The notes beneath the pieces were generated by a model. The model made no database searches. It was given only the letters and a program-made list of their open reading frames with translations, and was not told the origin of the DNA. 48,936 bases of DNA from Puniceicoccaceae bacterium. GTDB lineage: Bacteria; Verrucomicrobiota; Verrucomicrobiia; Opitutales; Opitutaceae. Positions within the stretch are counted from its first letter, which is position 1, and the number at the start of each line of letters is the position of its first letter. Positions 1-48,936 of this stretch are shown here, one piece after another. The position numbers were made by a program, and so were the translations under genes. Location: the NCBI GenBank assembly GCA_007695295.1, contig REEB01000111.1, positions 1-48,936 of the forward strand, given 5' to 3'.

Positions 1-2035
1 GGAAGTTGTTGGTGCGCTCCTCTGTCATGACCTGCAGGAGCATGCGCTGAGAAGTGGAGATCGGTGTGTCGTCGAGCGCGACGAGCATGAGATTGATAAT
101 CTCGGCATCGCTCCGGAAGGTGAGGTCGGCGGTTTCCAAGGCATGGTCGATCGGTTGCGAAAGCAGAAAGCCCTGGGCTTTGGGCGCGTCGATGCGGAGA
201 TAGCCTTGTACCCAGTCCCACTCCAGTTCGCCGGTCAGGCTGCGGGCGCGCCCGTTTTCCAAGTCCAGATAGTCGGACAAATCGCGCAGGCGGGACTCGG
301 CATCATGGTCGGAAAGGGTGATCCGGGTGCGGCCCACGAGATCCCGCAGTCCCGACTGGTCGTCGCCACGCCGTACCATGCGTTCACTGCCGGGATCATC
401 TTCCATACGGAGGATATCGACGCCGTCCACTTGGGCGCGGGGCATGCCCTCAAGGTTGAGCTGGCGCTCGATGTTCACGGCAAGGTCGGTGGCGACCGGG
501 GCGGTCGCGACCAGGCCCTGGCGGTAGATGAGTGCCGCGGCCGGGAACTGGCCCATCATCGAGGGACTCTGCAGCGTCCATGCCTGCATGACGTAGCGAG
601 GCTGGACCGTCCAGCGGCGGCCATGACTGTCGAGGGTGAAATGGCAGATCGCATCAATGTCATGGAGCGCTCCGTAGGCGGCGTAGATGCCGGCTGCTTC
701 CGTGCGGTTTCGGTTGGGCCGCATCCACGCCGTTTCCGAGATCATGGTCGGCTTGTCATTCCATTTGGGTTTAACAAAAGTGAGCTCCCACGACTTGCGC
801 GACTGGGAGGGATTGGCGGCGTCGAAGCGCAATTGGCTGCGGTCGTAATAACGGTGGTCCTTGCGGATCGACCAGCTCGCATCCTCGCCCATCATGCGTC
901 CTCCGAAATAAGCGCGGTGGTGATCGATGAAATCGCCGGCGAGGTAAGTGGCCCGTTCGATCCCGTCATAGATGGCGTCGTTGGCGGTGATCCAGTTGGA
1001 AGCGGTGATCAGCCCTTTGAACCCGAGGTCGCGAAACCATGCGGTCTTGCGGAGGTACCAGTCGCGTTGGAGTTCGTAGAGGAAGCGCACGGTGTCTTGG
1101 TCGCGCGGTGAGCGCCGGTCCGCCATTTCGCGGAGGTCGCCGAAGGCGAGGCGGCCCTCGTCCAGAGCGTCACGCGCGTTGGGGTGGGCCTCCAGCCAAG
1201 GGATCTCCCGGAGAGTGCCGTAGCGTTGCGCGAGCCAGTCTGCGAACAGCCCTTCGACGATGGCCATCTGCTCCTCCGGAATCGTTTCATAACGGAAGGT
1301 CGCAAAGAAAAGTGAGTCTTCGTTGATCAGTTCCACTCCCATCACGGCCGGGTCGTCGATGAGGCGGAGACCGGTGTGTGGGTTTTCCCGGGTCAGGGCG
1401 GTGCGCCAGATGTTTTTGTATTCGGCGATCAGGTTTTCATTAAAGAAGATGGCGGCAAACGGATGTTTTTCGCCATCATAACCGGGCCATTTCACGGGAT
1501 CTTCCGGAGGTCGGAACCAAAGCGGGAAGTAGAAGGAGAGGTGCGTGTAGATGCCTTCGTCTTTCATGGCCGCAACGGCCTTCATGAGCGCAGTGAGCTT
1601 GTCCTCGCTCAGTGAAAAGGGGTCGACTTCGGGCCGCTGGTCCGTCCGCGTCCAGGAGGGGCCATGATGGAGGCTGCCGTGAATGCGCAGGTGATTGACT
1701 CCGTACTTTGCGAGGAGGCGGGCGAGGTAGCGCCAGTCCTGCAACGTGAAGTCGTCGCGCGTAGAGATATTCGCACTCCAGAAACGGACCGGTTCTCCCG
1801 TGTCACCATGCACAAAGCGGTCGTCCGCAACGGCAATGAAACCGTGCTGGCCGGCGTAGTCTTCGTTGAGGTGGCGCAGGTCGATGACCGCTGGCCGGGT
1901 GAAATCCTGTCGCGGGGGACCGAACGGAAACCAGTTGGCTTGGTCGTTGGCGGGCCAAAGGCCCGGGGTCGCGGCAGACAGCACGACAGCCGAAATCAGA
2001 ATGCAGCGGGTAAAGGGGGGCATGCGGGCAACCAT
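1..2035 (-). CDS. Secreted glycoside-hydrolase-like protein, clan GH-A type (C-terminus outside window)
   Basis: Translating the minus strand from the ATG at 2035 gives an open frame of about 678 codons that runs off the left edge, so the C-terminus is missing. An upstream stop at 2099-2101 bounds the start; an in-frame ATG at 2023 is an alternative. Residues 1-28 look like a signal peptide. The body resembles a (beta/alpha)8 hydrolase of the GH5-like clan: GVNHLRIH near residue 112 fits beta-strand 3, INED near 237-240 fits the Asn-Glu acid/base at the end of strand 4 (E239), and ISETAW near 432-437 fits the strand-7 nucleophile (E434). It would act on a polysaccharide outside the cytoplasm; the substrate cannot be read from the sequence. 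The part after residue 500 looks like a beta-rich accessory region. It is separated by 208 bp from the next minus-strand gene and is probably transcribed alone. No clear ribosome-binding site is seen. Confidence 0.8.
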   Translation of the reverse strand, partial: MVARMPPFTRCILISAVVLSAATPGLWPANDQANWFPFGPPRQDFTRPAVIDLRHLNEDYAGQHGFIAVADDRFVHGDTGEPVRFWSANISTRDDFTLQDWRYLARLLAKYGVNHLRIHGSLHHGPSWTRTDQRPEVDPFSLSEDKLTALMKAVAAMKDEGIYTHLSFYFPLWFRPPEDPVKWPGYDGEKHPFAAIFFNENLIAEYKNIWRTALTRENPHTGLRLIDDPAVMGVELINEDSLFFATFRYETIPEEQMAIVEGLFADWLAQRYGTLREIPWLEAHPNARDALDEGRLAFGDLREMADRRSPRDQDTVRFLYELQRDWYLRKTAWFRDLGFKGLITASNWITANDAIYDGIERATYLAGDFIDHHRAYFGGRMMGEDASWSIRKDHRYYDRSQLRFDAANPSQSRKSWELTFVKPKWNDKPTMISETAWMRPNRNRTEAAGIYAAYGALHDIDAICHFTLDSHGRRWTVQPRYVMQAWTLQSPSMMGQFPAAALIYRQGLVATAPVATDLAVNIERQLNLEGMPRAQVDGVDILRMEDDPGSERMVRRGDDQSGLRDLVGRTRITLSDHDAESRLRDLSDYLDLENGRARSLTGELEWDWVQGYLRIDAPKAQGFLLSQPIDHALETADLTFRSDAEIINLMLVALDDTPISTSQRMLLQVMTEERTNNF

Positions 2036-2243
2036 GGCCCTGACGGCGGGTGCGAACAAGCCCAGGCTTTGCCCTGCCGCTCCCCTTGAGTGACGGACCT
2101 AGCGGTGCTGCCCTCAGGGGACGATCAGCCGACGGTGGCTCTTGAGGGAGCGGTGGTCGAAACGCGCCGAAGTCATCGCCTTGCGTGAAATCTCTGTCCG
2201 CTTTCGTGAAGAGAAGATAGCAAGCGGTGGTCGGCGCGCTTTC

Positions 2244-3161
2244 TCAGGCGGTGAGGATGCGCAGGTGTGCCTCGATGAAGTCGTTGACCAAGTGCATGCC
2301 GAGGTTGCGGAAGTATTTGCCCGACCCATACAGGACGCCCCACTGGGTGCGGTCGAGGGAAAGAACGGCCTGGGCGCCGAACCGTCCCTCGGAGGTGAGG
2401 CCGGCGGTGGCGTCGAAGTGCAGGGGATGGGTGCGGCCCTTGAGGGTCAGCTCCCCGGAGCAGCGGAGATTGGGTGCTCCCGGAGTGGCCCCGGGCAGGG
2501 AGGACGCCGAGAGCAGCCGGAATTCCGCAGTCGGGTAGACCTCGGTATCGAAAAAGTCATGACTGCGCAGGTGGTTGACGAGCACATCATGAAGGGGATC
2601 GCCGTGGAGGTTCTCGCAAGCGATCGCGTTCATATCGAGGGTGAAGGCGCCGCCGGTGAGCCGGCCCTGGTCGAACTCCAGTTGGCCGGAGAGGATGCCG
2701 AGGGTGCCGCGGTGGCGGTTGAGCAAGTTGCGGCCGATCCACTCGATCCAGCTTTCGTCCAGATCGATCTCCCGGCGCCCGTGGAGAAGGGGCGGGCCGG
2801 CCGGCTCTTTGTCGCCGCCGCCCTCGACCGGGAGGCCGGCCTTCATCCACGCCTCCAAGCCGCCCTCCAGCTCGAGGACGTGTTGGTAGCCCTCCCGGAC
2901 CAGCTTTTCCGCGGCCATCCGGGCCTCCTGGGTATCGGCCCCGTGGCCGTAAACGCAGACCGGCGCGGCCTTGTCCGGAGCGACTTCCGGGAGACGTTCC
3001 GGAAACTGGATTTCATAGACGCAGTTGTTGCGTGCTCCGGGCAGCCGGCGGTTTTGAAAGTCGGCCTCGCCGCGGACATCAAGCAGTGTGGGACCGGACT
3101 CGCCGCCGGTGAGGGCGGTGAGTTCGGCGGGGGAGACGGATTTGGATTGAGCGGGTTTCAT
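2244..3161 (-). CDS. Rhodanese-like / YceI-like fusion protein
   Basis: The product has 305 residues from the ATG at 3161; the frame stays open further upstream, but that part overlaps the previous gene and looks unlike protein. Residues 9-115 form a rhodanese fold (TLLDVRGEADF, then ELEGGLEAWMKAGLP). Residues 128-305 match YceI, a lipocalin-like fold that binds amphiphiles such as isoprenoids, with the hallmark HLRSHDFFDTEVYPTAEF near 198-215. Usual sizes are about 100 aa for rhodanese and 170-190 aa for YceI, so both domains are complete. The rhodanese active loop reads VYGHGAD near 70-76, where the catalytic Cys usually follows the Tyr; here that position is Gly, and the only nearby Cys (69) lies inside the strand. 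Sulfur transfer is therefore doubtful. No signal peptide is seen, unlike many YceI proteins, which suggests a cytoplasmic protein. It lies 29 bp after the isochorismatase-like gene and is likely co-transcribed with it. Confidence 0.85.
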   Translation of the reverse strand: MKPAQSKSVSPAELTALTGGESGPTLLDVRGEADFQNRRLPGARNNCVYEIQFPERLPEVAPDKAAPVCVYGHGADTQEARMAAEKLVREGYQHVLELEGGLEAWMKAGLPVEGGGDKEPAGPPLLHGRREIDLDESWIEWIGRNLLNRHRGTLGILSGQLEFDQGRLTGGAFTLDMNAIACENLHGDPLHDVLVNHLRSHDFFDTEVYPTAEFRLLSASSLPGATPGAPNLRCSGELTLKGRTHPLHFDATAGLTSEGRFGAQAVLSLDRTQWGVLYGSGKYFRNLGMHLVNDFIEAHLRILTA

Positions 3162-3190
3162 GATGGTGGGTTCCCGCGGAGTATGACCTG

Positions 3191-3814
3191 TTACCGCGAA
3201 TGGGCAAGGTGGCTGTTGATGAGACAGCGGTAGTTGGGCAGGTGGTTGGAGAAAAGCGTTCCGAGCCCTTCGATGTCGTTGCGCCAGTCGCGGTGCAGCT
3301 CGCAGGCCGTTCCGAACCAAGTCATCAACTGGGCGCCGGCGGCGGCCATGCGGTGCCAGGCGGCCTCCCGGGTGACTTGGTTGAAGGTGCCGGAGGCATC
3401 GGTCACGACGAAAACCTCGTAGCCTTCTTCGAGGGCCGAAAGGGTCGGGAAGGCAACACAGACTTCGGTGACGATGCCGGCCACGATGAGCTGCTTCTTG
3501 CCGGTGGCCTTGACCGCGGCCACGAAATCCTCGTTGTCCCAGGCATTGATATTGCCGGGCCGGGCGATGTAGGGGGCGTCCGGAAACAGCTCTTTCAACT
3601 CAGGGACGAGCGGGCCGTTGGGGCCGGATTCGAAACTCGTGGTCAGGATGGTCGGGAGCTTGAAGTACTTCGCGCAATCGGCGAGAGCGAGGACGTTGTT
3701 CTTGAAGTCGTCCGGGGAGAAATCGTGGACGAGATTGGTCAGGCCGGTCTGGTGATCGACGAGGAGGACGGCGGCGTTTTCCTTGTCGAGGCGGTTGTAG
3801 CTGAAGGATTTCAT
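3191..3814 (-). CDS. Isochorismatase-like cysteine hydrolase, YcaC family
   Basis: The product has 207 residues from the ATG at 3814, the size expected for the YcaC family (E. coli YcaC is about 208). It matches along its whole length: LLVDHQ with the catalytic-type Asp20, LPTILTTSFESGPNGP, RPGNINAWDNEDF, AGIVTEVCVAF with the nucleophile Cys119, VVTDASGTFN and FGTACELHRDWRNDI. Arg85 sits where the third active-site residue is expected. The YcaC family forms octamers and hydrolyses small amide or vinyl-ether-like substrates, but the natural substrate is unknown and the sequence here does not give it. The start is chosen at the first Met matching the family N-terminus; the frame stays open upstream into the spacer. 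It is the first gene of a probable two-gene operon with the rhodanese-YceI fusion and is divergent from a LysR-type gene, its likely regulator. Confidence 0.92.
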   Translation of the reverse strand: MKSFSYNRLDKENAAVLLVDHQTGLTNLVHDFSPDDFKNNVLALADCAKYFKLPTILTTSFESGPNGPLVPELKELFPDAPYIARPGNINAWDNEDFVAAVKATGKKQLIVAGIVTEVCVAFPTLSALEEGYEVFVVTDASGTFNQVTREAAWHRMAAAGAQLMTWFGTACELHRDWRNDIEGLGTLFSNHLPNYRCLINSHLAHSR

Positions 3815-3928
3815 GATTGGCAGGGTTGTTGGGTGGGTTGATGGGGAGGCGTGAGTGCGCCGCCCCGGATTGCCAGCAGTGTAATCCCGGATGGCGTTGG
3901 GCGGAAATACCTTCGCCCTTGCCCGAGC

Positions 3929-3943
3929 ATACCTGCCGGGTAT
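3929..3943. promoter_or_regulatory. LysR-type operator dyad (T-N11-A)
   Basis: The 15-bp element ATACCTGCCGGGTAT is an inverted repeat (ATACC, 5-bp spacer, GGTAT). It contains T3930-N11-A3942, the classical LysR-family recognition pattern. A second ATACC half-site lies at 3907-3911, 22 bp (two helical turns) away. On the minus strand, TACACT (3878-3883) is a possible -10 for the isochorismatase-like gene without a good -35, as expected for an activated promoter. With a start near 3871 the dyad is centred close to -65 and the extra half-site near -38, the usual recognition and activation positions. The repeats are visible; the promoter assignment is inference. Confidence 0.55.
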
Positions 3944-3955
3944 AGACGCAGCGGG

Positions 3956-4831
3956 ATGGAACTGCGCCACCTGCGTTACTTCGCCGCCGTTGCGGAGACC
4001 GAAAACATCAGCCAGGCGGCGGAGCGGCTGCATGTTTCGCAGCCGCCGTTGAGCCGGCAGATCCGGCAATTGGAGGACGAGCTGGGGGTGGCTTTGTTCG
4101 AGCGGTCGGGAAAAGCCATCAAACTGACCCGGGCGGGCAAGGCCTTCGCGCGTGAAGCGGAGCGGATCCTCTTCATGGTCGACAAGGCGGTGGCGGTGGC
4201 CCGGACCGCGGGAGGGGTGGAACCGCGTGAGTTGAGGATCGGCTATGCTCCCTCACTGACGGTGGAAATCCTGCCCCATGCGCTGGAGACCTTTCACCGG
4301 CGCCATACCGGGGTGAAAGTGCGCCTCTTCGATCTGGATTCGGCCGAGATGATCCGGAAACTGCGTGACCGCGCCCTCGATGTCGGCCTGATCATCAAGC
4401 CCGGTAAAGGGGCGATGCGCGGATTTGAGTTCCGGGAGCTGCGGCGGGAACCGGTCTGCGTGGTCCTGCCGGTGTCGCATCCACTGGCGGGCAAGGAAGA
4501 GCTGGAAGCGGAAGCGGTGGTGGGGGAACGTTTTCTCGGTTTCACGCACAGCACCTATCCCGAATACCGCCAGTGGCTGGGGGAGGTCTTTTCGCACCTG
4601 CGGCGGCGTCCCTTGGTCACGGAGGAGCACGACAGCATCAGCGGGCTGATTGCGGCGGTGGAGGCGGGGCGCGGCATCACGGTGGGCGGAGGGGGCATCA
4701 AGGAAATGGTGGGCAGCCGCCTCTGTGTGCGAAAGCTGGCGCCGCCGGTGCCGCCGATCCGGGTCGGGGCGCTCTATCTGCGCGACCAACCCCCGCCGGT
4801 GGTGGTGCAATTTCTCGACTGCATCGCCTGA
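3956..4831 (+). CDS. LysR-family transcriptional regulator
   Basis: The product has 291 residues from the ATG at 3956, the normal size for the family. The frame extends upstream to 3851, but the first 35 codons would lie in the operator region and lack family similarity. Residues 1-60 form the winged helix-turn-helix (MELRHLRYFAAVAETENISQ, then AAERLHVSQPPLSRQIRQLE). Residues from about 90 on form the periplasmic-binding-protein-like effector domain (LRIGYAPSL, DVGLIIKP, VCVVLPVSHPLAG). LysR-type proteins act as tetramers that bind a T-N11-A site and usually activate the divergent gene when an inducer binds. Such a site lies 13-27 bp before this start, so the gene probably also represses itself and controls the isochorismatase-like operon. 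The inducer is unknown. No Shine-Dalgarno sequence is evident. Confidence 0.95.
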   Translation: MELRHLRYFAAVAETENISQAAERLHVSQPPLSRQIRQLEDELGVALFERSGKAIKLTRAGKAFAREAERILFMVDKAVAVARTAGGVEPRELRIGYAPSLTVEILPHALETFHRRHTGVKVRLFDLDSAEMIRKLRDRALDVGLIIKPGKGAMRGFEFRELRREPVCVVLPVSHPLAGKEELEAEAVVGERFLGFTHSTYPEYRQWLGEVFSHLRRRPLVTEEHDSISGLIAAVEAGRGITVGGGGIKEMVGSRLCVRKLAPPVPPIRVGALYLRDQPPPVVVQFLDCIA

Positions 4832-4949
4832 TTCGCGGTGGAGCGGAGCGGAGGTGACCACTCATCCTACCCTTGGGCGGGATGCGCCCCGGACAGGCCC
4901 GTGGCTGGCGCGGCGCGCGGCTGGTCGGGACCAGGCCCGCCGGTTGAAA
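4832..4949. other. Short spacer between convergent genes
   Basis: This 118-bp GC-rich spacer separates the ends of the LysR gene and the glutamate-synthase-like gene. It holds a small hairpin at 4921-4934 (CTGGT, loop CGGG, ACCAG) without a T-run on either strand. No gene is seen here. Confidence 0.4.
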
Positions 4950-6497
4950 TCAGCGGGCCGGATCGAAGCCCGACCATTCGATGCCCGCGAGTTCAGCCAC
5001 GGTGCGGTTCCAGCTGGCCAGGTCATCCCGGGAGAATTGGGCGAGGTGGTCGTGGCCGCAGGCCCGGGCCAGGACCTGCATGAGTTCGACGGAGCCCTCG
5101 AAGAAATTGGCCAAGCGCCGGGCGGCGTGATCGACCTTCAGTTTGCGGCGCAGCTCGGGTTTTTGGGTGGCGATGCCCGCGGGGCAGAGATTGGTGTTGC
5201 AGATGCGGGCGCCGATGCAGCCGATGGCCTGCATGGCCGAGTTGGAGACGGCGACTCCGTCGGCCCCGAGGGCGAGGGCTTTGACAAAGTCGGTATGGGT
5301 GCGCAGGCCGCCCGTGATGATGAGGGTGACGCGGCCGCTGGCGCCGGCTTTGTCAAGATGATGGCGGGCGCGGGCGAGGGCGGGGATGGTGGGCACGGAA
5401 ATGTGGTCGCGGAACATGAGAGGCGCCGCCCCGGTGCCGCCGCCGCGGCCGTCGAGGATGATGTAGTCCGCGCCGGCGGCGAGGGCGAAGTCGAGGTCGC
5501 GCTCGATGTGCTGGGCGCTGAGTTTGAAGCCGACGGGAATGCCGCCGGTGATTTCCCGCACCCGGTCTCCGAATTTGCGGAAGTCCGCCGGGGTGTGGAG
5601 GTCCTTAAAGGTCGGCGGGGAGACGGCGGGCTGGCCGGCGGGGATGCCGCGGACCTCGGCGATGCGGTCGGTGTTTTTCTTGCCGGGGAGGTGCCCTCCG
5701 GTGCCGGTTTTCGCGCCTTGGCCGCCCTTGAAGTGGAAGGCCTGGACGCGCTTGAGCAGCTCTTCTTTGTATCCAAATTGTGCCGACGCGAGTTCGTAGA
5801 AGTAGCGTTGGTTGGCTTCCTGTTCTTCCGGGAGCATCCCGCCCTCCCCGGAGCAGATGCCGGTGCCGGCGAGGTCGGCACCCTTGGCGAGGGCGATCTT
5901 GGCTTCCTCGGAGAGGGCGCCGAAGCTCATGTCGGAGACGAGGAGGGGGATTTTGAGAACGAGCGGTTTGCGGGCTTCGGGGCCGACCACCAACTCGGTG
6001 GCGACGGGCGCGTCTTCCATGAGCGGCTTGCGCGCCATCTGCGCCACCATGATCTGGATATCGTCCCATGACGGCAGCTTTTCGCGCGGCACTCCCATGG
6101 CGGCCATCGGTCCGTGATGGCCGAAGGCGTCCAAGCCCTCTTCGGCGAGCCGGTGAATGAACTCGACGTGCGGCTCCTCCGCGGTGGCCTTGGGTTTCGG
6201 CATGGCGTCGCCGTCGTCCTCTTTTTCGAGGGCAAACTCGGTGCCCTCGGCCTCGGCGGGGACTTCGGCGTGGGTGCCGTCGCAGTACGGCGCATTGCCG
6301 GTCTGCTTGCACTGGCAGAGTGCGGCCTCGCCATCTTCCCCGGGGACAAAAGCCTTGGGCTCAATGCCGGTGCCGCGGTGGGAACCATCGCAGAACGGCT
6401 GGTCCGAAGAGCGGCCGCAGGCACAGAAGTGGTACTCCTCGCCCGCCTTCAGTTTCACAGTGATGGGTTTGCGGGCTGCGACCTTGGGCTTGTTCAT
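4950..6497 (-). CDS. FMN-binding glutamate-synthase-like protein with two N-terminal CDGSH iron-sulfur domains
   Basis: The product has 515 residues from the ATG at 6497. Two complete CDGSH-type 2Fe-2S motifs lie at the N-terminus: C25, C27, C36, H40 and C61, C63, C72, H76. A charged linker (about 80-105) leads to a glutamate synthase central/FMN-type barrel (about 150-490) with SFGALSEEAK, GQGAKTGTGGHLPG, DGRGGGTGAAP and ITGGLRTHTDFVKAL. It ends in CIGARICNTNLCPAGIATQ, which supplies the Cys-x5-Cys-x4-Cys ligands of a 3Fe-4S cluster. There is no glutaminase (GATase) domain and no C-terminal GXGXG domain, so it is not a full GltB. It is more likely a stand-alone FMN oxidoreductase that receives electrons through the CDGSH clusters; the substrate is unknown. 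It has no signal peptide and is probably cytoplasmic. It lies 226 bp after the large cytochrome gene and probably has its own promoter. Confidence 0.9.
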   Translation of the reverse strand: MNKPKVAARKPITVKLKAGEEYHFCACGRSSDQPFCDGSHRGTGIEPKAFVPGEDGEAALCQCKQTGNAPYCDGTHAEVPAEAEGTEFALEKEDDGDAMPKPKATAEEPHVEFIHRLAEEGLDAFGHHGPMAAMGVPREKLPSWDDIQIMVAQMARKPLMEDAPVATELVVGPEARKPLVLKIPLLVSDMSFGALSEEAKIALAKGADLAGTGICSGEGGMLPEEQEANQRYFYELASAQFGYKEELLKRVQAFHFKGGQGAKTGTGGHLPGKKNTDRIAEVRGIPAGQPAVSPPTFKDLHTPADFRKFGDRVREITGGIPVGFKLSAQHIERDLDFALAAGADYIILDGRGGGTGAAPLMFRDHISVPTIPALARARHHLDKAGASGRVTLIITGGLRTHTDFVKALALGADGVAVSNSAMQAIGCIGARICNTNLCPAGIATQKPELRRKLKVDHAARRLANFFEGSVELMQVLARACGHDHLAQFSRDDLASWNRTVAELAGIEWSGFDPAR

Positions 6498-6723
6498 CGC
6501 AGACGAAATAAGCGGAAAAGCCGGCGAGGGCAACTCAATCGAGGCCAGTCGGGTTGCCTGGGCTGTTCCGTGCCGATCGGGAGCGCCGATGTACGGGAAA
6601 CCGAAAGTCGGAACGGTGCGCGGGTGCAACCTTCTACCGCGGGTGGTAGTGCCATGGCGGTGACGCATTCACGGGGTGAATTCGACCGCTACGGAAGGTG
6701 AACGTATTGGTGCCGGGGCGTTA

Positions 6724-9700
6724 TCAGGGAGACTCGGTGAGGGTGATCTCCAGGCGGAGGAAGACGGGGGAGCCGTCGGAGGGGAGCGGAAGGCGGACGG
6801 TTTCTCGGACGACGTCGGGACGGTCAGTCGGCTCGGGATCGCCCCAAGGTTGGATTTCGCCTGAGAAGGCGTTCCAGTCATCAAGATCGGTGGAGGCGCG
6901 GACATTGATCTCGATGTCGGTGGTGGAAGTATCCCGGAGGTAGCTGAATGTTAGGTACTGCTGACCGTTTTCCTCGGTGATGCTTGAAACCGGGCGGGCC
7001 TGGTGGGGCGCCTCGGTGGCGCTGAGGCCGAAGGCATGGCGCTCGAGGTTGGAAAGGCCCTGGCGGGTGGGGTCGGCGTGGGGGCCGCCGATGTCGGGGT
7101 CGGCCTGTTCCGTGGTCTCGAAGTGGGCGAGGGCCCAAGCGGCAAAGCTGCCCGCGGGCGGTCCTTCCGGCACGGTTTCGACCGGGATGATGAGCCGGGC
7201 GAAAGTGGTGTCGGTGGCGGTGTTCGCGCTCGGGGTGAGAATGTTCACGCCCACCACGGTGACGGCGTCGGGATTGCTGGCACCGTCGTGGCTGAGGGCG
7301 GCGCGGGCGGCGGCGGGGATGAGATCAAAGTCCAGCTCGAGCTGCTGCCACTGGCCGTTGGCGACGAGGGTTGCGCCCGGGATGACCGCGCTGGCCACAG
7401 TGCGGTTGCCGGCGCCCTGGCCGCCACCGCCGCCGTCGAAGAAGCGCAGCTGGATCTCGATGGAGGCGGGCACGGAGCGGGTGAAGCTACCCATGCCGGG
7501 CCGCGGATCGGCGATGGTACCGGTGTCGATGCGATACCAAAGGATGGCTCCGGGGATGACGCCTTCGTCGTCCCACTGGGTGAGCGATCCGAGCCGGGCG
7601 GATTCGGCTTCAGGCACTTGGGTCTCGAAATTCCAGTTGGTGGACTCAAAAGCGTTCTGGCGGCGGAAGACGCGGACCGCGTCGCCCGAGCCCCAAGGGG
7701 CATCGGTGAAGGTTGCGGTGGCGGTGCTGCCAATGGAGCCCTCGTCGCGCAGGAAGCCGCCGGTCCACTCATCGCGGGGCATCCAGCCATTATAGGCGGC
7801 CCCGGAGGCGAGGTTGTTGGGTCCGAAGGCGCCATAGCTCCAGGAAATGGTCGGATTGTCGCCGAGGAGAACGGCGTCGACGATGACCGGCTCGGCGGGA
7901 GTGGTTGCGGAAGCCTGGTTGGACCACGGGGAATGTCCGTGGGCATTGAAGGCCCGCACCCGGTAGGTGTAGTGCGTTTGTGGCGACACATCAGCATCGG
8001 CATAGCTGGTGGCGGATCCGGGCAGGGTGGCGAGAGTGGTGAAGCTGCCGGAGCCGGTTAGGCGCTCGAGGAGATAGCCGGAAACACCTCCGCCGGGGGA
8101 GGTCCAGGCAAGGTCGACTTGGTCGTGGGTGACGACGGTGGCGGTGAGGCCGGTGGGTGCGAGCGGGGGCACGGGATCGACATGCTCTTCGGAGTAGGGC
8201 GAGAGCACGGCTCCAGGCACGATTTCCGACGGCGCATCGCCGGACTCGCCGGGCTTAAGCCAGCCAACGGCGATGTTGTCCCCCCCCGTTCCCTCCTTGT
8301 GGAGGATGTTAATGTAATAGCGGCGGCCGGCTTCGAGCTGCACCGGTTGGGAGCGCTGCTCGGGGTATTTGGTCCACTGGCGGGAGTTGGTCCAGCCCGG
8401 CACATGGGCGATGCGGGTGGCATTGTCCGGCGAGGCATCCGGGGAGAGCCAGAGTTCGCTGTTGTCGTCGCTCGCGATCCAGAAGGTGTAGGAGCCCGAA
8501 ACTTCCGGAATAATGAATCCGTGGATACGGGTGCCGTAGTTATCGATCCAGTTCACCGGGCCTTCAAGGGAAGTGATTTCCTGGCTAATCTGAGGATTGT
8601 CCGGGAAGTTGGGGTGGTTGGTGAGATCGGCAACCGAGGTGCCGGGGATGCCAAGCCAGACCTCGCGGACAATGAAGCCCTCGGCGACGGCGCGGGAATG
8701 CACATGGAGGGTGAAGGACCGGGTCGGGGGAACGGCCTGGCCGTCATCGGCCATCACTTCGAAAGTGAAAAAGCCGCCGGTGAGCGGCGTGCCGCTGAGC
8801 CGGCTGGTCCGGCCGTCGGCATCGACGTCGAGCGAGAGCCCGGGCGGCAGCTCGCCGGAGATGACGCTCCAGTCGATGGTGCCCGCACCTTCCGCGACTT
8901 CGATCAGCGCTTGCCAGGGTTGAAAAATGGAAGCCGGCGGGAGGGCCTTGGTGAGGAAAAACGGCAAGTCGCCTTCGGGGTCGCGGCCGTCGAGTTGCAG
9001 AAGGTAGGCGATGAGAGCGTCGTAGTCCGAAGCATCCAGATCAAGGGCGACCCGGTGGGCGGCGGCGAGGGCGAGGTCCCCGGCGGTGGAGACGGTGATG
9101 TTGTCGACGCCGTACAGCCCGGAGCCAGAAGTCCGGGTGACGGCAATGGTGTTGGCTTCGCCGGCGGCGAGCGGAATATTTTCAAAGCGGGCGCGACGCC
9201 ATTCGTAGTGGGTTTGTTGCGATGGATAGTCGAACGTTTGCTCGTGCCCGCCGTTCACGACGATGCGCATCGTGCCGGCGTTTTGGGCGATGAAACGGAC
9301 CTCGACGGCACCGGTTCCTCCCTCTCCGCCGTCGACGCCGGTGAAGGTGAGGTTGCCGACGGCGAAAGATCCCTGGGCGCCACCGCCGCCAATAATATCA
9401 GGCTGGGGCGGCACGAGTACACCAGGCAAAGCTTCGGCTTCGTAGGTGCGGCCTCCGGCGACGACAAAAACATCGTCGATCGTCGGGGCGGAGCCGTCGT
9501 GGAAATAAGGCGGCGTATCCCAGATGCCGAGCAGGGTGGGGGTGGCGAGGCCTTCGAGCGTCTCGCCGAGGCGATGGCCGGAGCCGGTGCGCAGGGTGCC
9601 GACATTGTGAAGGGTGGCGGGGCCGAGGGTGCTGTCGGTGTGGTCGGTGTTGGGATTGTGGCAGGAGATGCAGTTGAGCTGCTGGAAAATCTGGGCGCCG

Positions 9701-12700
9701 AAGAGTGCTTCGGCTGTCATGGCACCGTCGCTGGTGCGGTAGGGACTGCGCGGGAGGAACGATTCGTCGAGCGAGATGACGTAGGCGGCGAGGTTGTCGA
9801 GTTCCTCGCTGCGGCCGGCGTTGGGGGCGCCGAGCGGGTGGTGGGGCGTCTGGCCTTCGGGGAGAAAACCGGTGCCGCCGAACTCGTTCACGATGTCGAG
9901 GATGAAGTCCTGGATTTCATCGAAGTTGCCGCTCCAATGGACATTGCCGTGGGCAATGCCGCCGCGGCCGCGCAGGTCGATGGTATTGCGCAGGCCTTCA
10001 CCGCGCTGGGTGAAGTCCCAGGTGCGGCCGTCGTGTGATCCATCGATGTGGCACGTGGCACAGGAGATATAGCCTTCCAGGCTCATGGCGTTGATGCCTT
10101 CGGCGTTGTCCCCGGCGAAGTAGAAGATCTGCTTTCCATCCAGCACCTCGGGGCTGAGTTTTTCGTGGGTGGAGGTGATGATGGTCTCCGGGTCGAGTCC
10201 GAGGCTGCCGGTGGCGAGAAACGCGCCCACCGGATGCGCGGTGAGATCGCGGCTCATGAAATTCTGCACCCAGAGGGTTTCGGTGACCGGATCGATAAGC
10301 AGGCCCTGGGGGGCGTTGCCGACGGGCAGGTTCCAGACGCTGGAGCGGCCGCCTTCGCCGGAGCGGAGGACGAGATCGTCGAAGGTGCGGACGGTATTGT
10401 TGCCCTGAAGGGGAACGAAAACGTAGTCTCCGCGGGGCGAGAAAACCAGGGCCGAGGGGGAGTCGCTGTTGTCGATGTCAATGCGGGCGCGGGCGGTGCC
10501 ATAAAGGTGACGACCGGGTTCGACCGGTCCACCGGGAGCGGTAAGATCGAAGCGGCCGAGGAGGGAGCGGGTGCTTTGATCGTGGCGCAGCGGGGTGTTG
10601 AATTCGGTCTCCTGCTGGAAAAAGAGCCCGCGGGTGTCGTCCATCTTGATGGCGGAGTACCAGAGCCAGTCTCCGTGCGGACTGAGGGCGAGGCTGGAGA
10701 CGTAGTTGGGGATGCCGGGCCCGTCGTCGCCGCTTTGTTCGACGCCTTCCTCCCGGCCGCGGTCGCGCCAGAGTTCGAGGGTGCGGGTCAGGTCCATGGA
10801 TACGGCGTCGACCTCCCAGATCTCACCGAAGTGTTTGCCGGACAAAAAGCGTCCGACATAGACACGGTCGCCATCAGCGGTCACGGCGATCGGTCGCGCG
10901 GTGGGGCCGAGTTCGGTGCGGCCGGTCTCGGTGCGGGTGGCGGTGGCGAAGCGGAGCAGTTGGCCGTTGCGGCGTTCCGAGGATCCGCCGGCATAGAGGG
11001 AGACGAAGGCCGCCCCGCCATCGGGTGCGAGGGCCACGCCTTGCGGAGCGGAGCCGTAGCCGGTGGCGATGGATTCGAGGAGCTGGCCGTTGGCGTCGAG
11101 CACCACCACGAGGTCGGCGGCGGAGCAGGAGATCCAGACATGGCCCGTGGACGGCACCACCGCGACCGACCGCGGCTCGATCCGGCCGGCGAAGCCGAGC
11201 AAGGGATTGAGGAGCACTTCGAAATCAACCTCGCGGGTGTCGGCATCGACGCGGGTGACGGAGTCGTTGTCGCGGTTGACGACCCAGAGCTTGCGGCGTT
11301 CCGAATCGAGTGCGAGCGGTGCGGAGTGGGTCGGCCCGGGACCGGGCGGCGGCGGCAAGGCCACGGTTTGGGTATGGAAACCGAGGGTGGTCATGCTGAC
11401 ACCTTCGTCGGGGAGATTGCGGACCTCGACACGGACGGTGAAGCGGCCTTCGGCGTCGAAGGTATGGGTGGCCGTTGGCGAGGGGCTCCACTCGGTCTGG
11501 GGGCTGCCGTCGCCGAAATCGAAACGGTACTCCAGGGGGTGGCTTTCCGGATCGGAAGCATCGACCGTGAGGGTGATGGCTTCGCCCGGCTCCACCACGG
11601 CGGGATCGGGCTGGATGCTGTGCACGACCGGCGGGCCGATGATGCCGGTGACCTCCGATCCGGTTGAGAAAACAAAGGAGTAGCGCTCCATGGCATTGCC
11701 GACGACATCCTTGATGCCCTCGAGGATGACCTCGTAGGTGGTGTCGGGCTGGAGGTATTGTCGTGGTGTGATGGTGACAATGCCGTCGTAGGAAACGGAG
11801 GTCCAGCAGTCGATGGCCTCGCCGCCGATGGGGCGCACGATGACGGTGTCGCCATTGGCGACGGTGAAGGATTCGAGGGTTTCAGCGATGACAAGACTGA
11901 TGGGGGCGCCGAGGGGAAAGTTGGTCTGCCCGTCGACGGGGCGGTGGTAGCCGACATAGGGAGGGCGGGTGTCCGGCTCGGCCTGGTGGGCCCAGACGCC
12001 CATGCCATCGCGGCCCGAAAACGAATAGCTGCCGGTGAGCATGAGGTTGCCGATCGGAAGGGTGAATTGGCTGATGTCGAGCCGGCCGGGCACGCTGCCG
12101 GGGGGGCGGTTGTTGCCGACCTCGTCGAACTCCAGCACAATGGCATCCGCCTCGGTGTATCCACTTTCCGGATCCTGGGCGGCGATGAGGATCTCCATGT
12201 CGATTTTGTGGCGGCGGGTGAAGACGTATTGATCCTGCGTCTGCACGTAGGGCACATTGGTGCCGGCGTTGAGGGCCGGGGTGCCGGCAAGGTTGATGGT
12301 GGTGACGAGCCGGAGATTGGTTGGATCCTGGAAGTCGACCACATGCATGAGGTTGCGGTTGAGGTCGGGGCCGGAAAGGATGATGTAGTGCTCCCAGATG
12401 CCGGCGAGGTAGCCGCCGATGGGGCCGATGAGGCCGTCGAGGAGCCGCGGCGGCTGTCCGTCGAAGATCGGCCCGATGTCGTAGGCGAGCACGCCCTGGC
12501 TGGAGCCGTCCGAGGCCATCAGGAGCAGGTCGCCGACGAGCAGGGCGGTGCCGGCGACGCCGTGATCGGCGAGGGAGTTGAAGTCGGCGAGGTGTTCGTT
12601 GGCACGCCAGATGTGGCCCCGCCCGGAGCCGCCGCCGTACTGGACCCAGTTGAAGGGGAGTTTCCAGGGGTAGTAGAGATTGTGCGAACCTCCGCCGGGG

Positions 12701-13152
12701 GTGGGGGTGGTGTGCACGTAGTTGAACGGCATCTCCGAGCCCGAGTGGATGTTCTGCCCCGGGGCGACGGCGAGGATGTTCATGAAAACCCCGCCGGCCC
12801 AGCGGCCGACCTTGCGGTGCCCGTGGGTGCCGTGGTCGGTCCACATCGATCCGGTGGTGTTGACGATCTGCAGCGAGGCGGGGTTGGTCGGATCGGTGAA
12901 GCGCCAGGTGCGGCGTTGGTCGCCGAAGTTGTTCGTATAGATCCAGCCGTTGTGGTAGATGATGTTGGTGATTCGGCCGAGGCCCACTTGGCGGTAGAGA
13001 AGCTGTCCGGGGACAAACGTCTGGTCGTGGGGAAAGCCCGGCTGGACCTCCATGTTGGCACCGTAGATGGTGGTGTTGGCGGAGGCTGGCGCGACAAGAA
13101 GGGCCAGGCACGCGCAGGCAAACAGCAGCGGCAGGGTCGGAGAACGGGTCAT
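6724..13152 (-). CDS. Exported multidomain di-heme cytochrome / beta-propeller surface protein (2,142 aa)
   Basis: Residues 1-25 form a signal peptide ending ASA. Approximate layout: 26-390 propeller-like region; 394-500 SbsA-type Ig domain ending FVFSTGSE; 515-577 PKD domain (FDFGDGSPQTEW); 610-980 YncE/lactonase-like beta-propeller; 1010-1270 cytochrome region with CATCH at 1031-1035 and CISCH at 1161-1165; 1281-1354 carbohydrate-binding-like domain; 1408-1488 putative Ig domain; 1488-1650 PA14; 1660-1755 fibronectin III; 1755-1995 beta-rich region; 1997-2142 C-terminal module. In the cytochrome part, TPPYFHDGSAPTIDDVF is typical of di-heme MauG/cytochrome c peroxidase proteins. The protein probably handles electrons and binds carbohydrate at the cell surface; the reaction is unknown. 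It needs periplasmic cytochrome c maturation. The start has a C-rich leader without Shine-Dalgarno. It is divergent from the giant operon across 459 bp. Confidence 0.88.
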   Translation of the reverse strand: MTRSPTLPLLFACACLALLVAPASANTTIYGANMEVQPGFPHDQTFVPGQLLYRQVGLGRITNIIYHNGWIYTNNFGDQRRTWRFTDPTNPASLQIVNTTGSMWTDHGTHGHRKVGRWAGGVFMNILAVAPGQNIHSGSEMPFNYVHTTPTPGGGSHNLYYPWKLPFNWVQYGGGSGRGHIWRANEHLADFNSLADHGVAGTALLVGDLLLMASDGSSQGVLAYDIGPIFDGQPPRLLDGLIGPIGGYLAGIWEHYIILSGPDLNRNLMHVVDFQDPTNLRLVTTINLAGTPALNAGTNVPYVQTQDQYVFTRRHKIDMEILIAAQDPESGYTEADAIVLEFDEVGNNRPPGSVPGRLDISQFTLPIGNLMLTGSYSFSGRDGMGVWAHQAEPDTRPPYVGYHRPVDGQTNFPLGAPISLVIAETLESFTVANGDTVIVRPIGGEAIDCWTSVSYDGIVTITPRQYLQPDTTYEVILEGIKDVVGNAMERYSFVFSTGSEVTGIIGPPVVHSIQPDPAVVEPGEAITLTVDASDPESHPLEYRFDFGDGSPQTEWSPSPTATHTFDAEGRFTVRVEVRNLPDEGVSMTTLGFHTQTVALPPPPGPGPTHSAPLALDSERRKLWVVNRDNDSVTRVDADTREVDFEVLLNPLLGFAGRIEPRSVAVVPSTGHVWISCSAADLVVVLDANGQLLESIATGYGSAPQGVALAPDGGAAFVSLYAGGSSERRNGQLLRFATATRTETGRTELGPTARPIAVTADGDRVYVGRFLSGKHFGEIWEVDAVSMDLTRTLELWRDRGREEGVEQSGDDGPGIPNYVSSLALSPHGDWLWYSAIKMDDTRGLFFQQETEFNTPLRHDQSTRSLLGRFDLTAPGGPVEPGRHLYGTARARIDIDNSDSPSALVFSPRGDYVFVPLQGNNTVRTFDDLVLRSGEGGRSSVWNLPVGNAPQGLLIDPVTETLWVQNFMSRDLTAHPVGAFLATGSLGLDPETIITSTHEKLSPEVLDGKQIFYFAGDNAEGINAMSLEGYISCATCHIDGSHDGRTWDFTQRGEGLRNTIDLRGRGGIAHGNVHWSGNFDEIQDFILDIVNEFGGTGFLPEGQTPHHPLGAPNAGRSEELDNLAAYVISLDESFLPRSPYRTSDGAMTAEALFGAQIFQQLNCISCHNPNTDHTDSTLGPATLHNVGTLRTGSGHRLGETLEGLATPTLLGIWDTPPYFHDGSAPTIDDVFVVAGGRTYEAEALPGVLVPPQPDIIGGGGAQGSFAVGNLTFTGVDGGEGGTGAVEVRFIAQNAGTMRIVVNGGHEQTFDYPSQQTHYEWRRARFENIPLAAGEANTIAVTRTSGSGLYGVDNITVSTAGDLALAAAHRVALDLDASDYDALIAYLLQLDGRDPEGDLPFFLTKALPPASIFQPWQALIEVAEGAGTIDWSVISGELPPGLSLDVDADGRTSRLSGTPLTGGFFTFEVMADDGQAVPPTRSFTLHVHSRAVAEGFIVREVWLGIPGTSVADLTNHPNFPDNPQISQEITSLEGPVNWIDNYGTRIHGFIIPEVSGSYTFWIASDDNSELWLSPDASPDNATRIAHVPGWTNSRQWTKYPEQRSQPVQLEAGRRYYINILHKEGTGGDNIAVGWLKPGESGDAPSEIVPGAVLSPYSEEHVDPVPPLAPTGLTATVVTHDQVDLAWTSPGGGVSGYLLERLTGSGSFTTLATLPGSATSYADADVSPQTHYTYRVRAFNAHGHSPWSNQASATTPAEPVIVDAVLLGDNPTISWSYGAFGPNNLASGAAYNGWMPRDEWTGGFLRDEGSIGSTATATFTDAPWGSGDAVRVFRRQNAFESTNWNFETQVPEAESARLGSLTQWDDEGVIPGAILWYRIDTGTIADPRPGMGSFTRSVPASIEIQLRFFDGGGGGQGAGNRTVASAVIPGATLVANGQWQQLELDFDLIPAAARAALSHDGASNPDAVTVVGVNILTPSANTATDTTFARLIIPVETVPEGPPAGSFAAWALAHFETTEQADPDIGGPHADPTRQGLSNLERHAFGLSATEAPHQARPVSSITEENGQQYLTFSYLRDTSTTDIEINVRASTDLDDWNAFSGEIQPWGDPEPTDRPDVVRETVRLPLPSDGSPVFLRLEITLTESP

Positions 13153-13449
13153 GGTTGGGGGGTGGCGGAGGCTGCCCGGAAAAAACGGGGGATCGTATAG
13201 GTCGTGGCCACTCGGCTGAGCGACCGGCCCGCACGATCGGAAAGCCCACGCGAGGCGGGCGGAGGTGCGGCAACGAGGCAGTGAAGTAATTTCACGGGGG
13301 ATGCCTGAAGCCGCGGTTCCGTGGGAGTGCGGACAAGCTGCTTAGCGAAGCAGGACTCTAATCTTTCAGGCCAGAGCACGCTTGGTCCAGCGGGCAACAG
13401 CCCGGCGGCCGTATCAAAAGGTGATTTGTTCAAACAAGCGAAACGGATT

Positions 13450-13476
13450 GCCAGCGGCCGCATGGCGGCCGCTGGC
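13450..13476. repeat. Perfect 12-bp GC-rich inverted repeat with 3-nt loop
   Basis: GCCAGCGGCCGC (13450-13461) is followed by ATG and then its exact reverse complement (13465-13476). In RNA this would be a very stable hairpin. No T-run follows on either strand, so it is not a standard terminator. It lies 136 bp before the first gene of the giant operon and could be a 5'-leader structure or a protein-binding dyad. Confidence 0.75.
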
Positions 13477-13600
13477 GGCGGGTGTTGGAAGCGATGCCGG
13501 GCCGGCAGTGGCAATCGTGTTTTGGTGCCACTCCCGGATGGTCTCATGCGTCCCCCGGGAAGAAAGGCCGGAATTTTTCGAAACCCGCCCGCCTTTTCCG

Positions 13601-13608
13601 GGAAGGAG
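13601..13608 (+). promoter_or_regulatory. Strong Shine-Dalgarno sequence of the giant operon
   Basis: GGAAGGAG lies 3 nt before the GTG at 13612, closer than the usual 5-9 nt. A TAA at 13609-13611 in the same frame fixes the left limit of the first protein. It is one of the few strong ribosome-binding sites in the window; the two giant downstream genes have none. Confidence 0.6.
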
Positions 13609-13611
13609 TAA

Positions 13612-14349
13612 GTGCAGCCCATCCATCCTGACTCCTCCCTCACCAACGTGCTCGCCTTCGCTTTCCCCTTTCCGCGGGTTCACCGCGCAAACCCTGTCGG
13701 GGTGTGCGCGCGGCTCTGGATTCTTCATCTGGGTCTTCTCGGGCTGAGTTCGACCGCCCTGGCGGAGGGAGAGAATCTCCTTCTCAATGGGCAATTCACT
13801 CAAGGGCTGGACCACTGGGCCACGCATGGAGCGGTCTTGTCCATCAGTGATCAGGCCTTGCTCACCGATGCCGCAGCCACCCGGACCCTTCTCTTCCAAG
13901 GCGTTGAGGTGGGTGCGGGAGCCTTCACCTTCTCCTTCGACTTCCAGAACCTTTTATCTACGGCCGAGCCTTCCGGTCGGGCCAAGGATACGTTTTTTGC
14001 CTCTCTTTACTTCGCCCCCGAGGCGGCGGCTTTCGATCCGGTCGGGTTCACGGGTTTCGCCGGGTTTCTGGATCTGCTCGATCTGGATGCGGCCGGGCCG
14101 CGGGTGCTGCGGGGGGAAGTGGTCGCGAGTCCGGTGCTGGCTGGGTTCAGCCGGTATACGGTCGAGTTTGTTCTCCCCGAGGCCGCAACCGTCTTTGCGG
14201 TCTTCGACCTGGTGGACCTGAATGCTCTCCCGGATGACAGCCGGGTGCTGCTCGATTATGTGGTTCTCATTCCCGAGCCGGCCTTGGTCGGAGGATGGGT
14301 CGGGTTGATTGCTCTCGTTTGCCTCGGCTGGCGGCACATCAAATCATGA
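13612..14349 (+). CDS. PEP-CTERM sorting-domain protein (first gene of giant operon)
   Basis: The product has 245 residues from the GTG at 13612; a GTG at 13702 is an alternative start that would give a cleaner signal peptide ending TALAE. An in-frame stop directly before 13612 excludes a longer form. Residues 55-215 are a beta-rich domain opening NLLLNGQFTQGLDHWATHG, as in choice-of-anchor or carbohydrate-binding modules of exported proteins. The C-terminus is a textbook PEP-CTERM signal: PEP at 221-223, a hydrophobic stretch GGWVGLIALVCLGW and a short basic tail RHIKS. Such proteins are processed by an exosortase and delivered to the cell surface or extracellular matrix; no exosortase gene lies in this window. 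Its TGA overlaps the ATG of the next gene by 4 bp (ATGA), so translation is probably coupled. Confidence 0.85.
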   Translation: MQPIHPDSSLTNVLAFAFPFPRVHRANPVGVCARLWILHLGLLGLSSTALAEGENLLLNGQFTQGLDHWATHGAVLSISDQALLTDAAATRTLLFQGVEVGAGAFTFSFDFQNLLSTAEPSGRAKDTFFASLYFAPEAAAFDPVGFTGFAGFLDLLDLDAAGPRVLRGEVVASPVLAGFSRYTVEFVLPEAATVFAVFDLVDLNALPDDSRVLLDYVVLIPEPALVGGWVGLIALVCLGWRHIKS

Positions 14350-17300
14350 AAGCCCTCCGTCACCTCCTTTTTGCCCTCGGGAGCCTTGCGGCTGCGGTGC
14401 TCGCCTCCGCCGATCTCCTGCCGCTGGCGGATCGGGTCAGCCTGACCGCCACCGGCACCTCCTCCACCTTAAACCGTGGTACCGGCATGGTGGATACGAC
14501 GGTCCAAGTGCGATTGATCAACGACGGCGACCGCCTCATCGAGCCCCCCCTGCATCTGGTGGTCCGCTTTGCCGGCGAGACCGGGGCGGTGACTGTGGTT
14601 GACGCGGAGGAAGGGCCGGGCCGCGGACCTTACGACGCGCATTATCTTGACTGGAGCGTCCTCGCCCCGGGCGGATTATCGCCCGGGGCACTCCTCGACG
14701 CGGGCTTTGTCTTTGCCCGGTCCGCGGGCGTCTCAGTAGCGTATTCGCTGGAGGCCTACGGGCTCTACAACCGGGATCCGGTCGCGATTGCGTCGATCCC
14801 GGAAGTGGAGGTTTCCGGGGAGAGCCTGGGATTTGATGCGGCGGGCTCGATCGATCCCGATGGCGGGGAGCTGAGCTATTTCTGGGATTTTGGCGACGGC
14901 GCCACCAGCACGGAAGTTTCGCCCCTGCATGTCTATGCCAACCCCGGGGTTTACCTGGTGCGTCTGCGGGTCACCGATCCGAAAGGAGCGAGCGATGAAG
15001 TGCGTCGGGCGGTGCTGATTCTGCCGCCCGGGGCCTATGCCTTGGCACGGGTGCGGACCTTGGATGGGGTGGGGCAGCCGCTGCCGGGAGTGCGGATCGA
15101 GCGGCTGCGCGCGTCCGGGGATTTGCCCGGGTTCTCCGACGCCACCGGGTTTTTCGTGGATGAAGGCACACCCGGTCCGGCAGAGTGGAAATTCACCCGC
15201 GAGGGGTACCTGCCGGTCTGGAGGGAATTTGCCTTCGAGGACCGTGCGGTGGTGTTGGTGGCCTCTCCCTGGCTGGCCCGCGAGGCGGCGAAGACGATCC
15301 CGGTCAGTCCGCTTGCGGGTGCGGTGCTCGGCGGCAACGCTGAGGCCGCCACCATCACCCTTCCCGAAGGTGCGGTCTCCCAGCCCGGTCCCGCCCGGCT
15401 GACTTCGCTTGGCGGGCAGACCCTCCCGCTGCCGCTGCCCTTGGGCTGGAGTCCATTGGCGGCGTTTCACATTTCGCTTCCGGGGGACCTGCTGGAAAGC
15501 GGCGTGGTGGACTGGCGGCCCGGTCGGGTGCCGCGGATTACCGAGCAGGTTGCGGCAGTGGTTTTTGAACCCGCGGCGCCGGCCTGGCGGGTCGTGGATC
15601 TGCCGGAGGTGGGGGCGCTGCCGGTTTCGCGCCTGGAGGCGACGGGCTGGATGGCATTGGTGGTGGCGGACGAGGGGCCGACGGCTCCGCCGATTCCGGA
15701 AGCGGGCGAACTCTTGGGCGGCGGTGATCCGGGCAGTGGCGGAAACCTGGTGGCCGAGGGTTACTTTGATCCCGCGCAAGCGACGGCGAGCAGCGATCCG
15801 GCGGTGGTCACGACCCGGGGCAGATTATATCTAGAGGGCGACGGGCCGATGGCGAGCGGTCGCCTCCTGCGGGCTGATCTCACCGAACGGTACCACTTCG
15901 TAAGCGGCGGCTCGCTGCGCACCCCCGACTATGACACGACATTCTTCGCCTACCGGGAGCCGCTCGAGGCCCTGCCAAACCGCCTGCTGGCGGAGTTTCC
16001 CCTCCGGCCGACGCTTTTAATCGCCTCCTCCGATCTGGTGGAAGTGCGGATTCTCGCGACCATTCTCGATGCGGCCGCTTTTGGCGGGGTGGTGATCGAT
16101 CCGGCCGGCGGCCAGTTGGCGATTGAAGGGCTGACTCTGGTGGTGCCCGCCGACGCCTTCGTCCAGCGCACCGTGGGTGAGCTTAGGGCGCTTGATCCAC
16201 TGGGATTTTCGGCGCTGCTGGGCGGCCTCGCGACGTGGAGAGCCTTTCAATTGGATGCGCCGCGGTCGCAGCAGGACTTGGAGGTGACCTTCGACGGATT
16301 GCCGGCCGACCGGGAGTTTATACTTGCCCGGCTGGTTTCGTTCGTCGGCCGCCAGGGGCTGGAGCCGGTGCTCCGCCTGCGTAGTGATTCATCGGGTAAA
16401 GCCCGAAGCATCGAGCCAGCGGTGGGCTTCCGGCTTCCCGGGGTCATGGGTGGCGGTCGCTACGTCCTGATTGAGGTGGAGACCCGCCCCGGTCTGGTGA
16501 CGGGCGTCGTGCGCGGACTCGACGAAATTCCGGCGGAAGCCTTCGCCGCGGGCATCGTCGGCCAGCCCTGGACGAGCCTGACCCGGGCGGGTGGGACCTT
16601 TGTCACGCTGGCCCCCGCCGGCACCGGAGTTGCCGAAGGTTTCGACCCAAACGCCAATCGCGGCACGGCCGGATTTGAACTGCTCTCCCATGACGATGTC
16701 GCCGAGGTGGACATCCAAGTCGTGCCGACCGGCCCGCGGGTGATCGCGACCACGCCGGTCCATGGAGCCGTCAACGTCAACCCCGTCGCCCCCATCCTCA
16801 TCACCTTCAGCGAGCCGATCGACCCGGCGAGCTTCGGTCCCGCCGCCTTCGAACTTGCGGTCGTGGCTGACGACTTCCTCGTTCCCGGCAGTCTTGGTCT
16901 CAATGCCGCCGCCACCGTGGCGACCTTTTTGCCGACCAACCCCCTCTCGGCGGCGACGGATTATGTCATCCGCTTGGGCCCGGACATCCGCGACCGCGGC
17001 GGCCTGCCCATCGAGGGCGACCTCGAATTCACCTTCCGCACCCGCGCGCCCTCCGTACGCGGGATCGGGGCGGAACTGGTCATCTTCGAGCCCGGCGCGG
17101 AAAACGTGCCCGAGGCTGTCTTGTCGCAGCTCGTTGGATACGAAGCAGGCGCGGGCAGCAGCCACGTCATCGCCACCGGCGGTCCGGGTACGGCCGATCC
17201 GGAAGTGGCGGTGATCCTCGTCAACGAGACCACCGGCGAGACCGCCACCGTCCTGTCCCGGCCCGATGGCTCTTTCGCCACCTTTATCAACGCCGACGAG

Positions 17301-20300
17301 GGCGACTTCGTCAGCGCGGTTTTTGTAAACGCCAACGAAACCCGCGTCACCATCCCCGCCACCCGCCAGCACTTCGACGACGGACGCATCGGCCTCTACC
17401 GCGCCGGCGGCATCCTTGAGGCTGAGAGTGAGGGACTCCCGGTGCAGGTGATCGTGCAGCCGGAGGCGGTGCCCTCCCGGACGGTTTTCAGAGTTGAGCC
17501 AGTCAATCGCACTGAAACCCTTGCTCTCCTCAATGATGTGGAACCGGCGGACGGGGGGCTTGTCCTCGCCGGGCTGCGTTACTTCGAGCAGGGAGACCCG
17601 CTGACGGTGGCGGCGGACGTGGTCTTCAGGATCAGCCGTGCTGATTTTCCATCTGATGTGGATCCCGAAAATGCGGCCTTCGCCCTCGCCCTGCCTGTGG
17701 AAGTGGACGGGGTGATTTCCTTCGAGGTGATCGACTCGATGGCTTTTGTCTCCGACGAACAGGGAGACCGCCTAGTCACCAGTTCGCCACCGTTCATCGG
17801 ACTGCTCCTCCGGCAATTGAACGCCTTCCGCAGCCAAACCGGATTTCAGGACTCATTCAATATCGCACTGGCGGCGGGGGATACGGGTATCAGCGTGGGT
17901 AGCCAGATGGGGGCCTTTCTCCTGGGCATCATGATCGCACCGGTGGCCGGGCAAAAAGTGGCAGGCAAAGTGATCAGTCTGGCCGAGGGCGAATCGATCG
18001 AGAGCGGTAATGCCCGGCCTTTGGGCGGCGCTTTTGTACGCCTTGAGGTGGGATTGGGAGCGGTCAATACAAGCACTCCCGGACTTTTCCGCCGGGGAGA
18101 GGTCTTCGCCAGCAGCGATCCCGAGGGCCGCTTTGCCTTTGTCCTCGCCACCTCGTTCAACCGCCGTCTGGTGGCGACCCATCCGCGCTTCCCCTTCCAG
18201 CGGGCGGCCAGCGGAGCCATCCCGGCGGGATCGGCATTGGGCAGTGCAACCCTGGTCTTCCGGCGTCCCGCTCCGGTCGGTCTCGACATCGAGGATACGG
18301 CCGCGCCGCTCATCAGTGTGACCCAGAATCCGCCGAGGATGGGCAGCGGCACCGGGCCGGACGATGGCGGCATTCTCATCATCGATGCGGTCGACGACCT
18401 TTGGATGGAAACCGTCGGCATTGCGCGGGCCGGATTTTACAGTCTCGCCGACGGTCGTCCCTTGAGCACCGATCTCCTCCTCCCGCCTGAGTTGATCGAT
18501 GAAAACCAGCCCTCGCTGCGGCTGGTGCGCGCGCGCTACCGGGTGCGGGCGGTGGAGCGGGGCACGGCGGTGTTCTCGATCATTGCCACCGATGCCGCCG
18601 GAAACCTCGCCACCACTTATCATTCGGTGATCTTTGGTGATCCGGCAACTGGTGAATCCGAGCGGGTGAAAACCATCACGACCGTTTGGCCGCCGCACGG
18701 TGCCACGGGGCAGACGATGGGCACCCCGATTCGCTTCCGCTTCAACGAAGCGCTGCCCCTCGAACGTCTGGTCAACCTCGATTGGATCCGCCTCGGTCCG
18801 ACCGGCGACTTCGTCCTTACGGACGTTCTCCCGAGCGCGGATTTTCGCGAGATTACGCTTCATTATTTCGTCAGGAATACGTTGTCGCAGCGGCTCACGA
18901 TCGAGTTCGCACCCGATGTGGTGGGGCGGCTGCCTCTCGCACCGGGTTTGGCCGCGAGCGAGTCCTACAGCATCGAGTTCGCCGCCGCCCGCGAACTGAC
19001 CATGAACGGTCCCGATGTGGGAAACGGCGGTGGCGTGGTCCTGCTTGGAAGCTATGTCTATGTGATCGACCGCAAGAGTGGATTCGCCGGGGAACTGCAA
19101 GCCTTCCGGCTCGATGCGAAGGGAGAGCTTCATCTCATCCAGACCATTCCGGTCCCCCAACGAATCTCCGATCTCGTGGCGATTCCATCGTATCCACTTC
19201 GTGAGTTTGACGGATCCGTCCGTCCGCCCGCTTCATACGTGGCAACCTTTTCCGGCGGACCGACCGACATCAAGCGATTGGGATTGTATCAGGTTGGTCA
19301 GGACGGAAAGCTCACCGCCGTTTTCGACGCACCCCGGCCCATCGCCCTCGACATTTCCACCATCGCCAAGGCCAAGTGGGATCCGCCTTATTTCGCTTTT
19401 AAAGAAATCGCCGGTGACGGCACCCCGGTGAGTCTGGTCAATTTCAATGCCTTTTATATCGGCATGAAGCTCCAACAGGAGCGGCGCAACGAAGTAAAGG
19501 ACCTTCTGCCGCCCGATGGCCGCCTGGGCGTCGATCTGAACAACAACGGCCATTTTGCCGATCCCGGCGACATCGCTCCGCTGCCGTCCAACCGGGACGG
19601 CCAGCTCTTCGGGCTCGAGTTCTCATGGTTGCCGGAGAATTCGGCCGAGCGCTTCCGGGATTTTGACTTCAGCTCCGACTTCGGGCTGCTTGGCGCGGTT
19701 TATTCCGGGCCGACCGGCCATGGTCTCATGATGCGGTTGGGGGGCGGAGCGATCCTCGACGACGAATTCGCGCGGGTGAGCCTGCCCGCCGAGCCCAAGC
19801 GCATGCTCTTTCTTCCCGGCACCGAGCTTCTGGTCAACGGGGTTCCCCTCTTCGGCGACTTCGCCCTCGCGGGCGCGGTGGCGCGGGCGGACGGTTCCGG
19901 CACCCCCCTCTTTGTCGTTGATATCACCGATCCCGCCAACCCGGTCCTGGTCGGAGAGGCACGGTTTCCGCCCCTGTTCGGCAGCCTCAACACAATGATC
20001 CGCCGAGCCGACGGGATCGTCGCCCTATCCACCTCCAATAAAGGCATCGTCCTGCTCGACCCGCGCCGTCTTCTCGAAGTGAATCCCGATGGCAGTGGCT
20101 TCACCAACGCCATTATCAAACGGATGCGGGGTTTGAGCGGCGGGGGCCAGCGCTCTTTTGTCGCGGAGGACAGCGGCCTCGCCTTCAGCGCCAACGCCAC
20201 GCCGTTGAAAGGCTCCATCGACGCCCCCCGGTTCCGCTTCATCACCTTCGAACGCCCGCCTTTCGCGATCGAGGCCTTGCGGGCCGGTCAGGTTGGCGCC

Positions 20301-23300
20301 GGCCTTACCGTCGAAGAAAAGACGGTCTCCCTGCTCTCGGCCGCCCGGACCGTGACCACCGGCCGCCTCTTCGGCGGCGACACCGTTCTCGATGCCGTCG
20401 ATCCAGAGCAGAACTTCTACATTGAAATCGCCGCCCCCGGCGTATCCGGCCCGACCCTTGAACTCGCCCTCGCCGCCGTGGACCGCGCCGGTCGCCCCGT
20501 CCTGCCCACGCCCCGCAACGCCGTCCCCACCTTTCTGGGAAATGAGGAAATCACCGCCCGCTATATCGCGCTGACGGCCTTCAATGTATTCAAGAATCTC
20601 AACATCACGGAAGGCTTGTCGAGCGCTGTCGAGTCCCTTGCGGAACTCGGCGTGGATGAAATCTACGAGCGCTTTGTTGCCGCCGGCAAGCCATCCTATC
20701 CGACCGGTCTGGAGGCCCGCCGGCTGAGTGACGACCCCACCCACCCGCTTTTCAACCGCTATCTGGCCGGTCCGGTCGTCATTCTGGGGCAGGATTTGCG
20801 ACCGGCGGATTTCAGTGCCCTGCAGAGCGGGCTCGACCGGCGCTACGTTGCGGCCGCCGGCGGCCTGTGGGTGGGACTTTCGCCCATGTTGCCGGACGAT
20901 TTGCTCGTGAAACCCTTTGCCGCCCGGCAGGACGAGGAGGCGTTTTTCGAGCTGAGCCTCAAGATGGAGGTGGGGTCGATCATGCGCCAAGTCGTCCGCG
21001 GCGCGTCGCTGTTTTTCTCAAATCCCACGCCAATGGCCCTGATCCAGTTCGCGGCGAGTTTCGTGGATGTCGAGCTGGAGCGATCCCTTGCTCCCGGGGC
21101 CAACGCCTATATGGAGATAGGCCGAAGCCGCAACCCGCTCGTTTTCGTTCCCGGCATCATGGGGAGCCTGCTGGAAAACGAGGAGGGCGAGCTCCGCTGG
21201 GTGGATCTGACCGATGCTTTGAATACCGATGTGGTCAAGCTTACCATGGATCAGAATAGCAATCCGGCGCCGGGGATCGGGGAGGATATTTCAGCCTCGC
21301 GGGTGGTAACCTTCATCCCGGACTCGTTGAACCACTTTCTGTCTCCATTCCGAGGCGCCGACATGGCGGGCTCGATGCTCGAGTTTCTCGTCGGCGACAT
21401 GGGGTATCGCCTCCACAACTACCGGCACATGCGCGAGGCCACATTCCCCTTCGTCGATGCGGAAACCGCTGAATTCTCGCCTTCGTCGGAGTGGAGGGAA
21501 GTGATGGCACGGCGGGTCCTTCCAACCCTATTTCCCTTCGCCTACGACTGGCGCAAAGACAATGCCGATGCCGCCCGCGAACTCGCAGACTATATCGATT
21601 TCATTCTTTCGCTGCATCCGGACGCCGAGGCCGTCGATATTATTGCCCACAGCATGGGAGGGCTGGTGGCCCGGCGCGTCACCATGGATTATCCCGGAAA
21701 GGTGGGAACCCTCGTCACCGTCGCCTCTCCCTTCGCCGGAGCGACGAAGGCTGTTTTCAGCAAGCGCACGGGGAATCTGGACGACCTGAAGCTCAACCTC
21801 ATTGTCAAACCGCCTCTCGGACTGGGTTCTCTCATCACCCGGCACATGCCCGGTCTCGACCAGTTGATGCCTTCATGGGCGGCCTTTGAACTCGGTTTCC
21901 GGCCGCTCTGGCAGCGAGGGTTGGACCTCAATGGCGACACCATCGCCTTTGGTCCGCTCAATTACGGCGCTTACCGGGACTTCATAGACCGAAGTTGGTT
22001 GGAAGGCGTGGAGGCGGAGGAGCAACCGAAATCGATCAAGCTTTTCAACCAACCGTTCCACACCCACGGCATTCCGGGCGACAACCAAGGCGACTGGTCC
22101 TTCGACGAGCGCGGCACACGGCTTTTCCAGATCGTCGGCGTCCAGACCCTTCCGAATACGATTCAACGGATCAATCTGACACCCAGGTTGGAGCAGCTCC
22201 CCGAGGAAGAATCCTGGAATGTATCGCTAAACCTGCCCCCGGCCCAATTTACTCGGCCCAACACCGTACGCGGGGGTGGGGTGCTCGTGCCGGAGGATCC
22301 GGGGTCTTTCCCGGTTTCCCAGGAAGCCTGGCGGATAAAGATGGACTTTGACGTGATCAGGGGCGCCGGTGACGGCACCGTGCCCCTGCTTCTCGCCACG
22401 CGGGGTAAAGGCGCGGAGGGTCGATTCGATCTGAACCCGCCCCGGATGAGGCTGATTCCTGTCATGGCGGAGGACACCTCCTCCAAGGCCAACAAACGGG
22501 TCGATCATGTGGGCGTCCTCGTGAATCCCACCACCAAGCGCTGGGTGGCGCAGATTCTCGATGGACTCTTCAACGACGCCGATCTGCCCCGCTTGGTTGT
22601 CAATGGTCCGGCCGACGCCGGGGAGGGTCTTCCGATCACGCTCTCGGCATCCATCGACCACCGCCCCGAGGGATTGATCGGTGAGCCTGAGTATGTTTGG
22701 GATCTCGGAGACGGCCGCCTCCGCTCCGGTCCCGAGGTCACCTTTGCGTATCCGAAAAACGGCGACTATGTGGTCACTTTGGTCGGTCGCTTTCCCGGGG
22801 AGCATGCCCTGACCGGGAAGGGCGGAACCGGAGGCCTGACGAGCCACCACATCCGGGTGTTCAACCAGCCACCGGATCCGGTCATCCTCATCAACGAGCC
22901 CGTTCTGGCCGGCCAGACCTTCCTCATCCGGGTCGATCCTAGGGATCCCGCGGTGGACGACACCCACCATTATGTCTGGGACACCGGCGACCGCGGCCGC
23001 ACCCTCACCACCCTCACGCCCTTCCTGCGCCACAACTTTGCGGTGCCGGGCGAGTATGAAATCAGTGTCGAAGTGACCGATGACTTTGGGGCCACCGGCA
23101 CGGCCAGCCGCACCCTCCGGGTGCACGACGCCAATGCCGGTCCCTCTGGGGCGGATCCGGTTTTCTCAACCGTCAATTCGGGTGACGGTGGTTCTTCCGC
23201 CTACGATCGAACGCCGGCCGCAGGGCTGGAAATGGTGCGGATCATCGCCTTCGGGGTAAGAGATGACGAGGATCTCATCCGCGCTTTCCACGATCAGCGG

Positions 23301-26300
23301 CTGGTTTTGGGTCAGGAGGACGACGGTTCGTTCTTTTTCAGCAACGACGGGGGAGCTGCCAACACCTTCGGAGAGAACCGCGTGCAGATCGACCTCTACC
23401 GCCAGCTGGTCCGCGGCACGAAACCCCAGCGGAGTCGGGTGCGCCTTTTTGCAGCCGGGGAGGAAGTCCGCTTCTTGGTCGAGTTCTACGACGGACAGGG
23501 CAACCAACGCTGTGTGGCCCTGGCCTCCCGCCACGACGAAGGCGACGAAATCAATCTTACCATCGAGTGGGAATCCTTTCTGGGGCTGGCCGAAGAACAA
23601 CTCGCCCACCTGACCGATCCCATCGCCGATTCCGCTTCGATCCTGCCGGGATGCGGTCTCGGGCAGTATGCCCCCGACCAGTTTTTCGAGCCCACCCTGG
23701 GCAACTACCATCTTGAGATGGTTCGCATCGACCAAGAGCCGATCTCCGGCGCTGGCGCCGGCATCGCCAATGCCGGCGGGACCCATCGGCCGACCTTCAT
23801 CGATGAAGGCCCGTTTGACCCCGTCAACCACGCCTCTTTCCCCAGCCGCATTTTTCGCCTCATGGAGCGTCCCACGGCGCACGCCACCGTTGTTTCTTCG
23901 CAGGCAGAGGCGGTTCTGGGTCTCACCTCCACCGGCTCGGCCGTGATCAACAGTGTGGCCAGCTCCGCGGTCAAAGACCGCAGTCCCCAGGCGGAAGCAG
24001 CCGGCCGGGTGCGTGATTCCGTGCGAAGTGTCTTCGAGTTTTCCTTTGCCGAACTGCCGGATGCACCGGCCAACGCCAGCTCGAACCTGGTCACGCGATT
24101 CGCCCTCTCCACGGAGGACCTGCGTGTTCTCGAGCAGGGCACCGGGGCCGTGATTTGGAAGGGCGACGACCGGATCAACAACTCCGCCTACGTGAAGGGC
24201 AAAAGCGACCATGACTACGAGCTCTTCTTCCCGGTCTGGATGAATCCTCCCGAACTGCTGGATGAGGAAACATTCACCGGCCATGCCCACACCCCGGAGA
24301 TGATGACCGGCGACTGGTACTTTCGCGCCCCCCACGGCTATGCCGAAAGCCCGGACTCGGGCCCGATCAGCCTCGGTCCGGCCCCCACCGGTTCCACCGC
24401 CGCAATCTATGAAGCCTATCTGGCCGAGGTTACCTGGTGGGGCTATGATCTGCCGCGGGACTTCATCGGAAACCTCTTCGAACCGATGCGCCCGGTCGCC
24501 CAATGGAGCGGCTACGGCGGCGCCTTCACCACCACCGATCAACCCGGACGCCTCCTCGTCCGCCGTGACTTCGATCCGTTTCAAGAAGGTCCCGGCCAGG
24601 GGCCGTTTCACCACCCGCAGACGCCTGCTTCCATCATCGCCTACGCCCTCACCCAGCAGGTGAAGCTCGATCCGGAGGTTCGCGAAGAGGTCCTCAGCGA
24701 CGTGTCGTTTTTCCCCTTCCGTCTCGACCACTTCGACATTGCCGTCATGTCGCTGGAAAAACCACCGCCTTTCGGCGACGACCCGCTCGGCGATGCCGGC
24801 ATGGGGCGATCTCTGTTATTGTTGAAGTGGCTGCTCGAGGGCGTGTTTGTTCCGCCAATACAGCCCTCGCCGTCCACCTATCCCGCCATCAATGGCGATC
24901 TTGACGACATGGCCTACCGGACCCTGGTCCACAGCCAGCTCCAACAACGCAGGGAGCTGCTCCGCCAAGAGGCTTATGAATGGGCGCTTTACCAAGAATT
25001 CGCTCTCCTCACCGAAAGCGCCCACCTGCGGGTGAGGCGGGTTTTCGATCCCGCAAGCCCTCCGCTCGTCTTCAGCGACTTCACCACCGCTCATGACGAC
25101 AAGATGATGAAAAAGGCCGGCAAGGCCGCCATCCGCACCGCCCTTGGTGTGTTGATGCGCGATTCGGCGGCCGCCAATGCCGTTCTTGCGGTCACCCCAC
25201 AGGTTTTTCACGATCGCAGGTACCGCAGCTTCGAGCACTTCATCGAAGCGCGGGCGCGGGAACGCATTGATCTCTTTTCCCGGCACGGGATCGGCGGAGC
25301 CGCGCTGACGGCGCAAGACTTCGCCGACATCCTTGGCGCCAAATCGGGCGACCCCGGCGCCTTTGAGCGCATCCGGCACCGACCCGGCGGCGTCGACCGC
25401 TTCCTGCAGAAGTGCTTTTCCCTGATTAACAAAGTCCAGCGCGATGCTGAGGATGATTATCTTGAATTCCTCCAGCTCCTCCACGGCGTGGGCGACCTTG
25501 GGGCGCTCGCCCAAGCCGCCGCCCGCTCCACCAATGCGAGCGCCATCCAGCACGGGTTCCAGTCGCCGGTTGGCCAATCCCGTCCGGGGCGCCTGGCCAT
25601 GCATGGACTCGTCGCCGAGCCCGAGCATGAGGCGAGCTGGGGCTTCATTGTCAACCTGATGAACAACGCCAGCCGGGATATCGGGCCGCTCAGTCTCGCC
25701 TTTCTCATCAACGAGTCGGAGGGCGAGACCATGGTGTCCCTGTGCGATGAGATCCAGTTGCTTGCGACCGACCGGCCGCTGGTGCTGCCGAACCGAAAAC
25801 GGGGCCTCTGCCTGGAGCAATCCCGGCGCGGTTTGTTCAAATACCGGCGTGGGGTCACCGATCGCTCTGAGCGCGACTTTGAAATTGTGGTGACCGGCAT
25901 CCCCAACGAGTTCAACCGCAACCCGTACGATGACTTGATTGAACTACGGTCCTACTTTCTCAGCCTGCCCATTCACCGCGGACCGGATTTTCGGGATTTC
26001 CAAATCATTCCGACCATCGAACTGCTGGATCCCGATGATCCCTTTGCCGCCAATGATCACGTGATGGTTTTTCGCGTCGTCGGTCCCGCGGGCGAGGAAA
26101 TCCCGGATGCAACCATAAACCTGCCTCCGGACACCAGGCATCCCACCCGTCCGAACACGCTTGTTTACGTGCTCAACGGTGAGTTCTTCGGCGACGTTCC
26201 CCGAACGTTGGAAATCAGCGCCACCATTCCTGGCGTTTCGGAGCCGGCGGTGCTGACCATGGCCGCCAGCCTGGGGGACTACTACCAAGACCGACACGTG

Positions 26301-26951
26301 CGCGAACCAACTGCGGAGGAGGCCGTTTTGATGAGCGCTTTGCGCAAAGCCGCTGATTCGCTGGAAGATGGCTTTGGCCTCCGGCTTCAGCGCCTGTTTG
26401 TCCCGCATGCCTGGGATGGTCTGCGGATTCTGCTCGAAATCAACGATCCCCTTCTTTTGCGCGATCGACTTCTGCAGTATGGGGTCGAGTTCATTCCGCC
26501 CGAGCAGGCGGAAGAACGGCTTGGCAAACCACTACTCCTAGTCCTCGGAGGCACTTTCGACAACCGTGTCTACCTGCCGGACAGGTCGTCTAGTGAAAAA
26601 GAGGATCATGGTTTCAACCCAGGTCGGGCCAATACTGAGACTCATCGGATCTACATTCACAACGAGCTTTTCGAACAGGCCTTGGCTGGAAACACCAATC
26701 AAATCGAGCGGCTGCACGGAGGCGACCTTGTTGCCGATCAGTTCGGTTCTCCTGATCTTCAGCCGTTGGATTTTATTAAATCAGAATTCACGCATGAATT
26801 GAATACACGCTTCCTCAGGTCACTTTCGCTGGCAAAACTGCCCGACGATACGAACCAATCTCTTGATGGAAGTATCGCTGCATTTTATCCGGCTATCGAA
26901 CACTTCCCCCTGGCAAACGCTCCTGTCGTGGTGAATCCATTCGGCCCATGA
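14346..26951 (+). CDS. Giant exported protein with central LCAT-type lipase/acyltransferase domain (4,201 aa)
   Basis: The ATG at 14346 overlaps the previous stop and no ribosome-binding site is seen. Residues 1-22 form a signal peptide. Approximate layout: 149-229 PKD domain (WDFGDGATS); 230-310 carboxypeptidase-regulatory-like; 797-903 SbsA-type Ig; 1200-1310 regulatory-like; 1448-1550 second SbsA-type Ig; 1555-1970 propeller-like; 2260-2745 LCAT-type alpha/beta hydrolase; 2747-2815 and 2842-2928 PKD domains; 2929-4201 unrecognised. In the hydrolase, LVFVPGIMGS (2265-2274) forms the oxyanion region, YDWR lies near 2398, AHSMGG puts the nucleophile at Ser2436, GDGTVPL gives Asp2676, and DHVGV gives His2721, a complete triad. 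The family hydrolyses or transfers acyl chains of phospholipids and related esters. Expected location is outside the cytoplasm. The last 120 codons are markedly poorer in GC. The stop overlaps the next ATG by 4 bp. Confidence 0.85.
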   Translation: MKALRHLLFALGSLAAAVLASADLLPLADRVSLTATGTSSTLNRGTGMVDTTVQVRLINDGDRLIEPPLHLVVRFAGETGAVTVVDAEEGPGRGPYDAHYLDWSVLAPGGLSPGALLDAGFVFARSAGVSVAYSLEAYGLYNRDPVAIASIPEVEVSGESLGFDAAGSIDPDGGELSYFWDFGDGATSTEVSPLHVYANPGVYLVRLRVTDPKGASDEVRRAVLILPPGAYALARVRTLDGVGQPLPGVRIERLRASGDLPGFSDATGFFVDEGTPGPAEWKFTREGYLPVWREFAFEDRAVVLVASPWLAREAAKTIPVSPLAGAVLGGNAEAATITLPEGAVSQPGPARLTSLGGQTLPLPLPLGWSPLAAFHISLPGDLLESGVVDWRPGRVPRITEQVAAVVFEPAAPAWRVVDLPEVGALPVSRLEATGWMALVVADEGPTAPPIPEAGELLGGGDPGSGGNLVAEGYFDPAQATASSDPAVVTTRGRLYLEGDGPMASGRLLRADLTERYHFVSGGSLRTPDYDTTFFAYREPLEALPNRLLAEFPLRPTLLIASSDLVEVRILATILDAAAFGGVVIDPAGGQLAIEGLTLVVPADAFVQRTVGELRALDPLGFSALLGGLATWRAFQLDAPRSQQDLEVTFDGLPADREFILARLVSFVGRQGLEPVLRLRSDSSGKARSIEPAVGFRLPGVMGGGRYVLIEVETRPGLVTGVVRGLDEIPAEAFAAGIVGQPWTSLTRAGGTFVTLAPAGTGVAEGFDPNANRGTAGFELLSHDDVAEVDIQVVPTGPRVIATTPVHGAVNVNPVAPILITFSEPIDPASFGPAAFELAVVADDFLVPGSLGLNAAATVATFLPTNPLSAATDYVIRLGPDIRDRGGLPIEGDLEFTFRTRAPSVRGIGAELVIFEPGAENVPEAVLSQLVGYEAGAGSSHVIATGGPGTADPEVAVILVNETTGETATVLSRPDGSFATFINADEGDFVSAVFVNANETRVTIPATRQHFDDGRIGLYRAGGILEAESEGLPVQVIVQPEAVPSRTVFRVEPVNRTETLALLNDVEPADGGLVLAGLRYFEQGDPLTVAADVVFRISRADFPSDVDPENAAFALALPVEVDGVISFEVIDSMAFVSDEQGDRLVTSSPPFIGLLLRQLNAFRSQTGFQDSFNIALAAGDTGISVGSQMGAFLLGIMIAPVAGQKVAGKVISLAEGESIESGNARPLGGAFVRLEVGLGAVNTSTPGLFRRGEVFASSDPEGRFAFVLATSFNRRLVATHPRFPFQRAASGAIPAGSALGSATLVFRRPAPVGLDIEDTAAPLISVTQNPPRMGSGTGPDDGGILIIDAVDDLWMETVGIARAGFYSLADGRPLSTDLLLPPELIDENQPSLRLVRARYRVRAVERGTAVFSIIATDAAGNLATTYHSVIFGDPATGESERVKTITTVWPPHGATGQTMGTPIRFRFNEALPLERLVNLDWIRLGPTGDFVLTDVLPSADFREITLHYFVRNTLSQRLTIEFAPDVVGRLPLAPGLAASESYSIEFAAARELTMNGPDVGNGGGVVLLGSYVYVIDRKSGFAGELQAFRLDAKGELHLIQTIPVPQRISDLVAIPSYPLREFDGSVRPPASYVATFSGGPTDIKRLGLYQVGQDGKLTAVFDAPRPIALDISTIAKAKWDPPYFAFKEIAGDGTPVSLVNFNAFYIGMKLQQERRNEVKDLLPPDGRLGVDLNNNGHFADPGDIAPLPSNRDGQLFGLEFSWLPENSAERFRDFDFSSDFGLLGAVYSGPTGHGLMMRLGGGAILDDEFARVSLPAEPKRMLFLPGTELLVNGVPLFGDFALAGAVARADGSGTPLFVVDITDPANPVLVGEARFPPLFGSLNTMIRRADGIVALSTSNKGIVLLDPRRLLEVNPDGSGFTNAIIKRMRGLSGGGQRSFVAEDSGLAFSANATPLKGSIDAPRFRFITFERPPFAIEALRAGQVGAGLTVEEKTVSLLSAARTVTTGRLFGGDTVLDAVDPEQNFYIEIAAPGVSGPTLELALAAVDRAGRPVLPTPRNAVPTFLGNEEITARYIALTAFNVFKNLNITEGLSSAVESLAELGVDEIYERFVAAGKPSYPTGLEARRLSDDPTHPLFNRYLAGPVVILGQDLRPADFSALQSGLDRRYVAAAGGLWVGLSPMLPDDLLVKPFAARQDEEAFFELSLKMEVGSIMRQVVRGASLFFSNPTPMALIQFAASFVDVELERSLAPGANAYMEIGRSRNPLVFVPGIMGSLLENEEGELRWVDLTDALNTDVVKLTMDQNSNPAPGIGEDISASRVVTFIPDSLNHFLSPFRGADMAGSMLEFLVGDMGYRLHNYRHMREATFPFVDAETAEFSPSSEWREVMARRVLPTLFPFAYDWRKDNADAARELADYIDFILSLHPDAEAVDIIAHSMGGLVARRVTMDYPGKVGTLVTVASPFAGATKAVFSKRTGNLDDLKLNLIVKPPLGLGSLITRHMPGLDQLMPSWAAFELGFRPLWQRGLDLNGDTIAFGPLNYGAYRDFIDRSWLEGVEAEEQPKSIKLFNQPFHTHGIPGDNQGDWSFDERGTRLFQIVGVQTLPNTIQRINLTPRLEQLPEEESWNVSLNLPPAQFTRPNTVRGGGVLVPEDPGSFPVSQEAWRIKMDFDVIRGAGDGTVPLLLATRGKGAEGRFDLNPPRMRLIPVMAEDTSSKANKRVDHVGVLVNPTTKRWVAQILDGLFNDADLPRLVVNGPADAGEGLPITLSASIDHRPEGLIGEPEYVWDLGDGRLRSGPEVTFAYPKNGDYVVTLVGRFPGEHALTGKGGTGGLTSHHIRVFNQPPDPVILINEPVLAGQTFLIRVDPRDPAVDDTHHYVWDTGDRGRTLTTLTPFLRHNFAVPGEYEISVEVTDDFGATGTASRTLRVHDANAGPSGADPVFSTVNSGDGGSSAYDRTPAAGLEMVRIIAFGVRDDEDLIRAFHDQRLVLGQEDDGSFFFSNDGGAANTFGENRVQIDLYRQLVRGTKPQRSRVRLFAAGEEVRFLVEFYDGQGNQRCVALASRHDEGDEINLTIEWESFLGLAEEQLAHLTDPIADSASILPGCGLGQYAPDQFFEPTLGNYHLEMVRIDQEPISGAGAGIANAGGTHRPTFIDEGPFDPVNHASFPSRIFRLMERPTAHATVVSSQAEAVLGLTSTGSAVINSVASSAVKDRSPQAEAAGRVRDSVRSVFEFSFAELPDAPANASSNLVTRFALSTEDLRVLEQGTGAVIWKGDDRINNSAYVKGKSDHDYELFFPVWMNPPELLDEETFTGHAHTPEMMTGDWYFRAPHGYAESPDSGPISLGPAPTGSTAAIYEAYLAEVTWWGYDLPRDFIGNLFEPMRPVAQWSGYGGAFTTTDQPGRLLVRRDFDPFQEGPGQGPFHHPQTPASIIAYALTQQVKLDPEVREEVLSDVSFFPFRLDHFDIAVMSLEKPPPFGDDPLGDAGMGRSLLLLKWLLEGVFVPPIQPSPSTYPAINGDLDDMAYRTLVHSQLQQRRELLRQEAYEWALYQEFALLTESAHLRVRRVFDPASPPLVFSDFTTAHDDKMMKKAGKAAIRTALGVLMRDSAAANAVLAVTPQVFHDRRYRSFEHFIEARARERIDLFSRHGIGGAALTAQDFADILGAKSGDPGAFERIRHRPGGVDRFLQKCFSLINKVQRDAEDDYLEFLQLLHGVGDLGALAQAAARSTNASAIQHGFQSPVGQSRPGRLAMHGLVAEPEHEASWGFIVNLMNNASRDIGPLSLAFLINESEGETMVSLCDEIQLLATDRPLVLPNRKRGLCLEQSRRGLFKYRRGVTDRSERDFEIVVTGIPNEFNRNPYDDLIELRSYFLSLPIHRGPDFRDFQIIPTIELLDPDDPFAANDHVMVFRVVGPAGEEIPDATINLPPDTRHPTRPNTLVYVLNGEFFGDVPRTLEISATIPGVSEPAVLTMAASLGDYYQDRHVREPTAEEAVLMSALRKAADSLEDGFGLRLQRLFVPHAWDGLRILLEINDPLLLRDRLLQYGVEFIPPEQAEERLGKPLLLVLGGTFDNRVYLPDRSSSEKEDHGFNPGRANTETHRIYIHNELFEQALAGNTNQIERLHGGDLVADQFGSPDLQPLDFIKSEFTHELNTRFLRSLSLAKLPDDTNQSLDGSIAAFYPAIEHFPLANAPVVVNPFGP

Positions 26952-29900
26952 AACCACTGAAGATAGCAAGGCAGTTCAGCCCGGATGGTCGGCACCCCGA
27001 TGGGTCGCGCATTCCTGCCCAGGTGGTTGGTCTTCTGCTTTTGCTGTTCAGCGGTGTGATGGGTACGGCCCAGCCCCTCACCACCCTCGATTACCGGGTC
27101 GTGGGGCAGCAATTGGGGGTGTCGCCGGCGGCGGTGGCGGTTCCGAAGGGGATTGCGGGATCGGTCCTCACGACGGTGGCGGGGGATCTGCCGCCGGGGG
27201 CCTTTGTTGAGGCGACGCTGCGGGGTCCTTCGTTTCCGGCGCGGCGTCTGGTGGCGGCGCCCAATGCGCCGCTGCTGCTCCCGCCGCTGAGCCTGGTGGG
27301 GGACTATTCGCTTGATGGCATCCGCCTGATCGACCCGGCCACCGGGGCGGTGCTGCTGGAGGGCAATCCCTCCACCGTACCCGTGCGCGTCTTCGATGAA
27401 ATCCTCATTTCGCGCGTTACGTCGCGTCCGCTCAGCGTGGAGGAGATCGAGCAGCGGGGCATCTATATCGACGAACAGAATTTCCGCGCGATTGAGTTCG
27501 AGGTGGGCTTTGTCCTTGATGGCATCACCTACCCGGTGAGCCTGCCGGTGGTCACGCCGAGATACCGCCAGACCACGGAGATCATTCCGGCGGCGGAGCT
27601 TGAGCAACGACTGGTCGAAGTCCAGCGCATCAACAACGACCTTTCCGCGAGCGTTGTCCTGCCGCCTGAGCTGGAGGTGATCTTTCCGCAGTTTCAGATC
27701 AAGGGCCTGAATCTGGAAGAAGGGTCGGCCGACAGTGGCCGCAACCTCGCCCTTTCCATTCCGCCGATTCCGGCTCTCATGGTCATTCCGGGCAACATTG
27801 GTTTCCTCAACCAGTTTTTCAGCGTCATGATTTTCACGGAGAACGGGGCTCCGGCGGGCAGCGGGCTGAGCGTGCGCGACATCACGGCCGAGTTGATCCT
27901 GCCCCTTGGTCCGGATCGCGTGGCGGGCACTTTTGAAAACCCCGGAGACGATCCGCTGCGCTTCGCCCGCGTCGGCCCGGACCGAATCATCGAGCCCATC
28001 CAGCGCATTGTGCGGCCCGGGCCGGATGGCATCCTCGGCACCGCCGACGACATTCCGCGCCTCAACCCCGGTCAGACCGGACAGGCCGAGTTTCTTGTCG
28101 AGGGTCTCCAGGAGGGCCTCCATGTCATGGAATTGCAACTACGGGCCATCCTCGACGGCCTCGCCGCCGGACCCGTGGAGGTTTCCGGCCGGGCCGCCGG
28201 CTCGGTCCTCGTGCGCAATCCGCGCTTTTCCATGGCCTTTGTGCATCCCCGCACGGTGCGCGCGGGCGAGCCCTACGAGGCCACAGTCACCATTCTCAAC
28301 ACCGGCGGCACCATCGCCAACCTTGTCAGCGTGGAGCTGAACGCGAACAACATCAGCGGCGGCATCCTCGAGTCGGAGACCCGCGTTGAGCTGGGCAACA
28401 TCGAGCCCGGCGAAACAAAGACCGCCACCTTCCGCATCCGCAGCCAGCGGACGGGCGCGATCAGTTTCTCCAACCTGACCACGAGCGACGACAGCTTGGT
28501 CGGCCGCTTCCGCCTGCGCGCGGGGGTGGACGAGCGCGGGGTGGCCCTTTCCCCGGACACCATTCTCCTGCCCGATTTCGTTGAGTTCCTGCCCCCGCGC
28601 GTGTTGGCGGCGGCTCAGCGGGTCATCGGCCAGGCCCTCAGCTCCAATACCGCCGGGCAGCTCCCGTCGGGCGTGCGGCGCGTGAGCAAGTCCTTCCTTG
28701 AAGCCCGCCGCGAAGTGGACGAAGACGAAAATGTCACTTACAGCGCCCACGGTGCCATGCTCATGCGCCTGCTCGAAGCGGCGCAGCGCGTGCGCTACGG
28801 CGATCCGCTCGAGCGCGTTCTCCCCGACCTCGCCCTCGACTGGCAGGGCGGGCGCGAGTTCGACACGGGCTGGGACCAGATCATGCGCACGACCAACGCG
28901 GGCCGCGAATGGCGCGAGGCCATCCTCCTCTCGCTGGAGGAGGCCGATGCCCTCGAACGCGATGCCTCGACCCGACTGGCCGCCCGCGGACCGGACCTCG
29001 CCGGGCGCGGTGAGAACTGGCTCTATGCCGCTTCGGACCGTGATAGTATCCAACCCTCCATGACGAGAGACAATCTCTCCGTGGACCGTTTCACCAGCGC
29101 CATCGAAAAATCCTTTGTTTATAGCGGCACCCGCGGCTCGTGGCTCGTCGCGGCGACCGATGGCGTGGTCATCTGGCGCGTTGAGGAAGCGCTCACAGGC
29201 TCCGCCGAAGTCAGCGTGCGGTGCGTGCGCGCGGATGGCACGGGACGCGGACTGGTCTGGACCGTCAGCGATTTGCCCGCCGGGGCCTGCCTGCGCTTCG
29301 ACGCCACGGGCGGCTCCGAATCGCTGGCCATTCATGCCACCTGTGATGCCGCCCCGATACAGACTTTGGCCGCCATAGCCTCCGACTTCACCGAACTGCC
29401 GCCAGAGATTCTGTTCGCCTATCAGGATCCGGAGATCCTCGTTGCCCGCCCGCCAGTGCACATCTCCTGCTACAATCCGCTAACAGAGAATGATCTGGGT
29501 GAATTGGTTGTTGTCGAGAATTACGCCAACATCCTCGCCATCCTCTTCAGCAAGCCGATGACGCAGGAAACGGTCAATGTGCCGTCGGCCTATCGCCTCA
29601 ACACTGGGTCGGAGGGGGCCTTTGTGCAGATGCAGCCGGGCGGGCGGTTGGCGCTGCTTTCCTTCAAGCATCCCTTCAGCATGCTCAACGATCCCGTCCT
29701 CACCGTCTCCGGATCGGTTGCGGACGTGCGGGGCAACACCGTATCCAGCCCGCCGATACCGGTTACGACACGGCTTTTCGAAGGCGTTACGGTGCGCGGG
29801 CGGGTCATCCGCGCGGACGGGTCTTTCGCCGTCAATGTCCCGGTGACGCTGACTTACGACGATAAAGCGGGCCTTACGGAATGTTTTCCCTGGATCCGCC

Positions 29901-32900
29901 GCATGGCGCAGGTGCGGACGGATGAGACGGGTGCGTTCGCCTTTGATTTCGTGTTGGGCGACATTCCGTATTCGATTTCCGCGACTGAAACGACCGACCT
30001 TTCGGAGGAAGCCATCCGGCTCATTCTCGAAGCCTCGCTGCAGGGCCAGGTTGATCCCCGGAGACTCGCCGATCTCGCCGAACTCCCGGGGAACCGCAAC
30101 ATCCTCTTGAGCGAACTGGTCGCGGACACCGTCGGCAACGCCGTCGCCAAGGCCGAGGGGCTGGACCGCGCCGTCGTCAACGATCAGGCTTTCGCCAACC
30201 GCTATGGCAGCGAGTCTGTTTACGCCCTGCGGTTCCGCGGGCGCGGCACCGTCGTGGGCCAAGTGGTGCTGGCGGACGGCGATACGTCCGTCCCGGGGGC
30301 CGCCGCCAATCTCTTTCCCGATCCAAACTCACGCGAACTCGGGCGCGGCATCCTCACCGACGGCAGCGGACGCTTCGCTTTTTACGGGGTGCCGCTGGGG
30401 CCGTTTTCCCTCCAAGTCCTCACGCCCGAAGGGCTCACCCGCACGGTTTCCGGGATTCTCTCGGAAAATGGCGAGGTCGCGAACCTGCGCATCGAACTTG
30501 GGGCCACGCCCGTGCAGTTCGCCGACTGGCAGGGGAGGTTGACCGAAGCCGACGGCACCCCGGTGGCGGGTGCTCCGGTCTATGTGGTGGAGTCGGGGAC
30601 AATCATTCTCGGGCAGACGATGACCAACGAAGGCGGCTTCTGGACGATCCGCCGCGTGCCCACGACCCTTCCCGGGTCCGCGATCGGCTTTTCGGTGGAC
30701 GGCCGCCGCACAGGCCTGCGCGGTCCGATTGCCGCCGCACCGGGTGCCACCGTCACCGCCAACATCGTTTTGCAGACCCGCGCGGTCGTGGAAGGCGTGG
30801 TGCAGTTTGCCAACGGCGATCCCGTGCCCGGCGCAACCGTGGGCGGGGGCGACCGCCTGGTAGTGACCGATGAGTTCGGTCGTTTCACCCTGCCCGGCGT
30901 GCCCACGGGCTCGGGCCGGGTCATCAGCACGGGGTATGCGGGTGACGAAACCCACCCCGATCCGCGCCGCCAGGGTACGCGGGTGGCCTCCGACCGGTTC
31001 ACGATCCAGGACGGGAGCAATTTCGTCACCCTTCGCTTCGGCACCGAGGGCAGGATCTTTGGATTCGTGCGCGATGCCAACAACCAGCCGGTTCCCTTCG
31101 TAAATGTGGCCATTCCCTTTCCCGCCGGCGATGGCTCGGGCGTGTTCCTCTGGGTGACGGCCGATGCGAACGGGCGTTACGAGTTTACCGGCCTTGCCCT
31201 CACCGGACCCGTCGGTGGTGGCTACACGCTGAGCGCACCCTCGCCGCCGACGACACCGCTCATTGATACCAGCGCGATCAGAGAGATCGGCGAGAGCGGG
31301 ACTCTGGCGGAAGTCCAGGCCGCTCTTGGTGCGGCCGCCTCCGTCCTTGCCAGCCGCAGCGTCCGTGAATTGGAGGGCGGTGGACCGCCCTTCAATCCGG
31401 GCGAGTGGGGTTTCATCAAGGGTGTGCAACTGCGCTTCGACGGCGACGCCCAGCCGGCCGACATCAAATATTTGGATCGCTCCGTCATTTCCGGCCGGGT
31501 GGAAAACAGTCAGGGCGTGCCCATTGGCGCGCGCGTGCGCCTCACCGGCATCGCTCCGGACGGGATTGGCGATCCCGTCTTCGGCATCCGTGCCGAGCGC
31601 AACAGCGATCCCGCCCTCGGGACTTTTGAGTTCAACGGCAACGCCTTTGTGGGTGACTGGGGCCTGCAGGCGGCGAGCCCGTTTTTCCCCGTTGTCATTT
31701 CCACCTCGGGCCGCACGACGCCGTTTGATCCTGATGTTTCGGATGTGGTCCTGCGCTTTCCGCCCGTGCAGGAGATCAACGGCAGCCTCACTGGCCAGGT
31801 TTTCCTCCCCAACGGCCAGCCCGCCGGGGCCGATATCGAGGTGGCCATTGCCGCTAACCAAGACGACCCGCGAATCGTCCGCACCGACGAAGAAGGTCGC
31901 TTCAGCACGGGTGCCACGCTCTTTTCTCTCCGGGGCAACACCACCTATACCGTCACGGCCTTTGATCCGGAAACCGGCGGGCGGGTGCGTGGTTCTGTCT
32001 ACGTGCAGGCCTCCCAGGACAATTTTGTCGGCCTCACCCTTCTCGGGCGGGGCAACATTGATGTGTTCGTGCGCCGCGCCGACGGCACCCCCGTGGCCGG
32101 GGCCGATGTATCCGTAAAGGGAGGACAGTATCCAAACGAAGCCGCTTCCGGGGTCACCGGCGCGGATGGCCGGGTCGTGATCAACAACCTCTTCGAGGGT
32201 CCCTACGGCGTCTCCGCCGCCGCCACCATCGGCCTGTCCCGCGTGGCCGGGATGGCGGGTGTCACGGTCACGCGCGGCGTCACCGCCGGCACCACCGTCA
32301 CCCTCGCCGCCACCGCCAATCTCACCGGCACCTTCGTCGAAGCCGACGGCGTCACGCCGGTGCCCTTCGCCAACGTCCGCCTCGGTTCAATTGCCTTCGC
32401 GCCGACCGGTGCCGACGGGCGTTTCTCCTTCACCGACGTGCCGCTGGGCACGCATCTGCTCACCGCCGTCAATCCGGTCACCGGTCGGGGTGGCAACACC
32501 CCCGTGGCCCTGACCATCGTCAATGAGACCCGCAATGTCACCATCACGGAGACCTCCCTCGGCGTCGTGCGCGGCCTCGTTCTCAACACCACCGGCACCG
32601 GCACCGTGCCCAACGCGCGGGTCGAACTCACGGTCGACGACAACTTTGCCCTCACCAAGAGTTTCACCGTTACCAGCGGCCCGGACGGTTCCTACAGCAT
32701 CGCCGGGGTGCCCGCGGGTGGCTTCAGCATGACGGTAGCCGGGACCTTGCCGAACGGCAACTATTCGGGTGAGGGGGGCAACGCCACCGGCTTCCTGCCT
32801 CCCGGCGTGGCCGAGCTGCCATTCGACATCGCCCTCGCGGGGCGCGCCGACGCGCGCATCCAGGTGTTTGAATCCGATGGCGTGACACCGGCGACCAATG

Positions 32901-35900
32901 CGCGCGTCCTGCTCCTCTACACAAGTCCGCAGGATACCGACCTCGACGGGCAGGCGCTTCTCACCAACCTTCCGCTCCTCCCCAACATCGCCATCGCCGT
33001 TTCCCTCAATCCCGGCCAATCCCGCAACCGCTCCGGCTTTTTGCCCCTCAATGTCTCTGAGCGGGGCGGTCTCGTCGAGGCCACCCTTGTCCTGCGCGGC
33101 ACCGGATCGCTGGCGGGCCGGGTCCTTGAAGCCGACGGGGTCACCCCTGCTGCGGGGGCCGAGGTCACGCTCAGGGTGGCCCGGGCGGGATCGGCCAATC
33201 CCACCAGTGCGAACACCAACGATCCGGCATCAAATTTCTCTGAATCGGCCGTTGTCGGCGCGGACGGCGTCTTCTCCTTCGACAACCTGCCGCCCGGTTT
33301 GCCCGTCGAGCTGACCGCCCGCCGCCTCGGCCTCGCCGCCTCTGAAACCGTCGCCACGGTGGTCGCCGGGGGGACGGTCGAACGCAACCTCCTCCTCACC
33401 GCGACCGGCACGATCACCGGGCGGGTCTTCAATGAGGACGGCACCACCCACGCCGAGGGGGCCTCCGTGTCCGTTGAGTTCGCCGCCCCGAGCGGCGTGG
33501 AGGGGGTCATCCTGCGCTTCGCCGACGCCGAGGGCCGCTTCTCGCTCTCCCCCGTGCCGCAGGGGGCGTGGCTGCTGCGTCTTGTAAATTTGGATACAGG
33601 TGGCTTCAATTTCTTCCCCGGTGCGGTCGCGAAGAACGGGGAGATCATCGACCTCGGCGACATCATCCTCGACGAAACACCGCCCTTCGTCGTTTCCACC
33701 GTTCCGGAAAACTCCGACGACACGGTTGATGTCGACGCCCCCATTGAGGTGCTCTTCAGCGAGGAACTGGACGCTGCCACCGTTAACCCCACGGGGGTCT
33801 TTGTGCGCCGTGTGGGCGGCGGGGGCGCGGTCGTGCCCGCCACCGTTGAACTGCTCGCTCCGGATGAGGATGATGTTCCCCGGCTCGTCCGCATCACTCC
33901 CACCGAGCCGCTTGAGAGCGAAACCACCTACCAGATTGTCGCCGTCGAAGGTGACCTCGTGAACGCCGTCGGCCTGGTGACGAACCGCGGTCCGCGCGAC
34001 CTTGTTGGCCGCATTCTCGCGGGCACCTTCACCGCGACCTTCAAAACGCGCGACCAGCGCCCGCCCGTCCTGCTTTCGTTCACCCCCGCCGACGGGGCCG
34101 AACAGGTCGATCCGCGCGCCGTCATCCGCCTGAGCTTCGACGAACCCATCCGCCCCGACGCCACCATCACCGTGACCGGCCCGGCCGGACCGATACCGGG
34201 CACCGTCACCCTCGGGGTCAACGCCCTCGTCCTCACCTTTGTTCCCACCCTTGATCTGCCCGTCAACGCCTCCATCACCGCGACGGTGGGCAACGTCGCC
34301 GACCTTGCGGGCAATTTCGCCGAGGACCAGCCCTTCACTACCACCTTCGCCACCCTCGACACCATCGGGCCGGCGATCGCGCAACTGCGCATCAAGGACG
34401 ATGCCCCGCCGGTGGCGGACGGAGCCGTCACGCTGGAGGTCGTTCTCGCCGCGCCCGATCCCGGCGCGCGCGTGCGCTTCTCGGCCAACTTCGCCGTCAT
34501 CGGCACGACCGCACCGGATGTATTGGAAATCCCCTACACGTTTCCGGCGGACGGCACCATCACCCTCCGCGCCATCGCCATCGACCGTTTCGGCAACGAG
34601 GGTGAGGTGGCCGAGCTGACCGTTGGGGTGCAGCCCAATCTGCCTCCCGTGCTCACGTTCACCCGCCTCAACCCGCTCACCGGCCCGGTGCCGAGCGGCG
34701 CTCTTTTCGCGGTGCGCGTCGAGGCTGAGGACGACGGCGGGGTCGCCGACCTGCGCGCCGCCGCAGTGGGCGCGGCCTCCGTTCCCCTGCGCGTGAGCAC
34801 GGGCGATCCTCTCTTTGTGCAGGGCAGTGTGTTTCCGACGGCCGTGCCCGGCACCTTCGTGCGCATCCTCGCCTCCGCCACCGACAACAGCGGCGTTTCC
34901 ACCGGCGAGCAAAGCTTTGATCTCGAAGTGAGCGACGGCACGCCGCCGGTTGTGGCGGTCGCGGCGCCCGCCGCCAATGCCATCGTCTTCCCAGGTCCGT
35001 TCACCCTTGAAGTGGATTGGCGGGACAACAGCGGGGCGGCCGATCTCGAGGTTGTCCTCTCCGGTCTCGCCACCGGCACCGCGACCCTCACCGCCACCGG
35101 CACGCCCAACCAGAACGCGCGCGCCACTTTCGCGTTCGACCTTGCGGAAATGATCCCCTTGGGCGGCAGCTTCACCGCCACCGTCAACGCCACCGACGCC
35201 GCCGGCAACACCGCTTCGACCTCCCGCGCCTTCACCGTGCCCGACCTCATTCCGCCACAAATTGTCGCGGTCACGCCCGAACCGGACAGCACCAACAACT
35301 CCCTCTGGGAACTCTGGGAACTCGACTACGGCGAAACGACCTCGCCCTCCATGCGGGCGGTGGAAAACTACCGCCTTGAGGATGACAACGAGGAGGAAGT
35401 GGCCTTCGACCTCAGCGTGGCGGGCTCCATTTCCCAGCTCATACGCATCACCCCGTCCACACCGCTCTCGCCGGGTCGGACCTACGCGCTCGTCGTTTCG
35501 CCGGCGATCACCGACGCGGCCGGCAACGCCCTCCTCGGCTTCGACGGCGAACCCTTGCCCGCCGAAGGGATGCGGTTGGAATTCACCACCGCCGCCTTCC
35601 TCGCGCTCACTCCGGCTCCAGGCGATCCCATCGTCTCCGGGCAGACCATCCGCGCCGTCCTCCTCTTCGAGAGCGGCACCGGGGCCGACCATTGGGAGTT
35701 CGCTTTCAACGACGGACCCTTCACCAATGCCACGGCCATCGGCGGCGGCCGCGAGCTTTCCCTGAGCCTGCCCGTGGACGCCGAGGAGGCCGTCTTCCGG
35801 ATCAAGGGCATCCGCGGCTTCGTTTTCGCAGATTACTTCCACCCGCCCATCGTCCTCAATGTGCGCCCACGCGACGCCGACGACGATGGCGACGGCTGGT

Positions 35901-38900
35901 CCAACGGCTTCGAAGTCGACCGGGGCATGAATCCCTTTGTCGCCGACCTTGATGAGGACGACTTTGACGGCGACGGCCTTACCAACGGCGAGGAGCGCCT
36001 CCTCGGGACCGATCCGGGCAACCCCGACACCGATGGCGACGGCATCCCCGACGGCGCCGAAGTCTGGGGCAAATACTTCGCCGTCGGCTGGTGGCGCGGG
36101 GAGGATTCGACCGCCGATGTTTTCCGGAGTTTCCCCGGCATCATCGAAAACGGCGCCGTCGGTTTCGGTGAGGGCGCTCGCGGCCGGGCCTTTGCCTTCG
36201 ACGGCGGGGAGGGGCGCGTCCGCCTTTCCAACTCCGGCACGGGCGCGCTCCGCCTCACCGGCGAGGCCCTCACCATCGAGGCCTGGGTGAACCAGGACGA
36301 TCCCGCGCAGCCGGGCAACGCGGAAAACGCCCAGATTGTTTTCGACAAGTTCAACCCCACCCCCAGCCCCGTCGGCGGTTACCGCCTCGCGCTCGTCAAC
36401 GGGCGTCCCCGTATCCAGATTGTCACCACCGACCATCCCGGCGGCATCGCCGTGCTCGCGCCCGATCCCGTGCCTGCCGCCGAATGGGTCCACCTGGCCG
36501 CCGTTTACGACGGCGCGGCCCTGCGGCTTTATGTTGACGGTAGTGAAGTCGCCACGACACCGGCCACCGGCGCGCTCATTCCGAGCACCATCGACGCCGC
36601 CATCGGCAACGGCGCCGGGATTGCGACCGGTCCTGGCTTCGGCTTCAAGGGCCGCCTCGACGAAGTCGCCGTGCACCGCGCCGCCCTCCCCGCCGCCCAC
36701 ATCGCCGAGCTGGCTTCGCTCGAACTCGACGGGCGCGTCTTCGCCACCGATCCGCTTGATCCCGACACCGACGGCGACGGCTACCCCGACGGCATCGACC
36801 CCGACCCGCTCGATCCGAACGTGCCAGGCGTCCTCATTCCGCAGGGTCTCGTCGCCTGGTGGCGATTCGACGGCGACCTCACCGACGAAGCCCGCTTCTT
36901 TGACGCCGCCCGGTCCAACGCCGTCGCCTTTGTGCCCGCCCTGCACGACGAAGGGCTGCGCCTCGGCGCGGGCGGCTTTGTCGAAGTCGATGACGATCCC
37001 CGCCTGCGCCTGCAGCGCTTCACCATGGAAGCCTGGGTGCGGCCGGAGGGTCCGGGGACGAACGAGGATGGTTTCGGGAACCAGATCGTCGGAAAATTCC
37101 GCGATCAATCCTATGGCTACGCTATCTTCTGGCGGCAGGATGGTCGCTTCACCGCCCTTACCGGAGGGCTTTCAAATCTCATTGTATCCACAGACGTGTT
37201 TCCGACCGGCGCCGATTACCATGTCGCGTTCACCTACGATGGCACCGCCTTCCGCCTTTACGTCGATGGCGTCCTCCAAGGGCAGCGGTCCGACGCGACC
37301 GCCCGTCAATACAGCTCCCTTTCATGGGCCCTCGGGGCCAATCTCGCAGCCTTCCACGGGACGGGCTTTCCCCGGCGCTTCAACGGCGTTATCGACGATC
37401 TCGCCCTCTACGACCGTGCCCTCACGCCATTGGAGATACTCTCCATCGTTCTCTCCGGCGCCGAGGGCAAACCCGGCAGCGGCGACTCCGATGGCGACGG
37501 CATTCCCGACATCCTCGATCCGTTCCCCGACGAGCCCAACCGTCCGCCCGTCCACACCGACCGCTTTTTCGCCCTCGACGCCGGCGAAGCGCTCAACCGC
37601 ACCTGGGCCGTCATTCTCGGCGGTGCGACCGATCCCGACGGTGATTCCTTCGGGCTCGATTTCGCCAGCATCTCCGATCCGGCCAACGCCACCCTTGTCG
37701 TCGATGCCGAAGGCTTCCTCCTCACGCCCGATCCGGGCGTCACCGGAACCGTTGCTTTCACCTATGACCTCGTCGACCGTTGGGGGGCGCGCGCCACTTT
37801 TGCCGTCGAACTCCTCGTCGGCGACAACACGCGTCCCGTCGCCGGCAATCTTGCGGCTCCGCTGAAGCGCCACGCGCTCCGCTTCGACGGGGTCAACGAC
37901 TTCGTCGAAGCCGCCCTCACACCCGCCGTTGACGTGAGCACGATGCCTGGTTGGACCGTCGAGGCATGGGTCAAGCCGGAGTCCTTCAATAACGTCAGCT
38001 TCCCGGTCATTTTCGGGCAAGGCGATTGGCGCGCGACGCTCGGCCTCAGCAGCTCCACGGGTGTCCTCCAAAGCTGGTTCAATTTCAGCTCGGCGGTGAA
38101 CGCAACGGCCGGGCCGCCGCTCAACGAATGGTCCCATATCGCCCTCGTTTTCGACGGGACCCACCGGCGCTTCTACGTTGACGGGATTGAAGCCGGGGCG
38201 ACCGCTTCGGTTGCCCCCACGGGCGACGGCTTCCCCATCCGTATCGGCGCGGTCGGCGGAGCCACGCCCGACGGTCGAGGCCACTTCCGCGGCGTTATCG
38301 ACGAAGTGCGCCTCTGGCGGCGAGCCCTCACGGCCGCGGAGATCGAGGCCAACCGCAGGCTCATCGTTGGTGGCGACACGCCGGACCTCGCGGCCTATTG
38401 GGCCTTCGCCGAAGGTGTCGGCGCCACCACCGCCAATCTCGTGCCCGGCAGCCTTCGGGCCACCCTCGGCAGCTCCGAAGCGACCGCCCCGCAGTGGGTC
38501 CTATCCGACGCGCCCTTTGCGCCGGTCAAGCAGATCGAGATCGTCCGCACCGGCCAGAACCTTTTCATCCTCGAAGGGTTCGACGCCGACGGCCAGGCCC
38601 TCACCGCGCGCGTCCTCGTGCCGCCCGCGACCGGTCGGCTTTTCCAGTTCGCCTCCGGGGCGGCCGGTGACGAAATCATCGAACCCGATACGGTGGTAAC
38701 GGACTCCCGGCGGCGCGTGGTTTACGTGCCCGACCCCGCCGCCGGCAGCCTGGTTGAGCTGGTCTTTGTCGTCAACGACGGCCTCCTCGATTCCGAGCCG
38801 GCCGCCTTGCGCCTCATGCGCGAGCCGACTCCGTCGCCGACAAGCGATGACCTCTGGGATGTTTCGCAGGGCGCAACCGTCACCGCCCACAGCGGGGTGC

Positions 38901-41900
38901 GGGCCGATTCCTTCATCGAGAACCTCTTCGGCGGCACCGGCGGTATCGAACCCGCCAATACGATCTTCGCCGATGGCCGCCCGGCGGGTTTCACTCACTT
39001 CGTGGAATGGGAAACGGACGGCCCGGTCTGGCTCGAAGGCTTCAACCTTTTCGCCGCCGATGAACCAGGCGACGGCGCGCGCGGCATTACCGCTCTGCGG
39101 CTCTATGGACGGAACGCTTCGGACGAAGAGTTCACCCTCCTAGCCACGCAGACCGTGGCTGCCAACCCGTATTTCCCCGATCCCTTCCTCCGCTTCACCG
39201 GTCTGCTCCCCGCGCCCTTCATTGGCCGGCAGTTCCGCGCCGAATTCGACCAATTCGGTGCAAGCGCTTTCTCCGGGCCGCGTATCGAAGAATTGGATGC
39301 AATCGGAGAACCGATTGTGTTTATACCCCCTCCAACCGGGATCGTTCTGCAAAACGCCACCGCCGATGGCTCGCAAAGCGGCTGGCCGGTGGGCCACGCG
39401 ATCAACGGCATCAAGACGGGAAGTGGCGGCTGGGGCGGCTTTGTCGGTGGCGGCCAGCCCCCGCTGACAGCCGTTTTCGAGTCGCGCGACGACCTGTCGT
39501 CAAACACGAATACGCGCTTTACCTTCACCCTTCATCAGACCCATGGCTTCACCTCGCTTGGGCGCTTCCGCTTGTCTGCGACGACTGACGACCGTTCGAC
39601 TTATGCCAACGGTCTCGCCAATGGCGGCGATGTCACGGCCAATTGGACGGTCCTCGATGTTCTTGAGGTAACGGGCACCGGCGGTGAAACCTTCGAGGTG
39701 CTTGAAGACGGCTCCATCCTTGTCGGTGGTGCGATGCCCGTCACGACCATCCACAACGTGCGGAAGATTGGCATCAATGGCGTGGTGACCGGATTCCGCG
39801 TGGAACTTTTGAAGGACCCTTCGCTCCCGCTCGGCGGGCCGGGTCGGGCATCGAACGGCAACTGGGTTCTGACCGAGATCGAGGTGGAGTGGGAAGGCGG
39901 CTTGCCCACGCCCAACCGGCCGCCCCGGGGCGTCGATGACTTCCTCAGCGTTACGGAGGGCTTCGCTTCGAGCACCGGCAATGTCCTGGCGAATGACGTC
40001 GATCCGGAGGGCGACCCCATCGTGGTCGCGGCCTTCACCCAGCCAGCGCATGGAACGGTCGTTTATGAAGGCGACGGCATTTTCACCTACACGCCCGATC
40101 CTGGGTTTATTGGGGAGGACAGTTTCACCTACACCCCCGCGGACGGTTTTCAGAATGGTCGGGCGGCGACCGTCTTCGTCACGGTGATCCCGAGCGAAGT
40201 TGTCGCCTGGATCAATCCCGCCGGAGGCAACTTCACCGACCCGAACAATTGGCTGCCCGCGCGTGTGCCCGTCGGGTCGGATCGTGCGGTCATCGACCTT
40301 CCGGGCACCTACACGGTTACGCTCAGTGGCAACGCAACCCTCACGAGTCTGCACGTCGGTGCAGAGGACTCGTTCCCGCTCCTGCGCCAGACGGCGGGCG
40401 TTTTGACATTGGCGCAGCACTCCGTGCTCCACCGCTATGATTTCACCGGCGGCACCCTCACGGGAACGGGCAGCGTGACCGTTAACGAGAGCTTTACCTG
40501 GACCGGCGGCAACCTGCTCGGTTCCGGCCGTATCGTTCTTTCGGATACGTCCGTTTCAACCATCGGCGGCAGCGGCACGAAACGCCTCGGCCAGACCCGC
40601 ACCATCGAAAACCGCGGCAGCCTCGTCCAGAGCCACATCATGAATCTCGGCGATGGCGTCACGACGGGCGAGGTCGGGGTGGAGAATGCGGCCGGCGCGG
40701 AGTGGACCTTCGCGGGCACGGGCGGGTTCTCCCAGTTTTCGAATACGGGCACCCTGCGTTTCATCAACGAAGGAACCTTCCTCAAAACGGGTGCGGGGAC
40801 ATCAACGCTCATCGCCCCCGTTTCCTTGCACAGCTCCGGCAGCATCCGCGTGGAGGAAGGCACCTTGCACGTCTTCAGTTCTGCGGATATCGAAGGGGAA
40901 ATCTTCACCGGGGTGAACGCGGTTTTTGCCGCCACCGGCGGCCCGGTGCGCCTGCTCGACGGCTCCACTATTTCCGGCGAAGGTGTCTTCAGTGTCGGAC
41001 GATCCGGTTTCGGGGGAGGGGAGCTGATCGCCGAAACAGACCTGAGCGTGCCCAAATTCCATCTCGTGGCCGGTTCGTTCCGCACGGATGGAACCCTCAC
41101 GGTGACGGAGGTGCTCGACTGGGCCAGCAGCACACTTGTCGAGGGTTTGGGGCGCATCATCGTTGGCGAAGACGCTGCGGCCACCCTGGCCACCGGCATT
41201 CTTGGCGGCACGGTGGTCTTTGAGAATCGCGGGAGGGTGGATCAAATCGTCACAACGGGCGGTTTGCGTCTCGGATCCGACGGGGGCACAACGGCCCGTA
41301 TCGAAAACACCGCTACGGGTGAGTGGACACTCGTCGGACAGGCCAGATTCACCGTCTTCCGCAACGGCAGCTACACCTTCCTCAACGAAGGCACACTCGT
41401 GAAGACGGGCGTGGGGACGTCCAATTTCAACACCGCCCAACTCGCCCTCGAAAACCGCGGCACCCTGCGCATCGAAGGCGGCGCGCTCAATTGGCCCGGT
41501 CCCGCCACCTTGGGCGGATCGGTCGGGATCGCCGCCGGGGCGGAACTCGGCTTCAGCGGGACCACCATTTGGCGGGAGGATGTCGACTTCTCCGGTGAGG
41601 GTGTCCTCGCCGCCACCGGCGGCACGATGCGGATGGACCATCCCTTGACCATCCCGCAGCTCCGCATCAGCGGCGGCGTGGTCACCGGAGGCGGCACCCT
41701 GACCGTCGCGCAGTCCCTCCAGTGGACGGGCGGCCAAATGGGCGGCAGCGGGCGCACGATCCTTGCTCTCGGATCGACCACGGCGATCGGGCCCAGCTTT
41801 GTCCAACTCGCCAACACCCGCGTCCTTGAGAACCGGGGCTCGGTTGTCCAAAGCGGCAACCTGCAACTCGGCCATCCGAGCCTTGAGAACACGGTCGCCA

Positions 41901-43507
41901 TCGTAAACACCGGCGGCGCGAGCTGGGAATTGCAGGGGAGCGCCGCCTTCATCCACGGCACCGCCGGGCCGCATGCGTTCACCAACGCCGGCATTTTCAC
42001 CAAGACCGGAGCAGGCATCTCCACCCAGGCCAGCGTGTTGGACTTCACCAACACGGGGACGTCGCGCATTGCCGAGGGGGTCTTCATTCATCCCGGCGGG
42101 GGAAGTCACTCCGGCATTCTCGAGGTTTTGCCGGGCGCGACCTTCCGTATCTCCGGCGGCACCTTCGAGGCACTCCCCGACGGCGAAACCTCCGGCACGG
42201 GCACCCTCTCGGTCACCTCCGGCACGCTCATTCTCCGCCATCCCCTCGACCCGGCCATGACCGTCGAACTCGGCGGCGGCATGGCCTTGTTTGAGGTCGA
42301 CCAAACTCTCTCCACACTCACCCAAATTCAGGGCAACCTCGGCGGCGACGGCACCCTCACCATTACCGACACCTTCCTCTGGAGCAGCGCCGGCACCCAG
42401 ACCGGCAGCGGGCGCACCCTTCTCGCCGAAACCTGCCTCTCCAACCTTCCCAGCGGCACCTCCAAACGAGTCAGCGGTGAGCGCGTTTTTGAAAACCGGG
42501 GCATTCTCTTCCTCGGGAGCAGCTTCATCCTCCTGGACAACGCCCGCGCCGTGAACACCGCCACGGGCGAATGGGAAATCAACAGCTTCGGGCGCATCGA
42601 CCGCGGGGGCGCGGGCACGGCCCATTTCGACAACGAGGGACTCGTTTACCGCACCGGCGCGGGCACCTCCTTCATTCTCTCCACCATCGAATTCGTCAAC
42701 GCGGGCCGACTCGAAGCCCGCGAGGGCTTGCTCCACTTCGAGTCCGGCGCACTCTTCAGCCAGACCCCCACCGGCGTCCTTCGTCTCGCCGGGGGCACCG
42801 TGACCGCGACCACCAACCTCAACCTCGCCGCCGGGCGTTTCGAGGGCGCGGGCACCTTCACCGGCAACCTGACCCTGGGGGCCGCCATTCTCGCGCCCGA
42901 TCCCGCACCCGCCGCCGGGATCACCCTGACCGGCAACCTTACGCTCGCCGCCGCCGGCCGCCTCGAACTCGCCCTCGCCGGGCGCCACTCCGAGCACAAC
43001 CACCGCCGCCTCGCCGTCGGCAGCGCGGCCAACCTCCTCGGCGTCATCGCGGTCGACCTCCGCGCCGGTTTCGACGAACCCGCCGACGCCACCTTCGACA
43101 TCCTCACCGCCAACGGCATCACCTTCGACCCCGATACCATCGAAGGACTCACCGACAACCAAGGCTACAGCTTCGAACTCCTTCCCTTCGCCAACGCCCT
43201 CACCCTGCGGGTGCTGACCCAGGGATCGGTGGCCGGCGAAGCCGGGGCTGCATTGGTCGCAAGCGGCAGTCTGAGGCTCCATCTGCTGCCCGACGGCAGC
43301 TTGGAGCTGACTTATAGTGAGGGGTTTGGGGATGGCGTTGCCGGCATCCAGGGCCGGGCGCTTCCCGCCTTCGAGTACTCGCATGATTTGAAGACGTGGC
43401 ACCCGATTGACGCCCTGCTGCTGGAGGCCGGGGCGGGCCGGCTGCGGCTGCGGCCGCCTGATGATAGTCAGGCGATGTTTATCAGAACCAGGGAAGCGAC
43501 ACCGTAA
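26948..43507 (+). CDS. Giant exported adhesin-like protein with regulatory-like, Ig-like, LamG and beta-helix repeats (5,519 aa)
   Basis: The ATG at 26948 overlaps the previous stop (ATGA). A long signal peptide with a 25-residue polar start and core VVGLLLLLFSGVMG ends near residue 42. Approximate layout: 427-520 CARDB-like; 551-723 helix-rich segment; 945-2240 about 13 carboxypeptidase-regulatory-like repeats; 2241-2470 two SbsA-type Ig domains, then further Ig-like domains and a third SbsA-type at 2768-2888; 2976-3042 thrombospondin-3 calcium repeats (DTDGDGIPDG); LamG-type domains near 3042-3258, 3300-3505 and 3641-3820; 3965-4320 discoidin-like parts; 4324-4415 cadherin-like; 4418-5350 autotransporter-type beta-helix with four tandem units; 5355-5519 C-terminal module with YSHDLKTW. 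No outer-membrane beta-barrel is seen at the end. It probably acts as a calcium-stiffened surface fibre binding glycans or cells; no enzyme motif was recognised. Confidence 0.85.
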   Translation: MKPLKIARQFSPDGRHPDGSRIPAQVVGLLLLLFSGVMGTAQPLTTLDYRVVGQQLGVSPAAVAVPKGIAGSVLTTVAGDLPPGAFVEATLRGPSFPARRLVAAPNAPLLLPPLSLVGDYSLDGIRLIDPATGAVLLEGNPSTVPVRVFDEILISRVTSRPLSVEEIEQRGIYIDEQNFRAIEFEVGFVLDGITYPVSLPVVTPRYRQTTEIIPAAELEQRLVEVQRINNDLSASVVLPPELEVIFPQFQIKGLNLEEGSADSGRNLALSIPPIPALMVIPGNIGFLNQFFSVMIFTENGAPAGSGLSVRDITAELILPLGPDRVAGTFENPGDDPLRFARVGPDRIIEPIQRIVRPGPDGILGTADDIPRLNPGQTGQAEFLVEGLQEGLHVMELQLRAILDGLAAGPVEVSGRAAGSVLVRNPRFSMAFVHPRTVRAGEPYEATVTILNTGGTIANLVSVELNANNISGGILESETRVELGNIEPGETKTATFRIRSQRTGAISFSNLTTSDDSLVGRFRLRAGVDERGVALSPDTILLPDFVEFLPPRVLAAAQRVIGQALSSNTAGQLPSGVRRVSKSFLEARREVDEDENVTYSAHGAMLMRLLEAAQRVRYGDPLERVLPDLALDWQGGREFDTGWDQIMRTTNAGREWREAILLSLEEADALERDASTRLAARGPDLAGRGENWLYAASDRDSIQPSMTRDNLSVDRFTSAIEKSFVYSGTRGSWLVAATDGVVIWRVEEALTGSAEVSVRCVRADGTGRGLVWTVSDLPAGACLRFDATGGSESLAIHATCDAAPIQTLAAIASDFTELPPEILFAYQDPEILVARPPVHISCYNPLTENDLGELVVVENYANILAILFSKPMTQETVNVPSAYRLNTGSEGAFVQMQPGGRLALLSFKHPFSMLNDPVLTVSGSVADVRGNTVSSPPIPVTTRLFEGVTVRGRVIRADGSFAVNVPVTLTYDDKAGLTECFPWIRRMAQVRTDETGAFAFDFVLGDIPYSISATETTDLSEEAIRLILEASLQGQVDPRRLADLAELPGNRNILLSELVADTVGNAVAKAEGLDRAVVNDQAFANRYGSESVYALRFRGRGTVVGQVVLADGDTSVPGAAANLFPDPNSRELGRGILTDGSGRFAFYGVPLGPFSLQVLTPEGLTRTVSGILSENGEVANLRIELGATPVQFADWQGRLTEADGTPVAGAPVYVVESGTIILGQTMTNEGGFWTIRRVPTTLPGSAIGFSVDGRRTGLRGPIAAAPGATVTANIVLQTRAVVEGVVQFANGDPVPGATVGGGDRLVVTDEFGRFTLPGVPTGSGRVISTGYAGDETHPDPRRQGTRVASDRFTIQDGSNFVTLRFGTEGRIFGFVRDANNQPVPFVNVAIPFPAGDGSGVFLWVTADANGRYEFTGLALTGPVGGGYTLSAPSPPTTPLIDTSAIREIGESGTLAEVQAALGAAASVLASRSVRELEGGGPPFNPGEWGFIKGVQLRFDGDAQPADIKYLDRSVISGRVENSQGVPIGARVRLTGIAPDGIGDPVFGIRAERNSDPALGTFEFNGNAFVGDWGLQAASPFFPVVISTSGRTTPFDPDVSDVVLRFPPVQEINGSLTGQVFLPNGQPAGADIEVAIAANQDDPRIVRTDEEGRFSTGATLFSLRGNTTYTVTAFDPETGGRVRGSVYVQASQDNFVGLTLLGRGNIDVFVRRADGTPVAGADVSVKGGQYPNEAASGVTGADGRVVINNLFEGPYGVSAAATIGLSRVAGMAGVTVTRGVTAGTTVTLAATANLTGTFVEADGVTPVPFANVRLGSIAFAPTGADGRFSFTDVPLGTHLLTAVNPVTGRGGNTPVALTIVNETRNVTITETSLGVVRGLVLNTTGTGTVPNARVELTVDDNFALTKSFTVTSGPDGSYSIAGVPAGGFSMTVAGTLPNGNYSGEGGNATGFLPPGVAELPFDIALAGRADARIQVFESDGVTPATNARVLLLYTSPQDTDLDGQALLTNLPLLPNIAIAVSLNPGQSRNRSGFLPLNVSERGGLVEATLVLRGTGSLAGRVLEADGVTPAAGAEVTLRVARAGSANPTSANTNDPASNFSESAVVGADGVFSFDNLPPGLPVELTARRLGLAASETVATVVAGGTVERNLLLTATGTITGRVFNEDGTTHAEGASVSVEFAAPSGVEGVILRFADAEGRFSLSPVPQGAWLLRLVNLDTGGFNFFPGAVAKNGEIIDLGDIILDETPPFVVSTVPENSDDTVDVDAPIEVLFSEELDAATVNPTGVFVRRVGGGGAVVPATVELLAPDEDDVPRLVRITPTEPLESETTYQIVAVEGDLVNAVGLVTNRGPRDLVGRILAGTFTATFKTRDQRPPVLLSFTPADGAEQVDPRAVIRLSFDEPIRPDATITVTGPAGPIPGTVTLGVNALVLTFVPTLDLPVNASITATVGNVADLAGNFAEDQPFTTTFATLDTIGPAIAQLRIKDDAPPVADGAVTLEVVLAAPDPGARVRFSANFAVIGTTAPDVLEIPYTFPADGTITLRAIAIDRFGNEGEVAELTVGVQPNLPPVLTFTRLNPLTGPVPSGALFAVRVEAEDDGGVADLRAAAVGAASVPLRVSTGDPLFVQGSVFPTAVPGTFVRILASATDNSGVSTGEQSFDLEVSDGTPPVVAVAAPAANAIVFPGPFTLEVDWRDNSGAADLEVVLSGLATGTATLTATGTPNQNARATFAFDLAEMIPLGGSFTATVNATDAAGNTASTSRAFTVPDLIPPQIVAVTPEPDSTNNSLWELWELDYGETTSPSMRAVENYRLEDDNEEEVAFDLSVAGSISQLIRITPSTPLSPGRTYALVVSPAITDAAGNALLGFDGEPLPAEGMRLEFTTAAFLALTPAPGDPIVSGQTIRAVLLFESGTGADHWEFAFNDGPFTNATAIGGGRELSLSLPVDAEEAVFRIKGIRGFVFADYFHPPIVLNVRPRDADDDGDGWSNGFEVDRGMNPFVADLDEDDFDGDGLTNGEERLLGTDPGNPDTDGDGIPDGAEVWGKYFAVGWWRGEDSTADVFRSFPGIIENGAVGFGEGARGRAFAFDGGEGRVRLSNSGTGALRLTGEALTIEAWVNQDDPAQPGNAENAQIVFDKFNPTPSPVGGYRLALVNGRPRIQIVTTDHPGGIAVLAPDPVPAAEWVHLAAVYDGAALRLYVDGSEVATTPATGALIPSTIDAAIGNGAGIATGPGFGFKGRLDEVAVHRAALPAAHIAELASLELDGRVFATDPLDPDTDGDGYPDGIDPDPLDPNVPGVLIPQGLVAWWRFDGDLTDEARFFDAARSNAVAFVPALHDEGLRLGAGGFVEVDDDPRLRLQRFTMEAWVRPEGPGTNEDGFGNQIVGKFRDQSYGYAIFWRQDGRFTALTGGLSNLIVSTDVFPTGADYHVAFTYDGTAFRLYVDGVLQGQRSDATARQYSSLSWALGANLAAFHGTGFPRRFNGVIDDLALYDRALTPLEILSIVLSGAEGKPGSGDSDGDGIPDILDPFPDEPNRPPVHTDRFFALDAGEALNRTWAVILGGATDPDGDSFGLDFASISDPANATLVVDAEGFLLTPDPGVTGTVAFTYDLVDRWGARATFAVELLVGDNTRPVAGNLAAPLKRHALRFDGVNDFVEAALTPAVDVSTMPGWTVEAWVKPESFNNVSFPVIFGQGDWRATLGLSSSTGVLQSWFNFSSAVNATAGPPLNEWSHIALVFDGTHRRFYVDGIEAGATASVAPTGDGFPIRIGAVGGATPDGRGHFRGVIDEVRLWRRALTAAEIEANRRLIVGGDTPDLAAYWAFAEGVGATTANLVPGSLRATLGSSEATAPQWVLSDAPFAPVKQIEIVRTGQNLFILEGFDADGQALTARVLVPPATGRLFQFASGAAGDEIIEPDTVVTDSRRRVVYVPDPAAGSLVELVFVVNDGLLDSEPAALRLMREPTPSPTSDDLWDVSQGATVTAHSGVRADSFIENLFGGTGGIEPANTIFADGRPAGFTHFVEWETDGPVWLEGFNLFAADEPGDGARGITALRLYGRNASDEEFTLLATQTVAANPYFPDPFLRFTGLLPAPFIGRQFRAEFDQFGASAFSGPRIEELDAIGEPIVFIPPPTGIVLQNATADGSQSGWPVGHAINGIKTGSGGWGGFVGGGQPPLTAVFESRDDLSSNTNTRFTFTLHQTHGFTSLGRFRLSATTDDRSTYANGLANGGDVTANWTVLDVLEVTGTGGETFEVLEDGSILVGGAMPVTTIHNVRKIGINGVVTGFRVELLKDPSLPLGGPGRASNGNWVLTEIEVEWEGGLPTPNRPPRGVDDFLSVTEGFASSTGNVLANDVDPEGDPIVVAAFTQPAHGTVVYEGDGIFTYTPDPGFIGEDSFTYTPADGFQNGRAATVFVTVIPSEVVAWINPAGGNFTDPNNWLPARVPVGSDRAVIDLPGTYTVTLSGNATLTSLHVGAEDSFPLLRQTAGVLTLAQHSVLHRYDFTGGTLTGTGSVTVNESFTWTGGNLLGSGRIVLSDTSVSTIGGSGTKRLGQTRTIENRGSLVQSHIMNLGDGVTTGEVGVENAAGAEWTFAGTGGFSQFSNTGTLRFINEGTFLKTGAGTSTLIAPVSLHSSGSIRVEEGTLHVFSSADIEGEIFTGVNAVFAATGGPVRLLDGSTISGEGVFSVGRSGFGGGELIAETDLSVPKFHLVAGSFRTDGTLTVTEVLDWASSTLVEGLGRIIVGEDAAATLATGILGGTVVFENRGRVDQIVTTGGLRLGSDGGTTARIENTATGEWTLVGQARFTVFRNGSYTFLNEGTLVKTGVGTSNFNTAQLALENRGTLRIEGGALNWPGPATLGGSVGIAAGAELGFSGTTIWREDVDFSGEGVLAATGGTMRMDHPLTIPQLRISGGVVTGGGTLTVAQSLQWTGGQMGGSGRTILALGSTTAIGPSFVQLANTRVLENRGSVVQSGNLQLGHPSLENTVAIVNTGGASWELQGSAAFIHGTAGPHAFTNAGIFTKTGAGISTQASVLDFTNTGTSRIAEGVFIHPGGGSHSGILEVLPGATFRISGGTFEALPDGETSGTGTLSVTSGTLILRHPLDPAMTVELGGGMALFEVDQTLSTLTQIQGNLGGDGTLTITDTFLWSSAGTQTGSGRTLLAETCLSNLPSGTSKRVSGERVFENRGILFLGSSFILLDNARAVNTATGEWEINSFGRIDRGGAGTAHFDNEGLVYRTGAGTSFILSTIEFVNAGRLEAREGLLHFESGALFSQTPTGVLRLAGGTVTATTNLNLAAGRFEGAGTFTGNLTLGAAILAPDPAPAAGITLTGNLTLAAAGRLELALAGRHSEHNHRRLAVGSAANLLGVIAVDLRAGFDEPADATFDILTANGITFDPDTIEGLTDNQGYSFELLPFANALTLRVLTQGSVAGEAGAALVASGSLRLHLLPDGSLELTYSEGFGDGVAGIQGRALPAFEYSHDLKTWHPIDALLLEAGAGRLRLRPPDDSQAMFIRTREATP
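40441..42840 (+). repeat. Four tandem ~200-residue beta-helix units inside the adhesin gene
   Basis: Each unit opens with a pattern like GGTLTGTGSVTVNESFTWTG (starts near 40441, 41060, 41663 and 42320), continues with ENRG, and then has F-x-N-x-G plus a KTGAGTS-type motif. That motif lies at residues 4613, 4819, 5019 and 5235, giving spacings of 206, 200 and 216. The units have diverged at DNA level. A partial fifth unit follows (FEGAGTFTGNLTLG). The pattern is that of passenger-associated transport repeats in autotransporter-type beta-helices. Confidence 0.75.
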
Positions 43508-43583
43508 GCAGTTCCGCGGTTACAACCTCCGATGGTCGGCAATCCGCACTCCAGATACGGGTGCTGGCGGCCGCACTTCCACT

Positions 43584-45104
43584 TCAGTAGGCGATGTTGG
43601 CCAAGGGATTGGTCGCGGTGTCGGCTGCTCCGACTGAGGTGATGACTGGAGCGATCGTTGCCGCGACCGTGGGGAAGTGATGAGTATTGGCCCGGGAGAT
43701 ATTGCGAATGAAGTGATTGATTCCGCCATCGACAGTGAACCCTCGGTAGGAGTTGGACACATGGCAGCCTTCGATCCGGTTGCCCTGACTCACAGCGCGA
43801 ATTCCGGCCCCGCTGGTGTTGTTTCCTTCGTTTGCCGCCAAGTGCACATGGCAGTCTCGTGCGGTCGAGGAACCATCAAGATAAATGCCATGCTGGCGGA
43901 CCGATCGGACTGACGTGCGCTCAACCACGCCGCCGCGGACTAAGACTCCGTCACCGTGGCCTGCCGTTGATGGCCCACTGGAATTCACGTCGATGACGGA
44001 GCTGTCGGCGACGTGGCGGGCGAGGATTCCGATGGCCCGACCACCATGGCCCATGACTTCATGAACAAAGCACCTTTGGACACGCCCGTTGGCGGTCAGG
44101 CGATTGTTCCATGGGTCCGGGCCGATGGCGATCCCATAGGCTTCATGTCCCATGACTTGGAGGACCTGGCAGGAGTCGGCGGAACCGGACAGGGTTGATC
44201 CGGTTCCTCCGATTTGAATGCCAATGGCACGCCCGGAACTGATAACCGCCGCAACCCACCGCACGTTGCAATGGACGACGTGAAGGGCGGCGATGCCAAC
44301 GCTGAGTGCTTTCGCGGTAGTGATCATATTAACATCACAGTCGCGGACGGATCCCGTATACAAAACCTCAATGCCGGCGATGCGCAAGTTATCCGAGCCT
44401 CCGGTGCCATCGACGGACGCGACGACGCAGTTCTCGACGCTTCCGGAGGCCAGGCGGATGCCGCTGATCGGTTGCGGGGTAGGGGCGGGCCGAAGCTGGG
44501 CGACGCGGCAGCCGCGGACCAGGGCGAAATCCCCCACGACAATTCCTGAGCCGGCGATATGGGACACATCACAGTCCACGATGCGGGAATTATAGCCTAC
44601 GACGGAGATCCCTGCGTTCCTGCAGTGGCGAACATCGATGCCGGTGACGCTGACATTGCGGCAATACGCAAGGTGCAGACCATGGCCATCCCAATGGGCA
44701 ATCTTTCCATTGTTAACATGGATGCCCGCGAACTGCGGAGGTTCGTCTTCGCCCACCAAGACCCACACCCGGTGAATACCATTCAGCGACCCGGGAACAC
44801 CACGCACCGTGAAGCCCATGAGGTCAATGGTGACATCGCCGGTAGTGATGGAGATTCCGTGTTTGCCCGCCTCGCCCTGGATGTCTCCGGAAAGGTAATA
44901 ATTGCCGGGTTCGCTGATTACGTGGACGGCATCTTCCGCCCCCGGCAGGGTGTTCACTGGAATGCGCGCCTCGATCTGCTGAAGCGTGCGCATGGTGGGT
45001 CCGGGTTCACCCGGAGGCGGGGTCAGGCTGCCCTGGGCGAGGGTGGCTGCGGGCAGGCAGACCGCGACCAGGAGAGCGTGGAAAAACGGATGGTGCGATT
45101 TCAT
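43584..45104 (-). CDS. Secreted right-handed parallel beta-helix protein with cysteine ladder
   Basis: The product has 506 residues from the ATG at 45104; in-frame upstream ATGs exist (for example about 45122), but this one gives a clean signal peptide (1-23, ending TLAQ). The rest is a pectate-lyase-like or NosD-like right-handed helix of short turns rich in Gly, Val, Ile and Asn. Nine C-x-V motifs recur at roughly even steps (CDV, CRV, CVV, CDV, CNV, CQV, CFV, CHV, CHV), suggesting Cys stacked on one face. The C-terminus ends NPLANIAY, an aromatic ending seen in related beta-helix proteins from this lineage (recalled, not checked). Folds of this kind bind or cleave polysaccharides, but no catalytic set was recognised. 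It is convergent with the adhesin gene, 76 bp apart. The leader is C-rich (CCCACCAACC before ATG) without Shine-Dalgarno. Confidence 0.85.
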   Translation of the reverse strand: MKSHHPFFHALLVAVCLPAATLAQGSLTPPPGEPGPTMRTLQQIEARIPVNTLPGAEDAVHVISEPGNYYLSGDIQGEAGKHGISITTGDVTIDLMGFTVRGVPGSLNGIHRVWVLVGEDEPPQFAGIHVNNGKIAHWDGHGLHLAYCRNVSVTGIDVRHCRNAGISVVGYNSRIVDCDVSHIAGSGIVVGDFALVRGCRVAQLRPAPTPQPISGIRLASGSVENCVVASVDGTGGSDNLRIAGIEVLYTGSVRDCDVNMITTAKALSVGIAALHVVHCNVRWVAAVISSGRAIGIQIGGTGSTLSGSADSCQVLQVMGHEAYGIAIGPDPWNNRLTANGRVQRCFVHEVMGHGGRAIGILARHVADSSVIDVNSSGPSTAGHGDGVLVRGGVVERTSVRSVRQHGIYLDGSSTARDCHVHLAANEGNNTSGAGIRAVSQGNRIEGCHVSNSYRGFTVDGGINHFIRNISRANTHHFPTVAATIAPVITSVGAADTATNPLANIAY

Positions 45105-45396
45105 GGTTGGTGGGAGGTGCATGGCTCTATTTTGCCAAAACCCTCGTAGGCTCACAATCCGACTTTGGTGGGAAACCTTCGGGTCGCGTGCCTCCGACCA
45201 TGGTTGGATGTTCCAGTGGAAAGCAGCAGGTTGCCCTCTGCCTCAAACCTCCGTCTCACTCCCTGGCGAAACAGATCCTCCTTCGCGCCCCGGAATGCAC
45301 TCCGAAGACAAACGCAGCGGCGGTGGGGGCTCATGTTTCCAGCAATGCGATCACATGGCGGTCCAAGGTCCGGAGGTTTGCGGACCCCGCCCTTGA
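45105..45396. other. Intergenic region upstream of the beta-helix gene
   Basis: This 292-bp gap holds the end of the ExbBD-type operon and the promoter of the beta-helix gene. Apart from the possible promoter at 45129-45157 and the near-palindrome TTTTGGCAAAA inside it, nothing is recognised. Confidence 0.5.
45129..45157 (-). promoter_or_regulatory. Possible sigma-70-type promoter of the beta-helix gene
   Basis: On the minus strand, TTGTGA (45157-45152; 4 of 6 matches to the -35 consensus) is followed after exactly 17 nt by CAAAAT (45134-45129; 4 of 6 to the -10). Transcription would start about 20 nt before the ATG at 45104. It overlaps the palindrome TTTTGGCAAAA, a possible repressor site. 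Confidence 0.35.
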
Positions 45397-46800
45397 TCAA
45401 CGCGTGACCGGTCCGGAGTGTGTATCTGAAAGCAGGATACCGAAAGAAAAGGCGACCTCACGCCAGCCGTTTTCGACCCGGTAGAGGATGCGGTTGATGC
45501 CGCGTTCGAAGCGGACTTTGCGGAAGCCTTCAAAGGGCTGCCAGCCCTTGAGATGTTCGTCGCTGATCCAGATGGGCAGGCCGTTGAGCCAGACGTCGCC
45601 CTTGTCGTCACTGCCGAGGGCAACCCAGAGTTCGCGGGCTTCATCGAACCAGACTTCGGTGTAGGCGTAGTAAATGGCGTATTCCTCGTCGTCATACGGA
45701 ATCACCCGTGGCTCCTGGCTTTGGAGGAATCGCCAGCGGACCGGGCGGCCGTTTTTGCCGGTGTAAACCGCATCGAGGTCGACGACGGTTTCGGGCGGAA
45801 AGCGGCGGTTGAGGTTGGCGCGTCCTGGGTTGGGAAACGGTCCGATGGTATGCCAGCTTTCGAGAAAGAGCCAAGTGGCGCCGTCGGCAGCGGGGATCAC
45901 GCGGCGGCCGAGGCGGTAGTCCGAAGGTTCGAGTCGGCGGGTTTCGCGCAATTGGAGCAACTGCCGCACCAGGTCCTCCTCGGCGGTGTCGATGGCGGTG
46001 GCGGCGAGTTCGCCGGGGCTTTCTTCGGCCTCCACATCGCCTTCGGCTCCGGCTCCGGCCGGGTCCTCATCGCCCTCGGGGCCTTCGGGAGGTGGGGGTG
46101 CTTCGTCGTCGTCGGCCAGTTGACTTTCGGCGAGGGCGCGCATGGCGGCGGTGAGGTCGCGCACGGGATCGGCCCCGTCCTCTTGGGCGAGTTGTTCGAG
46201 GGCGGCGAGGGCATCCGGGGGTACCAGGGGCAGGCCGGCTTCGGGATCGATTTCAGCCTCGGGATCAAAGTCTCGACGGGCCAGGATCTGCTCGAGCGTC
46301 AGCTCGATCTCGAAGTGCGGACCGAGCAGCTCGATTTCGGCTTCCACCTGTTCGATTTCATCGAGCAGCCGGGCCGTCAACGCGATCATGTTTTCAACCT
46401 CCGCCTCGACGCGCCGGATTTCCCGGCGCAGCGGGGGCACCTCCTCGGGATGGTAAACGGGCCGGCGGAGGCGCTGGCGGTCGATCCCGGGGAGGATCGG
46501 CATGACGGAGGCGATGTTGCGGTAGGCTTCGAGAAAAGGGAGATCGGACTGCCGCATGAGTTGGAGCGCGCGGATCTGGCGGTAGTCTTCGCAGACTTGG
46601 GCGAGCTGGGCGACGGCCTCGTCGTAGAGGTCGACGATGTCGAGCCCGTCGAGCGGAAGGACCTCGACCTCGACGCCGGGGCGGTCGTCCTCGAAGACGA
46701 CCGTTCCGGCCGGGAGGGTGGCGTCATCGACCGCCAGCGTGACCTCGGATCCGAGCAGCCCGAGGCAGAGTGCTGCGAAAAGACGGCGGGCCGGTTTCAT
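45397..46800 (-). CDS. Secreted coiled-coil protein with C-terminal galactose-binding-like domain, ExbBD operon
   Basis: The product has 467 residues from the ATG at 46800, with GGAGG 7 nt upstream. Residues 1-23 form a signal peptide (ending TLA). Residues 45-200 are helical, with a coiled coil around 125-165 (REIRRVEAEVENMIALTARL). Residues 215-270 are an acidic, Pro-rich linker. Residues 300-460 form a beta-rich domain: WHTIGPFPNPGRANLNRRFP, then WVALGSDDKGDVWLNG and a final GINRILYRVENGW. This pattern is recalled from sugar-binding-like modules of Verrucomicrobiota and Planctomycetota surface proteins. It overlaps the upstream coiled-coil gene by 4 bp (ATGA) and is the last gene of the exbB-exbD operon. 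Its place suggests a periplasmic or outer-membrane partner of the motor. No enzymatic motif was recognised. Confidence 0.8.
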   Translation of the reverse strand: MKPARRLFAALCLGLLGSEVTLAVDDATLPAGTVVFEDDRPGVEVEVLPLDGLDIVDLYDEAVAQLAQVCEDYRQIRALQLMRQSDLPFLEAYRNIASVMPILPGIDRQRLRRPVYHPEEVPPLRREIRRVEAEVENMIALTARLLDEIEQVEAEIELLGPHFEIELTLEQILARRDFDPEAEIDPEAGLPLVPPDALAALEQLAQEDGADPVRDLTAAMRALAESQLADDDEAPPPPEGPEGDEDPAGAGAEGDVEAEESPGELAATAIDTAEEDLVRQLLQLRETRRLEPSDYRLGRRVIPAADGATWLFLESWHTIGPFPNPGRANLNRRFPPETVVDLDAVYTGKNGRPVRWRFLQSQEPRVIPYDDEEYAIYYAYTEVWFDEARELWVALGSDDKGDVWLNGLPIWISDEHLKGWQPFEGFRKVRFERGINRILYRVENGWREVAFSFGILLSDTHSGPVTR

Positions 46801-47855
46801 GGCCGGACCTCCGGGCCGGGGTGGGGCGCGATGTCGAGCCTGGCGAGCACGCCGGCCTGGGTGCGGTGGGCGCGGGTTTGCGCGGCGAGCGCCTCGCTGA
46901 CGCGCCGGGCGATGTCCTGCCGGGCCGATTCGATTTCCGCCTCGCGGCGGGCGAGATCCTCGTGGGTGCGGGCGAGTTCGTTGCCGCGGTTGCGGAGGTC
47001 GCGCTGGGCGGATTCCAATTGGCGGCGGTGCTGGTCGAGCTGCTGGCGGGCTTCGCGCTCCCGGTGGTCGGGGTTATCGATCGCGGCTCCATCGGCGATG
47101 CGGCGCCGGAGCTTTTCGAGGGCCTCTTCACTGGCGGCGAAAGTGGCGGCGGCTTCCGCGGCGGCGGCTTCGTGTGCGGAGACGGTGGCTGCCTGCCGGG
47201 CGGCGCGTTCGCGCAGGGTGGCGCTTTCGTTGCGGAGCCGCTCGATGCGGGCGAAGCCCTCCATGGCAAGGCGGAGGGCGTTGCCGGCGGCAAACTGGTG
47301 CTCCTCCGCTTCATCCTGGAGCGCGAGCAGGGATTCCTCGCCGTCGCGGAGGAGGAAAATGCCGCGGCGGACCTCGTCCTGGGCGCGGAGGATGCGGGCG
47401 ATGCGGCGACGGGCTTCATCGACGAGCGGTTCGCCGCGCAGGGTTTCGGGATAGACCCGGAGGGCCGCCGTGACAGCTTCCTGCGAAAGGAGCAGATCCT
47501 CGGCATAGACGGAGAGGCGAAGGGCGGCGTTGCGCGACTGGGCTTCCTGAAAAGGCTGCAGGTGGTTGTTGATGATGCGGTAGTTGGCGGCCATGCGTTC
47601 CCGGCCGCCGGCGAGCAACTGCACGCGCTCGCGCAGCCGGTCGGCGGCGTTTTCCCGGATGACCGCGACCACCTCCTCCAGCTCTTCGCCGCGGCGGATG
47701 ATCTGGGGCTCGGTGTCGGGCTTGCGGTCGAGCACGAACTCCCGCACGGGTGCGAAAAAGAGCAGCCCGAGGAGGAGCCCGTGCAGGATCAGCGAGCCGA
47801 TCCAGAACCGGCTGCTAGGGCCAGTTGGGTTCGCGCCGGGTGTTGATGCCGACAT
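46797..47855 (-). CDS. Inner-membrane-anchored periplasmic coiled-coil protein, in tonB position
   Basis: The product has 352 residues from the ATG at 47855, which lies inside the end of exbD (41-bp overlap) and has GAGGG 8 nt upstream. A single transmembrane helix at about 17-36 (WIGSLILHGLLLGLLFFAPV) puts the rest in the periplasm. Residues 50-340 are almost entirely helical and charged, with heptad-like stretches (ALEKLRRRIADG, then REREARQQLDQHRRQLESAQ). There is no Pro-rich spacer and no TonB C-terminal beta domain, although gene position after exbB and exbD is where tonB or tolA normally lies. It is probably the force-transmitting partner of this ExbB/ExbD pair. It shares an ATGA overlap with the next gene. 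No known family was recognised. Confidence 0.8.
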   Translation of the reverse strand: MSASTPGANPTGPSSRFWIGSLILHGLLLGLLFFAPVREFVLDRKPDTEPQIIRRGEELEEVVAVIRENAADRLRERVQLLAGGRERMAANYRIINNHLQPFQEAQSRNAALRLSVYAEDLLLSQEAVTAALRVYPETLRGEPLVDEARRRIARILRAQDEVRRGIFLLRDGEESLLALQDEAEEHQFAAGNALRLAMEGFARIERLRNESATLRERAARQAATVSAHEAAAAEAAATFAASEEALEKLRRRIADGAAIDNPDHREREARQQLDQHRRQLESAQRDLRNRGNELARTHEDLARREAEIESARQDIARRVSEALAAQTRAHRTQAGVLARLDIAPHPGPEVRP

Positions 47856-48234
47856 TGTTGAAGCCCTCGAAGCGGAGGGTGTCCATCACTTCCATGGCGG
47901 ACCGGAAGTGGGCGTTTTGGTCGATGTCGAGGCGGATTTTGGTTTCGGGGTTGGCCTGGCCGAGCTCGCGCAGGTTGCTGCGGAGGAGGGTGAGGGAGAT
48001 GGGGGCGCCATCGAGGTAGAGGGCGCCGGTTTCGTCGACGGCGATGACGTGAAACTCCTCGGGTTGCTGGACGTCGATGGCGGCGGCGGCCTCGGGGAGT
48101 TCGAGGGGAAGCTCGCGGTCGATCTGTTTAAGCGTGGTGGCGACGAGGAAAAAGATCAGGAGGAGGAAAACGCAGTCGATGAGCGGAGCCATCTGCACCT
48201 CGAAGGATTCTTCATCGCGAAGCGTGATGCGCAT
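47815..48234 (-). CDS. exbD: ExbD/TolR-family biopolymer transport protein
   Basis: The product has 139 residues, matching the family size. A short cytoplasmic start is followed by one membrane helix, APLIDCVFLLLIFFLVATTL (16-35), carrying Asp20, the conserved proton-path residue. The periplasmic part includes LPLELPEAAAA (about 45-55) and the usual IRLDIDQNAHFRSAMEVMD pattern (about 104-122). ExbD works with ExbB as a proton-driven motor in the inner membrane. It starts 6 bp after the exbB stop and overlaps the next gene by 41 bp, so the set is a tight operon. No Shine-Dalgarno is seen at the start. Confidence 0.95.
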   Translation of the reverse strand: MRITLRDEESFEVQMAPLIDCVFLLLIFFLVATTLKQIDRELPLELPEAAAAIDVQQPEEFHVIAVDETGALYLDGAPISLTLLRSNLRELGQANPETKIRLDIDQNAHFRSAMEVMDTLRFEGFNNVGINTRREPNWP

Positions 48235-48240
48235 GGCGGC

Positions 48241-48936
48241 TCAGGCTTGGGTGGATTCGGCCTGGGAGAGAAACCAGAGCGAGATGATGCGCTCGATCTC
48301 GGTCTCCAGCTCCATGGCGTACTGGCTGGCGCGGGCGCGGAAGAAGTGGTAGGCCCCGAGCATGGGGATGGCCAGGCCGAGGCCGACGGCGGTGGTGACG
48401 AGGGCTTTGGAAATGCCGCCGGCCAAGAGGGAGGCATCGCCGAGGCTGCCGACGATGGCGACGACCTCGAAAGAGTCGATCATGCCGATGACGGTGCCGA
48501 GCAGGCCGAGGAGCGGGGCGAGGGTGGCGATGATGGCGATGGGGTAGCAGCGCTGGAGTTCGAGGCGCATTTCGCGGCTGGCGAGATCGGAGGCGAGCGC
48601 GGACAACTCGAGCGTGGAGCAGGTGCGGTGGCGGACGAGCGCATCGATGACCCGGGCAAACGTGCTGGGTTGGCTGGCGCAGACTTGGCGGATGCCATTG
48701 TAGTCCTCCGCTTTCCAGCGATTGGCGACCTCGGCCGCGAGATCGGGGGGAAGAAACCGTTTCCTCCGCAGGGTGGCGAAGCGCTCGAGGATAAAGCTGA
48801 GACCGGCGATCGATAGGACGCCGAGAAACACCATCGTGAGCCCGCCCTGGCGGAGCCGGTCGATGATGCCGGCGATTGGCACCGTCTCGGGCTCCGGGTC
48901 GGGGGCGATTTCATCCGCGGCGGGAGGCGGAAGCGT
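48241..48936 (-). CDS. exbB: ExbB/TolQ/MotA-family proton channel protein (5' end outside window)
   Basis: Three membrane helices are present, numbered from a possible GTG start at 48882: about 14-34, 114-134 and 157-180. The hallmarks are LLGLLGTVIGMIDSF and GISKALVTTAVGLGLAIP, the pore-lining parts of ExbB/TolQ. The frame stays open to the right edge with TLPPPAADEIAPDPEPET before the GTG. That looks like the Pro/Glu-rich linker seen after a signal peptide in ExbB proteins of this type, so the true start probably lies outside the window. ExbB pentamers surround an ExbD dimer and use the proton gradient to drive a periplasmic rod. It is the first gene visible in the operon. Confidence 0.92.
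   Translation of the reverse strand, partial: TLPPPAADEIAPDPEPETVPIAGIIDRLRQGGLTMVFLGVLSIAGLSFILERFATLRRKRFLPPDLAAEVANRWKAEDYNGIRQVCASQPSTFARVIDALVRHRTCSTLELSALASDLASREMRLELQRCYPIAIIATLAPLLGLLGTVIGMIDSFEVVAIVGSLGDASLLAGGISKALVTTAVGLGLAIPMLGAYHFFRARASQYAMELETEIERIISLWFLSQAESTQA

What the first reader, a model, noticed from the sequence alone, without database searches (positions are those of the whole stretch)
45397..48936. ExbB/ExbD operon with a coiled-coil rod and secreted partner instead of TonB
After exbB and exbD come a one-helix membrane protein with about 290 periplasmic coiled-coil residues and an exported coiled-coil/sugar-binding-like protein, linked by overlaps of 41 and 4 bp. No TonB or TolA features are present. 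Known ExbB/ExbD relatives with non-TonB outputs include gliding, type 9 secretion and Zorya motors. This may be another type of envelope motor, possibly serving export of the large surface proteins nearby.
Basis: partly seen in the sequence, partly recalled or inferred. Interest (0 to 1): 0.6.

Follow-up and report, generated by a model that had tools for sequence, protein, structure and literature searches.

The report
TonB-like envelope motor with sugar-binding-fold tip
This is a proton-driven inner-membrane motor operon whose rod-shaped partner docks on the motor the way TonB and TolA do but ends in a different, sugar-binding-like domain; the same operon recurs in dozens of species of the Planctomycetes-Verrucomicrobia group and I found no description of it.

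Summary
The four genes are real (exbB, cut at its 5' end by the contig edge; exbD; coiled-coil p2; secreted p4; overlaps 41 and 4 bp). The claim 'no TonB or TolA features' is wrong: the p2 membrane helix carries the Ser-x3-His core of the TonB/TolA motor-docking (SHLS) motif, and S21 and H25 are the only invariant residues in 39 homologues of p2. The set is conserved: a scan of 84,980 genomes with the p4 tip domain alone gave 78 strong loci, and all 73 not cut inside the transducer gene have exbB and/or exbD beside it. In most relatives p2 and p4 are one protein, so p4 is the distal half of the transducer. The tip is a GH2-type jelly roll in place of the TonB C-terminal domain; no TonB_C domain lies near any of these loci. 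Best reading: a new class of proton-driven TonB/TolA-like force transducer in PVC bacteria, parallel to the recently described vWA class; its envelope target is unknown. In a two-ExbD subclass, 21 of 25 readable transducers lack the docking Ser/His, and 16 of those 21 also lack the facing ExbB Ser. Linkage to the giant surface proteins nearby is not supported. Novelty: new variant of a known kind.

The parts
48241..48936 (-). exbB (MotA/TolQ/ExbB proton channel subunit), 231 aa readable, 5' end lost at contig end; S42 in TM1 (48811-48813) corresponds to the conserved TM1 Ser of ExbB/TolQ
   Evidence: Pfam PF01618 6.2e-24; profile hits to TolQ/ExbB structures; S42 invariant in family alignment A6
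47815..48234 (-). exbD, 139 aa, with the pore Asp (PLIDC)
   Evidence: Pfam PF02472 1.2e-28; sequence
46797..47855 (-). p2: inner-membrane part of the force transducer, 352 aa; overlaps exbD by 41 bp
   Evidence: ORF; homologues at the same place in relatives; AF2 model pLDDT 88
47754..47813 (-). p2 TM helix, residues 15-34
   Evidence: AF2 helix 15-34
47781..47795 (-). S21-x3-H25, core of the SHLS motor-docking motif
   Evidence: present in 47 of 47 class A sequences and the only invariant columns of A4; motif definition PMC12905483
47688..47708 (-). p2 residues 50-56 PQIIRRG: possible 'motor box' strand between TM helix and bundle (inference, soft)
   Evidence: similar short hydrophobic strand-like stretch in many relatives; motor box concept PMC12204202
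46839..47687 (-). p2 residues 57-339: antiparallel helical (coiled-coil) bundle, helices up to 81 residues, about 12 nm
   Evidence: AF2 model
45397..46800 (-). p4: exported distal part of the transducer, 467 aa; 4-bp overlap with p2
   Evidence: ORF; fused to p2 in most relatives
46732..46800 (-). p4 Sec-type signal peptide (about residues 1-23; read by eye, no predictor run)
   Evidence: sequence MKPARRLFAALCLGLLGSEVTLA; the second gene also starts with a signal-peptide-like stretch in L100
46327..46638 (-). p4 helical hairpin, residues 55-158 (conserved module that aligns within the fused proteins)
   Evidence: AF2 model, alignment A5
46141..46158 (-). conserved short linear motif D215-L-T-A-A-M220 in the linker
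   Evidence: D215 nearly invariant in A5; motif-like match in 67 of 79 family proteins
45427..45918 (-). p4 tip domain: GH2-type jelly roll, residues 295-458
   Evidence: AF2 + VIA-align Z 9.5, rmsd 2.9 over 131 residues to GH2 N-terminal domain of CsxA; family alignment A3

Best explanation
The operon encodes a TonB/TolA-like, proton-motive-force-driven force transducer. Shown by sequence: ExbB and ExbD make a standard ExbBD-type motor. The p2 TM helix carries the Ser-x3-His core of the SHLS motif with which TonB and TolA dock on the rim of ExbB/TolQ, and ExbB keeps the facing TM1 Ser. p2 continues as a helical bundle of about 12 nm. p4 is the distal half of the same transducer: most relatives carry p2 and p4 as one protein. 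It has a helical hairpin, a linker with a DLTxxM motif and a GH2-type jelly roll at the tip. Inferred: ExbB5-ExbD2 proton flow moves or pulls p2; p4, exported separately, binds p2 non-covalently; the jelly roll replaces the TonB/TolA C-terminal domain and grips an envelope target (outer-membrane protein, lipoprotein or glycan/peptidoglycan). Confidence per step: TonB-like docking and energisation about 0.8; p4 as bound distal half about 0.85; tip grips an outer-envelope target about 0.6; identity of target unknown.
For: Gene set: 78 strong tip-domain loci, one genome per species; all 73 not cut inside the transducer gene have exbB and/or exbD beside it, although the search used the tip domain alone. 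SxxxH in 47 of 47 class A transducers, and S21/H25 are the only invariant columns in 39 homologues of p2. ExbB TM1 Ser (S42) present in all 45 readable loci with SxxxH and aligned to the Ser of solved ExbB TM1 (weak segment); SHLS-TM1 Ser contact from PMC12905483. p2+p4 fused in 53 of 72 loci, split in 19, about 5 changes on the tree, typically with a 4-bp overlap when split; end-to-end alignment with the fused L036 protein, 3e-16 and 3e-59. Jelly-roll fold. No TonB_C within reach in any related locus, while the same profile finds three ordinary TonB operons of the genome. Pore Thr in ExbB and pore Asp in ExbD kept.
Against: No experiment and no complex model (only single-protein AF2 was available). 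The p2-p4 contact rests on gene fusion and order. The last Ser of SHLS is Thr or Pro in most members (window: Pro36), and the TM1 Trp of ExbB is not conserved. The two-exbD subclass mostly lost SxxxH yet keeps the same architecture, so docking by SHLS is not essential to the design. No conserved outer-membrane partner gene is linked. Upstream of exbB is unreadable in the window.
Confidence: 0.75

Rival explanations
1. A TolA-equivalent: the transducer energises outer-membrane tethering or constriction like Tol-Pal, with the jelly roll binding a Pal- or TolB-like partner or peptidoglycan.
For: Long helical domain II and SHLS helix resemble TolA (PMC12204202); window ExbB is closest to TolQ among NCBIfam models and among solved structures.
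Against: No tolB, pal or other conserved partner gene recurs beside the operon. Distribution is patchy (17 of 372 genomes of the order with a reported match), unlike a core division system. Tip fold is unrelated to the TolA C-terminal domain.
Confidence: 0.2
2. A specialised uptake or glycan-handling Ton-like system: the jelly roll recognises a carbohydrate or a glycan-importing outer-membrane complex, and motor action powers transport.
For: Jelly roll has the GH2 N-terminal / PA14 / CBM35-like fold; hosts include many polysaccharide degraders (general knowledge); several loci per genome.
Against: No TonB-dependent receptor plug domain in the related loci; the GH2 N-terminal jelly roll is a common structural module that need not bind sugar; the same module occurs in unrelated proteins.
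Confidence: 0.25
3. The motor drives surface-protein export, gliding or a type-9-like pathway, possibly for the giant proteins at 14295-43507.
For: Giant PKD/LamG/Big/cadherin proteins lie in the same contig.
Against: They lie on the opposite strand and no such gene recurs near the operon elsewhere.
Confidence: 0.05
4. Ordinary TonB operon with an unusual TonB encoded elsewhere; p2 and p4 are accessory factors like TtpC/TtpB.
For: The genome has ordinary TonB_C proteins (17 domains) and plug-domain receptors (16).
Against: p2 itself carries the SHLS helix that a TonB would supply, and no TonB_C lies near any of the related loci; three of the genome's other exbB loci carry a TonB_C gene of their own.
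Confidence: 0.08

Closest known systems
TonB-ExbB-ExbD and TolA-TolQ-TolR
   Same: ExbB/ExbD motor with pore Thr and Asp; single N-terminal TM helix with Ser-x3-His-x6-Leu; ExbB TM1 Ser; periplasm-spanning segment; globular distal domain.
   Different: Distal domain is a GH2-type jelly roll, not the TonB/TolA C-terminal domain; spanning part is a folded antiparallel helical bundle; the transducer can be two separately exported polypeptides; no linked receptor, TolB or Pal found.
[quoted passage not shown]
   Same: Non-TonB distal domain on an SHLS TM helix beside motor genes in PVC bacteria, some with a pair of ExbD/TolR-like genes.
   Different: vWA fold with a roughly 100-residue disordered linker and a TPR partner gene, against a coiled-coil bundle plus jelly roll and no recurrent TPR partner; the jelly-roll class is not described in the sections read.
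TtpC/DUF3450 TonB2-type systems
   Same: Extra periplasmic helical protein near exbB/exbD.
   Different: Those keep a true TonB; here the helical protein itself bears the SHLS helix.
Zorya ZorAB, GldLM, AglRQS
   Same: Same 5:2 motor superfamily.
   Different: No Zorya partner proteins found; ExbD is ordinary and separate from the rod; gliding/T9SS families not tested beyond Pfam/NCBIfam scans.

Membership tests
ExbB/ExbD-type (generic) motor | MotA_ExbB and ExbD domains with pore Thr and Asp | tested here: met
   Pfam hits over cut-off; PLIDC in ExbD; T148 and T181/T182 conserved in the ExbB family
TonB | SHLS motor-docking TM helix | tested here: met
   S21, H25, L32 present; fourth position is Pro in the window and Thr/Pro in most members rather than Ser; S and H invariant
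TonB | TonB_C C-terminal domain (PF03544) | tested here: not met
   No hit in p2/p4 and none in related loci; jelly roll instead
TonB | Acts on TonB-dependent receptors | not testable with these tools
   No plug-domain gene linked; function needs experiment
TolA / Tol-Pal | Linked tolB and pal | tested here: inconclusive
   No broadly recurrent neighbour besides exbB, exbD and the transducer; indirect test by neighbour clustering, TolB/Pal models were not searched
TolA / Tol-Pal | TolA C-terminal domain | tested here: not met
   No Pfam/NCBIfam match; the distal domain is a jelly roll
vWA force transducers (PMC12204202) | vWA distal domain | tested here: not met
   No vWA hit; jelly roll fold
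Zorya | ZorA with long tail plus ZorB/C/D | tested here: not met
   Only a 2.6e-4 ZorA match over the channel core; no ZorB/C/D
GldLM / type 9 secretion motor | GldM-type periplasmic domains | tested here: inconclusive
   No Pfam/NCBIfam match; not searched specifically
GH2 N-terminal / PA14-like jelly roll (fold level only) | Jelly-roll fold | tested here: met
   Z 9.5, rmsd 2.9, 131 aligned; PA14 weak match in 5 of 15 members

The most novel reading that the evidence does not exclude
This is a new class of PMF-driven force transducer of the PVC group with two coupling modes. One-ExbD systems dock like TonB through Ser-His against an ExbB TM1 Ser. Two-ExbD systems have mostly abandoned that interface (SxxxH absent in 21 of 25 readable transducers, and the ExbB Ser absent in 16 of those 21) and must couple the same rod and tip to a motor with two different ExbDs in another way. 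That would make the family a natural experiment on how TonB-type motors transmit force.
Probability: 0.5. Interest if true: 0.75.

Novelty: new variant of a known kind. Interest (0 to 1): 0.6.

Why it matters
How TonB and TolA turn proton flow into force is still unsettled (PMC12905483). A natural family that keeps the docking interface, swaps rod and tip, tolerates splitting of the transducer into two proteins, and has a sister subclass that mostly lacks the docking residues gives direct tests of which parts matter. It also adds an energised trans-envelope system to PVC bacteria, whose cell envelopes are poorly understood.

Tried and rejected
Pfam, NCBIfam and PADLOC gave no informative family for p2/p4; coiled-coil matches (SMC, JetC, tropomyosin) are compositional. 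The p2 query alone found no homologue in 80 family genomes because coiled coils diverge; the joined p2+p4 alignment did. Weak jelly-roll hits and L089-L092, L171, L172 are unrelated proteins that share the module and were set aside. A Fisher test of SxxxH against ExbB Ser looks extreme but the rows are related: on the tree there are only 1-3 independent contrasts, so it is not statistical proof. For eight class A loci the N-terminus was located by searching for a hydrophobic SxxxH just downstream of exbD, so those eight are not independent evidence for the motif. The DLTxxM motif scan used a loose pattern and some proteins have extra chance matches. The homology of ExbB S42 to the TM1 Ser of solved ExbB rests on a colinear but individually insignificant alignment segment and on position. 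The literature search covered only open PMC papers; no description of this class was found, which does not prove there is none.
Full report
OBSERVATION. The window is a complete contig (C237) of a 4.6 Mb, 278-contig genome of an Opitutaceae-type bacterium; that placement is an inference, because two loci from genomes searched as the same family or order are the same contigs as records named Opitutaceae, Rariglobus and Opitutus. exbB is truncated by the contig end. ExbB and ExbD pass Pfam cut-offs; p2 and p4 have no family.

THE TONB SIGNATURE. The p2 TM helix reads RFWIGSLILHGLLLGLLFFAP. Ser-x3-His-x6-Leu is the first three quarters of the SHLS motif with which TonB and TolA bind ExbB/TolQ (PMC12905483). 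Across 39 diverse homologues of p2, S21 and H25 are the only invariant columns, and all 47 readable class A transducers have both (eight N-termini were located with the help of the motif). So p2 is a TonB/TolA-like transducer by its membrane part, contrary to the finding.

SPLIT AND FUSED FORMS. In G049 (same family, another genus) exbB-exbD are followed by one 851-aa protein that aligns end to end with p2 then p4. Over 72 loci 53 are fused and 19 split, with about 5 changes on the ExbB tree (a few splits may be assembly errors). Where split, the genes typically overlap by 4 bp, and the second gene of L100 again begins with a signal-peptide-like stretch. p4 is therefore the distal half of the transducer and most likely binds p2 in the periplasm.

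BREADTH. A scan of 84,980 species genomes with the tip-domain alignment A3 gave 80 loci, 78 strong. All 73 of the 78 that are not cut inside the transducer gene have exbB and/or exbD adjacent (L141, where exbB lies about 3 kb downstream). Hosts are Verrucomicrobiota, Kiritimatiellota, Lentisphaerota and Planctomycetota, and one KSB1 bin. Within the order 17 of 372 genomes have a reported match, a patchy distribution. No other gene recurs broadly beside the operon. No TonB_C or plug domain occurs in the related loci, while the same TonB_C profile detects three ordinary TonB operons of the window's genome, which has many TonB_C and plug domains elsewhere.

STRUCTURE. AF2 gives p2 (pLDDT 88) a TM helix 15-34 and helices up to 81 residues, consistent with a bundle of about 12 nm (the bundle packing is inferred from helix lengths and breaks, coordinates were not inspected). 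p4 (pLDDT 80) has a helical hairpin 55-158, a flexible linker and a jelly roll 295-456. The jelly roll is closest to GH2 N-terminal domains (Z 9.5, rmsd 2.9, 131 residues), a fold often called sugar-binding-like; binding is not shown. In the linker a short motif DLTxxM is conserved in both subclasses; its role is unknown, possibly a partner-binding strand or helix.

TWO SUBCLASSES. Class A (window): one exbD, SxxxH present. Class B: two exbDs, both with the pore Asp; SxxxH is absent in 21 of 25 readable transducers. ExbB TM1 Ser is present in all 45 readable loci with SxxxH, including the four class B exceptions, and absent in 16 of the 21 without it. The five that keep it are L161 and four near-identical rumen loci. 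On the tree this amounts to 1-3 independent events, so it is suggestive of a lost interface, not statistical proof.

MECHANISM. Most likely ExbB5-ExbD2 is driven by proton flow, p2 docks on its rim, the bundle carries motion to p4, and the jelly-roll tip engages an envelope target. Docking is inferred from motif and conserved partner residue; force transfer and target are inferred from the TonB/TolA analogy.

KNOWN KIND. By features it works like TonB/TolA but is not a member of either family, since the defining C-terminal domain was tested and is absent. The nearest precedent is the vWA class of PMF-driven transducers in PVC bacteria (PMC12204202). The jelly-roll class is not described in the sections I read or in the searches made.

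Noticed in passing
window 14295-26951 and 26948-43507, + strand: Two adjacent giant ORFs of 4218 and 5519 aa overlapping by 4 bp, with PKD, Big, alpha/beta-hydrolase (first) and LamG, carboxypeptidase-regulatory-like, Big and cadherin domains (second).
   Followed up: partly
window 43584-45155, - strand: 523-aa right-handed beta-helix protein directly downstream of the operon on the same strand; not conserved beside the operon elsewhere.
   Followed up: partly
window 46141-46158 and homologues: Short DLTxxM motif in an otherwise variable linker is conserved in both subclasses across phyla; function unknown.
   Followed up: partly
L166-L170 (rumen Lentisphaeria): Variant gene order exbD - transducer - exbB - exbD.
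   Followed up: no
L135 / L076: Two-ExbD set with the second exbD downstream of the transducer, on a long branch near the one-exbD clade.
   Followed up: no
L073:7544-8833 (= L094): The p4 homologue is interrupted by a stop codon between two open pieces; assembly error or broken gene.
   Followed up: no
G000 contigs C191, C255, C93: Several proteins with two or more TonB_C domains in tandem in the window's genome.
   Followed up: no
L113/L139, L101/L140, L102/L142, L104/L143: Four rumen-type genomes each carry two divergent copies of the one-exbD system.
   Followed up: no
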